A DNA stretch of 64,000 bases from Flavobacterium sp. TAB 87. Its GTDB lineage: Bacteria > Bacteroidota > Bacteroidia > Flavobacteriales > Flavobacteriaceae. The position numbers and the translations under genes are program-made. Where the stretch lies: contig NZ_LLWK01000033.1 of NCBI RefSeq assembly GCF_001529295.1, positions 1-64,000 on the forward strand, given 5' to 3'. A model generated the notes under the pieces. The model worked only from the letters and a program-made list of their open reading frames with translations. It was not told the DNA's origin and searched no databases. Each line of letters starts with the position of its first letter. Position 1 is the first letter of the stretch. Of this stretch, positions 1 through 64,000 are shown in pieces.

Positions 1-47
1 ATTCTTCCTTGTCAGTATCTCAAATAACTTGCGCCTTTAGCGGGGTG

Positions 48-55
48 CAAATGTA
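48..55 (-). promoter_or_regulatory. Minus-strand promoter box, gene off the left edge
   Basis: Read on the minus strand this is TACATTTG, the Bacteroidota -7 box (TAnnTTTG), followed by GCACCCCGC. Transcription would leave the window to the left. Confidence 0.45.
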
Positions 56-170
56 AAACGTTTTTTCTTACTACACAAACTTTATTTTGATATTATTTTT
101 GAAGAAAATCTCCGCTGTAATATCTCAATTCGTAGTCAGTAAAAAGTAGAACGTGTCGCTGTTGCGGGTG

Positions 171-178
171 CAAAAATA
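171..178 (-). promoter_or_regulatory. Second minus-strand promoter box upstream of the first
   Basis: TATTTTTG on the minus strand, followed by GCACCCGCAAC, much like the text after the box at 48-55. No start codon follows before the next box, so the pair looks like tandem promoters for one transcript, possibly a stable RNA operon beyond the window. Confidence 0.45.
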
Positions 179-594
179 GTCACTTTATTTACATAAACAA
201 CCCTTTTTATTGCATTATTTCAATCTTTTTTTTTAATAAATTCTTAACTCTTTGGAAACCTTAATCTTGTGAACACTTTACACTATTGTCTTTTTAGCCT
301 TTTACATCGCTTTCGATCGGTTTCTTAGGATTTACGTGGGGTATTTGCTTTTACTCTACTCCTCTTTCTTGCTTCTGGTGGGATTTTACGAGAATATGTT
401 GGGTATTAACTTTTAACTCTTTTAAAACTTCACTCTTTTTATTGGGTTTTGAGAGGTTTCTTTGTCACTTTATAATAATGCTAGAACTTCGAACTCGATT
501 CAGTTAATTTTACTGCTGTATTTACTCCTTATATATAGGTCGCAGAAACTTGCTTGATCTGGAACACAAAATTTAAGCAGAATAGCTAAATCCT

Positions 595-671
595 AGCCCT
601 GGTAGCAGCGGCATCCTTCTATTGCTTTTTTTAAGCAATAGAAGATACAGCGAATGACAGGAAATAGCTCC
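595..671 (+). repeat. Structured repeat element, copy 1
   Basis: A perfect 12-bp hairpin (616-627 with 633-644) is enclosed by a second helix CCTG 598-601 / CAGG 658-661 and a short outer pairing AGC 595-597 / GCT 667-669. The unpaired blocks AGCGGCATCC and GATACAG are shared with copy 2 at 30383-30459, while the helices differ but still pair. Similar elements are common between genes in flavobacteria; it may be the flavo-1 RNA motif, which I cannot verify here. Confidence 0.65.
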
Positions 672-750
672 TAAATATAAAAAAACTTCCTATACCTATA
701 TATAAAGGGACATGTTGAAACATAAATATAAAAACTAACCTACATATATA

Positions 751-781
751 TTGTGTGGATTTTTGTAATGAAGTATATTTG
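751..781 (+). promoter_or_regulatory. Promoter of the thrS operon
   Basis: TATATTTG at 774-781 with a TTG at 751-753 about 20 bases upstream matches the Bacteroidota promoter TTG-N19-TAnnTTTG. The predicted 5' leader is only about 15 bases, too short for a T-box or other riboswitch. Confidence 0.7.
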
Positions 782-801
782 CATTCACAAAATTAAAGAC
801 A

Positions 802-2748
802 ATGATTAAGATTACTTTGCCCGACGGGTCGATTAAAGAGTTTGCTTCTGGCGTAACTCCGATGGAGGTTGCTAAAAGCATCAGTGAAGGATTTGCAAGA
901 AACGTGATTTCGGCATCTTTTGATGGTACAACAATTGAAACCGAAACTCCATTGACGACCGACGGTAGTCTTATATTATATACGTGGAATGACGCAGATG
1001 GTAAAAAGGCATTTTGGCACTCTACCTCTCACGTTATGGCGCAAGTATTGGAGGAATTGTTTCCTGGAGTTAAATTAACTCTTGGACCTGCAATTGCGAA
1101 TGGATTTTATTATGACGTGGATTTTGAAGATCAAAAAATTACTGATGCCGACTTTAAAAGAATTGAAGATCGCGTATTGGAAATTTCTAGAGGAAAACAT
1201 GAGTTCAAAATGCGTCCGCTTAGCAAAGCAGCAGCATTAGAAATGTACAAAGACAACGTATACAAGACCGAAATGATTTCCAATTTAGAAGACGGAACCA
1301 TTACATTTTGCGATCACGATACGTTTACCGATTTATGTCGCGGTGGTCATATTCCGAATACGGGAATTATTAAAGCAATGAAAATTATGAGTGTTGCAGG
1401 CGCTTATTGGCGTGGTGATGAAAAAAATAAGCAATTAACTCGTGTTTACGGAACGTCGTTTCCTAAGCAAAAAGATTTAACTGAATATTTGGCATTACTT
1501 GAAGAAGCAAAGCGACGTGACCATAGAAAACTTGGAAAGGAATTAGAATTGTTTGCTTTTTCTCAGAAAGTTGGACAAGGTTTACCATTGTGGCTACCAA
1601 AGGGAGCTGCTTTGAGAGAACGTTTGGAGCAATTTTTGAAAAAGGCACAAAAGAAAGCAGGGTACGAACAAGTGGTTACTCCACATATTGGACAAAAGGA
1701 ATTATACGTAACTTCTGGCCATTATGCGAAATATGGTGCTGACAGTTTTCAGCCGATTACAACACCGCATGAAGGAGAAGAGTTTTTATTAAAACCGATG
1801 AACTGTCCGCATCACTGCGAAATATACAATGTGCGTCCATGGTCTTACAAAGACTTACCGAAACGTTACGCTGAATTTGGAACCGTATACAGATATGAAC
1901 AATCGGGTGAATTGCATGGTTTAACTCGTGTTAGAGGGTTTACTCAAGATGATGCACATATTTTTTGTACTCCAGATCAATTGGACGAAGAGTTTAAAAA
2001 AGTAATTGACTTAGTGCTCTATGTATTTGGCTCTTTAGGATTTGAAAACTTTACAGCGCAAATCTCATTGAGAGATAAAGAAAATAGAGAAAAATATATT
2101 GGATCTGATGAAAACTGGGAAAAAGCAGAAAATGCTATCATCAGTGCCGCAGCAGACAAAGGTTTAAATACGGTTATAGAATATGGTGAGGCTGCGTTTT
2201 ACGGACCTAAACTTGACTTCATGGTTAAAGACGCCTTAGGAAGACAATGGCAATTAGGAACGATTCAAGTAGATTATAATTTACCAGAGCGATTTGAGTT
2301 AACTTATAAAGGTGCTGATAACGAATTACACCGTCCAGTTATGATTCATAGAGCGCCGTTTGGATCAATGGAACGCTTTATCGCTATCTTGCTGGAACAT
2401 ACTGCAGGAAATTTCCCGCTTTGGCTGATACCGGAACAGGCTATTATCTTGTCTTTAAGCGAGAAATACGAAATTTATGCCAAAAAAGTTTTAGATGTGC
2501 TAGAAAATCACGAAATTCGCGCCCTAATTGACAACAGAAATGAGACCATAGGCAAGAAAATTAGAGATGCAGAAATGCAGAAATTGCCATTTATGCTGAT
2601 TGTAGGTGAAGAAGAGGAACGAAATGGAACGATTTCTATTCGTCGTCACGGTCAAGAAGGAAAAGGGAATATTACCGTTACAATTGAGGAATTTGTCGCA
2701 ATTGTAAATGAGGAAATAAATAAGACATTAAAAGTATTTACAGTTTAA
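802..2748 (+). CDS. thrS: Threonine--tRNA ligase
   Basis: Charges tRNA-Thr with threonine in the cytoplasm. All domains of a full-length bacterial ThrRS are visible: an N-terminal TGS domain (1-61), the editing domain with H73, H77, C179 and H183 (HxxxH...CxxxH), the class II catalytic core with the zinc ligand C335 in NCPHHC, motif 3 ([10 protein letters not shown]), and a C-terminal anticodon-binding domain. The 648-residue length is normal. It heads a translation operon with infC, rpmI and rplT, an order conserved in many bacteria. Confidence 0.98.
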
Positions 2749-2764
2749 CTTAAATTATAAAGCC

Positions 2765-3322
2765 ATAGCAATAAGAAGCAACAGAGGTTATCAACCTCGC
2801 GTAGAAAAAAAAGATGCCCACAGAATTAATAACAATATTCGTGGTCTACAAGAAGTACGTCTTGTAGGGGAAAATATAGAGCCTGGAGTTTTTAAACTTT
2901 CAGAAGCATTGAGACTAGCCGATGAATTCGAATTGGATTTAGTTGAGATTTCTCCTAATGCAGAGCCGCCAGTTTGTAAAATCATGGATTATAAGAAATT
3001 TATCTACGAGCAGAAAAAGCGTGATAAAGTCTTAAAAGCGAAATCGACCCAGGTAACTGTAAAGGAGATTCGTTTTGGTCCACAGACTGACGAACATGAT
3101 TATGAATTTAAGAGAAAGAATGCTGAGAAGTTCTTGAAAGAGGGTTCTAAATTAAAAGCGTTTGTATTCTTTAAAGGTCGTTCGATTATCTATAAGGATC
3201 AAGGACAGATTTTATTATTGCGTTTGGCAACAGATTTAGAAGAGTTTGGTAAAGTTGAAGCTATGCCTGTTTTAGAAGGAAAACGTATGATTATGTTTAT
3301 TGCTCCTAAGAAGAAAAAATAA
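2765..3322 (+). CDS. infC: Translation initiation factor IF-3, non-AUG start
   Basis: Binds the 30S subunit, blocks premature 50S joining and proofreads the start codon. Family similarity begins well upstream of the first ordinary start codon (a TTG at 2909): the frame from ATA at 2765 reads (M)[21 protein letters not shown], an IF-3 N-terminus, and gives 185 residues. No ATG, GTG or TTG exists between the thrS stop and this point. An AUA start would fit the known use of rare start codons (AUU in E. coli infC), through which IF-3 represses its own synthesis. The exact start is inferred from protein similarity. It follows thrS by 16 bases. Confidence 0.93.
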
Positions 3323-3418
3323 GCTTTTGGCTATTAGCCTTTAGCAATAAGTTATTAGCGAAAAACTACTAGCTAAAAATATAAGTAAGTAAGAATAAAT
3401 TAAAAAACACTAGGAAAA

Positions 3419-3616
3419 ATGCCTAAAATGAAAACCAAATCTAGCGCCAAGAAACGTTTCAAAGTTACTGGTTCTGGAAAGATTAAAAGAAAGCATGCTT
3501 TTAAAAGTCACATCTTGACTAAAAAATCTAAAAAACGTAAATTAGCTTTGACACATTCAGCGTTAGTTCACAAAACAGATATGAAAAGCATCAAACAACA
3601 ATTAAGAATTATATAA
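3419..3616 (+). CDS. rpmI: 50S ribosomal protein L35
   Basis: Small basic protein of the large ribosomal subunit. The 65 residues begin with the family start [20 protein letters not shown] and contain the conserved HAFKSHIL stretch. It lies between infC and rplT as in most bacteria. The 96-base gap before it holds imperfect inverted repeats of the type GCTATTAGC. Confidence 0.97.
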
Positions 3617-3793
3617 TTTAGTACTCGGTCGTCAGTATGTAGTAAGCAGTTTTAACTGAGCACTACTATCTGAAAACTGAATACTTTTTTTAAATTCTTT
3701 AGGTTAAAACAATTTAAATATAACCTTGGAGTATGGCCAATAAGTTCTCTTGATTTAATTCGGGACGCCTACTACAAAAAAAACAATAATATT
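3617..3793 (+). other. Unusual 177-base spacer between rpmI and rplT
   Basis: Long for an intra-operon gap. The first part is a degenerate run of ACTGA-like words with local inverted pairing (AGTAAGCAGTTTTAACTGAG). The second part (about 3725-3775) is less AT-rich and could hold an RNA structure for L20 feedback control; that role is only a guess from the known autoregulation of L20 in other bacteria. Confidence 0.35.
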
Positions 3794-4138
3794 ATGCCAA
3801 GATCAGTAAATTCGGTTGCTAAAAGAGCAAGAAGAAAAAAGATAATGAAGCAAGCCAAAGGTTACTTTGGTAGACGTAAAAACGTTTGGACAGTTGCTAA
3901 GAACGCGGTTGAGAAAGCAATGTGCTATGCTTACCGTGATAGAAAACAAAACAAAAGAAATTTCCGTTCATTATGGATTCAACGTATCAACGCTGGAGCT
4001 AGATTAGAAGGAATCTCTTATTCTCAGTTTATGGGTAAAGTAAAGACTAGCGGAATCGAATTGAACCGTAAAGTACTTGCTGATTTAGCAATGAATCACC
4101 CTGAGGCTTTCAAAGCAATACTTAATAAAGTAAAATAA
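3794..4138 (+). CDS. rplT: 50S ribosomal protein L20
   Basis: Binds 23S rRNA early in assembly of the large subunit and represses this operon in several bacteria. The 114 residues match the family in length, with the N-terminal [20 protein letters not shown] and the basic helix carrying AKGYFGRRK. It is the last gene of the thrS operon and is followed by an intrinsic terminator. Confidence 0.98.
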
Positions 4139-4178
4139 ACGTTTTATCAACTCAATTTAGATTACTTACTTATAATAG

Positions 4179-4207
4179 AAAACCCAGTCGAAAGATCGGG
4201 TTTTTTT
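4179..4207 (+). terminator. Terminator after rplT
   Basis: AAAACCC pairs with GGGTTTT around a GAAA-capped hairpin, followed by seven T. Confidence 0.85.
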
Positions 4208-4265
4208 ATGTCTAAATAGTTCTGAGTTTTTATACTGTATTCGTATAATTGCTTATTTTCGTACT

Positions 4266-5993
4266 ATGAGAGTAGCCCCAATCTTTTTCTTATACTTGCT
4301 ATTTATTTCCCAGCTATTATTGTCATGCAATGGAGATAGCGAAAAACTACCTGTATCAAATGAAGCAGTAGCATCGAAAGAGTTGCTAGCTTTAATTCAA
4401 ATAGGAGATAGCTTATACGATTCACAAAAATTTGATAGTTCCTATTACTATTTTACCAAAGCTAAATCGATTGCCTTAAATGAGAAAAATATAAAAAAAA
4501 TAGTATACTGTATTTTTAACATGGCTGATATTAATCAAAAGCAAGGAGATTATATTTCTAGCGAATCAGCAGCAACTGAAGCACTACCTTATCTAAAAGA
4601 AATAAAAAATCCAAACTATGCTTGGAATATCTACGTGATCTTAGGAGTAAATTATCTTCATAAATACGATTATAACAAATCATTACTATATTATGAGAAA
4701 GCTTATCAACTTAAAACTGATAAACTTCGAAAATTAAACACGCAAAATAATAAAGCAGTCGTCTACATGGAGCAAGGTAGTTATGATAGTGCCATAGAGA
4801 TATTTGACTATTTATGCGTACAAAACGAAATACAAACAGATCCTGAATCATATGCACGTATTTTAAATAATCTTGGTCTTTGTCATGAAGCTAATGATCC
4901 TAAAAAAGCACTATCATATTATAGGCGATGTTTCAATATTTATAAAAGTACAAATAATGAATGGGGCTTAATTGGAAATTACGTAAATCAATCTAAGCAC
5001 TTTCAAAAAACAAATCGAAAGCTTTCAAAACATTACGCTAGTAAAGCGTATGAACTAGCAACCAAGTGGAATTCTTCTAATGATCGAATGAATGCTCTTA
5101 TAGCATTAATCCATAGCTCTACAGGTACCGATCTAAAGAAGTATAGTTTAAAATATGTAGCGTTAAATGATAGTATTACAAAGCAGAAGCAAATAGCAAA
5201 AAATCAGTTTGCAAAGGTAAAATACGATTCGAGCCTAGCTAAGAGAGAAAATGAAATTCTCAAAAGTCAAAAAATCACCGCACAGTTAGAATTAGAGCAA
5301 GAAAAATATAAAAAATTACTTTCCTATCTCCTTATTACATTGGTCCTTATTATATCTATTGTGATCTATTACTATTTACTATATCGAAGCAAAATAGAGA
5401 AATCAAAAGCCATTTATAAATCTGAAACGAGAATTTCTAAAAAACTACACGACGAATTAGCTAATGAAATTTACCAAACCATAACGATGGTTGAATCTAA
5501 AAATTTAGCATATAAAGAAAACAAAGAAGAATTATTAAATAATTTAGACATAATTTATTCTCAAATCAGAAACATCTCTTACCAAAATAGAATTATAAAT
5601 ACAGACGAAACGTTTGCCGAATTTTTAAAACAGATGATTAATACTTATAATTCATCTGCTATACAAATTATAATGAAAGATTTAAATGTGATAAACTGGA
5701 ATAACATCTCAGCGGCGCAAAAAATTACAGTTTACAGAGTACTTCAAGAACTTCTAGTAAATATGAAAAAACACAGTCACAGCTCTTTCGTAGTTATTTC
5801 ATTCACAAGTTTAGCTACAGAAATTAAAATTGACTATTGCGACAATGGAATCGGCATTAATCCTGAAAAAATAAGCAGCAAAAACGGACTAAAAAATGCA
5901 GAAAACAGATTAAAATCGATAAAAGGAAGCCTATCCTACAGTTCAATTTTAGACAAAGGTTTTAAGGCATCAATCACATTTCCAACAACATAA
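4266..5993 (+). CDS. TPR-containing sensor histidine kinase with lipobox
   Basis: Likely the sensor of a two-component pair. Order of parts: a signal sequence with lipobox LLLSC (C21), a TPR-rich sensor region (about 35-300), a coiled coil, one membrane segment near 350-372, a dimerisation helix with H395 in KKLHDELANE, and a HATPase domain with ELLVN and DNGIGI motifs. The HATPase and H-box are of the LytS/NarX-like class common in flavobacteria. It lies three bases before its response regulator. The ligand is unknown. Confidence 0.88.
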   Translation: MRVAPIFFLYLLFISQLLLSCNGDSEKLPVSNEAVASKELLALIQIGDSLYDSQKFDSSYYYFTKAKSIALNEKNIKKIVYCIFNMADINQKQGDYISSESAATEALPYLKEIKNPNYAWNIYVILGVNYLHKYDYNKSLLYYEKAYQLKTDKLRKLNTQNNKAVVYMEQGSYDSAIEIFDYLCVQNEIQTDPESYARILNNLGLCHEANDPKKALSYYRRCFNIYKSTNNEWGLIGNYVNQSKHFQKTNRKLSKHYASKAYELATKWNSSNDRMNALIALIHSSTGTDLKKYSLKYVALNDSITKQKQIAKNQFAKVKYDSSLAKRENEILKSQKITAQLELEQEKYKKLLSYLLITLVLIISIVIYYYLLYRSKIEKSKAIYKSETRISKKLHDELANEIYQTITMVESKNLAYKENKEELLNNLDIIYSQIRNISYQNRIINTDETFAEFLKQMINTYNSSAIQIIMKDLNVINWNNISAAQKITVYRVLQELLVNMKKHSHSSFVVISFTSLATEIKIDYCDNGIGINPEKISSKNGLKNAENRLKSIKGSLSYSSILDKGFKASITFPTT

Positions 5994-5996
5994 AAC

Positions 5997-6653
5997 ATGT
6001 ATAAAAAAGTTTTGGTCGCTGAAGATTTAGATACAATTTCTCTCACAGTTAAGCAAGCACTTGAATCTATAGATATTTCAAATATTGACGTAGCCAAATA
6101 TTGCGATGATGCTTTTCTAAAAATTAAAAAAGGAATTACAGATAATACTCCTTATGATTTACTGATTACTGACTTGTCCTTTAAAAAAGACCATCGTGAA
6201 ACTAACTTACATTCGGGAGAAGACCTACTTGAAGCTGTGAAAAAAATTCAACCCGATATAAAAACAATTGTTTTTTCAATCGAAGACAAATCATATTTAA
6301 TTTCGAAATTACATACCCAGTTGAAAATTGATGCCTATGTAATGAAGGGACGAAATAGTATTGAGAATTTAAAGCAAACAGTACATAAATTATACCATCA
6401 AAAGGAAATAAAAGTAACACTAGCTAAGGGATCTATTGGATTAATTGAAATTGAACGGTACGACGTATCGTTGCTAAAACTACTCGCTAACGGACTTAGC
6501 ATTCAAGAGATAAGCAGTGAATTCAATAGACAAAATTGTATCCCAAACAGCACGAGTAGTATTGAAAAAAAGATCAATAAACTAAAGATTTACTTTAAAG
6601 CCACCAATAATGTCCATTTGATTGCATTAACAAAAGACCTAGGAATAATCTAA
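5997..6653 (+). CDS. Response regulator, receiver plus LuxR-like HTH
   Basis: A receiver domain (about 1-125) with acidic pocket E9-D10 and phosphoacceptor D59 in LLITDLSF is followed by a helix-turn-helix region with LLKLLANGLSIQEISSEF (about 158-175). The C-terminal half is a weak match to the LuxR/FixJ class. It starts three bases after the kinase stop, so the pair is almost certainly co-expressed. Target genes are unknown. Confidence 0.85.
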   Translation: MYKKVLVAEDLDTISLTVKQALESIDISNIDVAKYCDDAFLKIKKGITDNTPYDLLITDLSFKKDHRETNLHSGEDLLEAVKKIQPDIKTIVFSIEDKSYLISKLHTQLKIDAYVMKGRNSIENLKQTVHKLYHQKEIKVTLAKGSIGLIEIERYDVSLLKLLANGLSIQEISSEFNRQNCIPNSTSSIEKKINKLKIYFKATNNVHLIALTKDLGII

Positions 6654-6705
6654 AAAAATTTACGCACCTTACGGTTTCCCGTAAAAAAAAACCAGTTGCG
6701 AGTGA

Positions 6706-6713
6706 TATGTTTG
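6706..6713 (+). promoter_or_regulatory. Promoter box of the small membrane protein gene
   Basis: TATGTTTG matches TAnnTTTG. The expected transcript start falls at the first ATG (6721), so the second ATG at 6730 may be the real start. Confidence 0.5.
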
Positions 6714-6720
6714 CAAAAAC

Positions 6721-6978
6721 ATGTTGATTATGCGTTTCAAAAATACACTATTCAAAAGATCATTACGTAAAATAGCCAATAAATTAAAGACTGAAAAATC
6801 GAAAGTAGTTTTAAAAACCATACTACTAACTTTTATTTTATCTTATGCTACTGCATTAATTTGTGCTAAAACAGGAATAATTGAAATCGAATGGCAGTTA
6901 TTATTTGTACCTGCGATAGTAGTTTTACAAATTATAATTATAGTGACTGCGTTTAAAGATCGTTATAAAAAAATATAA
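6721..6978 (+). CDS. Small predicted membrane protein
   Basis: Not recognised. The basic N-terminal stretch (about 1-30) is followed by two hydrophobic segments (about 31-50 and 58-78) and a basic tail, consistent with two membrane helices and both ends in the cytoplasm. ATG codons at 6721 and 6730 are both possible starts; the second fits the promoter better. It converges with the next gene with 8 bases between stops. Confidence 0.65.
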   Translation: MLIMRFKNTLFKRSLRKIANKLKTEKSKVVLKTILLTFILSYATALICAKTGIIEIEWQLLFVPAIVVLQIIIIVTAFKDRYKKI

Positions 6979-6986
6979 AATAAAAA

Positions 6987-8249
6987 TTAAGTCTTCTGAT
7001 TCTTCTTGCGAGCAGCAGGAAATAATACATTATTTAAAATCAAACGATATCCGGGAGAATTGGGGTGCAAATCTAAAACAGTTGGAGGATCCCCAACTTT
7101 ATGCTGAAAATCTTCAGGATCATGTCCACCAAAGAAAGTAAACATTCCTTTTCCTTTTTGACCATGAATGTAACGCGCCTCGCCATTAAGTTCACAAGTT
7201 CCCATAACTAATACATTTGATTTCACTAGATCAGAATTAAATGAAGTTGTCTGTCCCATAAATCCTTTTACTAACTGGGTGTGGTTTTGACAAAGCATAC
7301 TCGGAATAGCATCCCATTTTGCTGAGAACTCCATTAAAGTAAAATAATCTTTTTCCATCGGGATTCTGCGCTGTAATGTCATGTCAATATTCGAAAACTC
7401 ATATTGTTCAGGCCGTCTTTCTAAGGTAAAATCTTTAAAAGCAAAACTATTCTGAAAATTTAATTTTGATTGATAGTTGGGCTCACTTGCGTCTCCATCA
7501 AACATTGCTTCGCAAATATCTACTCCATCTGCAGCTAATGCTATGTCAAAACTATCCGTCGCAGAACACATGGCAAACATAAATCCACCACCAATTACAA
7601 AGTCTCTAATTTTTTTAGCAACAGCTCCTTTTTCATGTGCAACTTTGGAGTATCCTAAATTTTTAGCGAGTATTTCTGCAGCAGCTTTTTGTTCAATATA
7701 CCAAGGGATATTTTTATATGCAGAATAAAATTTACCATATTGTCCTGTAAAATCTTCATGATGTAGGTGCAACCAATCATACATTAATAATTGGTCACTT
7801 AAGACTTCTGAATCGTACACAGGTGTAAAAGGAATTTCAGCGTAAGTTAAAACCAACGTAACAGCATCGTCCCACGGCTGTTTTCCTTGCGGCGTGTATA
7901 CTGCAATTTTTGGTGCTTTTTCTAAAATAATTGTTTCCATGTTTTGAGATGGACTCGCAATTTCTTCTAAAATTAAATTAACTTGGCTATCGCTCAAAAT
8001 TTCATAGCTTACTCCTCTAATTTGGCATTCTTTCCGAATCTCTTCAGAATCTGGCAATAAAAAAGAGCCCCCACGATAATTAAGTAACCAACTTGCTTTG
8101 TACTGGTTGTTCAAACACCAATAAGTGATTCCGTACGCTTTTAGATGATTTTGTTGTGAAGACTCATCCATAGGTAATAACACAAAAGAAGCGCTTACTT
8201 TTAAGGAGCAAAAAAACAAAAATAAATAGAAGTAAAGACGTAATGACAT
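6987..8249 (-). CDS. Exported protein of the family often labelled asparagine synthetase B
   Basis: A signal peptide (about 1-21, ending SLKVSA) precedes SFVLLPMDESSQQNHLKAYG, which recurs in a Bacteroidota family that databases tend to call asparagine synthetase B. I see neither the N-terminal catalytic cysteine of an Ntn glutaminase nor an ATP-pyrophosphatase motif, so that label looks wrong. The middle (about 150-250) contains VIGGGFMFAMC, reminiscent of ThuA-like or class I amidotransferase folds. Function unknown. It has its own promoter at 8269-8276. Confidence 0.75.
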   Translation of the reverse strand: MSLRLYFYLFLFFCSLKVSASFVLLPMDESSQQNHLKAYGITYWCLNNQYKASWLLNYRGGSFLLPDSEEIRKECQIRGVSYEILSDSQVNLILEEIASPSQNMETIILEKAPKIAVYTPQGKQPWDDAVTLVLTYAEIPFTPVYDSEVLSDQLLMYDWLHLHHEDFTGQYGKFYSAYKNIPWYIEQKAAAEILAKNLGYSKVAHEKGAVAKKIRDFVIGGGFMFAMCSATDSFDIALAADGVDICEAMFDGDASEPNYQSKLNFQNSFAFKDFTLERRPEQYEFSNIDMTLQRRIPMEKDYFTLMEFSAKWDAIPSMLCQNHTQLVKGFMGQTTSFNSDLVKSNVLVMGTCELNGEARYIHGQKGKGMFTFFGGHDPEDFQHKVGDPPTVLDLHPNSPGYRLILNNVLFPAARKKNQKT

Positions 8250-8268
8250 AACAACTTAGTTTATAGCT

Positions 8269-8276
8269 CAAAGATA
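8269..8276 (-). promoter_or_regulatory. Promoter box for the exported protein gene
   Basis: TATCTTTG on the minus strand, 20 bases before the start codon at 8249. Confidence 0.6.
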
Positions 8277-8420
8277 AAAAACTAACGGAAAGATCAATCA
8301 TTATACTGCAAAGACCGTAAAGAAATAAAGCGACAAATTAAAAACTAAAATATTCTATATTTTAACATGTGTATTCTTAAAACGGGTAAAAACACGCATC
8401 GAAATCAAGGAAATTGACAC

Positions 8421-8428
8421 TAAATTTG
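8421..8428 (+). promoter_or_regulatory. Promoter box of a 42-residue gene
   Basis: TAAATTTG matches TAnnTTTG and lies 35 bases before the start at 8464. Confidence 0.5.
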
Positions 8429-8463
8429 TAAATAGAAAAACCAAACTATAAATAAAAATCACG

Positions 8464-8592
8464 ATGATGGAATCAAAAAATTACGACAATCAACCTAAAG
8501 GACTAGGTTTGATTAAAAAAATTGGTGTTGGAATTTTAGTACTTATGATAATTGTTTATTATATTTTATCGATAAAATTTTTATTAAGTTAG
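8464..8592 (+). CDS. 42-residue single-span membrane protein
   Basis: A short frame with a polar N-terminus (MMESKNYDNQPKG), a lysine pair, and one hydrophobic helix (about 20-41) that reaches almost to the C-terminus. It has a promoter box at a suitable distance and its stop lies 5 bases from the convergent response regulator. I do not recognise it. Small tail-anchored proteins of this kind are common and rarely annotated. Confidence 0.5.
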   Translation: MMESKNYDNQPKGLGLIKKIGVGILVLMIIVYYILSIKFLLS

Positions 8593-8597
8593 GAAAA

Positions 8598-9263
8598 TTA
8601 CATGTCAATTAAAGCCAACCTATTTTGAATGGCAAAAACTACCAGTCCAGCAATATTTTTAGACTCGGTTTTTAACAATAGATTCGTTCGATGCCCCTCG
8701 ACGGTTCTAGGACTAATAAAAAGAATTTCGGCGATTTGAGCTGTATTTTTCTGTTCGCAAATCAATTGCAATACTTCAATTTCTCGGGGAGATAAAAAAG
8801 CTGCATCTAGTTCGGACTTTGCATTTTTTTTCATCAATTCTATTTCCTTCAAAATTTTTAATACTTTTTCGTTATAATAAAAACCTTTATCTGCAACCTG
8901 TCGTATTGCATAAAGTAATTCTTCTGGTTTTGCGTTCTTGAGAACAAATGCAGCAGCTCCTACATCAATCATATTGGCTACAAAAGAATGCGAATCATAA
9001 CTTGTTAACGCAATAATTTTAGTATTAGGATATTTTTTGTGTAAAATTTTGGTAGTTTCAACGCCATTAAGCACGGGCATCTTAAGATCAGTAAGAATTG
9101 CATCTGGTTGTTCATCCGTATTATCAAGATAATCTAGCAATTCTTTTCCGTTAGAAGCCTGAAAAACTACTTGAAAGTCTTCTTCTCGATCTAACATAAA
9201 TTTAATTCCTTGACGAAACAAAATTTCATCATCTACCAAAACAACTTTAATAACGTTTTTCAT
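8598..9263 (-). CDS. NarL/FixJ-family response regulator
   Basis: A receiver domain (about 5-125) with acidic pair D11-D12, phosphoacceptor D59 in AILTDLKMP and a conserved K near 109 is joined to a LuxR-type HTH (about 155-215) containing LSPREIEVLQLI and SPRTVEGHR. Length 221 is normal. It lies just downstream of a matching histidine kinase (start at 10206), so the two form a NarX/NarL-like pair. Targets unknown. Confidence 0.93.
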   Translation of the reverse strand: MKNVIKVVLVDDEILFRQGIKFMLDREEDFQVVFQASNGKELLDYLDNTDEQPDAILTDLKMPVLNGVETTKILHKKYPNTKIIALTSYDSHSFVANMIDVGAAAFVLKNAKPEELLYAIRQVADKGFYYNEKVLKILKEIELMKKNAKSELDAAFLSPREIEVLQLICEQKNTAQIAEILFISPRTVEGHRTNLLLKTESKNIAGLVVFAIQNRLALIDM

Positions 9264-9399
9264 ATTTGTTTTTTGAGGTCAGCAATACATTAATTGTTCA
9301 AAAAAAAATACAATAGAAACGGATTTAGGGGAAACGTCAATATCGAATTTGGTTGCAGAAAAGTACAAAAAATATGTTACATTTAGCTACAAAAAACAC

Positions 9400-10206
9400 C
9401 TAAAATGTGAAATTAACTCTCGTTCCTTCACCTCTAGCCGATTTTATTTCCAATGTCCCATTTAAAAAGCGTACTCTACTTTCGATGTTTTTGGTACCAA
9501 GACCTTTTTGATTACTTGACAAATTTGTATCAAAACCAATACCATTATCGGTATAAATACAAGAATAAAAGTTATCGTTTTCTCGTAAAGTAATACTAAT
9601 AAAAGTCGCCTGACCATGACGTACAGAATTATTAAGTAACTCTTGTAAGATGCGAAACACATGCAAATCATTGTGTAAATTCTTAAAATCAAAATCAACA
9701 ACATTATTATATTCAATCTTTACTGACCTACTACTTTCGAATTCTAAACAAAGCTCTTTGATACCTGCGTCTAAACCGAATTTTTCGAGAACAGGTGGCA
9801 ATAAATTGTGAGCAATTTTACGCGAACTATCTAAAGCCTTGTTCGTTAAATCAATAATAATACTGGTAATCTCTTTTTGCTCGGCCGGTGATAAGTTCGG
9901 AGTGCTTAATAAATGACAATTTAACTTAACTACATTAAGTTTAGAACTAATATCATCGTGCAAATCTTGTGCAATACGCTTTCGCTCAGTTTCTTGCGTA
10001 AGAATAACTGCCTTTAATTGTTGGTCTTGATACTCAATAATTATATTCTTTTTTTCCATTTCTTTTTGATTGATTTTTTTTCTCGAAAAGTAGAAAAAAA
10101 CAACTATTGCAGCTGCAACAAGCATAAAAAAGACAGAGCTGAATAAAATTATAAGCACAATGTCTTTCTCTGGAATTAAGCTAAGCTTTGCGGAGACTTG
10201 TAGCAT
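9400..10206 (-). CDS. Sensor histidine kinase, HisKA_3 type
   Basis: Kinase partner of the NarL-type regulator. One membrane helix (about 15-40) is followed by the H-box RKRIAQDLHDD with H83 and a HATPase domain with ELLNNSVRHG and DNGIGF motifs. It has almost no extracytoplasmic domain, so the signal may come from the adjacent membrane protein (10304-10948) or the membrane itself. I chose the ATG at 10206 (268 residues) over an upstream TTG because relatives start close to the membrane helix. Confidence 0.9.
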   Translation of the reverse strand: MLQVSAKLSLIPEKDIVLIILFSSVFFMLVAAAIVVFFYFSRKKINQKEMEKKNIIIEYQDQQLKAVILTQETERKRIAQDLHDDISSKLNVVKLNCHLLSTPNLSPAEQKEITSIIIDLTNKALDSSRKIAHNLLPPVLEKFGLDAGIKELCLEFESSRSVKIEYNNVVDFDFKNLHNDLHVFRILQELLNNSVRHGQATFISITLRENDNFYSCIYTDNGIGFDTNLSSNQKGLGTKNIESRVRFLNGTLEIKSARGEGTRVNFTF

Positions 10207-10303
10207 CAAATTTTGTTTGTTATAGAAGAGAATCAAAATATTAATTTATTTATTTCTACTTGTTTAAAAAAAATATAAATTTATAGGTATCGAATTTAAG
10301 AAC

Positions 10304-10948
10304 TTAAAAATTAATTGTTTTTTTCTCATTTTTTTTTGAAAAAGTAACCATCCATTCGTAGCAATAAAATAATTGCAAAACAATTACTAGTAAAGCATTT
10401 AGCTGCCAGCTAAGATATTTAATATCAGGACTTAAATTCTGAGTTAAATTCCCAATCAAGTACAATACGGTACTAGATAGCAAATAAATTACAATACCAA
10501 CTGTTACATAATAATACGATTTATCAGTGCCAAGTTGGTTGTACAAATGAATTAAAGCATAACAAATCAATAAAGCAGCTGTAAGTGTAATGGCGAATAA
10601 GTTGAACTGAAACAGTAGTTGAGTATCGCGCCAATTTTGTACAATGATTGCCCCTACCGCAGCTACTAAAGTATACCCTATAAAATTTTCTTGTTCTCTG
10701 GTTTTCGAAAAAGATTTAAAAAACAAACTTAGTAAAATAAAGTTCCCTAAAAAGAATATATTTACCACTACTAAGTTATGAAAACCTAACTGATACAGTA
10801 CTTCCATCGTAATTTGCATTCCAAGACTAAATATTAAATAACCTATAAAAAAAATATTAGCTTTTCGTCTGTATAAAAAACTAAAATTATATAAAATAAG
10901 ATTAATAAATAATATTAAATATCCACTATATATTAAGAAATCTGCCAT
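10304..10948 (-). CDS. Multi-spanning membrane protein next to a two-component pair
   Basis: About seven hydrophobic segments over 214 residues and almost no soluble domain. It resembles 7TM sensory membrane domains but carries no kinase. It is encoded directly upstream of the short-sensor histidine kinase on the same strand, so it may act as its sensing partner; that is inferred only from position. Confidence 0.65.
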   Translation of the reverse strand: MADFLIYSGYLILFINLILYNFSFLYRRKANIFFIGYLIFSLGMQITMEVLYQLGFHNLVVVNIFFLGNFILLSLFFKSFSKTREQENFIGYTLVAAVGAIIVQNWRDTQLLFQFNLFAITLTAALLICYALIHLYNQLGTDKSYYYVTVGIVIYLLSSTVLYLIGNLTQNLSPDIKYLSWQLNALLVIVLQLFYCYEWMVTFSKKNEKKTINF

Positions 10949-10962
10949 TAATATATGTGAAA

Positions 10963-11328
10963 TTAAAAGGGTGGACTTGGGCGTGTACCATTATAAACTT
11001 CTTCTTCGTCTCCATCTCCTTGTCCTTTTGCTAAATTATAATTTAATGTTTTTCTTCCATAAACATCTGTATACTGCCCGCTTTTTTCGTCTTTATCTGC
11101 TCCTACAAAAAATAATATTTTTTCATCTTTATCATTTATGCCGATATAAGCGCGAATTGCCTCAGTCTTTAAAGCCAGGACATTTTCTAAACTTTCTCTG
11201 GGTATTAAAAAAGCTTTCATCTTGTTTTTAGCATCACCTACAGTGGTATCGCCGTCATACTTTTTTTCCCATTCTTTGGCAGTCGCTAAAGAAATTTTAA
11301 TAGGCCCTGGAAAGGTTTTGTCATCCAT
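10963..11328 (-). CDS. Hypothetical soluble protein
   Basis: Not recognised. The 121 residues have no signal peptide or membrane helix and a tail rich in acidic and proline residues (GDGDEEEVYNGTRPSPPF). It precedes the membrane protein and the kinase/regulator pair by 14 bases on the same strand, so it may be the first gene of that operon. Confidence 0.6.
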   Translation of the reverse strand: MDDKTFPGPIKISLATAKEWEKKYDGDTTVGDAKNKMKAFLIPRESLENVLALKTEAIRAYIGINDKDEKILFFVGADKDEKSGQYTDVYGRKTLNYNLAKGQGDGDEEEVYNGTRPSPPF

Positions 11329-11443
11329 AAATATTATTTTTATAATTAGTTAATAGTATTAACTTTATTAAATTCAAGAATGCTAAACTACTAAATTAAT
11401 TTTCACCTTCGGATTTTTTCCTATTACTTAATTGATTAAAAAC

Positions 11444-11483
11444 AAAAAAATCTTTGCAAATAACTAATTTGCAAAGATTTTTT
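11444..11483. terminator. Bidirectional terminator after dnaB
   Basis: AAAAAAATCTTTGCAAA (11444-11460) pairs perfectly with TTTGCAAAGATTTTTT around a 7-base loop. It ends dnaB, whose stop lies 23 bases away. Confidence 0.85.
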
Positions 11484-11505
11484 ATGCTAATTCAATTTTA
11501 ACTAC

Positions 11506-13050
11506 TTAAAAAGGTACGTCGCTGTCGTCATCATCGTCGTTAAAATTACTACCAAAAGCTTCGTTGGCAGATGGTAAATTTTTTGTAATAAATGTATTTT
11601 CGTCTGCGTTCATTTTAGAGGGTAAATCATCGTAACCACCAGTAAAGTCTTCTAGGTTATCAAACTTTCCTAAATTACCAATAAATTTCAAACGAACATT
11701 TTCTAAACTACCGTTACGGTGTTTTGCAATGATAAACTCAGCTTGTCCAGCAGTCGGCGATTGTTCGTCGTCATCCCACTCCTCAATTTTGTAATATTCT
11801 GGACGATAAATAAACGATACAATATCGGCATCTTGCTCAATTGCACCCGATTCACGAAGGTCAGACAACAAAGGTCTTTTGCTCGAACCACGCGTTTCTA
11901 CCGCACGCGATAATTGTGACAAAGCAATTACAGGCACGTTTAACTCTTTTGCTAGAGCTTTTAAGTTTCTAGAAATAGTCGAAATTTCCTGTTCACGGTT
12001 TCCTCCACCTTTTCCGTTTCCTCCCGCAGTCATTAATTGCAAGTAATCAACAATTATTAGTTTAATTCCGTGTTGTGAAGCTAAACGTCTACACTTGGCA
12101 CGTAAATCGAATATAGAAAGTGAAGGTGAATCATCAATAAATAAAGGTGCTTTCTCCAAATCTTTTACTTTGGTACTTAGTTGCTCCCACTCGTGTTTCT
12201 CTAATTTCCCAGTCCGTAATTTTTCTGAAGACAATCCAGTTTCCGATGAAATTAAACGGGTAATTAACTGAACTGATGCCATCTCTAGTGAGAATACAGC
12301 CACTGGATGGCCATAGTCAATCGCCACATTTCTTGCCATAGAAAGTACAAAAGCAGTTTTTCCCATTCCGGGTCTTGCGGCGATGATAATTAAATCACTC
12401 GGCTGCCAACCTGATGTAATTTTGTCTAATTTTTCAAATCCAGTGGCTATACCACTCAATCCTTCTTTACCAGCAATTTCTTCAATTCGCTTTTTAGCTT
12501 GTAAAACTAAACTTTGAGCGGTTTCTGAACTTCGCTTAACGTTTCCTTGCGTTACCTCGTATAATTTGGTTTCCGCTTGATCTAATAAATCAAAAACATC
12601 GGTAGTTTCATCGTAAGATTGCTCAATAATTTCCGACGAAATTCGAATCAAACTGCGCTGAATGAATTTCTGCAATATAATACGAGAGTGAAACTCAATA
12701 TGCGCAGACGATGCTACTTTTTGAGTCAGCTGGATTAAGTAAAAATCGCCACCCGCGACGTCTAATTTTCCGTTCTTTTTAAGCTGAGCTGAAACGGTTA
12801 ACAAGTCAATGGGCTGGGTTTCAGTAAAAAGCTGCACAATGGCTTCAAAAATATGTTTGTGTGCATCTTTGTAAAAAGCGTCGGGTTGTAAAATATCAAT
12901 TACGTCGTCTACTCCTTTTTTATCAATCATCATTGCTCCGAGCACAGCCTCTTCTAAATCAAGTACTTGTGGCGGAAGTTTTCCTTTTTCTAAATTAATA
13001 ATGGTGGTTTTGTCTACCTTGATAGGACTTATATTCTTGAAGTTTTCCAT
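11506..13050 (-). CDS. dnaB: Replicative DNA helicase
   Basis: Hexameric helicase that unwinds the replication fork. An N-terminal helical domain (about 25-125, starting PPQVLDLEEAVLGAMMIDKK) is followed by the RecA-like helicase core with Walker A ARPGMGKTAF near 230, Walker B LIIVDYLQL, and QLSRAVE in motif H4. There is no intein. The C-terminal tail is acidic (NDDDDDSDVPF). Length 514 is normal for Bacteroidota DnaB. Confidence 0.98.
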   Translation of the reverse strand: MENFKNISPIKVDKTTIINLEKGKLPPQVLDLEEAVLGAMMIDKKGVDDVIDILQPDAFYKDAHKHIFEAIVQLFTETQPIDLLTVSAQLKKNGKLDVAGGDFYLIQLTQKVASSAHIEFHSRIILQKFIQRSLIRISSEIIEQSYDETTDVFDLLDQAETKLYEVTQGNVKRSSETAQSLVLQAKKRIEEIAGKEGLSGIATGFEKLDKITSGWQPSDLIIIAARPGMGKTAFVLSMARNVAIDYGHPVAVFSLEMASVQLITRLISSETGLSSEKLRTGKLEKHEWEQLSTKVKDLEKAPLFIDDSPSLSIFDLRAKCRRLASQHGIKLIIVDYLQLMTAGGNGKGGGNREQEISTISRNLKALAKELNVPVIALSQLSRAVETRGSSKRPLLSDLRESGAIEQDADIVSFIYRPEYYKIEEWDDDEQSPTAGQAEFIIAKHRNGSLENVRLKFIGNLGKFDNLEDFTGGYDDLPSKMNADENTFITKNLPSANEAFGSNFNDDDDDSDVPF

Positions 13051-13137
13051 AAAGCGAAAATAGCGAATTTTAAAAAATTACAGCTATTGAGTTGTTAGAA
13101 TTAATTGTTTATAAATAACCTTTTATTGTTGATAACC

Positions 13138-13171
13138 AAAAAAAAATCCGAAACTATAAGGCTTCGGATTT
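13138..13171 (-). terminator. Terminator after accA
   Basis: AAATCCGAA (13144-13152) pairs with TTCGGATTT (13163-13171). The flanking A run on the plus strand is the U tract of the minus-strand transcript. Confidence 0.8.
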
Positions 13172-13190
13172 ATACTGAAATTATACGATT

Positions 13191-14144
13191 TTACTCTTTA
13201 TATTCTCCCATACTAGTGTACTTGTCCATTCTTTGGGCGATCAGCTCCTTTGTTGATAAGTCTTTCAATCCAGCATATGCTTTAGTGATGTATTGGGTAA
13301 CGGTTTTGAATGTAGTTTCTCGATCAAAATGCGCCCCACCTAACGGTTCTGGAATTACATCATCGACCAATTTTTGTCTTTTCATATCAGATGAAGTCAG
13401 CTTTAAAGCATCAGCAGCTTTCTCTTTGTACTCCCAGCTTTTCCATAAAATAGACGAACACGATTCTGGAGAAATAACCGAATACCATGTGTTTTCTAGC
13501 ATGTATACTCTATCACCTACTCCTATTCCTAATGCTCCACCCGATGCACCTTCACCCACAATAATGGTAATAATTGGCACTTGCAAACGAACCATTTCAA
13601 AAAGGTTTCGAGCAATTGCTTCCCCTTGACCTCTTTCTTCTGCTTCTAAACCTGGATATGCACCTGGAGTATCGATAAAGGTAACTACTGGAACACCAAA
13701 TTTTTCTGCCATTTTCATTAAACGCAAGGCTTTTCGGTATCCTTCTGGATTTGCCATACCAAAATTTCGGTATTGACGTGTCTTCGTGTTGTATCCTTTT
13801 TGTTGACCAATAATCATATACGATTGGCCATCAATTTTACCTAATCCACCGACCATCGCTTTATCATCTTTAAAACCTCTGTCTCCGTGCAACTCTAAAA
13901 AAGTATCTCCACAAATGGCCTTAATATAATCAAAAGTGTACGGCCTATTTGGATGTCTTGATAATTGTACGCGTTGCCAAGCGCTTAAATTCTTGTATAT
14001 ATCTTTTTTTGTTTCTTCTAATTTTTTGCTAATCTGTTTGCAAGTAGGCGTCACATCTACTTCAGATTCTTTTCCAATGATAACACACTTTTCTAATTGC
14101 TCCTCTAACTCTTTAATTGGAAGCTCAAAATCTAAATATTCCAT
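13191..14144 (-). CDS. accA: Acetyl-CoA carboxylase carboxyltransferase subunit alpha
   Basis: Transfers the carboxyl group from biotin to acetyl-CoA together with AccD, in the first step of fatty acid synthesis. The crotonase-like core shows the family signatures [20 protein letters not shown] and [12 protein letters not shown], with the usual N-terminal helical region. Length 317 is typical. A TATATTTG promoter lies 35 bases upstream. Confidence 0.98.
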
Positions 14145-14178
14145 AGGATTTTTGAATTTTTAATTTTAATTCGAACCG

Positions 14179-14186
14179 CAAATATA
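14179..14186 (-). promoter_or_regulatory. Promoter box of accA
   Basis: TATATTTG on the minus strand, 35 bases before the accA start. Confidence 0.6.
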
Positions 14187-14259
14187 AAAATATTATATCG
14201 TATGGCACGTTTAATTTGGGATTAAAGTTGGTAAAGTATCGCTTTAGTTACAGTTTCAG

Positions 14260-15147
14260 TTATAGTTTATCGTCTTTTTTATAATGCTTAATCACTCCGT
14301 TTAAAATTACGGTGATTACGATAATCAAAGCTCCGAAATAAAACTCAGTACTCATTTTTTCTTTTTCTCCAATTATAAAATAGGCCAGAACAATTCCGTA
14401 TACAGGCTCTAAATTAGTGGTTAGCATGACTGTATAAGGAGTAAGCTTTTGCATCACCTTTACGGATGCCGTAAACGCATAAGCGGTACAGACCGAAGAT
14501 AAAACCAACAACAAAAGCCAGTTTTCTAAAGTCATATTAAACATCATTAGATTAAGTTTTCCTTGTAAAAGAAGATAGATGGATATAAAGAAAACTCCAG
14601 CGCCAAATTCGTACAAAGTGATGACTGCCGAATCGTGATTGACAATCATTTTGCCATTCATTAAGGTAAATAAAACACCAAGAATGATTGAAGCCAATGC
14701 ATAGTACATTCCGTTTAGATATTGTATTTCGACTTGCATGATCATTGCTAAACCTGCTATGATAATGAGACCGAAGAAAACTTCATACCATAAAATTTTT
14801 CTTCCATAGAATAAAGGTTCTAAAAGTGAAGCAAAAAAAGCACCTAAGGAAAAGATGGACAATGTAATTGAAACATTGGATACATGAATGGCTCGAAAAA
14901 AGAAAATCCAATGCAAGGCAATCAAAAGTCCGATAAACACCATTTTAAATGCTGCTCTAACAGACACCTTAAATGATTTACGTCGTCCTAAGATAAAAAC
15001 TCCTAAAAAAACAGCAGCTAATAACATTCTGAACCAAACTAAAATTTCAGCGTCGATTGTAATTAATGCCCCTAAAACAGCTGTAAATCCCCAAATGAAA
15101 ACAATGAAGTGGAGGCTTAAATAACTTTTAAATTTATCGTTTTGCAT
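14260..15147 (-). CDS. EamA/DMT-family transporter
   Basis: Ten hydrophobic segments in two five-helix halves, as in drug/metabolite transporters of the EamA class; 295 residues is the usual length. The end of the lptG-like gene overlaps its start by 14 bases, so the two are translationally close. Substrate unknown. Confidence 0.9.
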   Translation of the reverse strand: MQNDKFKSYLSLHFIVFIWGFTAVLGALITIDAEILVWFRMLLAAVFLGVFILGRRKSFKVSVRAAFKMVFIGLLIALHWIFFFRAIHVSNVSITLSIFSLGAFFASLLEPLFYGRKILWYEVFFGLIIIAGLAMIMQVEIQYLNGMYYALASIILGVLFTLMNGKMIVNHDSAVITLYEFGAGVFFISIYLLLQGKLNLMMFNMTLENWLLLLVLSSVCTAYAFTASVKVMQKLTPYTVMLTTNLEPVYGIVLAYFIIGEKEKMSTEFYFGALIIVITVILNGVIKHYKKDDKL

Positions 15148-16222
15148 TGCGTAACAGGAAATAGCCTAAGATGGTATATAAAATATTAGGCAGCCAAACT
15201 GCCAAAAATGGTGAAAATGTTGACTTCTCGGCTAGAGTGCCAAAAATTTTATCGAAGAAAACATAAGAAAATGCAATGGCAATTCCGATAGCAAGGTTTG
15301 TTCCCATTCCACCACGACGTTTCATAGATGATACCGACACGGCAATTAAAGTCAATATAAATGCCGAAACTGGAATACTAAATTTCTTGTATAAAACGAC
15401 CAAATAAGTATTAATATCAGACGAACCTCTAGCTCGTTCTTTGTCAATAAAATCGACTAATTTGCCATACGTTAATGTTTCTGCAATGTAAACTACTGGC
15501 GTTAAGTCTTCTAAATCAAAATTAAATGCTGCCTTTTTTTCAGGCTGTTTTTCAATTACATCATTTAACTCACCGACCGTTCTTTTTGTGTAATCATACA
15601 ATGTGTATGTGCTGTCTTTTGGATTCCATTTAATTCGACTAGCAACAATTTTATAATCTAATTTTTCACCTTTAAATTTCTCTAATGTAAAATTAAAAGC
15701 GGTTTGACTGGATTCATTGTAACTGTTTACAAAAATAAATTCATCGTCGCTAATTTGTCTGTATACATTAGTATTATCGCCACGCATTGCCTCTTTCCCT
15801 CCACCTTTTAAATACGTATATCTAAAACTATTAAAACCTTCACTTGCAGCTGGAACAATAAAAAAGCCCATTAACAAGACAAAAATAGAAACGATTGTAG
15901 CACCAATAACATAAGGTTTTAAAAAGCGATTGAACGAAATTCCAGAACTTAAAATAGCGATAACTTCGGTGTTATTTGCTAGTTTAGATGTGAACCAAAT
16001 TACTGACAAAAATAGAAATATAGGAAATAAAAGATTCGCAAAATAGATCGTAAAGTTATAATAATAAAGCGCAATAGCACTAATTGGAATGTCGTTCTCG
16101 ATCAGTTTATTGACTTTTTCAGAAACGTCAATAATGATACCAATGGGTATAAACATAAATAACATTACCGCAAATGTGGCAAGATATCTTTTTAAAATGT
16201 ACCTATCTATTATTGTTAACAT
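15134..16222 (-). CDS. lptG: LptF/LptG-family permease
   Basis: Predicted inner-membrane component of the lipopolysaccharide export machine (with LptB), which extracts LPS for transport to the outer membrane. Three N-terminal helices, a periplasmic beta-jellyroll region (about 110-260) and three C-terminal helices fit the YjgP/YjgQ family, and the start LTIIDRYILKRYLATF is typical. I prefer LptG to LptF from size and context, but one sequence does not settle it. Confidence 0.9.
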   Translation of the reverse strand: MLTIIDRYILKRYLATFAVMLFMFIPIGIIIDVSEKVNKLIENDIPISAIALYYYNFTIYFANLLFPIFLFLSVIWFTSKLANNTEVIAILSSGISFNRFLKPYVIGATIVSIFVLLMGFFIVPAASEGFNSFRYTYLKGGGKEAMRGDNTNVYRQISDDEFIFVNSYNESSQTAFNFTLEKFKGEKLDYKIVASRIKWNPKDSTYTLYDYTKRTVGELNDVIEKQPEKKAAFNFDLEDLTPVVYIAETLTYGKLVDFIDKERARGSSDINTYLVVLYKKFSIPVSAFILTLIAVSVSSMKRRGGMGTNLAIGIAIAFSYVFFDKIFGTLAEKSTFSPFLAVWLPNILYTILGYFLLRNAKR

Positions 16223-16345
16223 CCCATAATGATTAGAAATTAGTAATTAATAAGAAGCCTTTGTCGTGTACTGAAAGCTGAAGTCAGAGTCTTACCTCTA
16301 ACGCAACGCTTAAATCAATACATACTTTTTGGCTAATTACGACCC

Positions 16346-17476
16346 TTACAATCTTTGTCCCATTTTTTTAACCATCATTTCTTTCCAAGGTTTAAAATCA
16401 CCTGCAATAATACGCTGTCTTGCCTCGCGAACCAACCACATGTAAAAACCTAAATTATGGATAGTCGCAATTTGTTTTCCTAGATATTCATTGGCCGCAA
16501 ACAAGTGTCGCAAATAGGCTTTTGAATATTCAGTATCTACAAAAGTATGTCCCATGGGATCGACTGGAGAAAAATCATCTTCCCACTTTTTATTTTTAAT
16601 ATTGATAGTTCCTTCCGATGTAAACAACATTCCGTTTCTCGCATTACGCGTTGGCATCACACAATCAAACATATCAATTCCTAGCGCAATATTCTCCAAA
16701 ATATTAATAGGTGTCCCTACTCCCATCAAATAACGGGGTTTGTCCTCTGGCAAAATTTCGCAAACTACTTCGGTCATCGCATACATTTCTTCAGCAGGCT
16801 CTCCTACTGATAATCCACCAATAGCATTTCCTTGTTGTCCTGAATTGGCTATATATTCTGCCGATTGACGACGCAAATCTTTGTACGTACTTCCTTGAAC
16901 AATTGGAAAAAATGTTTGTTCATACCCATATTTAAATGGTAATTTATCTAAATGATTGATGCAACGATCCAACCAACGGTGCGTCATGTGCATCGATCTT
17001 TGTGCATATTTATAATCACATGGATAAGGCGTACATTCATCAAAAGCCATAATTATATCGGCTCCAATAGTACGTTGAATCTCCATTACATTTTCGGGTG
17101 TAAAAAAGTGGTACGATCCGTCAATATGCGATTTAAACTTTACACCTTCCTCCTTAATTTTTCGATTGTTCGAAAGGGAATATACTTGATATCCTCCAGA
17201 ATCGGTTAAAATATTTCGATCCCAATTCATGAATTTATGTAAACCTCCTGCTTTTTCAAGAATTTCGGTCTGCGGACGTAAATATAAATGATAGGTATTT
17301 CCTAAAATAATATCCGGATTAATGTCTTCTTTTAACTCACGTTGATGCACTCCTTTAACCGAAGCTACTGTACCAACCGGCATAAAAATAGGCGTTTCTA
17401 TAACTCCGTGATCTGTAGTAATGCTACCCGCTCTTGCTTTTGACAACGGGTCTTTTTGTAATAATTCAAACTTCAT
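16346..17476 (-). CDS. tgt: Queuine tRNA-ribosyltransferase without zinc cysteines
   Basis: Exchanges guanine 34 of GU(N) anticodon tRNAs for a queuosine precursor. The TIM-barrel motifs are present: LTDSGGYQVYSL with the substrate aspartate, GGLSVGEP, MGVGTP, and the nucleophile region FDCVMPTRNARNG. The zinc motif CxCxxC expected before YSKAYLRHL is absent (the region reads DPMGHTFVDTEYSKAYLRHL); only the histidine ligand (H340) remains. Length 376 is full. It lies upstream of the lptG-like gene. Confidence 0.97.
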   Translation of the reverse strand: MKFELLQKDPLSKARAGSITTDHGVIETPIFMPVGTVASVKGVHQRELKEDINPDIILGNTYHLYLRPQTEILEKAGGLHKFMNWDRNILTDSGGYQVYSLSNNRKIKEEGVKFKSHIDGSYHFFTPENVMEIQRTIGADIIMAFDECTPYPCDYKYAQRSMHMTHRWLDRCINHLDKLPFKYGYEQTFFPIVQGSTYKDLRRQSAEYIANSGQQGNAIGGLSVGEPAEEMYAMTEVVCEILPEDKPRYLMGVGTPINILENIALGIDMFDCVMPTRNARNGMLFTSEGTINIKNKKWEDDFSPVDPMGHTFVDTEYSKAYLRHLFAANEYLGKQIATIHNLGFYMWLVREARQRIIAGDFKPWKEMMVKKMGQRL

Positions 17477-17508
17477 AATGTCGTTTTTCTCCCTGCTATT
17501 CGGGTTGG

Positions 17509-17516
17509 CAAAGATA
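17509..17516 (-). promoter_or_regulatory. Promoter box of tgt
   Basis: TATCTTTG on the minus strand, 33 bases before the tgt start. Confidence 0.65.
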
Positions 17517-17728
17517 GTTTAAATTCAAAATTACCGAATTAGAAAAGCTTAAATTTTAAAATTCTTTTAAAAACCGTGAAATATTCTTGAAATGTGAATG
17601 ATACAACATCTTTTTTTAAATATATAACCACCACGTCTTATACTATTTGTACCTTGATAGAACAAACAAAGAAAATTAAAATAATGTAATTCCTTAAATA
17701 AAAGGGAGTTTTAAATATAAAAATTTTT

Positions 17729-18043
17729 ATGAAAGATCAAGAACAACAATCCGATAAAGAAAGAGAAATTGAAGCGAATTTAAAGCAGTTAAATTATCCT
17801 GCAAACGAAGATATTTTCAATCAAGAAGACAAGGCTTCAAATATTAATCCCGAGAAAATTACGAACGATCAAGTAATTGACCAAAAAGAAGGAGAATGGA
17901 ATGAGAATTCTTTCAACATAGACAAAGAGGAAAAACTTGGTGATGACTTAGACGTTCCCGGTGCTGATTTAGACGACCAGCAAGAAAACATTGGTAGTGA
18001 AGACGAAGAAAACAATTACTACAGCGAAGGCGATACTTTATAG
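17729..18043 (+). CDS. Small acidic hypothetical protein
   Basis: 104 residues, almost entirely hydrophilic, rich in Glu, Asp, Asn and Gln, with no signal peptide or hydrophobic core; probably disordered. The C-terminus is strongly acidic (GSEDEENNYYSEGDTL). I recall similar short acidic proteins in flavobacteria but no function. Followed after 140 bases by a rhodanese gene. Confidence 0.7.
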   Translation: MKDQEQQSDKEREIEANLKQLNYPANEDIFNQEDKASNINPEKITNDQVIDQKEGEWNENSFNIDKEEKLGDDLDVPGADLDDQQENIGSEDEENNYYSEGDTL

Positions 18044-18183
18044 AAGTAAAATTTAAAGCAAAAAATCGTCACTAATTTTCACTGGTATTTGAATTACAAT
18101 TTATATTAGTATCAAATCTTATTATGATAGTATGCTTTTTTATTGAATTTAAAGTTCTAACCCATTATAACAATTGAATAACA

Positions 18184-18510
18184 ATGATTAATAGTCTAAA
18201 AAAATTATTCGGCTTTGGACCTGAAGTAAATTATGCAGATTTAATTCAAAAAGGTGCCATTGTCGTAGATGTACGTAGCAAAGATGAGTATTCAAATGGT
18301 CACGTTAATGGATCTATTAATATTCCTGTTGGTTCATTGAGTAACAATTTGGCTCAATTAACAGATAAAAGCAAAACTATTATTACCTGCTGTGCTAGTG
18401 GAGTGCGAAGCGCATCTGCCAAAAACATTCTGAAATCAAATGGATATACATCGGTGTTCAATGGCGGAGGATGGAACAGTTTAAATACTAAAATTAAAAA
18501 GCAATCGTAG
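18184..18510 (+). CDS. Single-domain rhodanese-like protein
   Basis: Likely a cytoplasmic sulfurtransferase or persulfide carrier. One rhodanese domain fills the 108 residues: the CH2A-like VVDVRSKDEYSNGHVNGSINIP and an active-site loop with cysteine in ITCCASGVRSASA. No signal peptide. The donor and acceptor are unknown. Confidence 0.9.
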   Translation: MINSLKKLFGFGPEVNYADLIQKGAIVVDVRSKDEYSNGHVNGSINIPVGSLSNNLAQLTDKSKTIITCCASGVRSASAKNILKSNGYTSVFNGGGWNSLNTKIKKQS

Positions 18511-18551
18511 CTATTATACAGCATAAGAGATAGTTTCTAAACGATTGAAAT

Positions 18552-18590
18552 AAAAACTAAAAGCCCGCAAATTGCGAGCTTTTAGTTTTT
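18552..18590. terminator. Bidirectional terminator between rhodanese and ene-reductase genes
   Basis: AAAAACTAAAAGC pairs with GCTTTTAGTTTTT around a GC-rich inner stem (CGCA/TGCG). It serves both convergent genes. Confidence 0.85.
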
Positions 18591-18641
18591 ATAATCTATT
18601 TAAAATAATACTGTGTTTTAAATAGATTACAAGAATTTACT

Positions 18642-19733
18642 TTATTCTTCCATAGAAGGATAATCGGTATATCCTTTTTCTGTGGGTGTATAAAAAGTAT
18701 TTTGATCCGCTTGATTCAATGGAGCATCTGCCTCAAAACGAGCTACTAAATCTGGATTAGCAATAAAAGGAACTCCATAAGCAACAAGATCTGCATATCC
18801 GTCTTCAATAACTTTAGTTCCTGTTTCTTTCGTAAATCCTTTATTAATAAGTAATGTTCCGTTATATAAGGGTCTAAAATGTTTAGCAACTTCCGTTACA
18901 GCAAAAGGAACGTCATCTACGGGCGTAAAAGGCTCCGTTAAATGTATGTAAGCCAATCCGTAATCATTCAAGCGTTTTACAATATATTCATGGGTCGGAA
19001 TTGTCTCCTTATCTAACATCATGCCTTGTGCGTTGTGCAAGCTAGGATTTAATCGAACACCAACTTTACTGTAATCAATAATCTCTTTGAATGCATCTAA
19101 AATATCAAACAAAATTCGGGCTTTATTTTCCATTGAACCACCGTATTCATCTGTACGATGATTGGAACCATTAAAAAACTGTTGCAATAAATAGCCATTA
19201 GCAGCATGCAATTCTACTCCATCAAAACCTGCTTCGACCGCATTTTTAGCTGCATTTACAAAGTCTAAAACAGTTTGTCTAATATCTTCAACGGTCATTT
19301 CTTTTGGCACTACCGTATCTACAAAACCGTCGTTTGTATAGGCTTTTGCATACGGATTTAGTGCTGAAGGCGCGTGTGGTAAATCACCATGGTGCAAATC
19401 GGGATGCGACAACCTACCGGTATGCCATAATTGGGCAAATATTTTTCCTCCCTTGTCATGTACAGCTTTTGTAACTAGTTTCCACCCGTCAGTTTGCGCC
19501 TCGCTATAAATTCCTGGAACGTTAATAAAACCAACTGCTTTTTTACTAACAAAAGTTCCTTCGGTAACAATTAAGCCCGCTGTTGCTCTTTGCTCGTAAT
19601 ATTTTGCCGTAAGTGCTGTAGCGACATTTCCTTCGTTATTAGAACGACTACGCGTCATTGGCGCCATTACTATTCGGTTTTTTAATACACTTTTTCCCAG
19701 AGTGTAAGATTGAAATAAAACTGATTTACTCAT
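18642..19733 (-). CDS. Old Yellow Enzyme-type ene-reductase
   Basis: FMN-dependent NAD(P)H:alkene reductase. The TIM barrel starts with NRIVMAPMTRSRSNNEGNV, contains the binding histidine stretch QLWHTGRLSHPD, the catalytic-tyrosine region LHAANGYLLQQFF, and a C-terminal FMN-phosphate region ending in AYGVPFIANPDL. Length 363 and motifs place it with NemA/XenB-like alkene reductases. It is the second gene of a minus-strand operon behind a 165-residue protein. Confidence 0.95.
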   Translation of the reverse strand: MSKSVLFQSYTLGKSVLKNRIVMAPMTRSRSNNEGNVATALTAKYYEQRATAGLIVTEGTFVSKKAVGFINVPGIYSEAQTDGWKLVTKAVHDKGGKIFAQLWHTGRLSHPDLHHGDLPHAPSALNPYAKAYTNDGFVDTVVPKEMTVEDIRQTVLDFVNAAKNAVEAGFDGVELHAANGYLLQQFFNGSNHRTDEYGGSMENKARILFDILDAFKEIIDYSKVGVRLNPSLHNAQGMMLDKETIPTHEYIVKRLNDYGLAYIHLTEPFTPVDDVPFAVTEVAKHFRPLYNGTLLINKGFTKETGTKVIEDGYADLVAYGVPFIANPDLVARFEADAPLNQADQNTFYTPTEKGYTDYPSMEE

Positions 19734-19769
19734 ATAATTCTGAATTAAAATTAATAATTTTTAAATATT

Positions 19770-20267
19770 TTACTTAATGACTTTCAAACCAATAGTTGTA
19801 AAAAAAGTCAAATAAGTTTGCAATGGCTCTTCATTATTCCCTTCAAAAACGAAACAATCATGGTTATCTTTATCTGATACAAACACGCAAATAATTTTCG
19901 AAAAAGTGAATAAATCCTGAAAACTATCTCGATATTCAGCTGCTTTATTCTTTTCCTCTTCAGCCATCAAAATAACTATACTTTTACCTGTAGCTACTTT
20001 TTTGATTTGGTGTATTAGATTCGCCTGCTCTAAATAATAGTTAGCAAGCACAATAATATCTGCTTCCCAACTTGCATTAATGGGACAGGTCATCACTTCT
20101 ACTGTAGCATTTGGATTTTCTGAACGAAGTTGCAAAAACATCTTATTAACTACAGAAGCATCATGATCAAAAAGTAAGACTGCATTTTCTTCCGCAATTT
20201 TAGTTGCTAGTATGAAAATGTTCGCTACGGAAAGTCCAATTATTGCAACTGTTTTTCTATTAAACAT
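19770..20267 (-). CDS. Rossmann-fold-like protein of unknown function
   Basis: The start KTVAIIGLSVANIFILATKIA resembles the nucleotide-binding strand-turn-helix of NADP-dependent F420-type oxidoreductases, but the glycine-rich loop is imperfect (GLSVAN). ADIIVLANYY near 70 is also typical of such folds. At 165 residues it is shorter than most relatives. It precedes the ene-reductase by 36 bases and so may act with it. Confidence 0.6.
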   Translation of the reverse strand: MFNRKTVAIIGLSVANIFILATKIAEENAVLLFDHDASVVNKMFLQLRSENPNATVEVMTCPINASWEADIIVLANYYLEQANLIHQIKKVATGKSIVILMAEEEKNKAAEYRDSFQDLFTFSKIICVFVSDKDNHDCFVFEGNNEEPLQTYLTFFTTIGLKVIK

Positions 20268-20284
20268 CGTTTTTATTTACAAGG

Positions 20285-20352
20285 CAAATTTACAATGCGA
20301 TAGCAAGAGATTCCGTTGATGTAAAGCAAGAAATTCTATTGATCTAGGTCAA
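20285..20352 (-). promoter_or_regulatory. Promoter with 23-bp tandem repeat and FNR-box-like palindrome
   Basis: The -7 box TAAATTTG lies at 20285-20292 (minus). Upstream of it are two imperfect 23-bp direct repeats (20302-20324 and 20325-20347, about 18 of 23 identical), the second running into TTGATCTAGGTCAA (20339-20352), one base from the FNR-type TTGAT-N4-ATCAA. The gene immediately upstream encodes a Crp/Fnr-family regulator, a plausible binder. Confidence 0.5.
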
Positions 20353-20357
20353 TCAAA

Positions 20358-20939
20358 TTAGATTTGAGTACTAATTTGTTTGCGAATACGACTCAGCGTT
20401 TCGGGCTTAAGTCCAAGGTAGGAAGCAATCATATGTTGAGGAACACGATTTACAATGCCAGGATAAGCAATTCCTAAATTGATATATTTTTCTTTGCCCG
20501 TTTTGGTTAAGCTCATGTTTATTCTAGCTTGATTGGCGATATATGCATTTTGCAATAACAAGCGTTGGTACCGTTCAAACATCGGAATCTGGTACATCAA
20601 AGCTTCTCTTGCCTCTGTTGTGAGCAAAAGTAATTCTGAATTCTCTAACGCTTCAATGGTATAAATAGAATTACTATTGGTTAAAAAGCTAGACAAATCA
20701 GTAATCCACCAACCTTCAATTGCAAATTGTACGATGTGTTCATTTCCTTTTTGATCGATAGAAAAAGAGCGAAGTATTCCTTTTTCAACAAATGGATTGT
20801 AGATACACACGTCTCCTTCTTGTAATAAAGTCTGCTTTTTACGTAGCTTTTTAGGAATGAAATGCGCTTTACACAATTCCATTTCATCCTGAGTGAGAGT
20901 TACTTTTTCTTGAATACTTCTAAATAATTGTTCAAACAT
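20358..20939 (-). CDS. Crp/Fnr-family transcriptional regulator
   Basis: A cNMP-binding beta-roll (about 20-130) is followed by a winged-helix region with HMIASYLGLKPETLSRIRKQ. There are no FNR-type iron-sulfur cysteines, so oxygen sensing through a cluster is unlikely. It lies upstream of, and on the same strand as, the ene-reductase operon and probably controls it. Confidence 0.9.
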   Translation of the reverse strand: MFEQLFRSIQEKVTLTQDEMELCKAHFIPKKLRKKQTLLQEGDVCIYNPFVEKGILRSFSIDQKGNEHIVQFAIEGWWITDLSSFLTNSNSIYTIEALENSELLLLTTEAREALMYQIPMFERYQRLLLQNAYIANQARINMSLTKTGKEKYINLGIAYPGIVNRVPQHMIASYLGLKPETLSRIRKQISTQI

Positions 20940-21060
20940 GGTTACAAGGTACTAAATACTTCATAATTCGTAAAAAACATTCGCATTCTAAAAAAATACA
21001 ATACTTAATAACTATTAATAAATCTAAAAATGGAATTATCCATAAATCAAAATATCTGAT

Positions 21061-21068
21061 TATCTTTG
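21061..21068 (+). promoter_or_regulatory. Promoter box of the transketolase genes
   Basis: TATCTTTG, 22 bases before the start codon at 21091. Confidence 0.65.
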
Positions 21069-21090
21069 CGCAGTCTAATTTAACACACAA

Positions 21091-21945
21091 ATGAAACCGA
21101 ACACACAACAATTAAACGATTTAACTATCCAAGTAAGAAGAGACATTCTGAGAATGGTACACGCTGTAAATTCAGGTCACCCAGGAGGTTCTTTGGGATG
21201 TACTGAATTTTTAGTAGCCTTATACCAAAACATAATGGACCGCAAAGAAGGATTTGATATGGACGGAATTGGAGAAGATTTATTCTTCCTTTCTAACGGA
21301 CATATTTCTCCTGTATTTTATAGCGTTTTAGCAAGAAGTGGTTATTTTCCTGTTTCTGAACTAGTAACATTTAGAAAATTAAACTCTCGTTTACAAGGAC
21401 ACCCAACTACACATGAAGGTTTACCAGGTATTCGTATGGCTTCAGGATCATTAGGTCAAGGACTATCTGTAGCTCTTGGTGCGGCGCAAGCAAAAAAATT
21501 AAATGGAGACAATCATATCGTTTATACGTTGCACGGTGATGGAGAATTGCAAGAAGGCCAAAACTGGGAAGCAATTATGTATGCATCTGCTAAAAACGTA
21601 GACAATGTAATTGCTACAATTGACTTAAACGGAAAACAAATTGATGGACCAACAGACGAAGTTTTAGCAATGGGAAGTATCCGCGCTAAATTTGAAGCTT
21701 TTGACTGGGACGTTCTTGAAATCAAAGAAGGAAATAATATTGAGGCGGTTTTAGCTGGTATGGCTGAAGCAAAAGCTAGAACAGGAAAAGGAAAACCAGT
21801 TTGTGTATTATTGCATACTGAAATGGGGAACGGTGTTGATTTTATGATGTACAGTCATGCTTGGCATGGTAAAGCACCAAATGATGCACAACTAGAAACT
21901 GCTTTGGGTCAAAATTATAATGTTGGTGGTAATTCAGACTATTAA
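21091..21945 (+). CDS. Transketolase, N-terminal (TPP-binding) subunit
   Basis: Half of a split transketolase acting in the pentose phosphate pathway. It holds the thiamine diphosphate module: HPGGSLGCTEFLVALY, the HGDGELQEGQNWEA magnesium/TPP motif and LSNGHISPV. 284 residues is normal for the separate subunit. The partner follows after 76 bases. Confidence 0.95.
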   Translation: MKPNTQQLNDLTIQVRRDILRMVHAVNSGHPGGSLGCTEFLVALYQNIMDRKEGFDMDGIGEDLFFLSNGHISPVFYSVLARSGYFPVSELVTFRKLNSRLQGHPTTHEGLPGIRMASGSLGQGLSVALGAAQAKKLNGDNHIVYTLHGDGELQEGQNWEAIMYASAKNVDNVIATIDLNGKQIDGPTDEVLAMGSIRAKFEAFDWDVLEIKEGNNIEAVLAGMAEAKARTGKGKPVCVLLHTEMGNGVDFMMYSHAWHGKAPNDAQLETALGQNYNVGGNSDY

Positions 21946-22021
21946 AAATTAAGTTTATAGATTAAAAATTTCTCGATTTTTTAGTCTTACAATTTTTTAA
22001 TATTTCAATTTTAAAAGAACA

Positions 22022-22975
22022 ATGAAAAAATATACAAATACAGGAAGTAAAGATACTCGTTCAGGTTTTGGCGATGGTATGACTGAATTAGGTCAAAAAA
22101 ATGAAAATGTGGTTGCCTTATGTGCCGATTTAATTGGTTCATTAAAATTTGATGAATTTAAGAAAAATCATCCAGAACGTTTTTTTCAAATCGGAATTGC
22201 AGAAGCAAACATGATTGGGATTGCTGCAGGTTTAACTATTGGTGGTAAAATTCCATTTACTGGAACTTTTGCTAACTTTTCGACTGGTCGTGTTTACGAT
22301 CAAATTCGTCAGTCAGTCGCCTATTCTGATAAGAATGTAAAAATCTGTGCTTCTCACGCTGGCTTAACATTGGGAGAAGATGGCGCAACTCATCAAATAT
22401 TAGAAGATATTGGTTTGATGAAAATGCTACCAGGAATGACCGTAATTAATACATGCGATTACAACCAAACTAAAGCAGCTACGATTGCTCTTGCAGATCA
22501 TCAAGGTCCGGCTTACTTGCGTTTTGGACGCCCAGTTGTTCCTAACTTTACGCCAGCTGACGAACCATTTGTAATTGGCAAAGCGATTATGTTAAGCGAA
22601 GGAAGTGATGTAACTATCGTTGCAACAGGACACTTAGTTTGGGAAGCTTTAATTGCTGCTGAAGCTTTAGAAGCAAAAGGTATTTCTGTTGAAGTAATCA
22701 ATATTCATACGATTAAACCTTTAGATGAAGAAGCAATTTTGAAATCATTGGCAAAAACAAAATGTATCGTTACTGCTGAAGAACACAACATTCTTGGAGG
22801 CTTAGGGGAAAGTGTTGCGAGAGTTTTATCGCTTAACAGCCCTGCTCCGCAAGAATTTGTAGCGGTTAATGATAGTTTTGGTGAGTCTGGAACTCCAGCA
22901 CAATTAATGGAAAAATACAATCTTACTAACGAATCAATCGTTGAAGCTGTAGAAAGAGTAATGAAACGTAAATAG
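22022..22975 (+). CDS. Transketolase, C-terminal (pyrimidine-binding) subunit
   Basis: The second half of the enzyme: the Pyr domain with the catalytic glutamate in [18 protein letters not shown], and the C-terminal domain with [14 protein letters not shown]. 317 residues. Both halves should assemble as a heterotetramer. Followed by a strong terminator. Confidence 0.95.
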
Positions 22976-22996
22976 TTCACTGCTTTTTATACTGAT

Positions 22997-23032
22997 AAAA
23001 AAAATCCTGCTTTTACAAGCAGGATTTTTTTT
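22997..23032 (+). terminator. Terminator after transketolase
   Basis: AATCCTGCT pairs with AGCAGGATT, followed by a run of eight T. Confidence 0.85.
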
Positions 23033-23184
23033 GATCTACTACTTTCTGAAGTATTAAAAACCAAGTCCTATAACTTAATCTAGTAATGATTTTAAAAATT
23101 TAGATTGATAGAAATAAAATTAGAAAAAATTCTAAATTGTGAATATCTATTTGAAAAAAAAGACATTAATCTATCGTTAAAATC

Positions 23185-23192
23185 TATCTTTG
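23185..23192 (+). promoter_or_regulatory. Promoter box that excludes the upstream TTG start
   Basis: TATCTTTG. Its TTG is in frame with the DUF4494 gene but belongs to the promoter, so the true start is the ATG at 23214. Confidence 0.65.
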
Positions 23193-23213
23193 TCAGCCTT
23201 AAAACAAAATAAC

Positions 23214-23780
23214 ATGAGCGCAACTTGGTACGAATGCAAAGTAAAATATAGAAAAACAGATGATACTGGAACTCAAAAAGTAACTACAGAACCATATTTG
23301 GTAGACGCTTTATCTTATACGGAAGCCGAAAGCAGAATTACTGAAGAAATGAGTGCTTACATTAGTGAAGAGTTTAAAATCACGAATATTAAAGTAGCAA
23401 ATTATGCCGAAATTCATCCTTTTGAAAATAGCGATCGTTGGTTTAAGTCGAAAGTTTCTCTACTAGCTTATGATGAAGAAAGCGGAAAAGAAAGAAAAAC
23501 CAATATGTACATTTTATTACAAGCAAATGATATCAAAGAAGCCTTTGATAACACTACTGCTGTGATGAAAAATACTATGGGAGACTATACAATTCCAGCT
23601 ATTTCTGAATCACCAATCATGGACGTCTTTCCTTACTTTAGTGGTGAAGAAACAGAAACAGAACAATTAGAAAAGTTCAATGCATTAAAAGCATCGAAAC
23701 CAGAAAAAGCGGAATGGAAAGAAGAAATGGACACAGAAGAATTTGTCGTTGAGAGTGAACAAGTATCATTAGAAGCATAA
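23214..23780 (+). CDS. DUF4494 protein
   Basis: 188 residues from the ATG at 23214 (MSATWYECKVKYRKTDDTGT). The N-terminal half matches the DUF4494 pattern common in Bacteroidota (KVTTEPYLVDALSYTEAESR). It is soluble, with an acidic C-terminus and no signal peptide. Function unknown. It is followed by a bidirectional terminator. Confidence 0.88.
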   Translation: MSATWYECKVKYRKTDDTGTQKVTTEPYLVDALSYTEAESRITEEMSAYISEEFKITNIKVANYAEIHPFENSDRWFKSKVSLLAYDEESGKERKTNMYILLQANDIKEAFDNTTAVMKNTMGDYTIPAISESPIMDVFPYFSGEETETEQLEKFNALKASKPEKAEWKEEMDTEEFVVESEQVSLEA

Positions 23781-23800
23781 AATAAATAGTAATTTATTTA

Positions 23801-23843
23801 AAAAAAAATCTGCTGCTTGTCACAATCAAGTAGCAGATTTTTT
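23801..23843. terminator. Bidirectional terminator between DUF4494 and DoxD/DoxA-like genes
   Basis: AAAATCTGCT pairs with AGCAGATTTT, with an A run before and T run after, so it can end both convergent transcripts. Confidence 0.85.
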
Positions 23844-23858
23844 ATTTAAAGAGAAAAT

Positions 23859-24875
23859 TTAATTTTCTTTTACAACTTCTTTAGTCCACATTGCACCACT
23901 TATATCTATTAGTTCCAACGTATACGCACCGCTCATATTTTGAAAGATATCCTCTTCAAAAGTCAAATTCCCTCTTGCTCCTAGCGGCAAAATAAGACTG
24001 TGTTTTCCTGTTTTTACTTTGGCTACGTAGTCATTACTAATTTGCGAATTAGACAACTGCGAAAGCTGTACCTGATTCTGCTCAAAAACCACTTCATTAG
24101 CAGCATTACGCAATTTTATTCCAATTAAAAAAGAACCATATACATCAGCGCCTTCATCTCTAAAAACAGTAAAGGATAACTTTTTCTCCTCAAGCTTAGC
24201 ATTCGTTATGGTCACATGAGGTTTGACCGATTTATTATGCAATGTCCCGTAAACTCCACCGTGAAAATACTGATTAGTATATAACGTTAGTGCTAGTATG
24301 AGTACAGAACCCAAAAGCACAATTCTATTTAAAACATATTCTCTGATAGGAAGATTTCCAGAATTCAACCATAAAAACCATTTCTTCTGAGTTAGAGTAT
24401 TATTTTTTATACTTAAATAATAATCCAAAGAATATTTTCCACTTCCCGTTAGAAAAATAGTAAAGCCGGTTGCTACTCCAAGAACGCCAATTTGCCATTC
24501 ATCTAAGCAGGTAGTTCCAAGCCAACCTGAACCCAATAAAATCCCCATAGCGAGCATAAAAACACCAACACTCATTAGTCTTGTAAAGAATCCTAAAATA
24601 AACAGCAATCCAACAATTCCTTCAATAATCGTAAAAGAAGCCATTGCCCACCAAAGACTTTCTGGATTAGAAACCAAGTGCTCAATAATAGGTTTTATTC
24701 CCAAAGCGTTTGGCAAAAAGTGATTGAATTTTTCGCCGATGTAGCCCGCTTCTTCGGGATCTAATTTGTTTTCTAAAATTAAGCGTCTCCAGAAAGCAGA
24801 GAAATAAGTCCATCCGGTTACCCAGCGCAAAGCAGTTGTGAAAATTGCAGAATGAGAACAATTTTTATGTTGCAT
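23859..24875 (-). CDS. DoxD/DoxA-like fusion (thiosulfate:quinone oxidoreductase-like)
   Basis: The N-terminal half (about 1-190) has four to five membrane helices and reads like the DoxD subunit (ALRWVTGWTYFSAFWRRLI, TTCLDEWQIG). A further helix near 185-200 leads into an extracytoplasmic beta-rich domain (about 215-338) resembling DoxA. In Acidianus DoxD and DoxA are separate subunits of thiosulfate:quinone oxidoreductase. The substrate here is unproven; no obvious sulfur genes adjoin it. Confidence 0.8.
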   Translation of the reverse strand: MQHKNCSHSAIFTTALRWVTGWTYFSAFWRRLILENKLDPEEAGYIGEKFNHFLPNALGIKPIIEHLVSNPESLWWAMASFTIIEGIVGLLFILGFFTRLMSVGVFMLAMGILLGSGWLGTTCLDEWQIGVLGVATGFTIFLTGSGKYSLDYYLSIKNNTLTQKKWFLWLNSGNLPIREYVLNRIVLLGSVLILALTLYTNQYFHGGVYGTLHNKSVKPHVTITNAKLEEKKLSFTVFRDEGADVYGSFLIGIKLRNAANEVVFEQNQVQLSQLSNSQISNDYVAKVKTGKHSLILPLGARGNLTFEEDIFQNMSGAYTLELIDISGAMWTKEVVKEN

Positions 24876-25256
24876 TGTAAATTGATTTAAAAATTAAAAA
24901 GAAGAAACCCAACAGCAAATACTATCGAAGGAAAAAGAAACTTATACTTCATACAATACTGTTGGTGTAAAATATAAATAAGAACTTTAGAAATAACATG
25001 GGCTATGAAAAAAGTGTGTTACTAAGTAAAAAGCTTCATTTTACAATTGAAACTTAAAATCGAATACTGAAACTCTTGCTTTTTACTTCTTGGTAAAGCC
25101 AAAATATTATTCGTAGTAGAACTATTCCAAACTATAAACTAATAATTTTTATCCGTAATTTCTAGCAGCGAGACATCCAACTTTATCTTGATCTTAGCTT
25201 TTGCAGTACAAAACACACAAAGGAGGATACACAAATCATCAGTGATGGTTTACATT
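24876..25256. other. Gene-free stretch between the DoxD/DoxA-like gene and rpsT
   Basis: No convincing gene. A 19-codon frame at about 24999 has no support. AAAGGAGG at about 25219 looks like a Shine-Dalgarno sequence but leads only to a frame of about eight codons. Two hairpins near its right end terminate rpsT. Confidence 0.5.
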
Positions 25257-25338
25257 AAAAATGCCTTATGATTTAATAATCATAAGGCATTTCAAAAAAA
25301 AAAAACTAAAAAAGGCTACCTAATTAAAAGTAGCCTTT
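25257..25338 (-). terminator. Tandem terminators after rpsT
   Basis: First hairpin: AAAGGCTAC 25311-25319 with GTAGCCTTT 25330-25338, with a long A run at 25297-25313 that gives the minus-strand U tract. Second hairpin: a perfect 12-bp stem 25261-25272 / 25279-25290 with a shorter U tract. Confidence 0.75.
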
Positions 25339-25362
25339 TTGTATATGTATTAAATTGTAAAA

Positions 25363-25614
25363 TTACAATTTAGCAACGTGCTTCGTTAATTTAGATTTTA
25401 AATTAGAAGCTTTGTTATCATGAATGATATTTTTCTTAGCTAATTTATCAATCATAGAAATTACTACTGATAATTTAGAAGTAGCATCAGATTTGTCAGT
25501 AGCTATTCTTAATGCTTTGATAGCATTACGAGTAGTTTTATGTTGGTATCTGTTTAATACTCTTCTTTTTTCGTTACTTCTGATTCTTTTTAATGCTGAC
25601 TTATGATTTGCCAT
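25363..25614 (-). CDS. rpsT: 30S ribosomal protein S20
   Basis: Primary 16S rRNA-binding protein of the small subunit. The 83 residues are basic and helical and start MANHKSALKRIRSNEKRRVLN, the family signature. Followed by two terminators and preceded by three tRNA-Glu genes on the same strand. Confidence 0.97.
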   Translation of the reverse strand: MANHKSALKRIRSNEKRRVLNRYQHKTTRNAIKALRIATDKSDATSKLSVVISMIDKLAKKNIIHDNKASNLKSKLTKHVAKL

Positions 25615-25768
25615 TTTTTTTAATTTTAGATGTAATAATAATTATAGATACTAGTTAAAAAAGAAAAACCTCCCACAATTGCTTAACAATCACTTTGGTT
25701 TTAACTAATAAAACAAAAATTGAGACACCAATTTTTATTTTATAAAACTTATTCACAACTAATTTTAG

Positions 25769-25840
25769 TAGTCCGTAAGGGAATCGAACCCCTGTTACCA
25801 GGACGAAATCCTGGAGTCCTAACCCCTAGACGAACGGACC
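25769..25840 (-). tRNA. tRNA-Glu (TTC), copy 1
   Basis: Folds into a full cloverleaf on the minus strand: acceptor GGTCCGT/ACGGACT, anticodon stem CCAGG/CCTGG with loop ATTTCGT (anticodon TTC), and T loop GGTTCGATTCC. No CCA is encoded. It differs from copies 2 and 3 in acceptor, anticodon stem and T stem. Confidence 0.93.
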
Positions 25841-25876
25841 ATATCGTTCTAAGTTTTTCTATATTTAAATAGATTG

Positions 25877-25948
25877 TAGCCCGTAGCGGAATCGAACCGC
25901 TCTTACATGGATGAAAACCATGCGTCCTAACCGATAGACGAACGGGCC
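25877..25948 (-). tRNA. tRNA-Glu (TTC), copy 2
   Basis: Acceptor GGCCCGT/ACGGGCT, anticodon stem CATGG/CCATG with loop TTTTCAT (anticodon TTC), T loop GGTTCGATTCC. Identical to copy 3. Confidence 0.93.
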
Positions 25949-25995
25949 ATTAAATTTCTCAATATTTTAAGAACTTTGTTTTGCAAAAAAAGTAG

Positions 25996-26067
25996 TAGCC
26001 CGTAGCGGAATCGAACCGCTCTTACATGGATGAAAACCATGCGTCCTAACCGATAGACGAACGGGCC
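25996..26067 (-). tRNA. tRNA-Glu (TTC), copy 3
   Basis: Same 72-base sequence as copy 2, 47 bases upstream of it. It is the promoter-proximal gene of the three. Confidence 0.93.
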
Positions 26068-26086
26068 TGCTTCTCTAATGCGGATG

Positions 26087-26094
26087 CAAAAATA
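26087..26094 (-). promoter_or_regulatory. Promoter box of the tRNA-Glu cluster
   Basis: TATTTTTG on the minus strand, 20 bases before the first tRNA. Confidence 0.65.
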
Positions 26095-26153
26095 CAACTA
26101 TTTTTAAGATGTACAATAGCAGAAGTAAAATATTTCAAAAAAACTTTGAAATA

Positions 26154-27632
26154 TTAATACGCCTTAGCAAAAAACACTCTTCGAGAAGAAGGATTTCCAG
26201 TAAGTACGCAGCTTCCCACCTCTTCATCCTGATCCAATGGAAGGCAACGAATTGTTGCTTTAGTTAAATCTTTGATCTTTTCTTCTGTAGCGGCAGTACC
26301 ATCCCAATGAGCAGAAATAAAGCCTCCTTTAGACTCTAAAATATCCTTAAATTCCTCAAAACTATTTACTTCCGTAATGTGGGTATTGCGATATTCCAGT
26401 GCTTTTGCAAATAAATCGTTTTGAATCTGCTCCAGCAAATCATTTATATAAGCTGCGATTCCTTCTTTAGCAACCACTTCTTTGGTTAATGTATCTCTTC
26501 GTGCCACTTCAAAAGTACCGTTTTCTAAGTCTTTTGGCCCCACTGCAATTCGAATTGGAACTCCTTTCAGTTCCCACTCAGCAAATTTAAACCCAGGTTT
26601 TTGAGTCGTTCTATCATCAAACTTAACCGATATCTTCAGTTTTTTCAATTGTCCTACCAAAGCAGTAACCGCTTCTGTAATAGTTGCTAGTTGTTCATCA
26701 CTTTTATAAATAGGAACGATAACGACTTGAATTGGCGCTAAATTGGGAGGCAATACCAATCCTTGATCGTCTGAATGCGTCATCACTAAAGCACCCATCA
26801 AACGTGTTGAAACGCCCCAAGACGTTCCCCATACATATTCTTGCTTACCTTCGGCATTAGCAAATTTCACATCAAAAGCTTTAGCAAAATTTTGACCTAA
26901 AAAATGCGAAGTTCCTGCTTGTAGTGCTTTACCGTCTTGCATCAATGCTTCAATACAATAGGTTTCTTCCGCGCCTGCAAACCGTTCTGTTTCTGTTTTC
27001 AATCCTTTTACAACCGGAATTGCCATAAAATTCTCTGCAAAATCAGCATAAACATTCATCATTTTTTCTGATTCATCTACTGCTTCTTCACGAGTAGCAT
27101 GGGCCGTATGTCCTTCTTGCCACAAAAACTCAGCTGTTCTTAAAAACAAACGCGTACGCATTTCCCAACGAACTACATTTGCCCATTGATTGATTAATAA
27201 AGGTAAATCGCGATACGATTGCACCCATCCCTTATAAGTAGACCAAATAATTGCCTCACTAGTTGGACGAACTATTAGCTCTTCTTCTAATTTCGCATTA
27301 GGGTCCACCATTAGTTTACCCGGTTTATCTGGATCGTTTTTTAATCGATAGTGCGTTACAATTGCGCATTCTTTTGCAAAACCTTCGGCATTTTTCTCCT
27401 CCGCCTCAAACATGCTTTTAGGAACAAATAAAGGAAAATAAGCATTTTGATGCCCTGTTTCTTTAAACATTCTGTCTAATTCTGCTTGCATTTTTTCCCA
27501 GATTGCGTATCCATAAGGCTTGATGACCATGCAGCCACGAACACCCGAATTTTCTGCTAAATCGGCCTTTACGACTAACTCGTTATACCACTTTGAATAG
27601 TCTTCTGATCTTGTTGTGAGGTTCTTACTCAT
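26154..27632 (-). CDS. proS: Proline--tRNA ligase, archaeal/eukaryotic type
   Basis: Charges tRNA-Pro. The 492 residues start [19 protein letters not shown] and show the class II core of the shorter ProRS form ([51 protein letters not shown]). The long bacterial editing insertion is absent. The C-terminal extension ends in the typical tyrosine (FFAKAY). Confidence 0.97.
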
Positions 27633-27695
27633 ATTATATAGTTTGGCACAAATTTTGCGTTATTTATTTATCCTAAATAGTTCCACAAAACTAAC

Positions 27696-27703
27696 TATTT
27701 TTG
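27696..27703 (+). promoter_or_regulatory. Promoter box of the Tyr/Gly-rich lipoprotein gene
   Basis: TATTTTTG, 30 bases before the start at 27734. Confidence 0.6.
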
Positions 27704-27733
27704 TAATGTGCAACAATAAAAACTCCACCGATT

Positions 27734-28741
27734 ATGAAAACTAATATTTTAAAATCCAAAAAAACTTTACTTTATTCTCTCTTCGGATCGATTTCTTTAG
27801 TCGTTACTTCGTGTGGCTCTTATCAAAATAGCTCCTACTATGGAAACGACGGAATTTATGGAGGAACGACCTATCAAAGTAATCCTGCGCCAACTCAAAA
27901 CAGTAATCAGTATGCGAGTTATTTTAACTCCTTACAAGACAAAGAGATCGGTGACGAAATATTTACCGATGTAGATAATTATAGTAATTACAATTCTGAA
28001 AATCCAAGTAGCGTTTCCAATTACCCAAGTTGGGGAAGCAATCCAACTTCTGTCTCTGTAAATGTTTACTCTGATTATTGGGGTAGCAGTTATTACGGAA
28101 TGGGATATCCTTATTATGGAATGGGTTATGGATATCCGTATTACGGAATGGGCCTGGGTTATCCTTACCACGGAATTGGATGGGGCTATTCTGGACTTAG
28201 TATAGGTTGGGGTTTTAGTAACTGGGGCTACGGAGGTCGATGGGGCTACCCAGGTTATTACAATAATTACAGACCCTATTATAACAACCACAACTATTAC
28301 AACAATACTCGCTATAATACTACGCCAAGCAGACGTGGTTCTAGCAGCTACAGTAACACTGATATTTACCGTAACAACAGAACTAACAGCAGCATAAACA
28401 ACCGAAGAAGTTCAAGTTTCAGCACTGGAACTCCGAATCTAACCCGAAGAGCGCAGGCTGTTGACCAAAACAATAGTATAAATCGAAGAAATTCTTCTAC
28501 ACCAACGAGAGATTACAACTCTCAAAATAGAAGAAATGCGACTCCACAAACGAGACAGAATAATCCTCAACCGCAGAGCAGAAGTTATAATAATGATGCT
28601 CCTACGAGAAGAAATTCAAATACAACAGCGCCATCACGAAGTTATACTCCTAGCCCATCTAGAAGTACTAATGGCGGAGGCGGATCAATGCAAGGCGGAA
28701 ACAGTGGCGGAGGTCGTTCTTCTGGAAGCGGAAGACGTTAA
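27734..28741 (+). CDS. Tyr/Gly-rich lipoprotein
   Basis: A lipoprotein signal ends in VVTSC (C27). The middle (about 110-170) consists of repeats of the type YYGMGYPYYGMG, and the rest is rich in Asn, Arg, Ser and Tyr with NNRRSSS-like words, so it is low-complexity and probably unstructured. Similar proteins occur near outer-membrane genes in flavobacteria; the function is unknown. An OmpP1-type porin gene follows after 38 bases and may be co-transcribed. Confidence 0.75.
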   Translation: MKTNILKSKKTLLYSLFGSISLVVTSCGSYQNSSYYGNDGIYGGTTYQSNPAPTQNSNQYASYFNSLQDKEIGDEIFTDVDNYSNYNSENPSSVSNYPSWGSNPTSVSVNVYSDYWGSSYYGMGYPYYGMGYGYPYYGMGLGYPYHGIGWGYSGLSIGWGFSNWGYGGRWGYPGYYNNYRPYYNNHNYYNNTRYNTTPSRRGSSSYSNTDIYRNNRTNSSINNRRSSSFSTGTPNLTRRAQAVDQNNSINRRNSSTPTRDYNSQNRRNATPQTRQNNPQPQSRSYNNDAPTRRNSNTTAPSRSYTPSPSRSTNGGGGSMQGGNSGGGRSSGSGRR

Positions 28742-28779
28742 TTATTAAATAACAATTTACGAACTACAAACCATCTAAG

Positions 28780-30282
28780 ATGAAAAAAATATTTTTATTA
28801 CTAATCGGCGGACTAACATTCAACGCGCTACAAGCTCAAGATATTTCTGATGCTACGCGTTACGCACAAGACAACTTAAGCGGTACAGCTCGTTTTAGAG
28901 CCATGGGTGGTGCTTTTGGTGCACTGGGTGGAGATTTATCTTCTTTAAACGTAAACCCAGCTGGTTCTGCTGTTTTCGCGAACAATCAATTTGGGGTTAC
29001 TTTAAGTAACTACGGAACTAAAAATAATTCGAATTATTTTGGAAACGCTACTACTGAAAAAGACGATAGCTTTACTTTAAACCAAGGTGGCGCCGTTTTT
29101 GTATTTAAAAACAGAAATCAGAGCAGTAAGTGGAATAAATATTCTCTTGGATTTAATTACGACAATTCGAACAATTACAACAGTAGACTTTTTAGTGCAG
29201 GAACTAATCCGAACAATTCACTTGCTAATTATTTTGTTTCTTATGCGAATGGAATTGCGCTTGACGTTTTAGAAAATGGTTCGTATCGCAATTTAAATAA
29301 TGGGGAGCAGCAGGCATTTCTTGGCTATCAGTCGTACATGATTAATCCCGCTACCACCGATGTTAATAATACGGAATATACTTCTAACGTTCCAGCTGGA
29401 GGAAACTATTACCAGGAAAATGAAGTGTATAGTGCAGGTTACAATGGGAAATTTACTTTTAATCTAGGCGCTCAGTACGACGATTTCTTGTACTTGGGTA
29501 TGAATTTAAATTTACATACGATTGACTTTAGACGTAATTCTAGTTTTTACGAAGACAATTCAAATACTCTAGGAACCAATGACCAAGTGACTAGCGTACG
29601 TTTCGATAACAACTTATATACGTACGGTAGCGGCTTTTCCTTTCAATTGGGAGCTATTGCTAAAGTTTCTGATGCCATTCGTTTAGGGCTGGCTTACGAA
29701 TCTAATACTTGGTATGATGTATATGACGAACTATCGCAAAAAATAGTTTCGGTTAGCAGTAACAATGTAGGTGCTTTGCCCGCTCAAGTTGTAGACCCCC
29801 GCATTACCAATGTTTATGATCCTTATAAATTGCAAACTCCTGGAAAACTAACTGCGAGTTTTGCATACATTTTTGGACAAACTGGCTTATTAAGCGTTGA
29901 CTACGCCATAAAAGATTATTCAAGCACCGTTTTTAAACCACAAAACGACTCCTATTACAAAGGCCTAAACAGCAGCATTAATGATAAAATGACTACGAAT
30001 GGCGAATTGCGAATTGGTGGGGAATATAAAATTAAACAATTAAGCTTACGTGCTGGATATCGTTTAGAAGGTAGCCCGTATGAGAACGGAAAAACAGTTG
30101 GCGATCTAACTAGTTATTCTGGTGGTTTAGGTTATGATTTTGGCGCTACCAAAGTTGATTTATCATACTCGTATGCGGAGAGAGATTCGCAACGAGCGGC
30201 ATTTAGTCAAGGGTTTACTGATTACGCTAATTTAAATACTAAATTCAATACCGTTTCAATGACTGTGTTGTTTGAATTATAA
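28780..30282 (+). CDS. OmpP1/FadL-family outer membrane protein
   Basis: Signal peptide (about 1-19, ending ALQA) followed by the family N-terminus DATRYAQDNLSGTARFRAMGGAFGALGGDLSSL and NPAG, then a beta-barrel rich in alternating aromatic/polar strands to a C-terminal aromatic strand (SMTVLFEL). FadL homologues carry hydrophobic compounds across the outer membrane. The substrate is unknown; 500 residues is normal for the Bacteroidota group. Confidence 0.88.
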   Translation: MKKIFLLLIGGLTFNALQAQDISDATRYAQDNLSGTARFRAMGGAFGALGGDLSSLNVNPAGSAVFANNQFGVTLSNYGTKNNSNYFGNATTEKDDSFTLNQGGAVFVFKNRNQSSKWNKYSLGFNYDNSNNYNSRLFSAGTNPNNSLANYFVSYANGIALDVLENGSYRNLNNGEQQAFLGYQSYMINPATTDVNNTEYTSNVPAGGNYYQENEVYSAGYNGKFTFNLGAQYDDFLYLGMNLNLHTIDFRRNSSFYEDNSNTLGTNDQVTSVRFDNNLYTYGSGFSFQLGAIAKVSDAIRLGLAYESNTWYDVYDELSQKIVSVSSNNVGALPAQVVDPRITNVYDPYKLQTPGKLTASFAYIFGQTGLLSVDYAIKDYSSTVFKPQNDSYYKGLNSSINDKMTTNGELRIGGEYKIKQLSLRAGYRLEGSPYENGKTVGDLTSYSGGLGYDFGATKVDLSYSYAERDSQRAAFSQGFTDYANLNTKFNTVSMTVLFEL

Positions 30283-30346
30283 TTTTGAGCTTACAATTTT
30301 GAAGTTCATTATTTAAAAATATAAACAAAAAATATTAATTTGAAAA

Positions 30347-30381
30347 ACATCCGTCTTGTTGTATCGAGACGGATATTTTTT
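30347..30381 (+). terminator. Terminator after the FadL-like gene
   Basis: ATCCGTCT 30349-30356 pairs with AGACGGAT 30367-30374, then a T run. The structured repeat starts right behind it. Confidence 0.8.
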
Positions 30382-30382
30382 T

Positions 30383-30459
30383 AGCCCGGATGGAAGCGGC
30401 ATCCTTTTTGGCTCGCCCTTGCGAAACCAAAAAGATACAGTGAACAGCCGGATTAGCTC
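30383..30459 (+). repeat. Structured repeat element, copy 2
   Basis: Shares TAGCCC, AGCGGCATCC, GATACAG and TAGCTC with copy 1 (595-671). Hairpin arms CTTTTTGG 30404-30411 / CCAAAAAG 30427-30434, with an inner TCGC/GCGA stem, plus helix CCGG 30386-30389 / CCGG 30448-30451 and outer AGC/GCT. The arms differ from copy 1 but keep pairing. Confidence 0.65.
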
Positions 30460-30502
30460 TATAAAAAAACAACAAGGGTGCTGATTCCAAGAATAAAAAA
30501 TG

Positions 30503-30510
30503 TAATTTTG
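30503..30510 (+). promoter_or_regulatory. Promoter box of rimO
   Basis: TAATTTTG, 19 bases before the start at 30530. Confidence 0.6.
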
Positions 30511-30529
30511 CACTCCAATTTATAAAAGT

Positions 30530-31849
30530 ATGAGAACCAAGTCTTTAAAAAAGAACAAAATCAATGTAATCACTCTTGGCTGTTCGAAAAATGTGTATGA
30601 TAGCGAGGTCCTTATGGGTCAACTAAAAGCTAGTGGAAAAGAGGTTGAACATGAAGCTCCTGCAGAAACAGAAGGAAATATTATTGTAATAAATACCTGT
30701 GGATTTATTGATAATGCGAAGGCAGAATCGGTAAACATGATATTAGAATATGCTGATAAAAAACAGAGAGGATTAGTTGATAAGGTTTTTGTAACCGGTT
30801 GCTTATCGGAACGTTACAGACCCGATTTAGAAAAAGAAATTCCGAATGTAGATCAGTATTTCGGTACAACTGAATTGCCTCAATTATTGAAGGCTTTGGG
30901 AGCAGATTATAAGCACGAATTATTAGGAGAACGTTTAACTACTACTCCAAAAAACTACGCTTATTTAAAAATTGCAGAAGGTTGCGACCGACCATGCAGC
31001 TTCTGTGCTATTCCGATTATGAGAGGAACACACGTTTCTCAACCCATTGAAAAATTAGTAAAAGAAGCGCAAGGCTTAGCAAAGAACGGTGTCAAAGAAT
31101 TGATTCTGATTGCTCAGGATTTAACCTACTACGGTTTAGATATTTATAAGAAAAGAAATCTTGCAGAACTTTTAGAAGCATTAGTCGCTGTTGAAGGAAT
31201 TGAATGGATTCGTTTGCATTATGCATTTCCAACAGGTTTTCCAATGGATGTTCTGGAGATCATGAAACGTGAGCCAAAGATTTGTAATTATATTGATATT
31301 CCGTTGCAACACATTTCTGATTCGATTTTAAAATCAATGCGTCGCGGAACTACTCAAGCAAAAACGACTAAACTATTAAAAGAATTTAGAGCGGCAGTTC
31401 CAGGAATGGCAATTCGCACGACCCTTATTGTAGGATATCCTGGCGAAACTCAAGAAGATTTTAATATTTTAAAGGATTTTGTACAGGAAATGAAATTTGA
31501 CAGAATGGGTTGTTTTGCTTATTCTCATGAAGAAAATACGCATGCTTATTTATTAGAAGATGACGTTCCTGCGGAAGTGAAGCAAGAACGTGCCAACGAA
31601 ATAATGGAATTACAATCTCAAATTTCTTGGGATTTGAATCAAGAGAAAGTAGGCAAAACTTTTAAGTGTATTATTGACCGAAAAGAAGGAGCACATTTTG
31701 TGGGCCGTACTGAGTTCGATAGTCCGGATGTGGATAACGAAGTTTTAATTGATGCTTCAAAACATTACTTAAAAACAGGCGAATTTGCAAATATTGTAAT
31801 TACCGAAGCAACAGAGTTTGATTTATACGGTGAACCTGCTTCAGTTTAA
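30530..31849 (+). CDS. rimO: Ribosomal protein S12 methylthiotransferase
   Basis: Adds a methylthio group to the conserved aspartate of ribosomal protein S12. Three parts are visible: an N-terminal cluster-binding domain (TLGCSKNVYDSE, NTCGFIDNAKAES, VTGCLSERY), the radical SAM core with CDRPCSFC (CxxxCxxC), and a C-terminal TRAM domain. The LGCSKN start and 439-residue length favour RimO over MiaB. Confidence 0.96.
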   Translation: MRTKSLKKNKINVITLGCSKNVYDSEVLMGQLKASGKEVEHEAPAETEGNIIVINTCGFIDNAKAESVNMILEYADKKQRGLVDKVFVTGCLSERYRPDLEKEIPNVDQYFGTTELPQLLKALGADYKHELLGERLTTTPKNYAYLKIAEGCDRPCSFCAIPIMRGTHVSQPIEKLVKEAQGLAKNGVKELILIAQDLTYYGLDIYKKRNLAELLEALVAVEGIEWIRLHYAFPTGFPMDVLEIMKREPKICNYIDIPLQHISDSILKSMRRGTTQAKTTKLLKEFRAAVPGMAIRTTLIVGYPGETQEDFNILKDFVQEMKFDRMGCFAYSHEENTHAYLLEDDVPAEVKQERANEIMELQSQISWDLNQEKVGKTFKCIIDRKEGAHFVGRTEFDSPDVDNEVLIDASKHYLKTGEFANIVITEATEFDLYGEPASV

Positions 31850-31890
31850 TCAGCTACTTGTTTCTCATTAACCACTATAATTCAAAAAAG

Positions 31891-32382
31891 ATGAAGTTAA
31901 GAAACCTTTTTATACTATTTTTTGCCTTGCTATTTAGCAATTTGATTTCGGCTCAGTATGGCAACGGCTATGGAAATGGATATGGCAATAACGGTTACGG
32001 AAACAATGGTTACGGCAGAAACAGACAAATGGGCGGCATGTCTGATATGGGACAGCAACAACAGTCTAAACCTAAAGAAATTCCGGTTGATGTTACTGCT
32101 GGCGAAATAATGGAGCGCATGACTCCCGTATTAACATTAGATGCGCTGCAAGAAGTCGCTATAAAGAATGTGTTGATTGAAAGCCTAAACCTGCAAGGAA
32201 TTCTAATTAAAAATGAAAGCTTAAGTCAAGAAGCTAAAATGGACGAATTTAAATCTCTTTCAGAAAATACTAATAAACAAATCAACAATTACTTGAACCC
32301 TGATCAGCAAGAAAAATATAAAATCTATTTAGAAGACAATGCCAAGCCAAGAAAATCTAAAAAGAAAAAGAAAAAAGAATAG
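31891..32382 (+). CDS. Exported protein with Gly/Tyr/Asn repeat
   Basis: The ATG at 31891 gives a clean signal peptide (MKLRNLFILFFALLFSNLISA); an upstream in-frame TTG at 31858 does not. The mature N-terminus is a YGNGYGNNGYG repeat, followed by a helical domain (about 60-150) and a lysine tail (KSKKKKKKE). 163 residues. It resembles small periplasmic helical proteins of the Spy/CpxP sort only loosely. The amidase lipoprotein gene starts one base after its stop. Confidence 0.7.
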   Translation: MKLRNLFILFFALLFSNLISAQYGNGYGNGYGNNGYGNNGYGRNRQMGGMSDMGQQQQSKPKEIPVDVTAGEIMERMTPVLTLDALQEVAIKNVLIESLNLQGILIKNESLSQEAKMDEFKSLSENTNKQINNYLNPDQQEKYKIYLEDNAKPRKSKKKKKKE

Positions 32383-32383
32383 C

Positions 32384-33331
32384 ATGACACATAGTTTAAA
32401 ATTAAATATAACGCCTACACAATCTATTACTAAATATTTAGGTATTTTATTTTTAGGATTAGTGGTAGCTTCTTGTGGTAGTACAAAACCATATCAGGCA
32501 AGTGAAAAATCGTATAAAGAACAATTGGAAGCTTACAAAATGCAAATTTCAAGCATGAAAGCGGCGGAATTGTCTAGTCAAAATAACTTAAACATGTATG
32601 GTTCTGCAGATTCTGCAGATCCGCTGACTTTATACCGCGATTCACTTGCTATAAAAAAACCAGTTCCTTTGCCTTATGGTATAAAAACAGAATGGATTAG
32701 TACGGTAAATTTTAATTTAAGAAAACCGAACTACATTATTCTGCATCATACTGCGCAAGATTCTTTGGCACAAACAATCAAAACGTTTACCAATAAAAAC
32801 TTGCAAGTAAGCTCACATTATGTTATTGGAGATGATGGAACAGTGGTGCAAATGCTAAACGATTACTTACGAGCATGGCACGCTGGTTCAGGCACTTGGG
32901 GAAGAGACACTGATATTAACTCGGCTTCGATAGGGATAGAGTTAGACAACAATGGTTTTGAACCTTTTTCTTTAGCACAAATCAATAGTTTATTGGCTTT
33001 ACTGACAAAGCTTAAGAAAGACTACAATATACCAACTCAAAACATAATTGGCCACTCTGATATTGCGCCTTCGAGAAAGCAAGATCCTAGTAATTTATTT
33101 CCTTGGAAAGCATTGGCAGCAAATGGATTTGGACTATGGCAAGATGAATTTTTGACAGAAGCTCCTTTTGATTTTCAAATAGAGCCTGCTCTGCGAATTA
33201 TTGGCTACAACACTAAAAATTTGTCGGCAGCAATTATCGCTTTTAAAAGACATTATATTCCAGAAGCAGTAGACAATGTGTTAGATCGAAAAACAATTAA
33301 TACTATTTACTCGATTTACAAAAAGCAGTAA
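32384..33331 (+). CDS. N-acetylmuramoyl-L-alanine amidase lipoprotein
   Basis: Cuts between the sugar and the peptide of peptidoglycan. I chose the ATG at 32384 because it gives a lipoprotein signal (GLVVASC) right at the N-terminus; an in-frame ATG at 32339 lies inside the previous gene. The Amidase_2 domain shows NYIILHHTAQDS, ASIGIELDNNGF and GHSDIAPSRKQDPSNLFPW. 315 residues. The C-terminal YNTKNLSAAIIAFKRHY is typical of AmiD-like amidases. Confidence 0.93.
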   Translation: MTHSLKLNITPTQSITKYLGILFLGLVVASCGSTKPYQASEKSYKEQLEAYKMQISSMKAAELSSQNNLNMYGSADSADPLTLYRDSLAIKKPVPLPYGIKTEWISTVNFNLRKPNYIILHHTAQDSLAQTIKTFTNKNLQVSSHYVIGDDGTVVQMLNDYLRAWHAGSGTWGRDTDINSASIGIELDNNGFEPFSLAQINSLLALLTKLKKDYNIPTQNIIGHSDIAPSRKQDPSNLFPWKALAANGFGLWQDEFLTEAPFDFQIEPALRIIGYNTKNLSAAIIAFKRHYIPEAVDNVLDRKTINTIYSIYKKQ

Positions 33332-33354
33332 AAAGTACACTATTAAAAATATAC

Positions 33355-33389
33355 AAAAGCTAATCGGTAAACGGTTAGCTTTTTTTTTA
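33355..33389 (+). terminator. Terminator after the amidase gene
   Basis: AAAGCTAATCG pairs with CGGTTAGCTTT (one mismatch or wobble), then nine T. Confidence 0.8.
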
Positions 33390-33460
33390 TGCAATACTTT
33401 GAGCATAAACATCACAGATTTTGATCTGTCTGATTTACAAAATTCACCTATTTAGTCCAG

Positions 33461-33498
33461 AAAAAAAATCCCAATTTGTTTGCACAAATTGGGACTTT
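33461..33498 (-). terminator. Terminator after yajC
   Basis: TCCCAATTTGT 33469-33479 pairs with ACAAATTGGGA 33484-33494. The A run at 33461-33468 gives the U tract on the minus strand. Confidence 0.85.
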
Positions 33499-33525
33499 TA
33501 TAATTCTTACTTCTTGAAAATCAAA

Positions 33526-33795
33526 TTATTTTGCTAAAGCAGCACTCATTTCTAATGAAATTGCACTACGCTCCATTTTTAATTTACCTGCCATTGTTTC
33601 GACAATTACCGTAGTTTCAGCCAATTCAGCTACTTTACCGTGAAGACCACTTTTAGTAACTATTTTATCACCTACTTTTAAACTGCTTTCAAATTCTTTT
33701 TCGTTTTTCGCTTTCTTTTGTTGCGGTCTAATCATAAAAAAATAGATTACCACAAACATTAATAAAAACGGTGCAAACTGAGTTAATTGTTCCAT
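33526..33795 (-). CDS. yajC: Preprotein translocase subunit YajC
   Basis: Accessory subunit of the SecDF-YajC complex. One N-terminal membrane helix (about 7-23), then the family motif MIRPQQKKAKNEKEFESSLKVGDKI and a small beta domain. 89 residues. It lies 31 bases after nusB in the same operon. Confidence 0.95.
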   Translation of the reverse strand: MEQLTQFAPFLLMFVVIYFFMIRPQQKKAKNEKEFESSLKVGDKIVTKSGLHGKVAELAETTVIVETMAGKLKMERSAISLEMSAALAK

Positions 33796-33826
33796 AATTT
33801 AAATTCTCTTTTTTTTTAATTAATCA

Positions 33827-34771
33827 TTACATTAAACCTCGGCCAGTTTTAAGTAACCTTTTATCAGCCTCGAGTTCTTTTACTAAATTATCTAAAATTC
33901 CGTTTATAAAAATACTACTTTTCGGAGTAGAATATTCTTTTGCCAACTCTAAATACTCGTTTAAAGTTACTTTCACGGGAATTGATGGGAATTTTAAAAG
34001 TTCGCAAATTGCCATTTTTAAAATAATAGTATCTATTTCGGCAATTCGGTCTGCATCCCAATTTGGTGTTTTACCATCGTACTCTTTTGCTAAAGCTTTT
34101 TCGTTTAAAACGGTCTTGCGAAACAAATCTTTTACAAAATCCTTATCTTCCGTATCTTTATAAACACGTGGTACTCTAAACTCTCCTTCTTCGGTATTTT
34201 TTAATCCTTTCAGTTGCTTAACAATTTGCGTGTTTACCAACGGAATATCATCAACCCAAGTTAATTTATCATCTTCTAAATACTCATACAACTTTTCATT
34301 AGGCACAATAACTTCCGCAAATAAATCGGCTATAAAATCTTTGTCTTCAGCAAAAGTATTTACGTCATTACTCATGTACTTTGCGTACAAATCACTCGCC
34401 TTAACATCTTTTAAAAGTAATAAAATGTAATCATCATTTAATGACCAATTATTAATCTTACGATTTTCGAGCGCAACGCTTAAAGAATTGTTTTCGGTAA
34501 GAATTTGAAAAACCTGATTTTTAATAAACTTTTCGTTTGGATTTTTTTCTTCTTTCGTAGCTAAGTGTTTCTTGCTTGCTAGGTGGAGGTATTGCGATTC
34601 TTTTTTGCAAATTTCTATCAATGAAGAAAGCATAACGAGGTACAAATCCTGAATACTGTCGATACTATAAAAAAGAAACTTCTCTTCCTTTTCTAGATTA
34701 TCAGAACCATTTTGATGCATCGCATAGATGGATTGCATAACTTTTAAGCGAATGTGTCTTCTGTTTACCAC
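33827..34771 (-). CDS. nusB: Transcription antitermination factor NusB, long form
   Basis: Part of the rRNA antitermination complex. I chose the GTG at 34771, which gives MVNRRHIRLKVMQSIYAMHQ, the usual NusB start; the upstream TTG at 34804 belongs to the promoter TATTTTTG (34802-34809). The product has 314 residues, about twice E. coli NusB: a helical N-terminal extension of the Bacteroidota type precedes the conserved RNA-binding fold (FPSIPVKVTLNEYLELAKEYSTPKSSIFINGILD). Confidence 0.93.
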   Translation of the reverse strand: MVNRRHIRLKVMQSIYAMHQNGSDNLEKEEKFLFYSIDSIQDLYLVMLSSLIEICKKESQYLHLASKKHLATKEEKNPNEKFIKNQVFQILTENNSLSVALENRKINNWSLNDDYILLLLKDVKASDLYAKYMSNDVNTFAEDKDFIADLFAEVIVPNEKLYEYLEDDKLTWVDDIPLVNTQIVKQLKGLKNTEEGEFRVPRVYKDTEDKDFVKDLFRKTVLNEKALAKEYDGKTPNWDADRIAEIDTIILKMAICELLKFPSIPVKVTLNEYLELAKEYSTPKSSIFINGILDNLVKELEADKRLLKTGRGLM

Positions 34772-34801
34772 CTTGTAAGAACTTTTATTAAAATTAGTCT
34801 G

Positions 34802-34809
34802 CAAAAATA
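34802..34809 (-). promoter_or_regulatory. Promoter box of nusB-yajC
   Basis: TATTTTTG on the minus strand. It rules out the TTG start and gives a leader of roughly 25 bases to the GTG start. Confidence 0.65.
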
Positions 34810-34843
34810 ATCATTTATCCCATCATTAGAAAATATATGATTA

Positions 34844-34890
34844 ACAAAAAAAACCAAAGAATATCTTTTGTAAGACATGCTTTGGTTTTC
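34844..34890 (-). terminator. Terminator after the amino acid dehydrogenase gene
   Basis: AAAACCAAAG pairs with CTTTGGTTTT; the A run before it is the U tract on the minus strand. Confidence 0.75.
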
Positions 34891-34919
34891 TACTACAAAA
34901 TGCAATACAATCGCTTAGA

Positions 34920-36029
34920 TTATTTCAATTTACTGTTTTCGATCTTTCTAGCATCAATACGATTTTGAGCAATTGTCAAAGCCGCGTGGTGCGTAGTTAC
35001 TTTATTTCGTACGGCATAATCGATAATCTCTAAAGTAGTGTTGTAGATATTCTCGGTCTTACGCATAATTTCTTCTTTACCGTAATGCTCTAATTCCGCA
35101 TAAACGTTAATAATTCCACCTGCATTTATCAAGAAATCTGGCGCATATAAAATACCTCTATCTTGCAAAATAGCTCCGTGAATGTTTTCATTCGCTAACT
35201 GATTGTTGGCAGCACCAGCAATAACTTTTGCTTTAATTTTATAAACCGTGTCATCATTTAATACTGCTCCCATAGCACATGGCGCATAAATATCAACGTC
35301 GGCACTGTATAAATCGTCCCCTCTAAAAATAGTGGCATTGTACTTTGCTGCCACTTCATTTAAACGTGCTTCATTAATATCTGTAATGGTAACCTTTGCT
35401 CCTTCTTTAGTCAAATATTCTACTAAAGTTTCGCCTACGTGTCCAATTCCTTGTACTAAAACTTTTTTCCCTTCTAAATTATCTGAACCAAACTGATGTT
35501 TTGCAGCAGCTTTCATTCCTAAAAAAACACCGTATGCCGTTACTGGCGATGGATTTCCTGAACCACCTCTTTCTTCTGAAATTCCAGTAACATATGGAGT
35601 TACATCTCGTACCGTGTCCATATCTTTGGTTTCCATACCCACATCTTCAGCAGTAATGTAACGACCACTTAATGAGTGTACAAATTCTCCAAATTTACGC
35701 ATCAATTCTGGTGTTTTTTGCGTTTTAGCATCTCCAATAATTACCGCTTTACCACCACCTAAATTAAGTCCTGTAATTGCAGATTTGTAAGTCATACCTC
35801 TCGAAAGACGCAATACATCATTTAAGGCTTCCCATTCGTTTGCATAATTCCACATTCTTGTACCTCCAAGTGCAGGTCCCATAACCGAATTATGAATACC
35901 AATAATTGCTTTTAAACCTGTATCTTTGTCATTACAAAATACAATTTGTTCGTGATTGTCAAATGAAAGTTGGCCAAAAACAGGATCCATTTTCTGAAAT
36001 TCTTTTTCAGTTGAAGAAGATACACTCAT
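34920..36029 (-). CDS. Glu/Leu/Phe/Val dehydrogenase
   Basis: NAD-dependent oxidative deamination of a branched-chain or aromatic amino acid, most likely leucine. The catalytic domain contains GGTRMWNYANEWEAL and NLGGGKAVI with the conserved lysine, and the Rossmann domain has the GIGHVGETLVEYL loop. At 369 residues it matches leucine dehydrogenase better than glutamate dehydrogenase (about 410-450). Substrate choice is not proven. Confidence 0.92.
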   Translation of the reverse strand: MSVSSSTEKEFQKMDPVFGQLSFDNHEQIVFCNDKDTGLKAIIGIHNSVMGPALGGTRMWNYANEWEALNDVLRLSRGMTYKSAITGLNLGGGKAVIIGDAKTQKTPELMRKFGEFVHSLSGRYITAEDVGMETKDMDTVRDVTPYVTGISEERGGSGNPSPVTAYGVFLGMKAAAKHQFGSDNLEGKKVLVQGIGHVGETLVEYLTKEGAKVTITDINEARLNEVAAKYNATIFRGDDLYSADVDIYAPCAMGAVLNDDTVYKIKAKVIAGAANNQLANENIHGAILQDRGILYAPDFLINAGGIINVYAELEHYGKEEIMRKTENIYNTTLEIIDYAVRNKVTTHHAALTIAQNRIDARKIENSKLK

Positions 36030-36235
36030 AGCGTTTGATATTTTAAAGTATAATAAATTACGAATTCGTCAAAAAGACTTCTCAAAAATAAGAATAAATT
36101 AAATACAAGTTAATATTAAGTCTTGTTTTTATGTAATTTTCAATTCGATCTCTAACGATCTGTAATTTATCTTTAAACTAAAACGAATTAAACAATAAAA
36201 AATAAGAACATTTCTATATTGAATATCACAAAAAA

Positions 36236-37996
36236 ATGAAAGAATTACGCTATTTAGACAAATACTTTATAAAATATAAGTTCCGTTTCTTTGCCGGAAT
36301 ATTTATCACAATAATCGCACAAATATTCTTTTTATTTACTCCAAAACTAATCAGTAAGTCCTTTAAAGCGATTGAAGATTTCTCGAAAGAAGGAAGCGTA
36401 AGTGTCGAAGTGATTAAAAGCGAATTATTATCTAATATTCTACTTATTATATTAACCGCCATCATCGCTGGATTTTTGACATTTTTAATGCGTCAAACTC
36501 TAATTGTAATGTCGCGTTTGGTCGAATTTGATTTAAAAAATGAAGTATTTGAGCAATATGAAAAATTATCTCAAAACTTTTACAAACAGAATAGAACGGG
36601 AGACTTAATGAATCGGATTAGCGAAGACGTTTCTAAAGTTCGAATGTACGTTGGTCCAGCAGTAATGTATACCATAAACACACTGATTCGCTTTATTATT
36701 GTTTTAATATACATGTTTAATGTTTCGCCAAGACTAACCTTATATACTTTAATTCCGTTACCGATATTATCGTTTTGTATTTTTAAACTTAGTACCGAAA
36801 TCAACATTCGTAGTACTACTTTTCAGCAATATTTATCGAAAGTTTCGAGTTTTACGCAAGAAATATTTTCGGGAATTCGAGTGATAAAAGCCAATTCATT
36901 AGAAGAACAGCATCAGAACAATATGATCAGTCTTGCCAATGAAAGTAAAAGTAAAAGCTTGCATTTGGCCAAAGTACAGTCGCTTTTTGGGCCATTAATG
37001 ATTGCACTTATCGGAATCAGTAATTTAATTGTCATCTACTTTGGAGGAGCCATGTACATTAATGGTACGATAACAAGTATTGGTACGATTGCAGAATTTA
37101 TTTTATACGTGAATATGTTAACTTGGCCCGTTGCTTCATTGGGTTGGATTTCATCTATGGTTCAAGAAGCAGAAGCATCACAGAAACGTCTGAATGAATT
37201 TTTGAAAATTGAACCACAAATTCAGAACAATTCAAATGAGCCTTCTCTTATTGAAGGTGCAATCGCTTTTGAAAATGTCACTTTTATCTATGAAGACACC
37301 AACATCCAAGCTTTAAGTAATGTTAGTTTTACCGTTAAAAAAGGCGAAACTCTGGCTATTTTAGGTAAAACAGGTTCAGGGAAATCAACAATCTTATCGT
37401 TGATCTCTAGATTGTACGATGTAAATGCCGGTCAAGTTACTATTGACGCCAAAGAAATAAGTACTTTAAACCTCAACGATTTAAGAAACAGCATTGGTAT
37501 TGTGCCTCAAGATGCATTCTTGTTTTCAGATAGTATTAAAAATAATATCAAATTTGGAAATCAAGATGCTACAGATGATGAAGTAATGCAAGCGGCTAAA
37601 AATGCTGTAGTTCATGATAATATTATTGCTTTTAACAAACAATATGATACGGTTTTAGGAGAACGCGGAATTACTCTTTCGGGAGGTCAGAAACAGCGTG
37701 TTTCTATTGCTAGAGCAATTATAAAAAATCCTGAGATTTTATTGCTTGATGACTGCTTGTCTGCGGTCGATACAGAGACAGAAGAAACAATTTTGAACAA
37801 CTTATTTGAAATTTGCAAAGACAAAACAACCATTATTGTAAGTCATAGAATATCATCGGCTAAAAATGCGGATAAAATTATCATACTAGATGATGGAAAA
37901 ATCATACAACAAGGTTCTCATAATCAACTGATAAATCAAGAAGGCTATTATTCGGCCCTGTATGTTAAGCAACTTTCAGAAAAAGAATTACTTTAA
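36236..37996 (+). CDS. ABC exporter half-transporter, MdlA/MsbA-like
   Basis: A six-helix exporter domain (about 1-310) is fused to an ATPase domain with Walker A GKTGSGKS, signature LSGGQKQRVSIARA, Walker B LLLDDCLSAVD and switch histidine in VSHR. The residue after Walker B is Asp instead of the usual catalytic Glu (DDCLSAVD), as in MdlA/YheI-type subunits, so one ATP site may be weak. Substrate unknown. The next gene follows after 64 bases. Confidence 0.93.
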   Translation: MKELRYLDKYFIKYKFRFFAGIFITIIAQIFFLFTPKLISKSFKAIEDFSKEGSVSVEVIKSELLSNILLIILTAIIAGFLTFLMRQTLIVMSRLVEFDLKNEVFEQYEKLSQNFYKQNRTGDLMNRISEDVSKVRMYVGPAVMYTINTLIRFIIVLIYMFNVSPRLTLYTLIPLPILSFCIFKLSTEINIRSTTFQQYLSKVSSFTQEIFSGIRVIKANSLEEQHQNNMISLANESKSKSLHLAKVQSLFGPLMIALIGISNLIVIYFGGAMYINGTITSIGTIAEFILYVNMLTWPVASLGWISSMVQEAEASQKRLNEFLKIEPQIQNNSNEPSLIEGAIAFENVTFIYEDTNIQALSNVSFTVKKGETLAILGKTGSGKSTILSLISRLYDVNAGQVTIDAKEISTLNLNDLRNSIGIVPQDAFLFSDSIKNNIKFGNQDATDDEVMQAAKNAVVHDNIIAFNKQYDTVLGERGITLSGGQKQRVSIARAIIKNPEILLLDDCLSAVDTETEETILNNLFEICKDKTTIIVSHRISSAKNADKIIILDDGKIIQQGSHNQLINQEGYYSALYVKQLSEKELL

Positions 37997-38060
37997 TTGT
38001 TGGATAATAGATAATTTTTTAAGATTTTTGATTGCTATTAAAAAAAATGATAGAAAGATT

Positions 38061-38438
38061 ATGAGAGAAAATGACCTATTAGAAAAAGAAGAAATTTTTT
38101 CAAAGGTGCTTCGCGCTGGACGAAGAACGTATTTCTTTGACGTTAGAGCTACAAAAGCTGACGATTATTACATTACAATAACAGAGAGTAAGAAATTTAC
38201 TGAAGAAGACGGATCTTTTCATTTCAAAAAACACAAAATTTACTTGTACAAAGAAGATTTTAGTGCTTTCGCAGAGATTTTAGGCGATATGACCTCTTAC
38301 GTATTGAATCATAAAGGAGAAGAAGTTATTTCTGAAAGACATCAAAAAGACTTCAAAAGAGAAACATTGATAGAGAAAAATGAAGATTTCGTTCCGCAAA
38401 CTTCAACATTCACTGATATAGAATTTGACGATATTTAA
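38061..38438 (+). CDS. DUF3276 PUR-alpha-like nucleic acid-binding protein
   Basis: 125 residues from the ATG at 38061; the frame continues upstream into the ABC gene but relatives start near MRENDLLEKEEIFSKVLRAG. The beta-rich PUR repeat contains RRTYFFDVRATKADDYYITITESKK and KIYLYKEDF. Members bind single-stranded DNA or RNA in structural work on Bacteroidota homologues; the cellular role is unclear. The acidic C-terminus ends DIEFDDI. Confidence 0.92.
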   Translation: MRENDLLEKEEIFSKVLRAGRRTYFFDVRATKADDYYITITESKKFTEEDGSFHFKKHKIYLYKEDFSAFAEILGDMTSYVLNHKGEEVISERHQKDFKRETLIEKNEDFVPQTSTFTDIEFDDI

Positions 38439-38459
38439 TCGTTAATTCCAATAGAATTT

Positions 38460-38494
38460 AAAAGTCCAAAACTGAAGTTTTGGACTTTTTTTTT
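38460..38494 (+). terminator. Terminator after the DUF3276 gene
   Basis: AAAGTCCAAAACT pairs with AGTTTTGGACTTT around a 3-4-base loop, then nine T. Confidence 0.85.
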
Positions 38495-38526
38495 ATACTT
38501 TCGGAGTTAATAAAAAATAGTTTTTA

Positions 38527-39075
38527 ATGAAACCACATCTATTAGTTTTATCTGGTCTGGGTAATTCTGGCGAGCAACATTGGCAAACCTATTGGCAAAA
38601 GCTATATGCAAATTCGTCGAAAGTACAGCAACAAAATTGGGATGAACCCCAACTCAAAGATTGGTTATATGCGTTAGATGAATCAATTGCAAAACTAGAT
38701 CAGCCAACAGTTTTGGTTGCTCACAGCTTGGCGGTTTCGTTAGTTTTACATTGGAGCAAAAGTAATGCTAATTCACATATTGTCGGAGCTTTATTGGTTG
38801 CGCCAGCAGATGTAGATTCTCCCCAACATACGCCCGACTGTATTCGGAATTTTGCACCAATTCCCATGCATCAATTGCCATTTCCAAGCATTGTGGTTGC
38901 CAGCGAAAACGATCCTTACGCATCTATCGCTAGAAAAAAAGAATTCGCAGAACACTGGGGAAGCGATTTTGTAAACGTGGGCTGCAAAGGACATATAAAC
39001 TCAGAATCTAATTTACATTTTTGGGAAGAAGGACAAGAGATCTTGCAGCAATTGATTACTAAAATGGACAATTAG
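38527..39075 (+). CDS. RBBP9/YdeN-family serine hydrolase
   Basis: A small alpha/beta hydrolase of the DUF1234-type family. The 182 residues show SGLGNSGEQHWQTYWQ near the start, the nucleophile serine in VAHSLAVSL, an aspartate in ENDPYAS and the histidine in GCKGHINSES, completing the triad. Its stop overlaps the convergent tRNA-binding gene by 4 bases. Natural substrate unknown. Confidence 0.92.
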   Translation: MKPHLLVLSGLGNSGEQHWQTYWQKLYANSSKVQQQNWDEPQLKDWLYALDESIAKLDQPTVLVAHSLAVSLVLHWSKSNANSHIVGALLVAPADVDSPQHTPDCIRNFAPIPMHQLPFPSIVVASENDPYASIARKKEFAEHWGSDFVNVGCKGHINSESNLHFWEEGQEILQQLITKMDN

Positions 39076-39407
39076 CCAATTCGCAATCCATTTTCTATTT
39101 TAGAATCTGGTGCTAATAAAATTACATCACCCTCAACTCCTACTGCGCCTAAAATCAAACATTCACTATTAAATTTTCCGATTTGTTTGGTTGGAAAATT
39201 AACAACTGCAACGATTTGTCGGTTTACCAATTCTCCTTTAGAATATCTTTTTGTAATTTGTGCTGAAGTTTTACGAATGCCAATTAAAGAACCAAAATCA
39301 ATTTTCAGTTGAAACGCCGGTTTTCGAGCTTCAGGAAAATCGTTAACTTCTAGTATCGTTCCTACGCGCATTTCAACTCTTTCAAACTCTGACCACGATA
39401 AATCCAT
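39072..39407 (-). CDS. csaA: CsaA-like tRNA-binding protein
   Basis: A single OB-fold of the EMAP-II/Trbp111 class. The 111 residues contain FERVEMRVGTI, ITKRYSKGELVNRQIVAVVNFP and the C-terminal SECLILGA. In Bacillus CsaA is described as a chaperone with export-related activity, but the fold binds tRNA. No partner domain is fused. Confidence 0.92.
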   Translation of the reverse strand: MDLSWSEFERVEMRVGTILEVNDFPEARKPAFQLKIDFGSLIGIRKTSAQITKRYSKGELVNRQIVAVVNFPTKQIGKFNSECLILGAVGVEGDVILLAPDSKIENGLRIG

Positions 39408-39536
39408 TGTTTCTTTTTTTTAATTGAATTGAAACTCAAATTTAGTTAAATTATCTAATCTAATACTCGCACGTAAATCCATTCTCTTAATTGTCAGTTA
39501 GCCAGAAGTTTTGTTTAACTTTATAAAAAAAATCGA

Positions 39537-40091
39537 ATGTCAATGACACTTTCCAACATGTTGCCACTGGGAACAATTGCTCCCGAATTTAGACTCCCAG
39601 ACACCAATTCAAATTACGATTATTCTTTTTCCGATTTAAAAGGTTCCTTAGGCACTTTGGTAATTTTTATGTGCAATAATTGTCCGTTTGTCCTTCATGC
39701 CATCGAAGAAATTGAAATGATTTCGAATGATTATCGCGTACAAGGAATTGGAGTAATCGCCATTTCGAGCAATGACGTTCTAAAAAACCCGCACGATAGT
39801 CCTGCTTTAATGACTGCATTTGCTTTTGACAATAAAATCGACTTTCCGTATTTATTCGATGCGACACAAGAGGTAGCCAAGGCTTACGACGCTGTGTGTA
39901 CGCCCGATTTTTACTTATTTGACAGCAATGACAAGTTAATGTATCGCGGACAATTGGACGATTCTAGGCCACACAATGGCATTAGTTTAAGCGGAAATGA
40001 TTTGCGAGGCGCTATTGACTCTATAATTTATAACAGAACTTTAAAAGAACCGCAAAAACCAAGTGAAGGTTGTGCTATCCAATGGAAATAA
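39537..40091 (+). CDS. Thioredoxin-fold protein, AhpC/TSA-like
   Basis: A thioredoxin-like domain with CNNCPFVLHAI near 45-50 as a CxxC redox motif and the TCTPDFYLFD cis-proline region (here VCTPDFYLFDSNDKL). No signal peptide, so cytoplasmic. It matches the thioredoxin family group that reads LxMCNxCPxV and is common in marine and soil bacteria. Redox partner unknown. Confidence 0.9.
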   Translation: MSMTLSNMLPLGTIAPEFRLPDTNSNYDYSFSDLKGSLGTLVIFMCNNCPFVLHAIEEIEMISNDYRVQGIGVIAISSNDVLKNPHDSPALMTAFAFDNKIDFPYLFDATQEVAKAYDAVCTPDFYLFDSNDKLMYRGQLDDSRPHNGISLSGNDLRGAIDSIIYNRTLKEPQKPSEGCAIQWK

Positions 40092-40112
40092 ATAAAATAA
40101 AATTACGATACA

Positions 40113-40154
40113 AACAAAAAAACCAATCAGCAATAAAGTGATTGGTTTTTTTTA
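40113..40154. terminator. Bidirectional terminator after the thioredoxin-like gene
   Basis: AAAAAACCAATCA pairs with TGATTGGTTTTTT around an 8-9-base loop. It also serves the convergent PPIase gene. Confidence 0.85.
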
Positions 40155-40171
40155 GATAGTATAACAATGTA

Positions 40172-41104
40172 TTATTTTACGTCCATTAATTCTACATCAA
40201 AAATCAAAGTAGCATCACCAGGAATTACTCCTCCTGCACCAGCTGAACCGTATCCTAGATGAGATGGTATAACAAAACGAGCTTTATCTCCAACTTTCAA
40301 CAAAGCAATACCTTCGTCCCATCCTTCGATAACTTGTCCAACCCCTAATTTAAATTCAATTGGTTTTTTTCTTGGGTAAGAAGAATCAAAAACTTTTCCG
40401 TTCTCTAATGAACCTTCATAATGAACTGATACTGTTTTTCCTTTTGCAGCTTGCTTTCCTTCACCTTTTTGAATCATTTTATAACGCAATCCGCTTTCTG
40501 TTTTATCAAAACCAGCAGCCAATTTTTCCATTTCAGCTTCTGCTGCTTCTTTTTGAGCAGATTCTCTTTTGGCGCGTGAGCCTTCAAAAGTTCTAAAAGC
40601 TTCTACTGCATTCCACTTTTCAGCTTCTGCACCTACTCTAATTATTTCTAGACTTTCGATAAGATCTCCTTGCTCTACAGCATCAACCACATCTTGCCCT
40701 TCGATCACATAACCAAAAACAGTATGCTTGTTATTTAAGTGCGGAGTTGGTCCATGAGTGATAAAAAATTGAGAACCATTAGTACCAGCTCCAGCGTTTG
40801 CCATAGACAAAACTCCCGGACGATCGTGTTTTAATGTTGGGTGAAATTCATCATCAAATTTATAACCAGGCCCACCAGTTCCGCTTCCTTGTGGACAACC
40901 ACCTTGAATCATAAAATCTGAAATTACACGGTGAAAACTCAATCCATCGTAATATTTAGTTCCTTGTGGTTTTGCCGAATTTTCTAAATTACCTTCAGCC
41001 AAAGCTACAAAGTTACCTACTGTTCCTGGCGTTAAATCGTCTGTTAGTTTTACTAAAATTGAACCTTTAGCCGTGTTGAATTTAGCGTATATTCCGTTTT
41101 CCAT
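40172..41104 (-). CDS. Cyclophilin-FKBP fusion peptidyl-prolyl isomerase
   Basis: Two unrelated prolyl isomerase folds in one protein: a cyclophilin domain (about 1-165, with [22 protein letters not shown] and GSQFFIT), a charged helical linker (about 168-200), and an FKBP domain (about 205-310, with [18 protein letters not shown] and GWDEGI). Such dual immunophilins were described from Flavobacterium johnsoniae and Toxoplasma. I start at the ATG at 41104 (310 residues) because the upstream TTG at 41131 is part of the promoter. No signal peptide, so cytoplasmic. Confidence 0.95.
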
Positions 41105-41128
41105 TATTTTAATATTTTTTATTGAATG

Positions 41129-41136
41129 CAAATTTA
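41129..41136 (-). promoter_or_regulatory. Promoter box of the PPIase gene
   Basis: TAAATTTG on the minus strand; its TTG would otherwise be read as a start codon. The ATG at 41104 lies 25 bases on. Confidence 0.65.
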
Positions 41137-41148
41137 CAAATTAATTTC

Positions 41149-42333
41149 TTATCCGTTTGTTGTTTCCAATCGTTTCGTTTTTGATTTGTACGTATAGCCG
41201 TAAACTGCAAAAGCGAGAGCTGATAAAACCATACACCCTAAAGTGACTGCATGCCAACCGCCATATTGCCATAAAAACAATCCAAAGGCAGAACCTGCAG
41301 CGGTTCCTAAAAAGCTAAAAGACATAAAAACAGTGTTCATTCTATTTCTGGCTTCGGGCAAAATTGAATATACGCGTGTTTGATTGGAAATGTGAACGCC
41401 TTGGATACCAATATCGATTAAAACAATTCCGATTACGATTCCGATCACACTTGTTCCTGAAAAGTAAAAAACCAAGAAGCTCAAGACCATTAAAGCACAT
41501 CCATAACCAACTGCAATACGAGAACCGCCTTTGTCCCCTAATTTACCAACCAATGGTGCCGCTAAAGCACCTGAAGCACCTACGATTCCAAAAAGACCAA
41601 TTGTTGCGCTATTAAAGTTAAAAGGAGCATCGGACAGTAACAAAACCATCGTGGTCCAAAATGCACCAAATTGCGCAAAACAAAAAACATTAATTGCAGT
41701 AGCCTCTCTTAACAAGGGTTGTTCTTTTATTAATGTAAACAAAGAACGAATTAGTTGTCCGTACGAACCTTCAAATGTTGGTTTATTAAAAGGAAATTCT
41801 CTTTGAATAACGATTAGCAGCAATAAAATCAATCCTGCTGCGATCCAAAACATGGCGCGCCAGCCCCATAGTTCGCCTACAAAACCGCTTAAAGTTCTTG
41901 AAAGTAAAATACCAACCAATAAACCACTCATAATTGTTCCTACTACTTTTCCTCTCTGACTCGGCTCGCTTAAAGAAGCTGCCAAAGGCAAAATTAATTG
42001 AGGAACTATAGAAGTAATTCCGATCAGTAGAGAGGCTATCTCTAAAATAAAATAACTTTTTGCTGTGGCCGCTATAATCAAAGCAATGACCGAAGCAAAA
42101 GTGGTTACTACTATTTGTTTTTTACGCTCTATTTTATCACCAAGCGGAACCATAAAAAACAGTCCTATAGCATAACCGGCTTGTGTTAGATAGGTTATTG
42201 AACCTGCATCTGCCTCTTTAATTCCGAATTCTTTTGCTATTAAAACAATAAGAGGCTGACAATAATATAAGTTTGCAACAATTAATCCCGTGCAAACTGC
42301 CATAAACAGGACTTTAGACTTTGATAAATTCAT
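41149..42333 (-). CDS. MFS transporter
   Basis: Twelve hydrophobic segments over 394 residues with the MFS loop 2-3 motif in GDKIERKKQIV and a related copy in the second half (GKLGDKGGSRIAVG). It resembles the drug-efflux DHA1 group (YnfM-like). The promoter TATTTTTG (42338-42345) lies so close that the transcript would be almost leaderless. Substrate unknown. Confidence 0.92.
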   Translation of the reverse strand: MNLSKSKVLFMAVCTGLIVANLYYCQPLIVLIAKEFGIKEADAGSITYLTQAGYAIGLFFMVPLGDKIERKKQIVVTTFASVIALIIAATAKSYFILEIASLLIGITSIVPQLILPLAASLSEPSQRGKVVGTIMSGLLVGILLSRTLSGFVGELWGWRAMFWIAAGLILLLLIVIQREFPFNKPTFEGSYGQLIRSLFTLIKEQPLLREATAINVFCFAQFGAFWTTMVLLLSDAPFNFNSATIGLFGIVGASGALAAPLVGKLGDKGGSRIAVGYGCALMVLSFLVFYFSGTSVIGIVIGIVLIDIGIQGVHISNQTRVYSILPEARNRMNTVFMSFSFLGTAAGSAFGLFLWQYGGWHAVTLGCMVLSALAFAVYGYTYKSKTKRLETTNG

Positions 42334-42337
42334 TTTG

Positions 42338-42345
42338 CAAAAATA
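42338..42345 (-). promoter_or_regulatory. Promoter box of the MFS gene
   Basis: TATTTTTG on the minus strand, only 4 bases before the start codon at 42333, suggesting a leaderless or near-leaderless mRNA. Confidence 0.55.
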
Positions 42346-42723
42346 CTACTTCATTCAAAAAAATTAAAAAAACGATTGTTATAAATTCTTTAAAAAAACA
42401 ATTAAGCGAACAGTACTAATTTATAGTAGAAAAATGCATCTTCAGACCTACACCAAGTTCTATTACGAACTCTGAACTTCGGTTTATAAGTATTCAACTA
42501 TATTTCTACTGCATTTAATATAGGCTAGTAACACAGTGAGATAAATTACTTCAAAAATATTTTATAGGCGCGTAAAGTAAAAGTTACCGTTATTTTTATT
42601 TTATTTAGAAGATTCTGTTTTATAATCTTTTGAGAATTTATAGCTAAAAATCCAAGTATAAAATGTCTTTTTTAATTTATGTAAACGCATTATAAATTGA
42701 TAAAAAGCAACGACTTAAAAAAA
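42346..42723. other. Gene-free stretch between the MFS and GlcG-like genes
   Basis: No open frame worth naming on either strand, no tRNA, and no strong terminator. Short imperfect repeats occur around 42450-42480 (AAGTTCTATTACGAACT-like). It may be decayed coding sequence. Confidence 0.5.
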
Positions 42724-43200
42724 TTACTGACTCATCGCTTTCAATCCAGCTTTTGCAATACGAACATCTTCACTACCGTGCGCACCGCCAACACCTATGC
42801 CGCCGACAACTTTCTCATTTATAAAAATTGGAATTCCACCATCCATTATTAATATATTTTCATCCAAAAAACGAATGTCTTCAGGAATAGAACCGTCTTT
42901 GATGCCTTTTGCAATTACAGCGGTTTCCCTTTTTTGAGAGCAAGCGGTAAATGCTTTTTTGTAGCTTGCTCTAATAGTATGCACGCCAGCATTGTGGTGT
43001 CTAATAACCGCAAGCGTTTGTCCTGACTTATCTACAATAGTAATTGTTACAAACAGACCTTGTTTTTCGGCTTCATTAAAAGCGGCTTGAGCCATTTGGG
43101 CTGCCATACTACCTGTCAATACAGGTTCTGTTATACCGTTGTTTTGAGCATTTATCATTGTGCAAAAATTTATAAGAAATAGTAAGAAGAGCTTCTTCAT
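42724..43200 (-). CDS. Exported GlcG/HbpS-family protein, copy 1
   Basis: Signal peptide (about 1-18, ending MINA) followed by the GlcG/HbpS fold: [43 protein letters not shown] and the glycine-rich [15 protein letters not shown]. Members of this fold bind haem (HbpS) or act in glycolate or corrinoid-related pathways. It is the last gene of a three-gene set with a secreted hydroxyisourate hydrolase and a paralogue at 43753. Confidence 0.9.
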
Positions 43201-43332
43201 GTTTTAATTTTTTAAAGTTTTAATACAAATAATGTTCAAAACGCAAATAGCTTAAAAACCATATACACTTTGAACATTATGCATGCACCTCTATTCTTGA
43301 TATAGCGACACAAAATTTAAACTCTCTTTTTA

Positions 43333-43746
43333 TTAATTGCCTCTGTACGTCGCGTATCCAAAAGCAGATAAAGTAATTGGAACATGATAATGCTTACCAT
43401 CTTTAATTTCAAATACAACTTCTATAAAAGGATAAAAAGACGTTTGATTTAATTTTGTAAAATAAGGTTCTGTAAAATAAGTTAGTTTATAGATACCGTT
43501 ATGATTACCTTCTTTAGTTTCTTTTAGAAAATCAGGGATACGGCCATTTGCATCGGTGATTTTCTCATCAATTAGAGTCCATTTACCTTTTAGATCTTGT
43601 TTAGAAAGACTAATTTTTACATTTGGAGCAGGTTCTCCTTTAGTAATATCTAAAATATGACTTGACAATTGGTATTTTGCTTCCTGTGCAAAACTAACAC
43701 TTGCTATAGCAAGCATTAAGACGATAAAAAAATTCTTTGTTTTCAT
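43333..43746 (-). CDS. uraH: Secreted hydroxyisourate hydrolase (transthyretin-like)
   Basis: Opens 5-hydroxyisourate, the product of urate oxidation. Signal peptide (about 1-20, ending SVSFA), then the transthyretin-like fold: LSSHILDI with the catalytic His, ANGRIP with the Arg, and HYHVPITLSAFGYATYRGN with the second His. The family ends in YRGS; here it is YRGN. 137 residues including the signal. It starts 6 bases after the GlcG-like gene stop (43753). No other purine genes are in view. Confidence 0.9.
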   Translation of the reverse strand: MKTKNFFIVLMLAIASVSFAQEAKYQLSSHILDITKGEPAPNVKISLSKQDLKGKWTLIDEKITDANGRIPDFLKETKEGNHNGIYKLTYFTEPYFTKLNQTSFYPFIEVVFEIKDGKHYHVPITLSAFGYATYRGN

Positions 43747-43752
43747 GTTCTA

Positions 43753-44247
43753 TTATTTATTTGTTTTAAATCCTAAATTCTCTACAGTTTTCAACGCAAT
43801 ATTATGGTCATTTTCTCCGCTACCTCCCCCAGAAACACCTAAGCTTCCAACTAATTCTCCGTTTTGCCAAATAGGAACACCACCTCCTAACAACAACAGT
43901 TCTGGTAGCGTGTTTAAGTTCTTTGCGTCTTCAGTTGTAGTGGCATTTTTCATCAATATATAACTCGCGGTCTTTGTAGAAAGCGATGTGTAAGCTTTTC
44001 TTCTAGAAGCCTCCGTATTGTGCGGCCCAACATTATCTGCTTTAAGCAAAAGTAAAACTACACCCGAAGAATTAAGCACTGCAATGGATACATTTTTATC
44101 GAGTTTTTTAGCTTCAACATTCGCCATTTCTGCTAATTTTAATGCACCAGCTTGATTTAAACTACTCAGTTTTTCGACGTACTGTGCAGACAAATTACAA
44201 GATATAAAGAGTATTATGGCCATCAACACACATTTTCTTTTTTCCAT
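43753..44247 (-). CDS. Exported GlcG/HbpS-family protein, copy 2
   Basis: Signal peptide (about 1-21, ending NLSA), then the same fold as the protein at 42724: KKLDKNVSIAVLNSSGVVLLLLKADNVGPHNTEASRRKAYTS and LGVSGGGSGENDHNIA. It is the first gene of the set. The two paralogues differ clearly in sequence, so they are not a recent duplication. Confidence 0.9.
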   Translation of the reverse strand: MEKRKCVLMAIILFISCNLSAQYVEKLSSLNQAGALKLAEMANVEAKKLDKNVSIAVLNSSGVVLLLLKADNVGPHNTEASRRKAYTSLSTKTASYILMKNATTTEDAKNLNTLPELLLLGGGVPIWQNGELVGSLGVSGGGSGENDHNIALKTVENLGFKTNK

Positions 44248-44328
44248 TTTTTATATTTATTTAATTATGAGCAAATTATTTTTGATTGTAATTTTCATTT
44301 GATGCTAAGTTCTAAATTCTAAAAGAAT

Positions 44329-44925
44329 TTAGAACTCCTTTTTATTAAGCAAAATTCTTTTTTTTACTTTACTCAAAAACTCGTGCGAAATTCCCAAATA
44401 CGCGGCAATTTGATGCTGTGCTATTCTTTGCGACAATGTCGGATACCGTTCATTAAAATCTAAATATCTCTTATCTGCATTTTTATGAAGCATACTAATT
44501 ATTCGCAATTGCATGGATGCTAACGATTTTTGATTCATTATTCGGAACAGCTTTTCTACTTTCGGAATATCTTCGTACAATTGCTCTTTTGCAGCTTTAC
44601 TAATTGTTAATACCACTGAATCTTCTAATGCTTGAATATTTAGTTTTGACATTTGACCTGAAACAAAGCTTCCGACATCCAAAATCCACCAATCTTCAAT
44701 AGCAAAATACAGTATGTGCTCCTTAATATTTTCACCTTGATAAAAAATCTTAAAACAACCTTCAATTACGTAACTTTCAAATTCACAAACCTCGCCTTGT
44801 TTTAAAATAATAGTATTTTTTTCTATTTTCTGAAGAGAATAAAAAGAAGTAAAATGTGCCAATTCGTCTTCAGATAAGTCAACGTATTTTAAAATATTTT
44901 CTTGAAAAGAAGTATATATAATCAT
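44329..44925 (-). CDS. Crp/Fnr-family transcriptional regulator
   Basis: A cNMP-binding beta-roll (about 25-125) and a winged helix with HQIAAYLGISHEFLSKVKKR. It lacks FNR cluster cysteines. It lies 81 bases upstream of the GlcG/HIUase cluster on the same strand, and resembles the regulator at 20358, so it is the likely local controller. Confidence 0.9.
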   Translation of the reverse strand: MIIYTSFQENILKYVDLSEDELAHFTSFYSLQKIEKNTIILKQGEVCEFESYVIEGCFKIFYQGENIKEHILYFAIEDWWILDVGSFVSGQMSKLNIQALEDSVVLTISKAAKEQLYEDIPKVEKLFRIMNQKSLASMQLRIISMLHKNADKRYLDFNERYPTLSQRIAQHQIAAYLGISHEFLSKVKKRILLNKKEF

Positions 44926-45367
44926 ACAGCTAATTTACAAAATTCTAAAATCACTATTTCAAAAGAAAATCAACTATTTCACTTTACTATTTTTGTTTAT
45001 TCTTCATCGGCAAAATTAAAACGATTCCTAAAAACTAACTCTTGAACTAGTTCAACAAGTAATTGCTTAAATATTAAATTAATCTTAAAAACCGACAAAA
45101 CTATGTATCGAAGAGATTCTAACGCAAATTAAAAACTTGCTCTTGAAGATTTAATTTTTTAATTTATTAATATTTATAATTTTTAAGCCTGCTATAACTG
45201 ACGATTATAAAGATGGCAGAGAAACAGCAATTTTAAAAGAGTTTACACAGCATCGCAAAGCACAATTGACGCTTCATTATTATTGAAAATATACTTACAA
45301 AAGGACGACAACAAATATCTATCTCGATTTAAATTATACTTTTAGGTTCTTATTTGAAAAAAAACTA
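44926..45367. other. Gap with a possible gene remnant
   Basis: No complete gene. A plus-strand frame from 45185 to a TGA at 45284-45286 reads KPAITDDYKDGRETAILKEF and 13 more residues with a protein-like composition, but it has no start codon and is blocked by a stop upstream. It may be the tail of a lost gene. Confidence 0.35.
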
Positions 45368-45403
45368 TACTTTTGTTTATTAAATTTCCATAAATGATGA
45401 ACA
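45368..45403 (+). promoter_or_regulatory. Promoter and putative operator of the MerR regulator
   Basis: The -7 box TACTTTTG (45368-45375) overlaps an inverted repeat TGTTTAT (45374-45380) - N16 - ATGAACA (45397-45403), 6 of 7 bases symmetrical. It has the same spacing as the perfect repeats before crtI and at 55471-55500, and its right half covers the start codon region, suggesting autoregulation. Confidence 0.55.
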
Positions 45404-46293
45404 ATATAAAAAGTGTTTTCAGTATTAAAGACTTAGAGAATCTCTCTGGTATTAAAGCACATACTATACGTATTTGGGAAAAAAGATACAACATCTTAGA
45501 ACCTATGCGAACTGACACTAATATTCGTTTGTATGATATTGCCAGTCTTCAAAAATTACTAAATATCACTTTACTGCATGAGTACGGCTATAAAATTTCT
45601 AAAATAGCTACTTACGCACCAGAAAATATTCCAATTTTAGTGCGTGAAATCATTTCGAATAAAAACGCAAAAAATCATGCCATCAGCGCCTTCAAAATGG
45701 CAATGATGAATTTTGATCAAGAATTGTTTTTTAACACTTTTAATTGGTTAATTGCCGAGAAAACATTCAAAGAAGTCTTTAACGAGGTATTTATTCCGCT
45801 ATTAAACGAATTGGGTTTACTATGGCAGTCCCACACTATAACTCCAGCTCACGAGCATTTTATAAGTTATTTGATTAAGCAAAAATTATTAATCAATACC
45901 GAGAAACTTCAAGTTTTACCTCCTAGAAATACGTCTAAAGTCTTTGTTCTTTCGCTGCCTTTAAACGAGATTCACGAATTAGGATTGATGTACTTGCAAT
46001 ACGAGGTATTGCTATTAGGATATAAAAGTATCTATTTAGGGGAAAGTATGCCAATAGAAAACCTTAAAGATTTAAGAAAGCATTTTGAATCAATTGTTTT
46101 TATATCTTACATGACCGTGCAACCCGATCCTAACATAGTCAACGAGTATGTACAACAGATGAGTGACGAATTGCTGGGAAATACAAACGAAATTTGGCTC
46201 ATTGGTAAAATGACCGCTCATTTAGAAATCAAAAATTTAAACTCACGAATTACTGCTTTTAAATCTATTGATGATTTAGTAGCTGCGATTTAG
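45394..46293 (+). CDS. MerR-family cobalamin-binding regulator, CarH/LitR type
   Basis: Likely light-responsive repressor of the carotenoid and photolyase genes. An N-terminal MerR winged helix (about 8-75: HTIRIWEKRYN) is followed by a helical bundle and a Rossmann-like B12 domain. The CarH signature Wx9EH is present (W144, E154, H155), and so is a cobalt-ligand motif ExHxxG at E192-H194-G197. The residue after the tryptophan is Gln145, where Thermus CarH has His132, so the light-state cobalt chemistry may differ. It lies just upstream of crtI. Confidence 0.88.
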   Translation: MMNNIKSVFSIKDLENLSGIKAHTIRIWEKRYNILEPMRTDTNIRLYDIASLQKLLNITLLHEYGYKISKIATYAPENIPILVREIISNKNAKNHAISAFKMAMMNFDQELFFNTFNWLIAEKTFKEVFNEVFIPLLNELGLLWQSHTITPAHEHFISYLIKQKLLINTEKLQVLPPRNTSKVFVLSLPLNEIHELGLMYLQYEVLLLGYKSIYLGESMPIENLKDLRKHFESIVFISYMTVQPDPNIVNEYVQQMSDELLGNTNEIWLIGKMTAHLEIKNLNSRITAFKSIDDLVAAI

Positions 46294-46297
46294 TTTT

Positions 46298-46329
46298 TTG
46301 TTTAATATTTTTATATATTTGTTAAACAA
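46298..46329 (+). promoter_or_regulatory. crtI promoter inside a perfect inverted repeat
   Basis: TTGTTTAA (46298-46305) - N16 - TTAAACAA (46322-46329). The -7 box TATATTTG (46314-46321) fills the right end of the spacer and the crtI ATG follows at 46330. A dimeric repressor on this site would cover the promoter. The half-site contains TAAACA, which fits the TnnACA core I recall for CarA/CarH-type operators. Confidence 0.6.
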
Positions 46330-47796
46330 ATGAAAAAAAATATATCTATAATAGGTTCTGGTTTTTCGTCGCTTTCAGCGGCATGTTATTTGGCTCAAGA
46401 TGGCTACGCCGTAACGGTTTATGAAAAAAACGATACCATTGGCGGTCGAGCCAGACAATTAAAAATTGAAGGCTTTACTTTTGACATGGGACCAAGTTGG
46501 TACTGGATGCCAGACGTTTTTGAACGTTTCTTTGCTGACTTTAATAAAAAGACATCCGATTATTATGAGTTAATTAAACTTAATCCTGCGTATCGTGTGT
46601 ATTACGGGGTGGATAATTTTATTAATATTGCTGATAATCTACCCGAAATAGCTGCAGTTTTTGAAAATTTAGAGCAAGGTAGTGGCCGTAAACTTGTTTC
46701 GTTTATGGAAGAAGCCAAACGCAACTATGATATCGCTATAAAAGACTTAGTATATCGTCCTGGTGAATCTATATTTGAACTTATTACACCAAAAACAGCT
46801 GCAAGAGTTGGACAGTTTTTTAGTAATATAAGTAAAGATGTTCGAAGTGAATTTAAAAATCCTAAACTTATCCAGATTTTGGAGTTTCCCGTGTTATTTC
46901 TTGGAGCCAAACCAAGTGACACGCCTTCGTTTTACAGTTTTATGAATTATGCCGATTTTGGTTTAGGTACATGGCATCCTAAAACAGGCATGCATGATGT
47001 TGTGCAAGCAATGACAACTCTCGCGCAGTCACTTGGAGTTGTTTTTCAAACCAATGCCAATATCGAAAAGATTGTGGTCGATAATAATTCGGCGAAAGCC
47101 TTGGTTATTAACGGTAAGCGAATCGAATCTGATATTATTGTAAGTGGCGCTGATTACCATCATACCGAAACTTTATTAGATAAAGAATTTAGAATGTATT
47201 CTGAAAAATACTGGGATAGTCGCGTATTTGCTCCTTCTTCATTATTATTTTTTGTAGGTTTTGATAAAAAAATTGAATCACTATCGCATCATGCTTTGTT
47301 TTTTGATGTTGATTTTGATCAACACGCTGCAGATATTTATGACAGTCCGAAATGGCCAGACAATCCTTTATTTTATGCTAATTTTCCTTCTAAGACCGAT
47401 GCAACTGCTGCACCAGAAGGAATGGAAAGTGCTTTTTTCCTGATTCCTTTAGCTCCTGGAATTAATGACACTGAAGCACTTAGATCAGAATACTTCGAAA
47501 AAATAATTACACGTTTCGAGCAAGTTACAGGCGAAGATATCCGAAAAAACATTATATTTAAAAAGTCGTTTTGCAAGAATGACTTTGTATCAGAGTACAA
47601 CTCATACAAAGGAAATGCATACGGCATGGCCAATACCTTATTACAAACCGCTTTTTTACGTCCTAAATTAAAAAGTAAAAAAGTTAAGAATCTCTATTTT
47701 ACAGGTCAATTAACAGTTCCTGGTCCAGGAGTTCCACCCGCACTAATTTCAGGAAAATTAGTGGCACAACTAATCCAAAAAAACTCAAAAAGATGA
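46330..47796 (+). CDS. crtI: Phytoene desaturase
   Basis: Converts phytoene to lycopene in four FAD-dependent steps. The N-terminal dinucleotide motif is GSGFSSLSAACYLAQDGYAV, followed by EKNDTIGGRARQ and MGPSWYWMPDVFE; the C-terminal bacterial-carotenoid dehydrogenase signature is NLYFTGQLTVPGPGVPPALI. 488 residues is normal. crtB overlaps its end by 4 bases (ATGA). Confidence 0.96.
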   Translation: MKKNISIIGSGFSSLSAACYLAQDGYAVTVYEKNDTIGGRARQLKIEGFTFDMGPSWYWMPDVFERFFADFNKKTSDYYELIKLNPAYRVYYGVDNFINIADNLPEIAAVFENLEQGSGRKLVSFMEEAKRNYDIAIKDLVYRPGESIFELITPKTAARVGQFFSNISKDVRSEFKNPKLIQILEFPVLFLGAKPSDTPSFYSFMNYADFGLGTWHPKTGMHDVVQAMTTLAQSLGVVFQTNANIEKIVVDNNSAKALVINGKRIESDIIVSGADYHHTETLLDKEFRMYSEKYWDSRVFAPSSLLFFVGFDKKIESLSHHALFFDVDFDQHAADIYDSPKWPDNPLFYANFPSKTDATAAPEGMESAFFLIPLAPGINDTEALRSEYFEKIITRFEQVTGEDIRKNIIFKKSFCKNDFVSEYNSYKGNAYGMANTLLQTAFLRPKLKSKKVKNLYFTGQLTVPGPGVPPALISGKLVAQLIQKNSKR

Positions 47797-48632
47797 AACA
47801 GTTATTTGATGATACCTCCTTTAAATGCAGCAAGCTAGTTACGCAAAGTTACAGTACTTCCTTTTCGCTAGCAGTCTACATGCTTGCACCAAGCATTCGC
47901 GAAGCGATTTATAGTATTTACGGGTTTGTTCGTTTTGCAGACGAAATTGTAGACTCTTTTCATGATTTTGACAAACAGGCATTGTTGGATGATTTTGAAG
48001 CAGAATATTACAAAGCATTTGCAAACGGAATTAGTTTAAACCCTATTTTAAATTCTTTTCAACAAACTGTAAGAGAATTTAATATTGGTGACGAATTAAT
48101 TCAGTCGTTCTTAAAAAGCATGAAAATGGATTTAATAAAATCCGATTACAATACCAAAGCAGAATACGACGATTACATTTATGGATCTGCTGATGTGGTG
48201 GGCTTAATGTGTTTAAAAGTATTCGTTGCTGGTCAACAAGAACGCTACGACAAGTTGAAACATGAAGCGATGCGACTTGGATCCGCTTTTCAAAAAGTGA
48301 ACTTCTTAAGAGATTTAAAAGATGACAATCTGGTACTGAACCGCAATTATTTTCCTGGGGTCGACTTAAATTCGTTTGATGATAATGCAAAAGCAATGAT
48401 TATTGCCGAAATTGAAGAAGACTTTAGAGTTGCGAAAGAAGGCATTAAAAAATTACCAATCGAAGCAAAATTCGGCGTTTATACAGCGTACGTTTACTAT
48501 CGAAAACTGCTTAGAAAACTAGAAAACACGCCTTCTCATGAAATTGGCAACACACGAATTCGAGTTTCTAATTATACTAAAGCAGGACTTTTAGCACAGT
48601 CTTTTGTTAGTTACAAATTAAAATTAGTGTAG
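47793..48632 (+). CDS. crtB: Phytoene synthase
   Basis: Joins two geranylgeranyl diphosphates to phytoene. Both aspartate-rich metal-binding motifs are visible: FADEIVDSF (DxxxD) and NFLRDLKDDN. 279 residues. The start overlaps the crtI stop, so the two are translationally coupled. Substrate chain length is not readable, but the CrtI/CrtZ context favours C40 carotenoids. Confidence 0.96.
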   Translation: MKQLFDDTSFKCSKLVTQSYSTSFSLAVYMLAPSIREAIYSIYGFVRFADEIVDSFHDFDKQALLDDFEAEYYKAFANGISLNPILNSFQQTVREFNIGDELIQSFLKSMKMDLIKSDYNTKAEYDDYIYGSADVVGLMCLKVFVAGQQERYDKLKHEAMRLGSAFQKVNFLRDLKDDNLVLNRNYFPGVDLNSFDDNAKAMIIAEIEEDFRVAKEGIKKLPIEAKFGVYTAYVYYRKLLRKLENTPSHEIGNTRIRVSNYTKAGLLAQSFVSYKLKLV

Positions 48633-48715
48633 GCTTTAAAATATACAAATACTACACTATTTTTAAAAATGAGATCTGGTCATAGCACTTGAATTATAAT
48701 TTTAATAAATATAAA

Positions 48716-49156
48716 ATGATTTTCTTCCTAATATTTCTTGGCGTTTTTCTTTTCATGGAATGTGTGACCTGGCTTACACACAAATATATCATGCACGGTT
48801 TGGGATGGTATTTCCATGCTGATCATCATCAGCCCAAATACGAGAACACTTTTGAGCGCAATGATGTGTTTTTTGTCATTTTTGCCGTTCCAAGCATTGT
48901 CTTGTTCTACTTTGGTGTTCAAGGCGGTTTCAATTACATGTTCTTTATTGCATGTGGCATCACTTTATACGGAATTTGCTATTTTTTAATTCACGATGTT
49001 CTAATTCACCAGCGCTTTAAATGGTTTAAACATACCAATAACAAGTACCTCATCGGACTTAGAAAAGCACACAAAGTGCACCACAAACATTTAGGCAAAC
49101 ACCACGGAGAATGCTTCGGAATGCTGTTTGTTCCTTTTAAATATTATAAAATATAA
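48716..49156 (+). CDS. crtZ: Beta-carotene hydroxylase
   Basis: A membrane non-haem di-iron enzyme that hydroxylates beta-carotene to zeaxanthin. The histidine clusters are HKYIMHG, HADHHQ, HDVLIHQR and HKVHHKHLGKHHGE. I chose the ATG at 48716 (146 residues), which puts the first membrane helix at the N-terminus; an in-frame TTG at 48689 adds nine polar residues. It belongs to the crtI-crtB transcript. The lycopene cyclase is not in this window. Confidence 0.94.
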   Translation: MIFFLIFLGVFLFMECVTWLTHKYIMHGLGWYFHADHHQPKYENTFERNDVFFVIFAVPSIVLFYFGVQGGFNYMFFIACGITLYGICYFLIHDVLIHQRFKWFKHTNNKYLIGLRKAHKVHHKHLGKHHGECFGMLFVPFKYYKI

Positions 49157-49195
49157 TTGTAATAGAATTATAATACAACAAAAAACCGCAGTTTA

Positions 49196-49657
49196 ATGAA
49201 ACTATATAAAAAAGAAAGCAAGCAATTAGTTGATGCCAGTCTCGAAGAGTGTTGGCATTTTTTTTCTGATCCGAGTAATTTACAAAAGATTACACCAGCA
49301 ACAATGGGTTTTCAAGTAACCGATTTTGATCAGAAAAAAATGTATCAAGGACAAATAATTGCCTACAAAATTTCGCCACTATTGGGAATAAAAATGAGTT
49401 GGGTTACCGAAATTACAACGGTTCGAGACAAAGAGTTTTTTATAGACGAGCAGCGTTTTGGCCCTTATTCTTTTTGGCATCACAAACATTATTTTGAAGA
49501 AACTCCACAAGGAACTTTGATGACTGATGTGGTGCACTACGGCGTTCCGCTAGGGTTTATCGGTCGAATAATGAACAGCCTTGTTATTGAGAAACAACTA
49601 GAAACAATCTTTAAATACCGCCATCAAAAAGTAGAACAGCTTTTTAATAAAAAATAA
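49196..49657 (+). CDS. SRPBCC-family ligand-binding-like protein
   Basis: A helix-grip domain with YKKESKQLVDASLEECWHFFSDPSNLQKITP and DVVHYGVPLGFIGRI, as in the SRPBCC group sometimes called cell division inhibitor. In some actinobacteria this domain is fused to TIGR01777 epimerases; here the TIGR01777 gene is separate at 55508 in the same island. Its stop overlaps the photolyase ATG by one base. Ligand unknown, possibly a lipid or carotenoid. Confidence 0.88.
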   Translation: MKLYKKESKQLVDASLEECWHFFSDPSNLQKITPATMGFQVTDFDQKKMYQGQIIAYKISPLLGIKMSWVTEITTVRDKEFFIDEQRFGPYSFWHHKHYFEETPQGTLMTDVVHYGVPLGFIGRIMNSLVIEKQLETIFKYRHQKVEQLFNKK

Positions 49658-50955
49658 TGAATACTATTCCTGTTACATTTTTTTGGTTTCGTCGTGACTT
49701 ACGCTTGGATGATAATATTGCTTTGTGGAACGCATTGAAATCTGATTTTCCGGTAATTCCACTATTTATTTTTGATGATGAAATTCTCGAGCAACTTCCA
49801 AAGGATGATGCTCGCGTAACTTTTATATATGAGAGTCTAGAGAAAATAAATTTGGAATTAACTGATTTTGAAAGTTCTCTTATAATCCGCAAAGGAAAAA
49901 CACATCAGGTCTGGTTTGACTTACTAGAAGAGTACGATATTGAAGAAGTTTATTTTAATAAAGATTATGAACCGTATGCTTTGCAACGAGATGCAGAAAT
50001 TTCAGCTTTGCTTTCATCAAATAAAGTAAAAGTTAGTGTTTTTAAAGACCACGTAATTTACGAAGAAAGCGAAATTACTAAAGCAGATGGTTTGCCTTAT
50101 ACCATTTATACCCCTTACAAAAATAAATGGGTACAAAAGTTTGAAACATTAAAACAGCAACCACTAGACGAATTAAAAAACAACAGTTCGAATTTCTACA
50201 AAAGCAATTTTAGTTTTCTAACGTTAGAATCTATTGGTTTTGTAAGAAGCTCGATTTCGGTAAGAGAGCACAATTTAAAGGGAGTTGCTACGTATGAAGA
50301 AACTAGAAATTTTCCTTCTTTAGATTCTACTACTTACTTGTCTCCACACTTACGTTTTGGCACTGTAAGCATTAGAAAACTTGCACACTGGGCTTCCCAT
50401 AAAAATGCTACCTTTTTAAACGAATTAGTTTGGAGAGAGTTTTTTATGCAGATATTATTTCATTTTCCCAATTCAGTCAATCATAATTTTAAATCGGCTT
50501 ATGATGGAATTCAATGGAGAAATAATCCTGAAGAATTTAAACTGTGGTGTGAGGGAAAAACGGGTTACCCAATGGTTGATGCAGGAATGCGTCAGTTAAA
50601 CGAAACAGGATACATGCACAATAGGGTACGAATGGTTGTAGCAAGTTTTTTATGTAAACATTTACTAATTAGTTGGCAATGGGGCGAAGCCTACTTTGCG
50701 GAAAAACTATTAGATTTTGAACTCGCTTCGAATGTAGGAAACTGGCAATGGGCAGCTGGAACGGGTTGTGATTCTGCGCCGTATTTCCGCGTTTTTAATC
50801 CTGAAATTCAACTTAAAAAATTTGATGCTAAAGGAGAATATGTCCGCACTTGGATATCTGAATTCGATTTGGGTTATGGAAAACCTATGGTAGAACATGC
50901 CATGGCAAGAGATCGTGCTTTAACCGCTTATAAAACTGGACTTCAACAGAAATAA
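49657..50955 (+). CDS. phr: Deoxyribodipyrimidine photolyase / cryptochrome
   Basis: Repairs UV-induced cyclobutane dimers using blue light. N-terminal antenna domain (VTFFWFRRDLRLDDNIALWNAL) and FAD domain with TGYPMVDAGMRQLNETGYMHNRVRM and the tryptophan-rich NVGNWQWAAGTGCDSAPYFRVFNP. 432 residues, class I CPD type by appearance. It is the last gene of the crt-phr transcript, consistent with shared light control. Confidence 0.95.
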   Translation: MNTIPVTFFWFRRDLRLDDNIALWNALKSDFPVIPLFIFDDEILEQLPKDDARVTFIYESLEKINLELTDFESSLIIRKGKTHQVWFDLLEEYDIEEVYFNKDYEPYALQRDAEISALLSSNKVKVSVFKDHVIYEESEITKADGLPYTIYTPYKNKWVQKFETLKQQPLDELKNNSSNFYKSNFSFLTLESIGFVRSSISVREHNLKGVATYEETRNFPSLDSTTYLSPHLRFGTVSIRKLAHWASHKNATFLNELVWREFFMQILFHFPNSVNHNFKSAYDGIQWRNNPEEFKLWCEGKTGYPMVDAGMRQLNETGYMHNRVRMVVASFLCKHLLISWQWGEAYFAEKLLDFELASNVGNWQWAAGTGCDSAPYFRVFNPEIQLKKFDAKGEYVRTWISEFDLGYGKPMVEHAMARDRALTAYKTGLQQK

Positions 50956-51054
50956 GTTTTAAAATTAGAAGTTGATTATTTTATTATTTTGTCTGTATAA
51001 TTGTGAAAATAAATTGAATTAAAGTCACATATTTAATTTATAATTCTAAAATAT

Positions 51055-52479
51055 TTACTTTTTATCGATTAAACTGTTGAGCATTCCTTTAAAAATGAAT
51101 CCGTGAAAAGGAAGCACCGAGTACCAGTATAATTTTCCCCAAAAACCTTTGGGTCTAAATGTCGCTGATTGGTATAAATTATTGCGTATTATTTTAAATT
51201 CCAACCAAGCTTCGCCTGGTAATTTCATTTCTGCAAATAAAATCAATTTTCCTTCTTCTTTGTTGGCATATAAAACGCGCCAGAAATCGAGTGCATCTCC
51301 AGAGTGAATTTCGTTTCTATTAGTTCGGCCACGTCTCGATCCCACACCGCCGTAAAGTTTGTCAATAAAGCCTCTAAGTTGCCACAACCAATCGCCATAG
51401 TACCAGCCAGATTCCCCACCAATAGACCAGATTTTATTAATCGTATAGTCGTAATCAATTATTTCGCGCTTTCTTCTGTCTATAAAACAATCCTTTTTAG
51501 GCACTTTTATAAAACCAGAAAGACTAGTATTGAAACGGCCACTAATCAAGGAATCTTTCCAGCTAGAAGCGATCATATTGTCATCAATTTTGACCAACGC
51601 TTTCGCAATTGCTTCTTTGTACCCAATGGGATGAATAGCCAGTAATTTATTGATGTCATTGTTTCGACAAACTACCTCAACTTTCATACTACTTACCAAC
51701 GCAGAGGCCAATTTGTATGACGTTGACGTAACGAAATACAGCCAATATGATGATAATTTGGGAGTCATTATTGGGACCGTAATAATGTATCTTTTTAATT
51801 TTTTTGCAGCTGCAAAACCAAGCAGCATCTCTTTGTATGTGAGGATATCAGGACCTCCAATATCAAAACTTTTATTAAAAGTTGCTTCGACGCCCATACT
51901 TTTATACAAAAACTCCAACACATCGGTAACAGCAATGGGTTGACATCTGGTATTTAACCATTTGGGCGTGATCATTACTGGTAACTTTTCTACCAAATCG
52001 CGAATAATCTCAAAAGACGCACTACCAGAACCTACTATAATTCCCGCACGTAGCGTAGTGACTGCAAAAGGAGATTTATTTAAAACCGCTTCTACTTGCT
52101 TGCGCGATGCCAGATGTTTCGAAAGCTTTTCTTCATTAACAATTCCACTTAAATAAAGTACTTGCTGTACTGTAGTGTCAGATAATCGTTTCACAAAATT
52201 TTCAGCAGATAATTTCTCTAACTCATCATAATTAGAATCTGAGCCCGCCATAGAGTGAATTAAATAATAGGCAAAATCAATGTCCTCTGGAATAACACTT
52301 AACGTTTCCTCTTTTAAAAAATCAACTTCAATAACTTCAACATTCGAAGCCAATTCTGGAGGACAAAAGAAACGATTTTTATCTCTCACACAGCAAACCA
52401 CGTGATGACCATTCAATACCAAAATTGGTAACAAACGTTTTCCGATGTAACCCGTAGCGCCAGTTAAGAGAATTTTCAT
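51055..52479 (-). CDS. NAD(P)-binding SDR with DUF2867 domain
   Basis: N-terminal extended-SDR Rossmann domain (LLTGATGYIGKRLLPILVLNGHHVVCCVRD) and a C-terminal DUF2867 domain (ILFAEMKLPGEAWLEFKI and WYSVLPFHGFIFKGML). 474 residues is usual for this two-domain form. Relatives recur beside photolyases and CarH/LitR-like regulators. Reaction unknown; it is the last gene of the minus-strand operon. Confidence 0.88.
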   Translation of the reverse strand: MKILLTGATGYIGKRLLPILVLNGHHVVCCVRDKNRFFCPPELASNVEVIEVDFLKEETLSVIPEDIDFAYYLIHSMAGSDSNYDELEKLSAENFVKRLSDTTVQQVLYLSGIVNEEKLSKHLASRKQVEAVLNKSPFAVTTLRAGIIVGSGSASFEIIRDLVEKLPVMITPKWLNTRCQPIAVTDVLEFLYKSMGVEATFNKSFDIGGPDILTYKEMLLGFAAAKKLKRYIITVPIMTPKLSSYWLYFVTSTSYKLASALVSSMKVEVVCRNNDINKLLAIHPIGYKEAIAKALVKIDDNMIASSWKDSLISGRFNTSLSGFIKVPKKDCFIDRRKREIIDYDYTINKIWSIGGESGWYYGDWLWQLRGFIDKLYGGVGSRRGRTNRNEIHSGDALDFWRVLYANKEEGKLILFAEMKLPGEAWLEFKIIRNNLYQSATFRPKGFWGKLYWYSVLPFHGFIFKGMLNSLIDKK

Positions 52480-52483
52480 AGTG

Positions 52484-53167
52484 TTATATTTTAAAACTTA
52501 CCATTCCGTAATCCATTTGAAAAACTTGACCTGAAATCGATTTTGCTGAATCAGAAATTAAATAATCAGCCAAACCAGCCACTTCTTCAGGTTGTAAATA
52601 GTTCTTCAGCGGATGTCTTTCCTTCATTAACAATTTCATTCTATCGTTTCTTAAAATAGACGAAGACAATTCAGTCTCCGTAATAGTTGGGGCAATAGCG
52701 TTTACTCGCACAGTTGAAGCCAACTCTGCACCTAATGTACGAACTAACCCTTCAACTCCTGCTTTAGCTGCAGCAATGCTAGCATGAAAAGGCATTCCGA
52801 GTTTGACCGCAACGGTGCTAAATAGTAATATATTTGCATTTGGAGATTTTTTAAGTGGTGGCAAAAAATGTTGAATCGCACGAACAGCTCCAATTACATT
52901 TATTTCGTAATCGTTTCTAAAGGTATCCAAAGTCAAATTCAGAATCGGCTTTAAAGTAATTGAACCTGGGCAATAAATAAGCGTATCCACTTCTTCAATA
53001 GTTGGTAATTCGTCTTCCAAAATATTAACCGAATAATGTTTCAAATTAAAATTTGAAATTTCAGGTTGAGAACGACTTAAATTATGAACATAATTATCCT
53101 GAACTTGTTTTTCTAGAATCGCCTTTCCGATTCCTTTGCTTCCTCCTACAATTACTATATTTTTCAT
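52484..53167 (-). CDS. Short-chain dehydrogenase-like protein lacking the catalytic Tyr
   Basis: The Rossmann core shows the SDR GGSKGIG nucleotide loop and the strand with Ser117 (LLFSTVAV). At the YxxxK position the sequence is IAAAK, so the catalytic tyrosine is Ile131 while Lys135 is kept. Folding and cofactor binding look intact, but ordinary SDR chemistry should fail. Relatives in light-linked clusters often read SIAAAK, from memory. 227 residues. Confidence 0.88.
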   Translation of the reverse strand: MKNIVIVGGSKGIGKAILEKQVQDNYVHNLSRSQPEISNFNLKHYSVNILEDELPTIEEVDTLIYCPGSITLKPILNLTLDTFRNDYEINVIGAVRAIQHFLPPLKKSPNANILLFSTVAVKLGMPFHASIAAAKAGVEGLVRTLGAELASTVRVNAIAPTITETELSSSILRNDRMKLLMKERHPLKNYLQPEEVAGLADYLISDSAKSISGQVFQMDYGMVSFKI

Positions 53168-53177
53168 CTACTACTTT

Positions 53178-53462
53178 TTATTGCACTCGTTTACTAATTT
53201 TATTTCCCGAAATTGCCCTTTGTCTAGAGCATTTAAAACGTCCCAAAGTAAAAACTCTTTTTTGTTCGTGCTTAGCAGCTCGACCTTGTACTCTTTTTCT
53301 CCAACGTTTAAAACTTGACTCCTTTAATTCGGTTCGCATTAAGCTTATCACTTCTTGCTCAGAGATCGAAAATTGAAACTTTATGGCTTCAAATGGCGTA
53401 CGATCTTCCCACGCCATTTCAATAATTCGATCCGTTTCTATGGTTGTAAAAACTGGAATCAT
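53178..53462 (-). CDS. TIGR03643 (DUF2805) small protein
   Basis: 94 residues with IETDRIIEMAWEDRTPFEAIKFQFSISEQEVISLMR as a helix-turn-helix-like core and a very basic C-terminus (KRWRKRVQGRAAKHEQKR). I recognise it as the TIGR03643 family, often seen near photolyase or cryptochrome genes. Role unknown, possibly nucleic acid binding. It lies between the ABC1 kinase and SDR genes with no gap to the former. Confidence 0.88.
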   Translation of the reverse strand: MIPVFTTIETDRIIEMAWEDRTPFEAIKFQFSISEQEVISLMRTELKESSFKRWRKRVQGRAAKHEQKRVFTLGRFKCSRQRAISGNKISKRVQ

Positions 53463-54773
53463 CTATTTTTTATATTGTGTGAAATTATTGACTTTGATTT
53501 TAGCTTTTAGATCAAACATTAAATTATACAATCCGAAGAATGTCCTGTTCATATAAATGAAATGCTTAGAACCCCGATTTCCATTCATTTTTTTCAAATT
53601 GGTATCTTTTGAAAAACGTTCTCCTAATTTACCAATATTTTCGAAGAAACCTTCGTTCGAAAAATCAAATTCTTCTTCCTGAAAAGGTTGTGTAAAAAGT
53701 GACAACAAATCGTAAAACATCTCAGTGAAATAAACTATTTCTTCAGCCGAGTCATCTTCACGTAAAATCTCCAATTCAAATAACTTTTTATTGAATAGTT
53801 CTTTATCATCAATGACTTGTTTATTAATCAGTTCAAAATAAGGAACATAAAAGTCATTCGGAATAGCTTTCATACACCCAAAATCCAAAGCGATTAATTG
53901 GTGCTTGTCATTTACTAAAAAATTTCCCGGATGTGGATCTGCATGTACTTTTCGTAAAATGTGAACTTGATACATGTAAAAATCCCAAAGCGCCTGACCC
54001 ACTTGATCGCGCTGTTGTTGATTTGGATTGGTAACAACATACTCTGAAAGATGTTTACCCGTCATCCAATCCATGGTAATTATTTTATCCGAAGAATATT
54101 CAGGGTAATAATTAGGGAAAAGTAAATTAGGAATGTGCGTGCAAGCATCTACTACTTCTTGGCTCTGCTCCAATTCTAATAAGTAATTAGTCTCTTCAAT
54201 TAATTTATCTTCTACTTCCTTAAAGTATTTATCAGAATCTTTTCCTTGCAAATTAAACATTCGAATTGCAATTGGTTTTACCATCGCTAGATCTGACGAA
54301 ATACTATTAGCAACACCCGGATACTGAATTTTTACGGCTAATTTTTTACCATCTTTTTCTGCCAAATGTACTTGCCCAATGCTTGCTGCGTTCACAGAAT
54401 TGGCATTAAACGTATCAAAAATTTCATAAGGTGTTTTCCCAAAATTATTTTTAAAGGTCTTTAAAACTAAGGGAGCTGACAACGGCGGAACAGAAAACTG
54501 CGAAAGTGAAAATTTTTCTACATACGCTTGTGGCAAGAAGTTCTTATCCATGCTTAACATCTGCGCTACTTTTAAAGCACTCCCTTTTAGGTTTTTTAAA
54601 CCATCGTAAATGTCTTCGGCATTATTTTCGTTGAGTTTATCGCGTGAAAGTTCTGGATTAACGATTTTCTCTCCGTAATATTTGATGTAATTCACTCCAA
54701 TTTTAGCACCCGTTTGCACCAATTTGCTTGCGCGTTCTATTTTGGAAGTTGGTATATAATCGATACTTTTCAT
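53463..54773 (-). CDS. ABC1/UbiB-family atypical kinase
   Basis: 436 residues with the UbiB/COQ8 hallmarks: alanine-rich loop NAASIGQVHLAEKDG, lysine in KIQYPGV, catalytic HADPHPGNFLVND and metal-binding ALDFGCMK. The signature KxGQ is KVAQ here (K68-Q71), with Gly changed to Ala. UbiB-like proteins act in quinone or isoprenoid lipid pathways, which fits a carotenoid island. The gene shares one base with the TetR gene. Confidence 0.92.
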   Translation of the reverse strand: MKSIDYIPTSKIERASKLVQTGAKIGVNYIKYYGEKIVNPELSRDKLNENNAEDIYDGLKNLKGSALKVAQMLSMDKNFLPQAYVEKFSLSQFSVPPLSAPLVLKTFKNNFGKTPYEIFDTFNANSVNAASIGQVHLAEKDGKKLAVKIQYPGVANSISSDLAMVKPIAIRMFNLQGKDSDKYFKEVEDKLIEETNYLLELEQSQEVVDACTHIPNLLFPNYYPEYSSDKIITMDWMTGKHLSEYVVTNPNQQQRDQVGQALWDFYMYQVHILRKVHADPHPGNFLVNDKHQLIALDFGCMKAIPNDFYVPYFELINKQVIDDKELFNKKLFELEILREDDSAEEIVYFTEMFYDLLSLFTQPFQEEEFDFSNEGFFENIGKLGERFSKDTNLKKMNGNRGSKHFIYMNRTFFGLYNLMFDLKAKIKVNNFTQYKK

Positions 54774-55432
54774 TATTTATTATAGATTTTTTCTTTAAAA
54801 ATAAATTTTCCTAAATCAAGCAAGTGATTTAATGGAGCTATGCGCATAAGTTCAAATGTGGTAGTCACAGATTTTTCGATTAAAATGTCTGTTTTCTCAA
54901 AAGCTGCAGACGAATCGTCCATCCAAAATTTTATCGTATACATTAATTGTAACCAGGCACTTTCTTGAATGGCTTTGTCTTGAAAATTTTGCAACTTTTC
55001 TTGAGAAATTCGGTACTCGTCGGTTAAAATTTCTTTAGTGTACTTCTTAAAACTTTCACGGAGCAAAGTCAACTGCGTTAAATTTTTAAGGGGATTTGGA
55101 TTGCTTTTTAATGTTTGCATAACGTAACTTCTGTTTGCAGATAACAATTCGAAGAAAGTAAAGTAGAAGCTAAGCATTTTATCTTTCATTCCGTAAGTGT
55201 TATAATCTGCATGCGCGTGCAATAGATTAATGGTGTTTACAAAAAATAATTGAAAAACTTCTTTTTCTAATCCTTCTAATGTTCCGAAAAACGCGTAAAA
55301 TTCGCTTTCTTCAAACTTGTTTTCCTTCGCAAAAAGATAAACAGATTTGGGTGCTTTTCCATGTTCTAAAACATAATTCATATATAAAGACACGATCGCG
55401 TCTTTGGTAATTTTTGCTTTTTGAGTTGCCAT
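54773..55432 (-). CDS. TetR-family-like regulator
   Basis: 219 residues; the first 60 read as a divergent TetR HTH (AIVSLYMNYVLEHGKAPKSVYLFAKENKFEESEFYAFF) and the rest is helical, as in the ligand-binding half. It is the first gene of the minus-strand operon and divergent from the TIGR01777 gene, so it may control both. The HTH match is weak. Confidence 0.78.
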   Translation of the reverse strand: MATQKAKITKDAIVSLYMNYVLEHGKAPKSVYLFAKENKFEESEFYAFFGTLEGLEKEVFQLFFVNTINLLHAHADYNTYGMKDKMLSFYFTFFELLSANRSYVMQTLKSNPNPLKNLTQLTLLRESFKKYTKEILTDEYRISQEKLQNFQDKAIQESAWLQLMYTIKFWMDDSSAAFEKTDILIEKSVTTTFELMRIAPLNHLLDLGKFIFKEKIYNK

Positions 55433-55457
55433 TATTTACTTTTTTTGAATTTGAGTA

Positions 55458-55500
55458 TAAAGATACAGAATGTTTAAGTATATTTACATAACGTTAAACA
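55458..55500. promoter_or_regulatory. Divergent promoter region with a perfect inverted repeat
   Basis: TGTTTAA (55471-55477) - N16 - TTAAACA (55494-55500), the same repeat and spacing as at the crtI promoter. A plus-strand box TATATTTA (55479-55486) lies in the spacer, and a minus-strand box TATCTTTA (55458-55465) lies beside the left half; both differ from TAnnTTTG at the last base. Candidate shared operator for the TetR operon and the TIGR01777 gene. Confidence 0.6.
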
Positions 55501-55507
55501 AAAAGTA

Positions 55508-56443
55508 ATGTTAAAAAACACAACAGTGAAAAATAAAAAAAACATATTACTAACAGGCGGTACTGGATTTATAGGCAATCACTTAACGAACTTGCTGTTA
55601 GATGAAGGATTCTCGGTTAGCATTCTGACGCGCAGTAAAAGAAAAAACACGAGAGAAGTAACCTACTACACTTGGGATGTACAGAAGAAAGAGATCGAAA
55701 ACGAGGCAATTTTAAGAGCCGATTACATCATTCACTTAGCTGGAACCAGTATCGCTGGTGCACGTTGGACCGAAAAAAGAAAAAAAGAAATTGTAGCTAG
55801 TCGCGAAGACTCTTTGCAATTGCTGTATAATAGTCTGCAGAAAAACAATAAAATTTTAGACGGATTTATTTCTGCTTCTGCCGTTGGTATTTACGGCGCT
55901 TATACTTCAGAACAAATATGCCACGAAGAAAATCCTCCTGCTACTGATTTTTTAGGTCAAGTGTGTGAAAAATGGGAAGCAGCGGCTGATACAATTGCCG
56001 CAATGGGCGTTAGGACTGTAAAAATTAGAACTGGATTAGTTTTAGGTAAAGATGGTGGTTTTTTAAAACCACTAACTCCTGTTTTTAAATATGGTTTTGG
56101 TGCAGCTTTGGGTTCTGGTAAACAATATATGCCATGGATACATCTAGAAGATTTGTCCCGCATATATGTTCATGCGATCAAAACTAATACAATGAGCGGC
56201 CCTTACAATGCAGCAGTGGGAGATTCTAATACTAATACAAATTTCTCTAAAAAAATGTGCGCCGTCTACGGCTATAAAATGTGGTTGCCAAATGTGCCTG
56301 CTTTTATTTTGAAGTTAGCTTTGGGCGAAATGAGTGATTTATTGCTGAAAGGACAGCGCGTTTCATCTCAAAAAATCGAAAACACTGATTTTATCTTTCG
56401 TTATAAATCGATCGAAGAAGCGCTGAGAGATTCCTTATCGTAA
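55508..56443 (+). CDS. TIGR01777-family epimerase-like oxidoreductase
   Basis: Extended SDR with ILLTGGTGFIGNHLTNLLLDEG, HLAGTSIAGARWTEKRKKEI and the catalytic serine-tyrosine pair in SASAVGIYG. 311 residues. TIGR01777 proteins have no settled reaction. It lies across a putative operator from the TetR operon and may work with the SRPBCC protein at 49196, to which homologues are fused elsewhere. Confidence 0.92.
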   Translation: MLKNTTVKNKKNILLTGGTGFIGNHLTNLLLDEGFSVSILTRSKRKNTREVTYYTWDVQKKEIENEAILRADYIIHLAGTSIAGARWTEKRKKEIVASREDSLQLLYNSLQKNNKILDGFISASAVGIYGAYTSEQICHEENPPATDFLGQVCEKWEAAADTIAAMGVRTVKIRTGLVLGKDGGFLKPLTPVFKYGFGAALGSGKQYMPWIHLEDLSRIYVHAIKTNTMSGPYNAAVGDSNTNTNFSKKMCAVYGYKMWLPNVPAFILKLALGEMSDLLLKGQRVSSQKIENTDFIFRYKSIEEALRDSLS

Positions 56444-56986
56444 ATTTGCTGCCAAATTGGTAGTAACTGTTTTAGCAATTTTACCCGCAATTGTCGATGG
56501 AATTTCTATTTTAAAGTCTGTTGGATCAAGTATAAAATGAGACGTTAGTAAAATTCCATTAGCATTTTTTTGTATTATTGCTTTAACACTAATTATTTTC
56601 GATTTTCCATGCAACTGCATTTTTCCAGTGAGGGTATATTCTTTTGGAATTAAGTCAGCGTTTGCACTAACAAAATTTTCGATTTTCCCTTTAAAAACTG
56701 CTTTCGGATACCGATTGCTCTCCATGTAGTTTTCATTAAATTGTCTCTGCATTAGCGGCAATTCAAAATTAAAATTCCTGATGTAACTGACACATTCCAA
56801 CATTTGCGTTTTAGGATCATAAGTGACCATAACTTTACTGTCGGTTGCTTTGATCGGTTCAAAAAAAGGTACAGAAGCTTCGAATATAATCTGACCGCTG
56901 GTGGCGATCATTTTATTTTGGGCGGTACTAACTTGGCTGATTACTACTAAAAGTAGATAAGTAATATTTTTCATAATCGTCTGCAT
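56435..56986 (-). CDS. Exported YceI-like protein
   Basis: Signal peptide (about 1-22, ending SQVSTAQ) and a lipocalin-like YceI fold: SGQIIFEASVPFFEPI and NRYPKAVFKGKIENF. YceI proteins bind isoprenoid quinone-like lipids in structural studies. 183 residues from 56986; the ATG at 56974 is also possible. Its 3' end overlaps the convergent TIGR01777 gene by 9 bases. Confidence 0.82.
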   Translation of the reverse strand: MQTIMKNITYLLLVVISQVSTAQNKMIATSGQIIFEASVPFFEPIKATDSKVMVTYDPKTQMLECVSYIRNFNFELPLMQRQFNENYMESNRYPKAVFKGKIENFVSANADLIPKEYTLTGKMQLHGKSKIISVKAIIQKNANGILLTSHFILDPTDFKIEIPSTIAGKIAKTVTTNLAANLR

Positions 56987-57176
56987 TTAAATTTTCGTTC
57001 TAACCCTACTTAGGATTTCTAAATCCTCTCTCTTAAAGTTACGAAAATTTGGCCGCAATAGTTTTAATAAGTACTTAAAAATCAATTAAAACCGATTAAT
57101 ATTTTTAATTTCTATTGCAAATAGAAACCATTAGCCACTTCATCCTAATTTCTTATTCGCTTAAAATAGAATGTAA

Positions 57177-57725
57177 TTAATTCAGTTCTAAAAGTACATT
57201 GTGTGCGTCTAAACTAGCCAATGCCTCGATCGAAGTATAATCTAATTCTTCTTGATGCTCATCAATTTCTTTCTTCACTTGTATAAGTTTTAGACTTTTA
57301 AAATAACGCCGCACTTCATGCAAATCAGATAAAATTAAACCAGGAACAACGACACTTTTACCTTCTTTGTCTTTGGCTACCATTGTAAAATAAGAGGAAT
57401 TGCAATGTTTAATTGCTCCTGTTTGAATGTTTTCTGCCTCTACTCTAATACCAATAATCATTGAGCTTCGACCCACATAATTTACGGATGCTTTCATGGT
57501 CACCAGTTCGCCCACTTCGATTGGTTTTAAAAAATTTACGGTATCAACCGATGCAGTCACGCAATAGTTCCCGCTGTATTTAGATGCAGACGCAAATGCA
57601 ATTTGATCCAACAGAGATAAAATATAACCCCCGTGAATTTTTCCACTAAAATTAGTATGCGACGGCAACATTAGTTCAGATATACTAATTTTTGAACAGG
57701 CTACATTTCTATAATTTGATGTCAT
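57177..57725 (-). CDS. Acyl-CoA thioesterase, hotdog fold
   Basis: A YciA/BACH-type hotdog thioesterase: SELMLPSHTNFSGKIHGGYILSLLDQIAFASASKYSG with the HGG turn, and FLKPIEVGELVTMKASVNYVG. 182 residues including a helical C-terminal extension. It lies 3 bases downstream of a small membrane protein on the same strand. Confidence 0.93.
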   Translation of the reverse strand: MTSNYRNVACSKISISELMLPSHTNFSGKIHGGYILSLLDQIAFASASKYSGNYCVTASVDTVNFLKPIEVGELVTMKASVNYVGRSSMIIGIRVEAENIQTGAIKHCNSSYFTMVAKDKEGKSVVVPGLILSDLHEVRRYFKSLKLIQVKKEIDEHQEELDYTSIEALASLDAHNVLLELN

Positions 57726-57728
57726 TTT

Positions 57729-58097
57729 TTACTTTATTTTAAATGGAGAAACTTCTTCTTTTGCAGAAACGATAAAAAAACGTGTATCACCCCACCACGG
57801 AAATACTTGGTATTTCTCTACATAACTCAACACCACATAATGACCTTGCAAACCTTGCAATTTCTCTATCAGTTCGGTATCACCGCTCTGCACTGAAAAT
57901 CGAAACACTTGAGCTCCAGAAATACCTTGACTCAGCTCGCCTTCCCAGGTTTTAAAAGCAGCGCCACTTTTACTTAGTTTGATCAATTCGCCCGAGCGCA
58001 TACCATTGCTATACGGGACATAATTTATAAATGCCAAATAACCCACAATTGACACTATCACGACCACAACACTAATTATTATTACTTTTCTAAACAT
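57729..58097 (-). CDS. Small single-span membrane protein, not a 6PGDH
   Basis: 122 residues with one N-terminal membrane helix (about 4-26) and a soluble domain with SNGMRSGELIKLSKSGAAFKTWEGELSQG and YQVFPWWGDTRFFI. Similar flavobacterial proteins are sometimes labelled 6-phosphogluconate dehydrogenase, but no such domain is visible. Function unknown. It lies between rmuC and the thioesterase gene. Confidence 0.75.
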   Translation of the reverse strand: MFRKVIIISVVVVIVSIVGYLAFINYVPYSNGMRSGELIKLSKSGAAFKTWEGELSQGISGAQVFRFSVQSGDTELIEKLQGLQGHYVVLSYVEKYQVFPWWGDTRFFIVSAKEEVSPFKIK

Positions 58098-58107
58098 ATG
58101 TTTTATA

Positions 58108-59466
58108 TTAATTATTATTTATATTGGACTGCGAAACCAAATTTTCGGGCAATGACTTTTTTGCTTTTGCTCCCATTTTTTTTAATTTTTCAACACTACT
58201 TACTAAGTTTCCTCTGCCATCAACCAATTTCTTCATGGCATTATCGTACTCGCTTTCGGCATCTTTTATCTTAACGCCAACTTTTTGTAGATCGGTTACA
58301 AAACCTTCAAATTTATCGTACAACGCACCTGCTTGTCTCGCAATTTCAAATGCGTTTTCCTGTTGTTTTTGATTGGCCCACATGCTATCAATAGTTCTCA
58401 GTGTGGCTAATAGTGTGGTTGGTGTTACAATGACAATGTTTTTTTCGAAAGCTTTGGTATACAAACTGGTGTCTTCGTTTAATGCAATCGCAAATGCAGG
58501 TTCTATTGGTATAAAAAGCAACACAAAATCTGGGCTCTCAATTTGATAGAGATCGTGGTAGTTTTTTGCACTCAGTTGTTCGACATGCTTTTTTATCGAA
58601 AAAACATGTTGCTTTAAATAATTGTTTTTGAGACTTTCCTCTTCCTCATTAATCCATTTCTCGTAGGCTGTCAAAGATACTTTCGAGTCTACAATCATTT
58701 TTTTACCGTCCGGTAAATGAATTACAACATCTGGAAAAACACGATTACCTTCATCTGTGGTATAACTTTGCTGCACATCATATTCTCTTCCTTTTTCTAA
58801 ACCCGATTTTTCGAGCACTCGTTCTAAAACTAGTTCGCCCCAATTGCCTTGCATTTTACTATCACCTTTTAAAGCCTTCGTCAAATTCAAGGTTTCCTTA
58901 CTCATTTGCTCATTCATCGCGTTGAGTCCTCTTATCTGTTCTCGTAAAGCTGCATGATAATCGATGCTTTCTTTGTGTGTGTCTTCCACCTTTTTTTCAA
59001 AATTCAAAATTTTATCCTGTAAAGGCGACAAAATATTCTTTAAATTTTCTTGGTTCTGAGCAGTAAACTTCGTCGATTTTTCTTCTAAAATACGATTCGC
59101 TAGATTTTCAAATTCTTTCGTAAACTTTTCCTGTAACTGCTCTACTTCTGTCTTTTGATCTTTGTTGCGTTCCCACAAATTTTCAAAATCGACTTCTTTC
59201 TTTGATAATTGAATCGCAAAGCTATCTTTCTCTGTACGAATTGTTTCGATTTGATTTTGGAGCAATTCTACTTGTTTCTCGAAGCTACTTTTATCGGCAA
59301 CTACCCGGTTTTTTTGCTCCTGCAACTGATTATTTACTGCATTATTTCTTTCGACTAAAACATCTCTTTCTGATCGATTCTTAACAGAAAAGACCATTTT
59401 TCCTGTAAAAAATCCAGTCGCAAAAGCAATTACAAACACCACAACTATCGGAAGAAAATCTTGCAT
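58108..59466 (-). CDS. rmuC: DNA recombination protein RmuC
   Basis: An N-terminal membrane helix (about 3-22), a long coiled coil (about 35-200) and the RmuC nuclease-like domain with MQGNWGELVLERVLEKSGL and VIHLPDGKKMIVDSKVSLTAYE. RmuC limits inversions at short repeats in E. coli. 452 residues is normal. Confidence 0.95.
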   Translation of the reverse strand: MQDFLPIVVVFVIAFATGFFTGKMVFSVKNRSERDVLVERNNAVNNQLQEQKNRVVADKSSFEKQVELLQNQIETIRTEKDSFAIQLSKKEVDFENLWERNKDQKTEVEQLQEKFTKEFENLANRILEEKSTKFTAQNQENLKNILSPLQDKILNFEKKVEDTHKESIDYHAALREQIRGLNAMNEQMSKETLNLTKALKGDSKMQGNWGELVLERVLEKSGLEKGREYDVQQSYTTDEGNRVFPDVVIHLPDGKKMIVDSKVSLTAYEKWINEEEESLKNNYLKQHVFSIKKHVEQLSAKNYHDLYQIESPDFVLLFIPIEPAFAIALNEDTSLYTKAFEKNIVIVTPTTLLATLRTIDSMWANQKQQENAFEIARQAGALYDKFEGFVTDLQKVGVKIKDAESEYDNAMKKLVDGRGNLVSSVEKLKKMGAKAKKSLPENLVSQSNINNN

Positions 59467-59623
59467 ATACTACTTTTTATATACAAGTAAAAATAAGCAA
59501 TAATACCCATTACACTAATCAATACCACAGATTTTTCGACGCAGTATACTTAAAGTACAATTTGCACGCAACCCTTTTGATGTACGGTCGTCTATTAGGT
59601 ATAAAAAAAATATATTTATAATT

Positions 59624-60517
59624 ATGAGAAACATTATTTTAGGGCTTTTTGTAGCTATCGGTTTTAGTTCTTGCGATCTAAACGATCCACAAGACGATTA
59701 CAAAAATTGCGGTAATTACGAAAACACCGCTTTCGCAAGCTATCCTGTAGAATGCAATTATACCATTAAAACAATGCCCACAACATCTGGCGTTATTGCT
59801 GTAAAAACCCAAGAAAAAATGGATTCGTTTTTTAAGAAAAATGAAACATCATGCGGCGACGCAACAATTCCGACAGCTATTGATTTTACAAAAAATTACT
59901 TAATCGGAATTTTTGCCGGAACTAAAGCAACCAATGGTTACGAAATAAAAGTAAGTTCTATTTTAGAAAATGAATGTGAAGTAGTTGTTCAATTTTATGA
60001 AAATGAGCCCACTGCAGGTTCTGAGAACGGACAAGCATTAAACAACCCGCATCATTTTGTATTGATTCCTAAAACAGATAAACCAATCTATTTTAACAAA
60101 GTTACACCCGCAAAAAACTATGTGGTTTTAGGCACGTACTTTGGTAATTGTGAAACAAACTGCCAGACATTTTACAGCGAGACAGATTTAAATATCAAAG
60201 CTTTTTTAAATGTTGAGTACGGCAAATATGACATGTCCAAATACAATTTTAAGTCTTTAACAAAAAAAGGTGAATTTACCGCTTTTGCTAAAACAGTTCC
60301 TGCAGAAATTATCGCTTTAAGCGGAAAAACAAAGACTTACGGGACACCAGATTCTGCAGATCGAGGCGGAATTTATTTTGAGTTTCATAATGAAGGTAAA
60401 ATAACTACTGTTTATTTTGACACTAATACTACTGAAGACCAAAGTGCTGAAATTATTGCATTTAAAAAGACCGTTTTAGATCGTATTGCTAGCTACAAGA
60501 TCAGTCCATTACAATAA
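59624..60517 (+). CDS. Lipoprotein with PrcB-like domain
   Basis: Lipoprotein signal MRNIILGLFVAIGFSSC (C17). The region about 50-150 contains DFTKNYLIGIFAGTKATNGYEIKV, the pattern of the PrcB C-terminal domain first seen in a Treponema protease complex. The C-terminal half (about 185-297) has no recognisable domain. Six or more cysteines in the mature part may form disulfides. No protease gene adjoins it. Confidence 0.75.
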   Translation: MRNIILGLFVAIGFSSCDLNDPQDDYKNCGNYENTAFASYPVECNYTIKTMPTTSGVIAVKTQEKMDSFFKKNETSCGDATIPTAIDFTKNYLIGIFAGTKATNGYEIKVSSILENECEVVVQFYENEPTAGSENGQALNNPHHFVLIPKTDKPIYFNKVTPAKNYVVLGTYFGNCETNCQTFYSETDLNIKAFLNVEYGKYDMSKYNFKSLTKKGEFTAFAKTVPAEIIALSGKTKTYGTPDSADRGGIYFEFHNEGKITTVYFDTNTTEDQSAEIIAFKKTVLDRIASYKISPLQ

Positions 60518-60640
60518 AAAAATTACATTGCTTGCAGCTATTTTGACATATCTCGCTCATTTACTTAATGCCAGTATTTAAAATTAAGATGGTACTTTTA
60601 CAAGCGATTATTTTATATTTTTTTCAACAAAAACTATTCT

Positions 60641-61192
60641 TTGGACGAAAATTTAAACTTACTTATTAATAAGTGCTTACTCAATGACAGAGGGGGACAA
60701 TTGGAATTATACCAGTTGTTCTCTCCTGTTTTATATGGTATTTGCTTAAAGTATATGAAAAATGAAGATGACGCCAAAGATGTTTTTCAAGAAGCTTTTG
60801 TTATAGTTTTTCAGAAAATGCATCAGTATAAATTTGAAGGTAGTTTTGAAGGTTGGCTGAAAAGAATTTTCATTAACAAACTGATAGAAACTTTAAAAAA
60901 GAAACAAAAAGAAAATTTTTTTATAGATGCCTCTGATTTCGAAGATAAAATAGCTGAAGAAGTTCCAATAGAAGAAAATGGTATTCCGCAAGAAAAACTA
61001 CTACAATACATTAGGGAACTTCCTGACCAATACCGAACGGTTTTTAATTTATACATTTTTGAAAAATTAAAGCACCGCGAAATTGCACAATTATTAGGCA
61101 TAACCGAAGGCACTTCCAAATCAAACCTGAACCGAGCCAAAAGCATTTTACAAAAAAAGATTCTAGCCGTATCTAATATTAAAACAGCATGA
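60641..61192 (+). CDS. ECF-family RNA polymerase sigma factor, TTG start
   Basis: An extracytoplasmic-function sigma factor: region 2 (LYQLFSPVLYGICLKYMKNEDDAKDVFQEAFVIVF, GSFEGWLKRIFINKLIE) and region 4 (LPDQYRTVFNLYIFEKLKHREIAQLLGITEGTSKSNLNRAK). The only possible start that keeps the N-terminus is TTG at 60641; no ATG precedes. The next gene overlaps by 4 bases and should be its regulator. 183 residues. Confidence 0.94.
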   Translation: MDENLNLLINKCLLNDRGGQLELYQLFSPVLYGICLKYMKNEDDAKDVFQEAFVIVFQKMHQYKFEGSFEGWLKRIFINKLIETLKKKQKENFFIDASDFEDKIAEEVPIEENGIPQEKLLQYIRELPDQYRTVFNLYIFEKLKHREIAQLLGITEGTSKSNLNRAKSILQKKILAVSNIKTA

Positions 61193-62646
61193 AAAAACCC
61201 AATATAGAAGATATTTTTTCAGCATTAGAAAGTTATGCTACCCCTCCTCCACCAGAAGTATGGGAAGGTATCGCAGCACAACTTGATGAGCCTCAACGTA
61301 AAAAACGCACTTTTTTTTGGTGGTCTGTTGCAGCAAGTTTGGTACTCGGTCTTTCACTTGGTGGTTTACTTCTTTTCTCTGATGACAACTTAATGAAAAA
61401 TGACAGTAAAATTGAAACTAGCAACAAAATAGTGATTGATGAATCGGATCAAATCAAAAATAAAGAACAAATACAAGATTCAGTTACAATCATTCAAAAT
61501 GAAAAAGTTAACGCTATAGTTTCGAATAATTCCGATACAGCAGCAGACGTAAAAGAAAAACACAATCTAAATCAGTTGAAAGTATCGAATCAATATGGGC
61601 CGCAAAAACCAAAGGAATCAATAAAGTCTTCAGTGACTCAAAAAACACAACAGAACAGTTTGGATAAGCACGTACTACATCATAAGCAACTGAACAATCC
61701 ATTGCAAAATTCAAGTGTTACTGTCTTTTCACAATCAAATGCTGTAGCTTTAGAGTCAGCAAACAATCAAACATTACAAAATCAAAACACTAATTCTTTC
61801 AGCAAAAAGCAAATTGATTCTGTGAATTCTGTGATAAAATTAAAAGTGGCGAACGAATTGCAACTGTTAGAAAATTTAATCGCTAAAACAGATGAAACAA
61901 AAGATAAGCTTGAAAGTATAATCCAAGACGAACGTGCAGACAAATGGTCGGTAGGAGTTTATGCTGGTGTGGCTAACTCAACAAATTATTCAAACAAAAA
62001 GGTGTTAGGTGCCGCTGTTGCCTCAAAACAAAGTGCTGCCTTCGGTCTCAAGACCAATTACAAACTCAACAAAAAGTGGGGCGTTAGTGCAGGCTTAAAA
62101 ATAAGCGAACTCGGCCAATCATTAGCAAATGTTTCCTATTACAACAAACAAACGAACTTGGCAATGGGCATCATGACAAATGATTTTTTTAAAGTCAATC
62201 AAAATGTAGCCTATCTATCTTCTGATAACAACTACGTTTTCGGTACAGACAATTCAAACAATAAAAGTAGCGCAGCCGAAGAATTAGCTTCAACAAGTGC
62301 TACAGCAACAATTGATCAAAATTTACAGTATTTAGAAATGCCGTTGGAAATTTCGTACTCGCTTTTCACCACTAAAAAAGCAAATATTCGTTTCAATACA
62401 GGCGGTTTTTTGGGTAAATTAATTTCAAACGAAGTCACTTTAGACGGCACCTCAATTGGGGAAAACTTACAAGTAAATGATTTTGTATATGGATCAAAAT
62501 TAAGCAGCACCATACAATATGAGGTTCTTAAAAAAACCAACTTGTTTGTTGAACCAGGAATGAATTACTACATTAATCCAATTAAAAATAATAGTTTCAA
62601 TCAATTTCAATGGGGATTGAATTTTGGAATAAATGTAAATTTTTAA
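61189..62646 (+). CDS. Anti-sigma-like membrane protein with C-terminal beta-barrel-like domain
   Basis: The N-terminal 40 residues (IEDIFSALESYATPPPPEVWEGI) are a short cytoplasmic region, then one membrane helix (about 43-63), a Gln/Asn/Ser-rich linker (about 75-240) and a C-terminal domain (about 250-485) that looks like an outer-membrane beta-barrel of the PorT/OmpW kind. It overlaps the sigma gene (ATGA), so it is the probable cognate regulator; no zinc motif (HxxxCxxC) is visible. Confidence 0.8.
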   Translation: MKKPNIEDIFSALESYATPPPPEVWEGIAAQLDEPQRKKRTFFWWSVAASLVLGLSLGGLLLFSDDNLMKNDSKIETSNKIVIDESDQIKNKEQIQDSVTIIQNEKVNAIVSNNSDTAADVKEKHNLNQLKVSNQYGPQKPKESIKSSVTQKTQQNSLDKHVLHHKQLNNPLQNSSVTVFSQSNAVALESANNQTLQNQNTNSFSKKQIDSVNSVIKLKVANELQLLENLIAKTDETKDKLESIIQDERADKWSVGVYAGVANSTNYSNKKVLGAAVASKQSAAFGLKTNYKLNKKWGVSAGLKISELGQSLANVSYYNKQTNLAMGIMTNDFFKVNQNVAYLSSDNNYVFGTDNSNNKSSAAEELASTSATATIDQNLQYLEMPLEISYSLFTTKKANIRFNTGGFLGKLISNEVTLDGTSIGENLQVNDFVYGSKLSSTIQYEVLKKTNLFVEPGMNYYINPIKNNSFNQFQWGLNFGINVNF

Positions 62647-62690
62647 ACTACTAATAAAGTTTTCTTAACAACTTAAAAGTTCCAAAAGCT

Positions 62691-62698
62691 TATCTTTG
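62691..62698 (+). promoter_or_regulatory. Promoter box of the phosphodiesterase gene
   Basis: TATCTTTG; the in-frame TTG at 62696 is part of it, so the start is the ATG at 62720. Confidence 0.65.
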
Positions 62699-62719
62699 CC
62701 GTTCTTCTACAATAGAAAA

Positions 62720-63910
62720 ATGAAAAATTTATTTTACTTCGTATTCCTACTCTTCGTTGGAACAATAAGTGCTCAGAAAACAGAGAAACCGTATGTTGTT
62801 TTAGTTTCTTTAGATGGTTTTCGTTGGGACTATTATAAATATTTTGACACATCAAATTTAGAAAAGATAGCTGCAGAAGGCGTAAAAGCCAAGTCGATGA
62901 AACCCTCTTATCCTACCAAAACATTTCCCAATCATTATTCAATTGCCACAGGATTGTACCCTGATCACCACGGTATTGTGAACAATAATTTTTATGATCC
63001 TTTTACCAAACTTCCCTTTGCATTGTCAACTTCGGCTAAAAACAATCCAGACTTTTATGGAGGAAATCCAATTTGGAATGTAGCGGAAGAACAAGGTATA
63101 AAAACAGCGTCTTTTTATTGGCCAGGTTCTGATACTGGAACTAAAAGTCCGAGTATTTATAAGAAATACGATGACAGAGTCCCTTATGAGACCCGCATTG
63201 ATACAGTTATAAAATGGTTACAACTTCCTGAAGCTCAAAGACCACACTTAATTACTCTTTATTTTGACGAACCCGATCACACGGGGCATGTATACGGACC
63301 TTTATCTAAAGAAAATAAAGAAATGGTTGCCAAAATGAACGCTATTGTTGGCGAATTGACTCGAAAACTAGATGCGTTACCAATCGGAAAAGAAATTAAT
63401 CTAATCATCGTTTCAGATCACGGAATGACGGACATTACAGACAATAAGAAGGTAATAATTTCAAATTATTTAAAGGAAAGTTGGGTCGAGTACGCGAAAG
63501 TTATCAATCCGATAATGAGTATTAAGGCTAAAGCAGATTGTAAAGATTCTATTGGAATGGCTTTAAAAAAAGTAAAACACATCCATTTTTGGAAACCAAG
63601 CGAAATTCCGAAACGCTTGCATTTTGGCACTAATCCCAGAACATTAGATTATGTTATAGAAGCTAGAAAAGGATACAGTTTGGCGGCCACAACAGGTCAA
63701 AAGATTAGCGGCGGTACACACGGTTATGACAATAAAAATAAAGACATGCATGCCATTTTTTACGCAAAAGGACCTAATTTTAAAGTGGGTAAAAAAGTTA
63801 AAACATTTCAGAATGTTTCTGTTTATACTTTAATAGCACATATTTTAGATTTAAAGATTGAAATTGTGGATGGAGACTTCAACGAAATAAAATCATTACT
63901 AAAAGATTAA
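62720..63910 (+). CDS. Secreted alkaline phosphatase-superfamily phosphodiesterase (ENPP type)
   Basis: Type I phosphodiesterase/nucleotide pyrophosphatase, likely hydrolysing nucleotide or phosphodiester substrates in the periplasm. Signal peptide (about 1-18, ending GTISA) from the ATG at 62720, then the metal site VSLDGFRWDY, the nucleophile threonine in PSYPTKTFPNHYSIATG, YFDEPDHTGHVYGP and VSDHGMTDI, and a late metal histidine in SGGTHGYDN. 396 residues. Confidence 0.94.
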   Translation: MKNLFYFVFLLFVGTISAQKTEKPYVVLVSLDGFRWDYYKYFDTSNLEKIAAEGVKAKSMKPSYPTKTFPNHYSIATGLYPDHHGIVNNNFYDPFTKLPFALSTSAKNNPDFYGGNPIWNVAEEQGIKTASFYWPGSDTGTKSPSIYKKYDDRVPYETRIDTVIKWLQLPEAQRPHLITLYFDEPDHTGHVYGPLSKENKEMVAKMNAIVGELTRKLDALPIGKEINLIIVSDHGMTDITDNKKVIISNYLKESWVEYAKVINPIMSIKAKADCKDSIGMALKKVKHIHFWKPSEIPKRLHFGTNPRTLDYVIEARKGYSLAATTGQKISGGTHGYDNKNKDMHAIFYAKGPNFKVGKKVKTFQNVSVYTLIAHILDLKIEIVDGDFNEIKSLLKD

Positions 63911-63956
63911 GCACCATTATTGTACACTTGATCTAGCAATACCGGATTCCAAAAAC

Positions 63957-63964
63957 TAAATTTG
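63957..63964 (+). promoter_or_regulatory. Promoter box near the right edge
   Basis: TAAATTTG matching TAnnTTTG, 16 bases before an ATG at 63981. Confidence 0.45.
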
Positions 63965-63980
63965 CCCTCAATTATTTTAT

Positions 63981-64000
63981 ATGTCTATACACCGTCACTT
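63981..64000 (+). CDS. Possible 5' end of a gene cut by the window edge
   Basis: ATG at 63981 opens a frame MSIHRH that runs off the end, with a well-placed promoter box upstream. Too short to identify. Confidence 0.35.

Follow-up and report, generated by a model that had tools for sequence, protein, structure and literature searches.

A 30-bp inverted repeat as the predicted operator of a CarH-like MerR regulator in Flavobacterium sp. TAB 87 and other Flavobacteriales

In the stretch of Flavobacterium sp. TAB 87 DNA analysed here (64,000 nt, the window) three promoters share a 30-bp dyad, TGTnnA-N18-TnnACA, which is most probably (at roughly 0.85) the operator of a CarH-like MerR regulator predicted to bind it with adenosylcobalamin (AdoCbl) in the dark and to release it in light. 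The support is sequence-based and consists of the dyad itself, the constant distance between its arms, its recurrence at orthologous promoters, the set of genes behind it and a half-site change that goes with the type of MerR. The features concerned are the following.

45368..45375, + strand: TAnnTTTG promoter box of merR, TACTTTTG, running into the left dyad arm
45374..45403, no strand: dyad of the merR (carH-like) promoter, TGTTTAT-N16-ATGAACA, its right arm covering the start codon
45394..46293, + strand: putative CarH-like MerR/B12-binding regulator (Pfam MerR_1 and B12-binding_2, CarH homology, half-site covariation)
46298..46329, no strand: dyad of the crtI promoter, TTGTTTAA-N16-TTAAACAA, immediately 5' of the ATG
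46314..46321, + strand: promoter box TATATTTG, inside the spacer of the crtI dyad
46330..50955, + strand: likely operon of crtI, crtB, a crtZ-like gene (assigned by eye), SRPBCC and photolyase, behind the crtI dyad
51055..55432, - strand: likely operon of TetR, ABC1/UbiB-like kinase, TIGR03643, SDR and DUF2867-SDR, behind the TetR/TIGR01777 dyad
55471..55500, no strand: dyad in the divergent TetR/TIGR01777 promoter region, TGTTTAA-N16-TTAAACA
55479-55486: box TATATTTA, one base off TAnnTTTG, in the spacer of the TetR/TIGR01777 dyad
55508..56443, + strand: TIGR01777 oxidoreductase, divergent from TetR and behind the same dyad

The first-pass annotation had placed three sites with a 16-base spacer at these promoters, and all of them proved to be exact matches to TGTTYAW-N16-WTRAACA (45374-45403, 46299-46328 and 55471-55500), while 100 dinucleotide shuffles of the window gave a mean of 0.05 matches and never three. 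Its statement that no further pair with this spacing occurs in the window was borne out by the pattern scan, and the genome-wide scan it had proposed returned six sites in the source genome (3.83 Mb) against two for the backwards control. Within the window the perfect form, TGTTTAA-N16-TTAAACA, is confined to the crtI and TetR/TIGR01777 sites, the merR site having three mismatches to it. No excess over the control was seen when up to two mismatches were allowed in the source genome (103 versus 162), nor with up to three in the window (17 versus 24 expected), so weak matches carry no meaning by themselves and only exact or orthology-supported sites were used. Among 80 related loci, 77 of them with flavobacterial titles, 33 exact copies at N16 were spread over 29 loci, whereas every other spacer length between 0 and 40 yielded 0 or 1 copies of the same arms. 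Exact dyads across the genomes of the genus numbered 169 against 19 for the control, an approximately ninefold enrichment. The dyad at N16 spacing is real and lies far above chance.

All three dyads overlap promoter boxes, as had been claimed earlier, the boxes being of the Bacteroidota type TAnnTTTG or, for the third, one base off it. When the merR regions of the 80 loci were thinned to 67 by removing near-duplicates, the six fixed columns of the box were 91–99% conserved. Elsewhere, among the 75 perfect sites in the matches listed, from 21 genomes, 17 have TAnnTTTG at position 15 or 16 of the dyad (15 of them at 16), compared with a mean of 0.4 in a shuffled-spacer control. The crtI transcript is predicted to begin at its ATG or right beside it.

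Inspection of the orthologous promoters, also suggested by the annotation, revealed the dyad again at merR, crtI and TetR/TIGR01777. In the merR promoter the best dyad is at the same place in 72/80 loci and has at most two mismatches to the perfect arms in 58/80; codon 2 of merR is AAC in 77/80, although AAC makes up 33% of the Asn codons there. The crtI promoter carries a dyad with at most two mismatches in 63 of the 80 loci, its position being unchanged in 61 of them, while three further loci have three mismatches and in the remaining 14 there are at least four or the crtI start was not found. A TetR gene is present in 31 loci; the 12 with fewer than 120 bases upstream were skipped, and in all 19 readable ones a dyad (at most two mismatches) lies 66–69 nt before TetR. 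The proposal that one regulon joins the carotenoid, photolyase and divergent genes is supported.

The genes behind the dyads are closely spaced, with gaps of -4, 56, 39 and -1 nt in the crtI-to-photolyase operon, where a family search for 48689-49156 gave no match, and of -1, 0, 10 and 4 nt in the TetR operon. Elsewhere in the source genome the dyad also heads an unlinked operon of DUF2452, flavin reductase and two photolyase-cryptochrome genes, a fasciclin gene and an ABC operon probably for B12 uptake; relatives have it in front of proteorhodopsin, retinal, GTP-cyclohydrolase and MsrA genes. In the case of btuF (loci read in 30 of the 47 genomes with a match) the dyad is placed differently, upstream of a TAccTTTG box; an Rfam search at this site returned no family, and the cobalamin riboswitch of the cluster is located elsewhere. 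The regulon is predicted to be wider than first noted, with photolyase/cryptochrome, fasciclin and probable B12-uptake genes added and, in relatives, proteorhodopsin.

The window MerR protein contains an N-terminal winged-helix DNA-binding domain (Pfam MerR_1, E 2.8e-13) and the C-terminal helical bundle and Rossmann B12 domain that mark CarH/LitR proteins, the B12 part being detected by Pfam as helical B12-binding_2 only. The cobalamin motifs Wx9EH and ExHxxG were identified by eye, and a survey with the patterns Wx9EH and [DE]xHxxG showed both intact in 79/80 near relatives and 41/41 loci of the genus. In other families of the order one or both motifs are missing, by the patterns searched, in 16/59 relatives; in one of these 16 the gene contains an internal stop and the read is short. 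With 73.2 bits against a cut-off of 400 for the NCBIfam CarH equivalog model the protein is a relative and not a named CarH equivalog; NCBIfam MlrA matches its DNA-binding domain weakly. The number of dyads per genome tracks the presence of MerR (51 genomes with, 9 without), and the CarH-like protein encoded at 45394-46293 is the likely binder of the dyads. Two MerR-negative genomes still contain dyads, G003 (89% complete) having two perfect sites and the btuF dyad and G043 (93% complete) a one-mismatch dyad at proteorhodopsin; their merR gene was possibly missed by the assembly.

A comparison of 44 genomes, hand-picked among those in which MerR had already been seen, revealed that families with RTWEN in place of RIWEK in the MerR DNA-binding domain carry TGTATA-N18-TATACA at the same kinds of genes. 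Such changed-half-site dyads are found at merR and other target genes in families f6, f8, f11 and f15. In all, 69 TATACA sites were read, 63 out of the 96 in RTWE-type genomes and six from RIWEK-like genomes, all six unassigned. When merR upstream regions were surveyed, the core dyad was absent from 40/104 of the other type and 6/28 of the RTWE type, and another core was present in 4/104 of the other type (two regions are counted twice in these figures); in a survey that skipped duplicate upstream sequences and regions with fewer than 50 bases, just 2/20 regions from other orders of the class have a perfect dyad. With a third MerR type, RKWES, a TAGACA dyad was seen solely at the promoter of merR itself, and TAGACA was rejected as a third regulon-wide half-site, its genome-wide count being no higher than the control. 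A single ancient change within one clade may account for the RTWE/RIWE swap. The data lean, with some reserve, towards an order-wide light switch of the Flavobacteriales in which one B12 photoreceptor with a 30-bp operator would control carotenoids and photolyases, proteorhodopsin together with the enzyme for its retinal, and uptake of the photoreceptor's own light-destroyed chromophore, the half-site changing from TAAACA to TATACA throughout the regulon together with the DNA-binding domain. Such a swap would constitute a natural experiment in regulator evolution.

In the proposed mechanism MerR with AdoCbl would bind the dyad in the dark and cover the promoter, and light would break the cofactor so that MerR lets go. 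That MerR is the binder is strongly indicated; that it represses rather than activates is inferred from the overlap of the dyads with promoter boxes and from the CarH precedent, and AdoCbl photolysis is suggested as the trigger by the conserved motifs and the predicted fold. The predicted regulon of the source genome would comprise merR, the crtI-to-photolyase operon, the TetR operon and TIGR01777, together with the unlinked DUF2452/flavin reductase/photolyase-cryptochrome operon, fasciclin and the probable B12-uptake ABC operon. Given this membership, light would switch on pigment, DNA repair and defence against photo-oxidation, and would increase uptake of the very cofactor that the sensor consumes. 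A feedback of the photoreceptor on its own chromophore supply appears probable; a light sensor that governs the supply of its own vitamin in this way would be unusual.

Three other binders or cues and a chance origin were weighed against this. The TetR-family protein (54773-55432) could in principle bind the dyad and regulate both the carotenoid genes and the divergent promoter of its own gene, since one dyad lies in a usual place for a TetR operator and MerR-positive genomes with TetR have a mean of 3.4 sites (n=45) against 1.67 without (n=6). However, one or two perfect sites remain in 6/6 MerR-positive genomes of the genus without a TetR match, the sole genome of the genus with TetR but without a MerR match has one site, inside a long ORF, and the sampled genomes of f6, f8, f11 and f15, where the changed-half-site dyads occur, all lacked a TetR match; tested across genomes, TetR was not favoured and is a very unlikely binder. 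It is equally unlikely that a cyclic-nucleotide-domain (CRP/FNR-type) regulator at 44329-44925, or another global regulator, binds the dyad while MerR acts elsewhere. This gene adjoins merR, and LdrP, a CRP/FNR activator, reportedly serves a light-inducible cluster in Thermus, but CRP-type sites are shorter than a 30-bp dyad, and both the link of the dyads with merR presence and the half-site change following the MerR DNA-binding domain would be left unexplained.

MerR might also bind the dyad but respond to the amount of B12, to oxygen or to a partner protein instead of light via AdoCbl. In line with this, the class II LitR PmlR2 has a B12_2-like domain and yet, in the excerpted text of PMC9758184, is controlled by a LOV protein, one or both motifs are missing in the 16/59 relatives from other families, and the targets include the probable B12-uptake operon; against it stand the intact motifs in 79/80 near and 41/41 genus loci and the many light-protection genes among the targets, which make this reading rather unlikely. 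As for chance AT-rich palindromes, only the near-matches (103 versus 162) would fit them, and the ninefold excess of exact sites, the single spacing and the recurrence at the same orthologous promoters refute such an origin for the exact sites and leave it a negligible probability.

The preferred reading, a CarH-like MerR on a 30-bp operator, can be compared with known systems as described in excerpts of the sources cited. The TAAACA core fits, as the annotation had proposed, the TnnACA of CarH operators (PMC9304148, PMC8156234) and also the half-sites of class II LitR (PMC9758184). CarH of Thermus thermophilus and Bacillus megaterium resembles the present protein in its MerR and AdoCbl-binding domains, Wx9EH, TnnACA core, carotenoid targets and an operator over promoter boxes, but its operators consist of an 11-bp direct repeat, nnnnTnnACAn, present in three or four tandem copies (PMC9304148, PMC8156234), whereas here two outward-facing TnnACA half-sites form a 30-bp dyad. 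Three tandem 11-bp repeats were found in 0/74 dyads with 30 bp flanks; two tandem TnnACA occurred with a period of 11 in nine, 8 in 14, 13 in 30, 12 in two and 9, 10 or 14 in none. Class II LitR (PplR1 and PmlR2 of Pseudomonas) likewise belongs to the LitR/CarH family, with a B12_2-like domain, symmetric TnnACA-type half-sites and light-induced photolyase, cryptochrome, folE and short-chain dehydrogenase, the light sensor of PmlR2 being a separate LOV protein (PMC9758184). Its consensus T(G/A)TACA-N12-TGTA(C/T)A spans 24 bp (PMC9758184), unlike the 30 bp outer span with N18 between six-base half-sites found here, and it does not occur in the window; the enriched geometry is N18. In E. coli the MerR-like BluR binds TGTAC/GTACA half-sites located in the -35 and spacer region of a promoter, and the site of MlrA, also MerR-like, has a GTACA motif, but BluR is released by a separate blue-light protein, BluF, and has other targets; the excerpts contain no statement on a 30-bp N18 dyad for either (PMC3509220). 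For CarA an inverted repeat was once proposed and later footprints favour direct repeats; CarA and CarH of Myxococcales are B12-type MerR repressors of a light-induced crt operon, but the targets described are carotenoid genes and include neither proteorhodopsin nor B12 uptake (PMC9304148). The photoreceptor is thus of a known kind, and the dyad is predicted to be a new variant of its operator.

Such an operator is not named in the excerpts of PMC7064467 (light and carotenoids in Chryseobacterium), PMC9614035 (a review of light-regulated gene expression) or PMC5932025 (proteorhodopsin ecology), and no CarH/LitR operator or proteorhodopsin regulator for the phylum was recognised in open-licence titles and abstracts, a restriction that makes this weak evidence of absence. 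A named operator together with a named sensor makes flavobacterial proteorhodopsin and light-defence switching directly testable.

Of the near-sites in the source genome, C38:12648, C38:155665, C38:810232 and C38:353732 lie within ORFs and were taken as chance, no ORF in the list runs from C18:10258, and C32:138376 is located 50 nt upstream of a 148-aa ORF.

A pattern search of the window recovered all three inverted repeats reported in the first-pass annotation, and the degenerate pattern TGTTYAW-N16-WTRAACA has no other exact match in it, as had been judged by eye. The repeats are 30-bp dyads (TGTTTAA-N16-TTAAACA, or TGTTTA-N18-TAAACA in six-base arms; the merR copy reads TGTTTAT-N16-ATGAACA) and are situated as follows:

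45374-45403, dyad in the merR promoter
45394-46293 (+), merR, CarH-like regulator with MerR_1 and B12-binding_2 domains (Pfam), first gene
46299-46328, dyad in the crtI promoter
55471-55500, dyad in the TetR/TIGR01777 divergent region

The crtI operon consists of crtI, crtB, a crtZ-like gene (by eye), an SRPBCC gene and photolyase, separated by -4, 56, 39 and -1 nt, and on the opposite strand the TetR operon has five genes with gaps of -1, 0, 10 and 4 nt. Adjoining merR, at 44329-44925 (-), is a gene for a cyclic-nucleotide-domain (CRP/FNR-type) regulator; the light-inducible cluster of Thermus reportedly has a CRP/FNR activator.

Comparison with the 80 nearest named MerR loci (77 titled Flavobacterium or a flavobacterial group and 3 metagenome bins otherwise named; MerR identity of the best relatives 80%) revealed that the dyad recurs at the orthologous merR, crtI and TetR/TIGR01777 promoters. 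For merR the best dyad is at position -23 in 72/80 loci, with at most 2 mismatches in 58/80. Its right arm lies within the first codons, where the codon is AAC in 77/80 loci despite an AAC share of 33% among the Asn codons of these genes, which suggests a constraint at the level of the DNA. At crtI at most 2 mismatches were found in 63/80 loci, 61 of these dyads ending one base 5' of the ATG. Another 12 loci have the crtI start and a dyad with 4 or more mismatches, the merR-crtI distance being 37–43 nt in 5 and at most 30 nt in 7, and in the latter the merR site could control crtI too. The TetR/TIGR01777 dyad, at -66 to -69, has at most 2 mismatches in all 19 readable loci (of 31), a level reached in 0–2 of the 19 by the other spacings between 10 and 22.

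In the 80 related loci, which total 1.46 Mb, spacing 16 gives 33 copies of the exact TGTTTAA/TTAAACA pair, and each other spacing from 0 to 40 gives one copy at most. The search of relatives that had been proposed gave 169 perfect sites in 60 same-genus genomes against 19 for the backwards pattern. Of 75 listed perfect sites, 17 have a TAnnTTTG promoter box at position 15 or 16 of the dyad (0.4 with shuffled spacers).

The idea of a single regulon was supported for the carotenoid, photolyase and TetR/TIGR01777 genes, all found behind dyads, and the predicted gene set is wider, including fasciclin, DUF2452, probable B12 uptake and proteorhodopsin genes. In relatives, genes flanking the 75 listed sites, with representatives of most clusters checked by family search, included crtI (10 sites), TetR (10), TIGR01777 (8), TIGR03643/DUF2805 (7), SDR, SRPBCC and flavin reductase (5 each), proteorhodopsin with Blh (5 sites, 4 loci), DUF2452 (4), GTP cyclohydrolase (3) and MsrA (2), together with further, unassigned clusters such as an ABC ATPase and two uncharacterised families (5 each). 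A cluster of fasciclin-like genes, one member checked by family search, lies 3' of 13 perfect sites in relatives. All 29 proteorhodopsin loci together hold the exact TGTTTA/TAAACA pair at N18 in 11 loci (0–2 at other spacings from 8 to 28), and in 16 when one mismatch is allowed (0–7 at other spacings). Within the genus, the 250 bp upstream of proteorhodopsin contain a dyad with no more than one mismatch in 15/19 loci. Two dyads ~43–45 bp apart are frequent there, as in many Flavobacterium proteorhodopsin/Blh divergent promoters among L212-L240. In two genomes of another family (G073, G084; loci L090, L091) a perfect dyad lies near merR between divergent genes, by eye an ECF sigma factor and a PAS-domain protein.

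Elsewhere in the genome of TAB 87, a perfect site on a different contig from the window lies 92 nt 5' of DUF2452, followed by flavin reductase, cryptochrome/photolyase and DASH cryptochrome. A one-mismatch site lies 43 nt 5' of a fasciclin gene. A further one-mismatch dyad (C32:138376; L202 1501-1530) was seen 50 nt 5' of a 148-aa ORF. A degenerate site, C33:68804, is situated 48 nt 5' of a gene set for a periplasmic binding protein and FecCD, behind which comes an ATPase gene, adjoining CobU, BluB-CobT, CobS, CobC and a TonB receptor; two features of this B12 salvage cluster, which adjoins the window, are (L008 coordinates):

5883-7559, BluB-CobT fusion gene
8988-9189, cobalamin riboswitch 5' of the TonB receptor

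None of the transporter genes scored above the cut-off of B12-transporter models, and from its neighbours the transporter is inferred to be a B12 carrier. When 30 of the 47 genomes with a protein match were read, the dyad was kept in 12 of the 15 with the most similar protein (10 at -77 to -80, 2 at -151 and -158) and in 0 of the next 15, spacing 18 accounting for 12 genomes and other spacings for 0–2. The spacer is partly conserved as well, and thus conservation there is not limited to the arms.

As to the binding protein, perfect sites are more numerous in MerR-positive than in MerR-negative same-genus genomes, yet regulon-type dyads are present in G003 and G043, two genomes with no MerR match. 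Were TetR the binder, dyad and TetR should go together, but this link breaks in 6/6 MerR-positive genomes lacking TetR. The strongest evidence for MerR as the predicted binder is covariation of the half-site with MerR type. In families f6, f8, f11 and f15 the DNA-binding domain reads RTWEN or RTWEK and the upstream region has TGTATA-N18-TATACA, while the window's group reads RIWEK or similar and has TGTTTA/TAAACA arms. Upstream of merR the RTWE type has its own dyad in 22/28 cases against 0 of the other kind and the window's-group type in 62/104 against 0, counts that are not independent trials since the rows share descent and the swap may be one event; whole genomes show the same exchange. 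Neighbours of 69 TATACA dyads (31 without assignment) included homologues of merR (11), fasciclin (10), DUF2452 and SDR (7 each), proteorhodopsin (5) and crtI (3). Such dyads also lie 5' of genes that by eye resemble those for PAS, Bax1-like, YceI and pterin-synthase proteins (L353, L354, L389, L401 and others).

The structure model of MerR (mean pLDDT 89.5) has CarH as its first PDB match and the cobalamin motifs are intact; the protein falls short of the NCBIfam CarH equivalog cut-off. The crtI and merR dyads overlap the TAnnTTTG box as well as the start site or start codon, an arrangement that fits a repressor. Following the CarH precedent, AdoCbl-bound MerR would occupy the dyads in darkness and dissociate from them in the light. 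Since the Ado group of CarH is lost irreversibly, according to PMC8156234, the regulon's probable B12-uptake operon would replenish the chromophore in the light. The dyad of that operon lies upstream of its TAccTTTG box, so the sign of regulation is less sure there.

The CarH/LitR-family operators described in the sources consulted are 11-bp tandem direct repeats (PMC9304148, PMC8156234) or TGTACA-N12-TGTACA (PMC9758184), whereas the present dyads follow neither rule, and searches of open-licence literature brought up no paper about such an operator for this phylum.

Genome G187 has two paralogues of the MerR/B12 type on contigs C3 and C4, which share 72% and 49% identity with the MerR of the window. 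Within 80 kb, three Flavo-1 RNAs exceed the Rfam gathering score:

591-668, Flavo-1 RNA, window
30379-30458, Flavo-1 RNA, window
1076-1154, Flavo-1 RNA, L008
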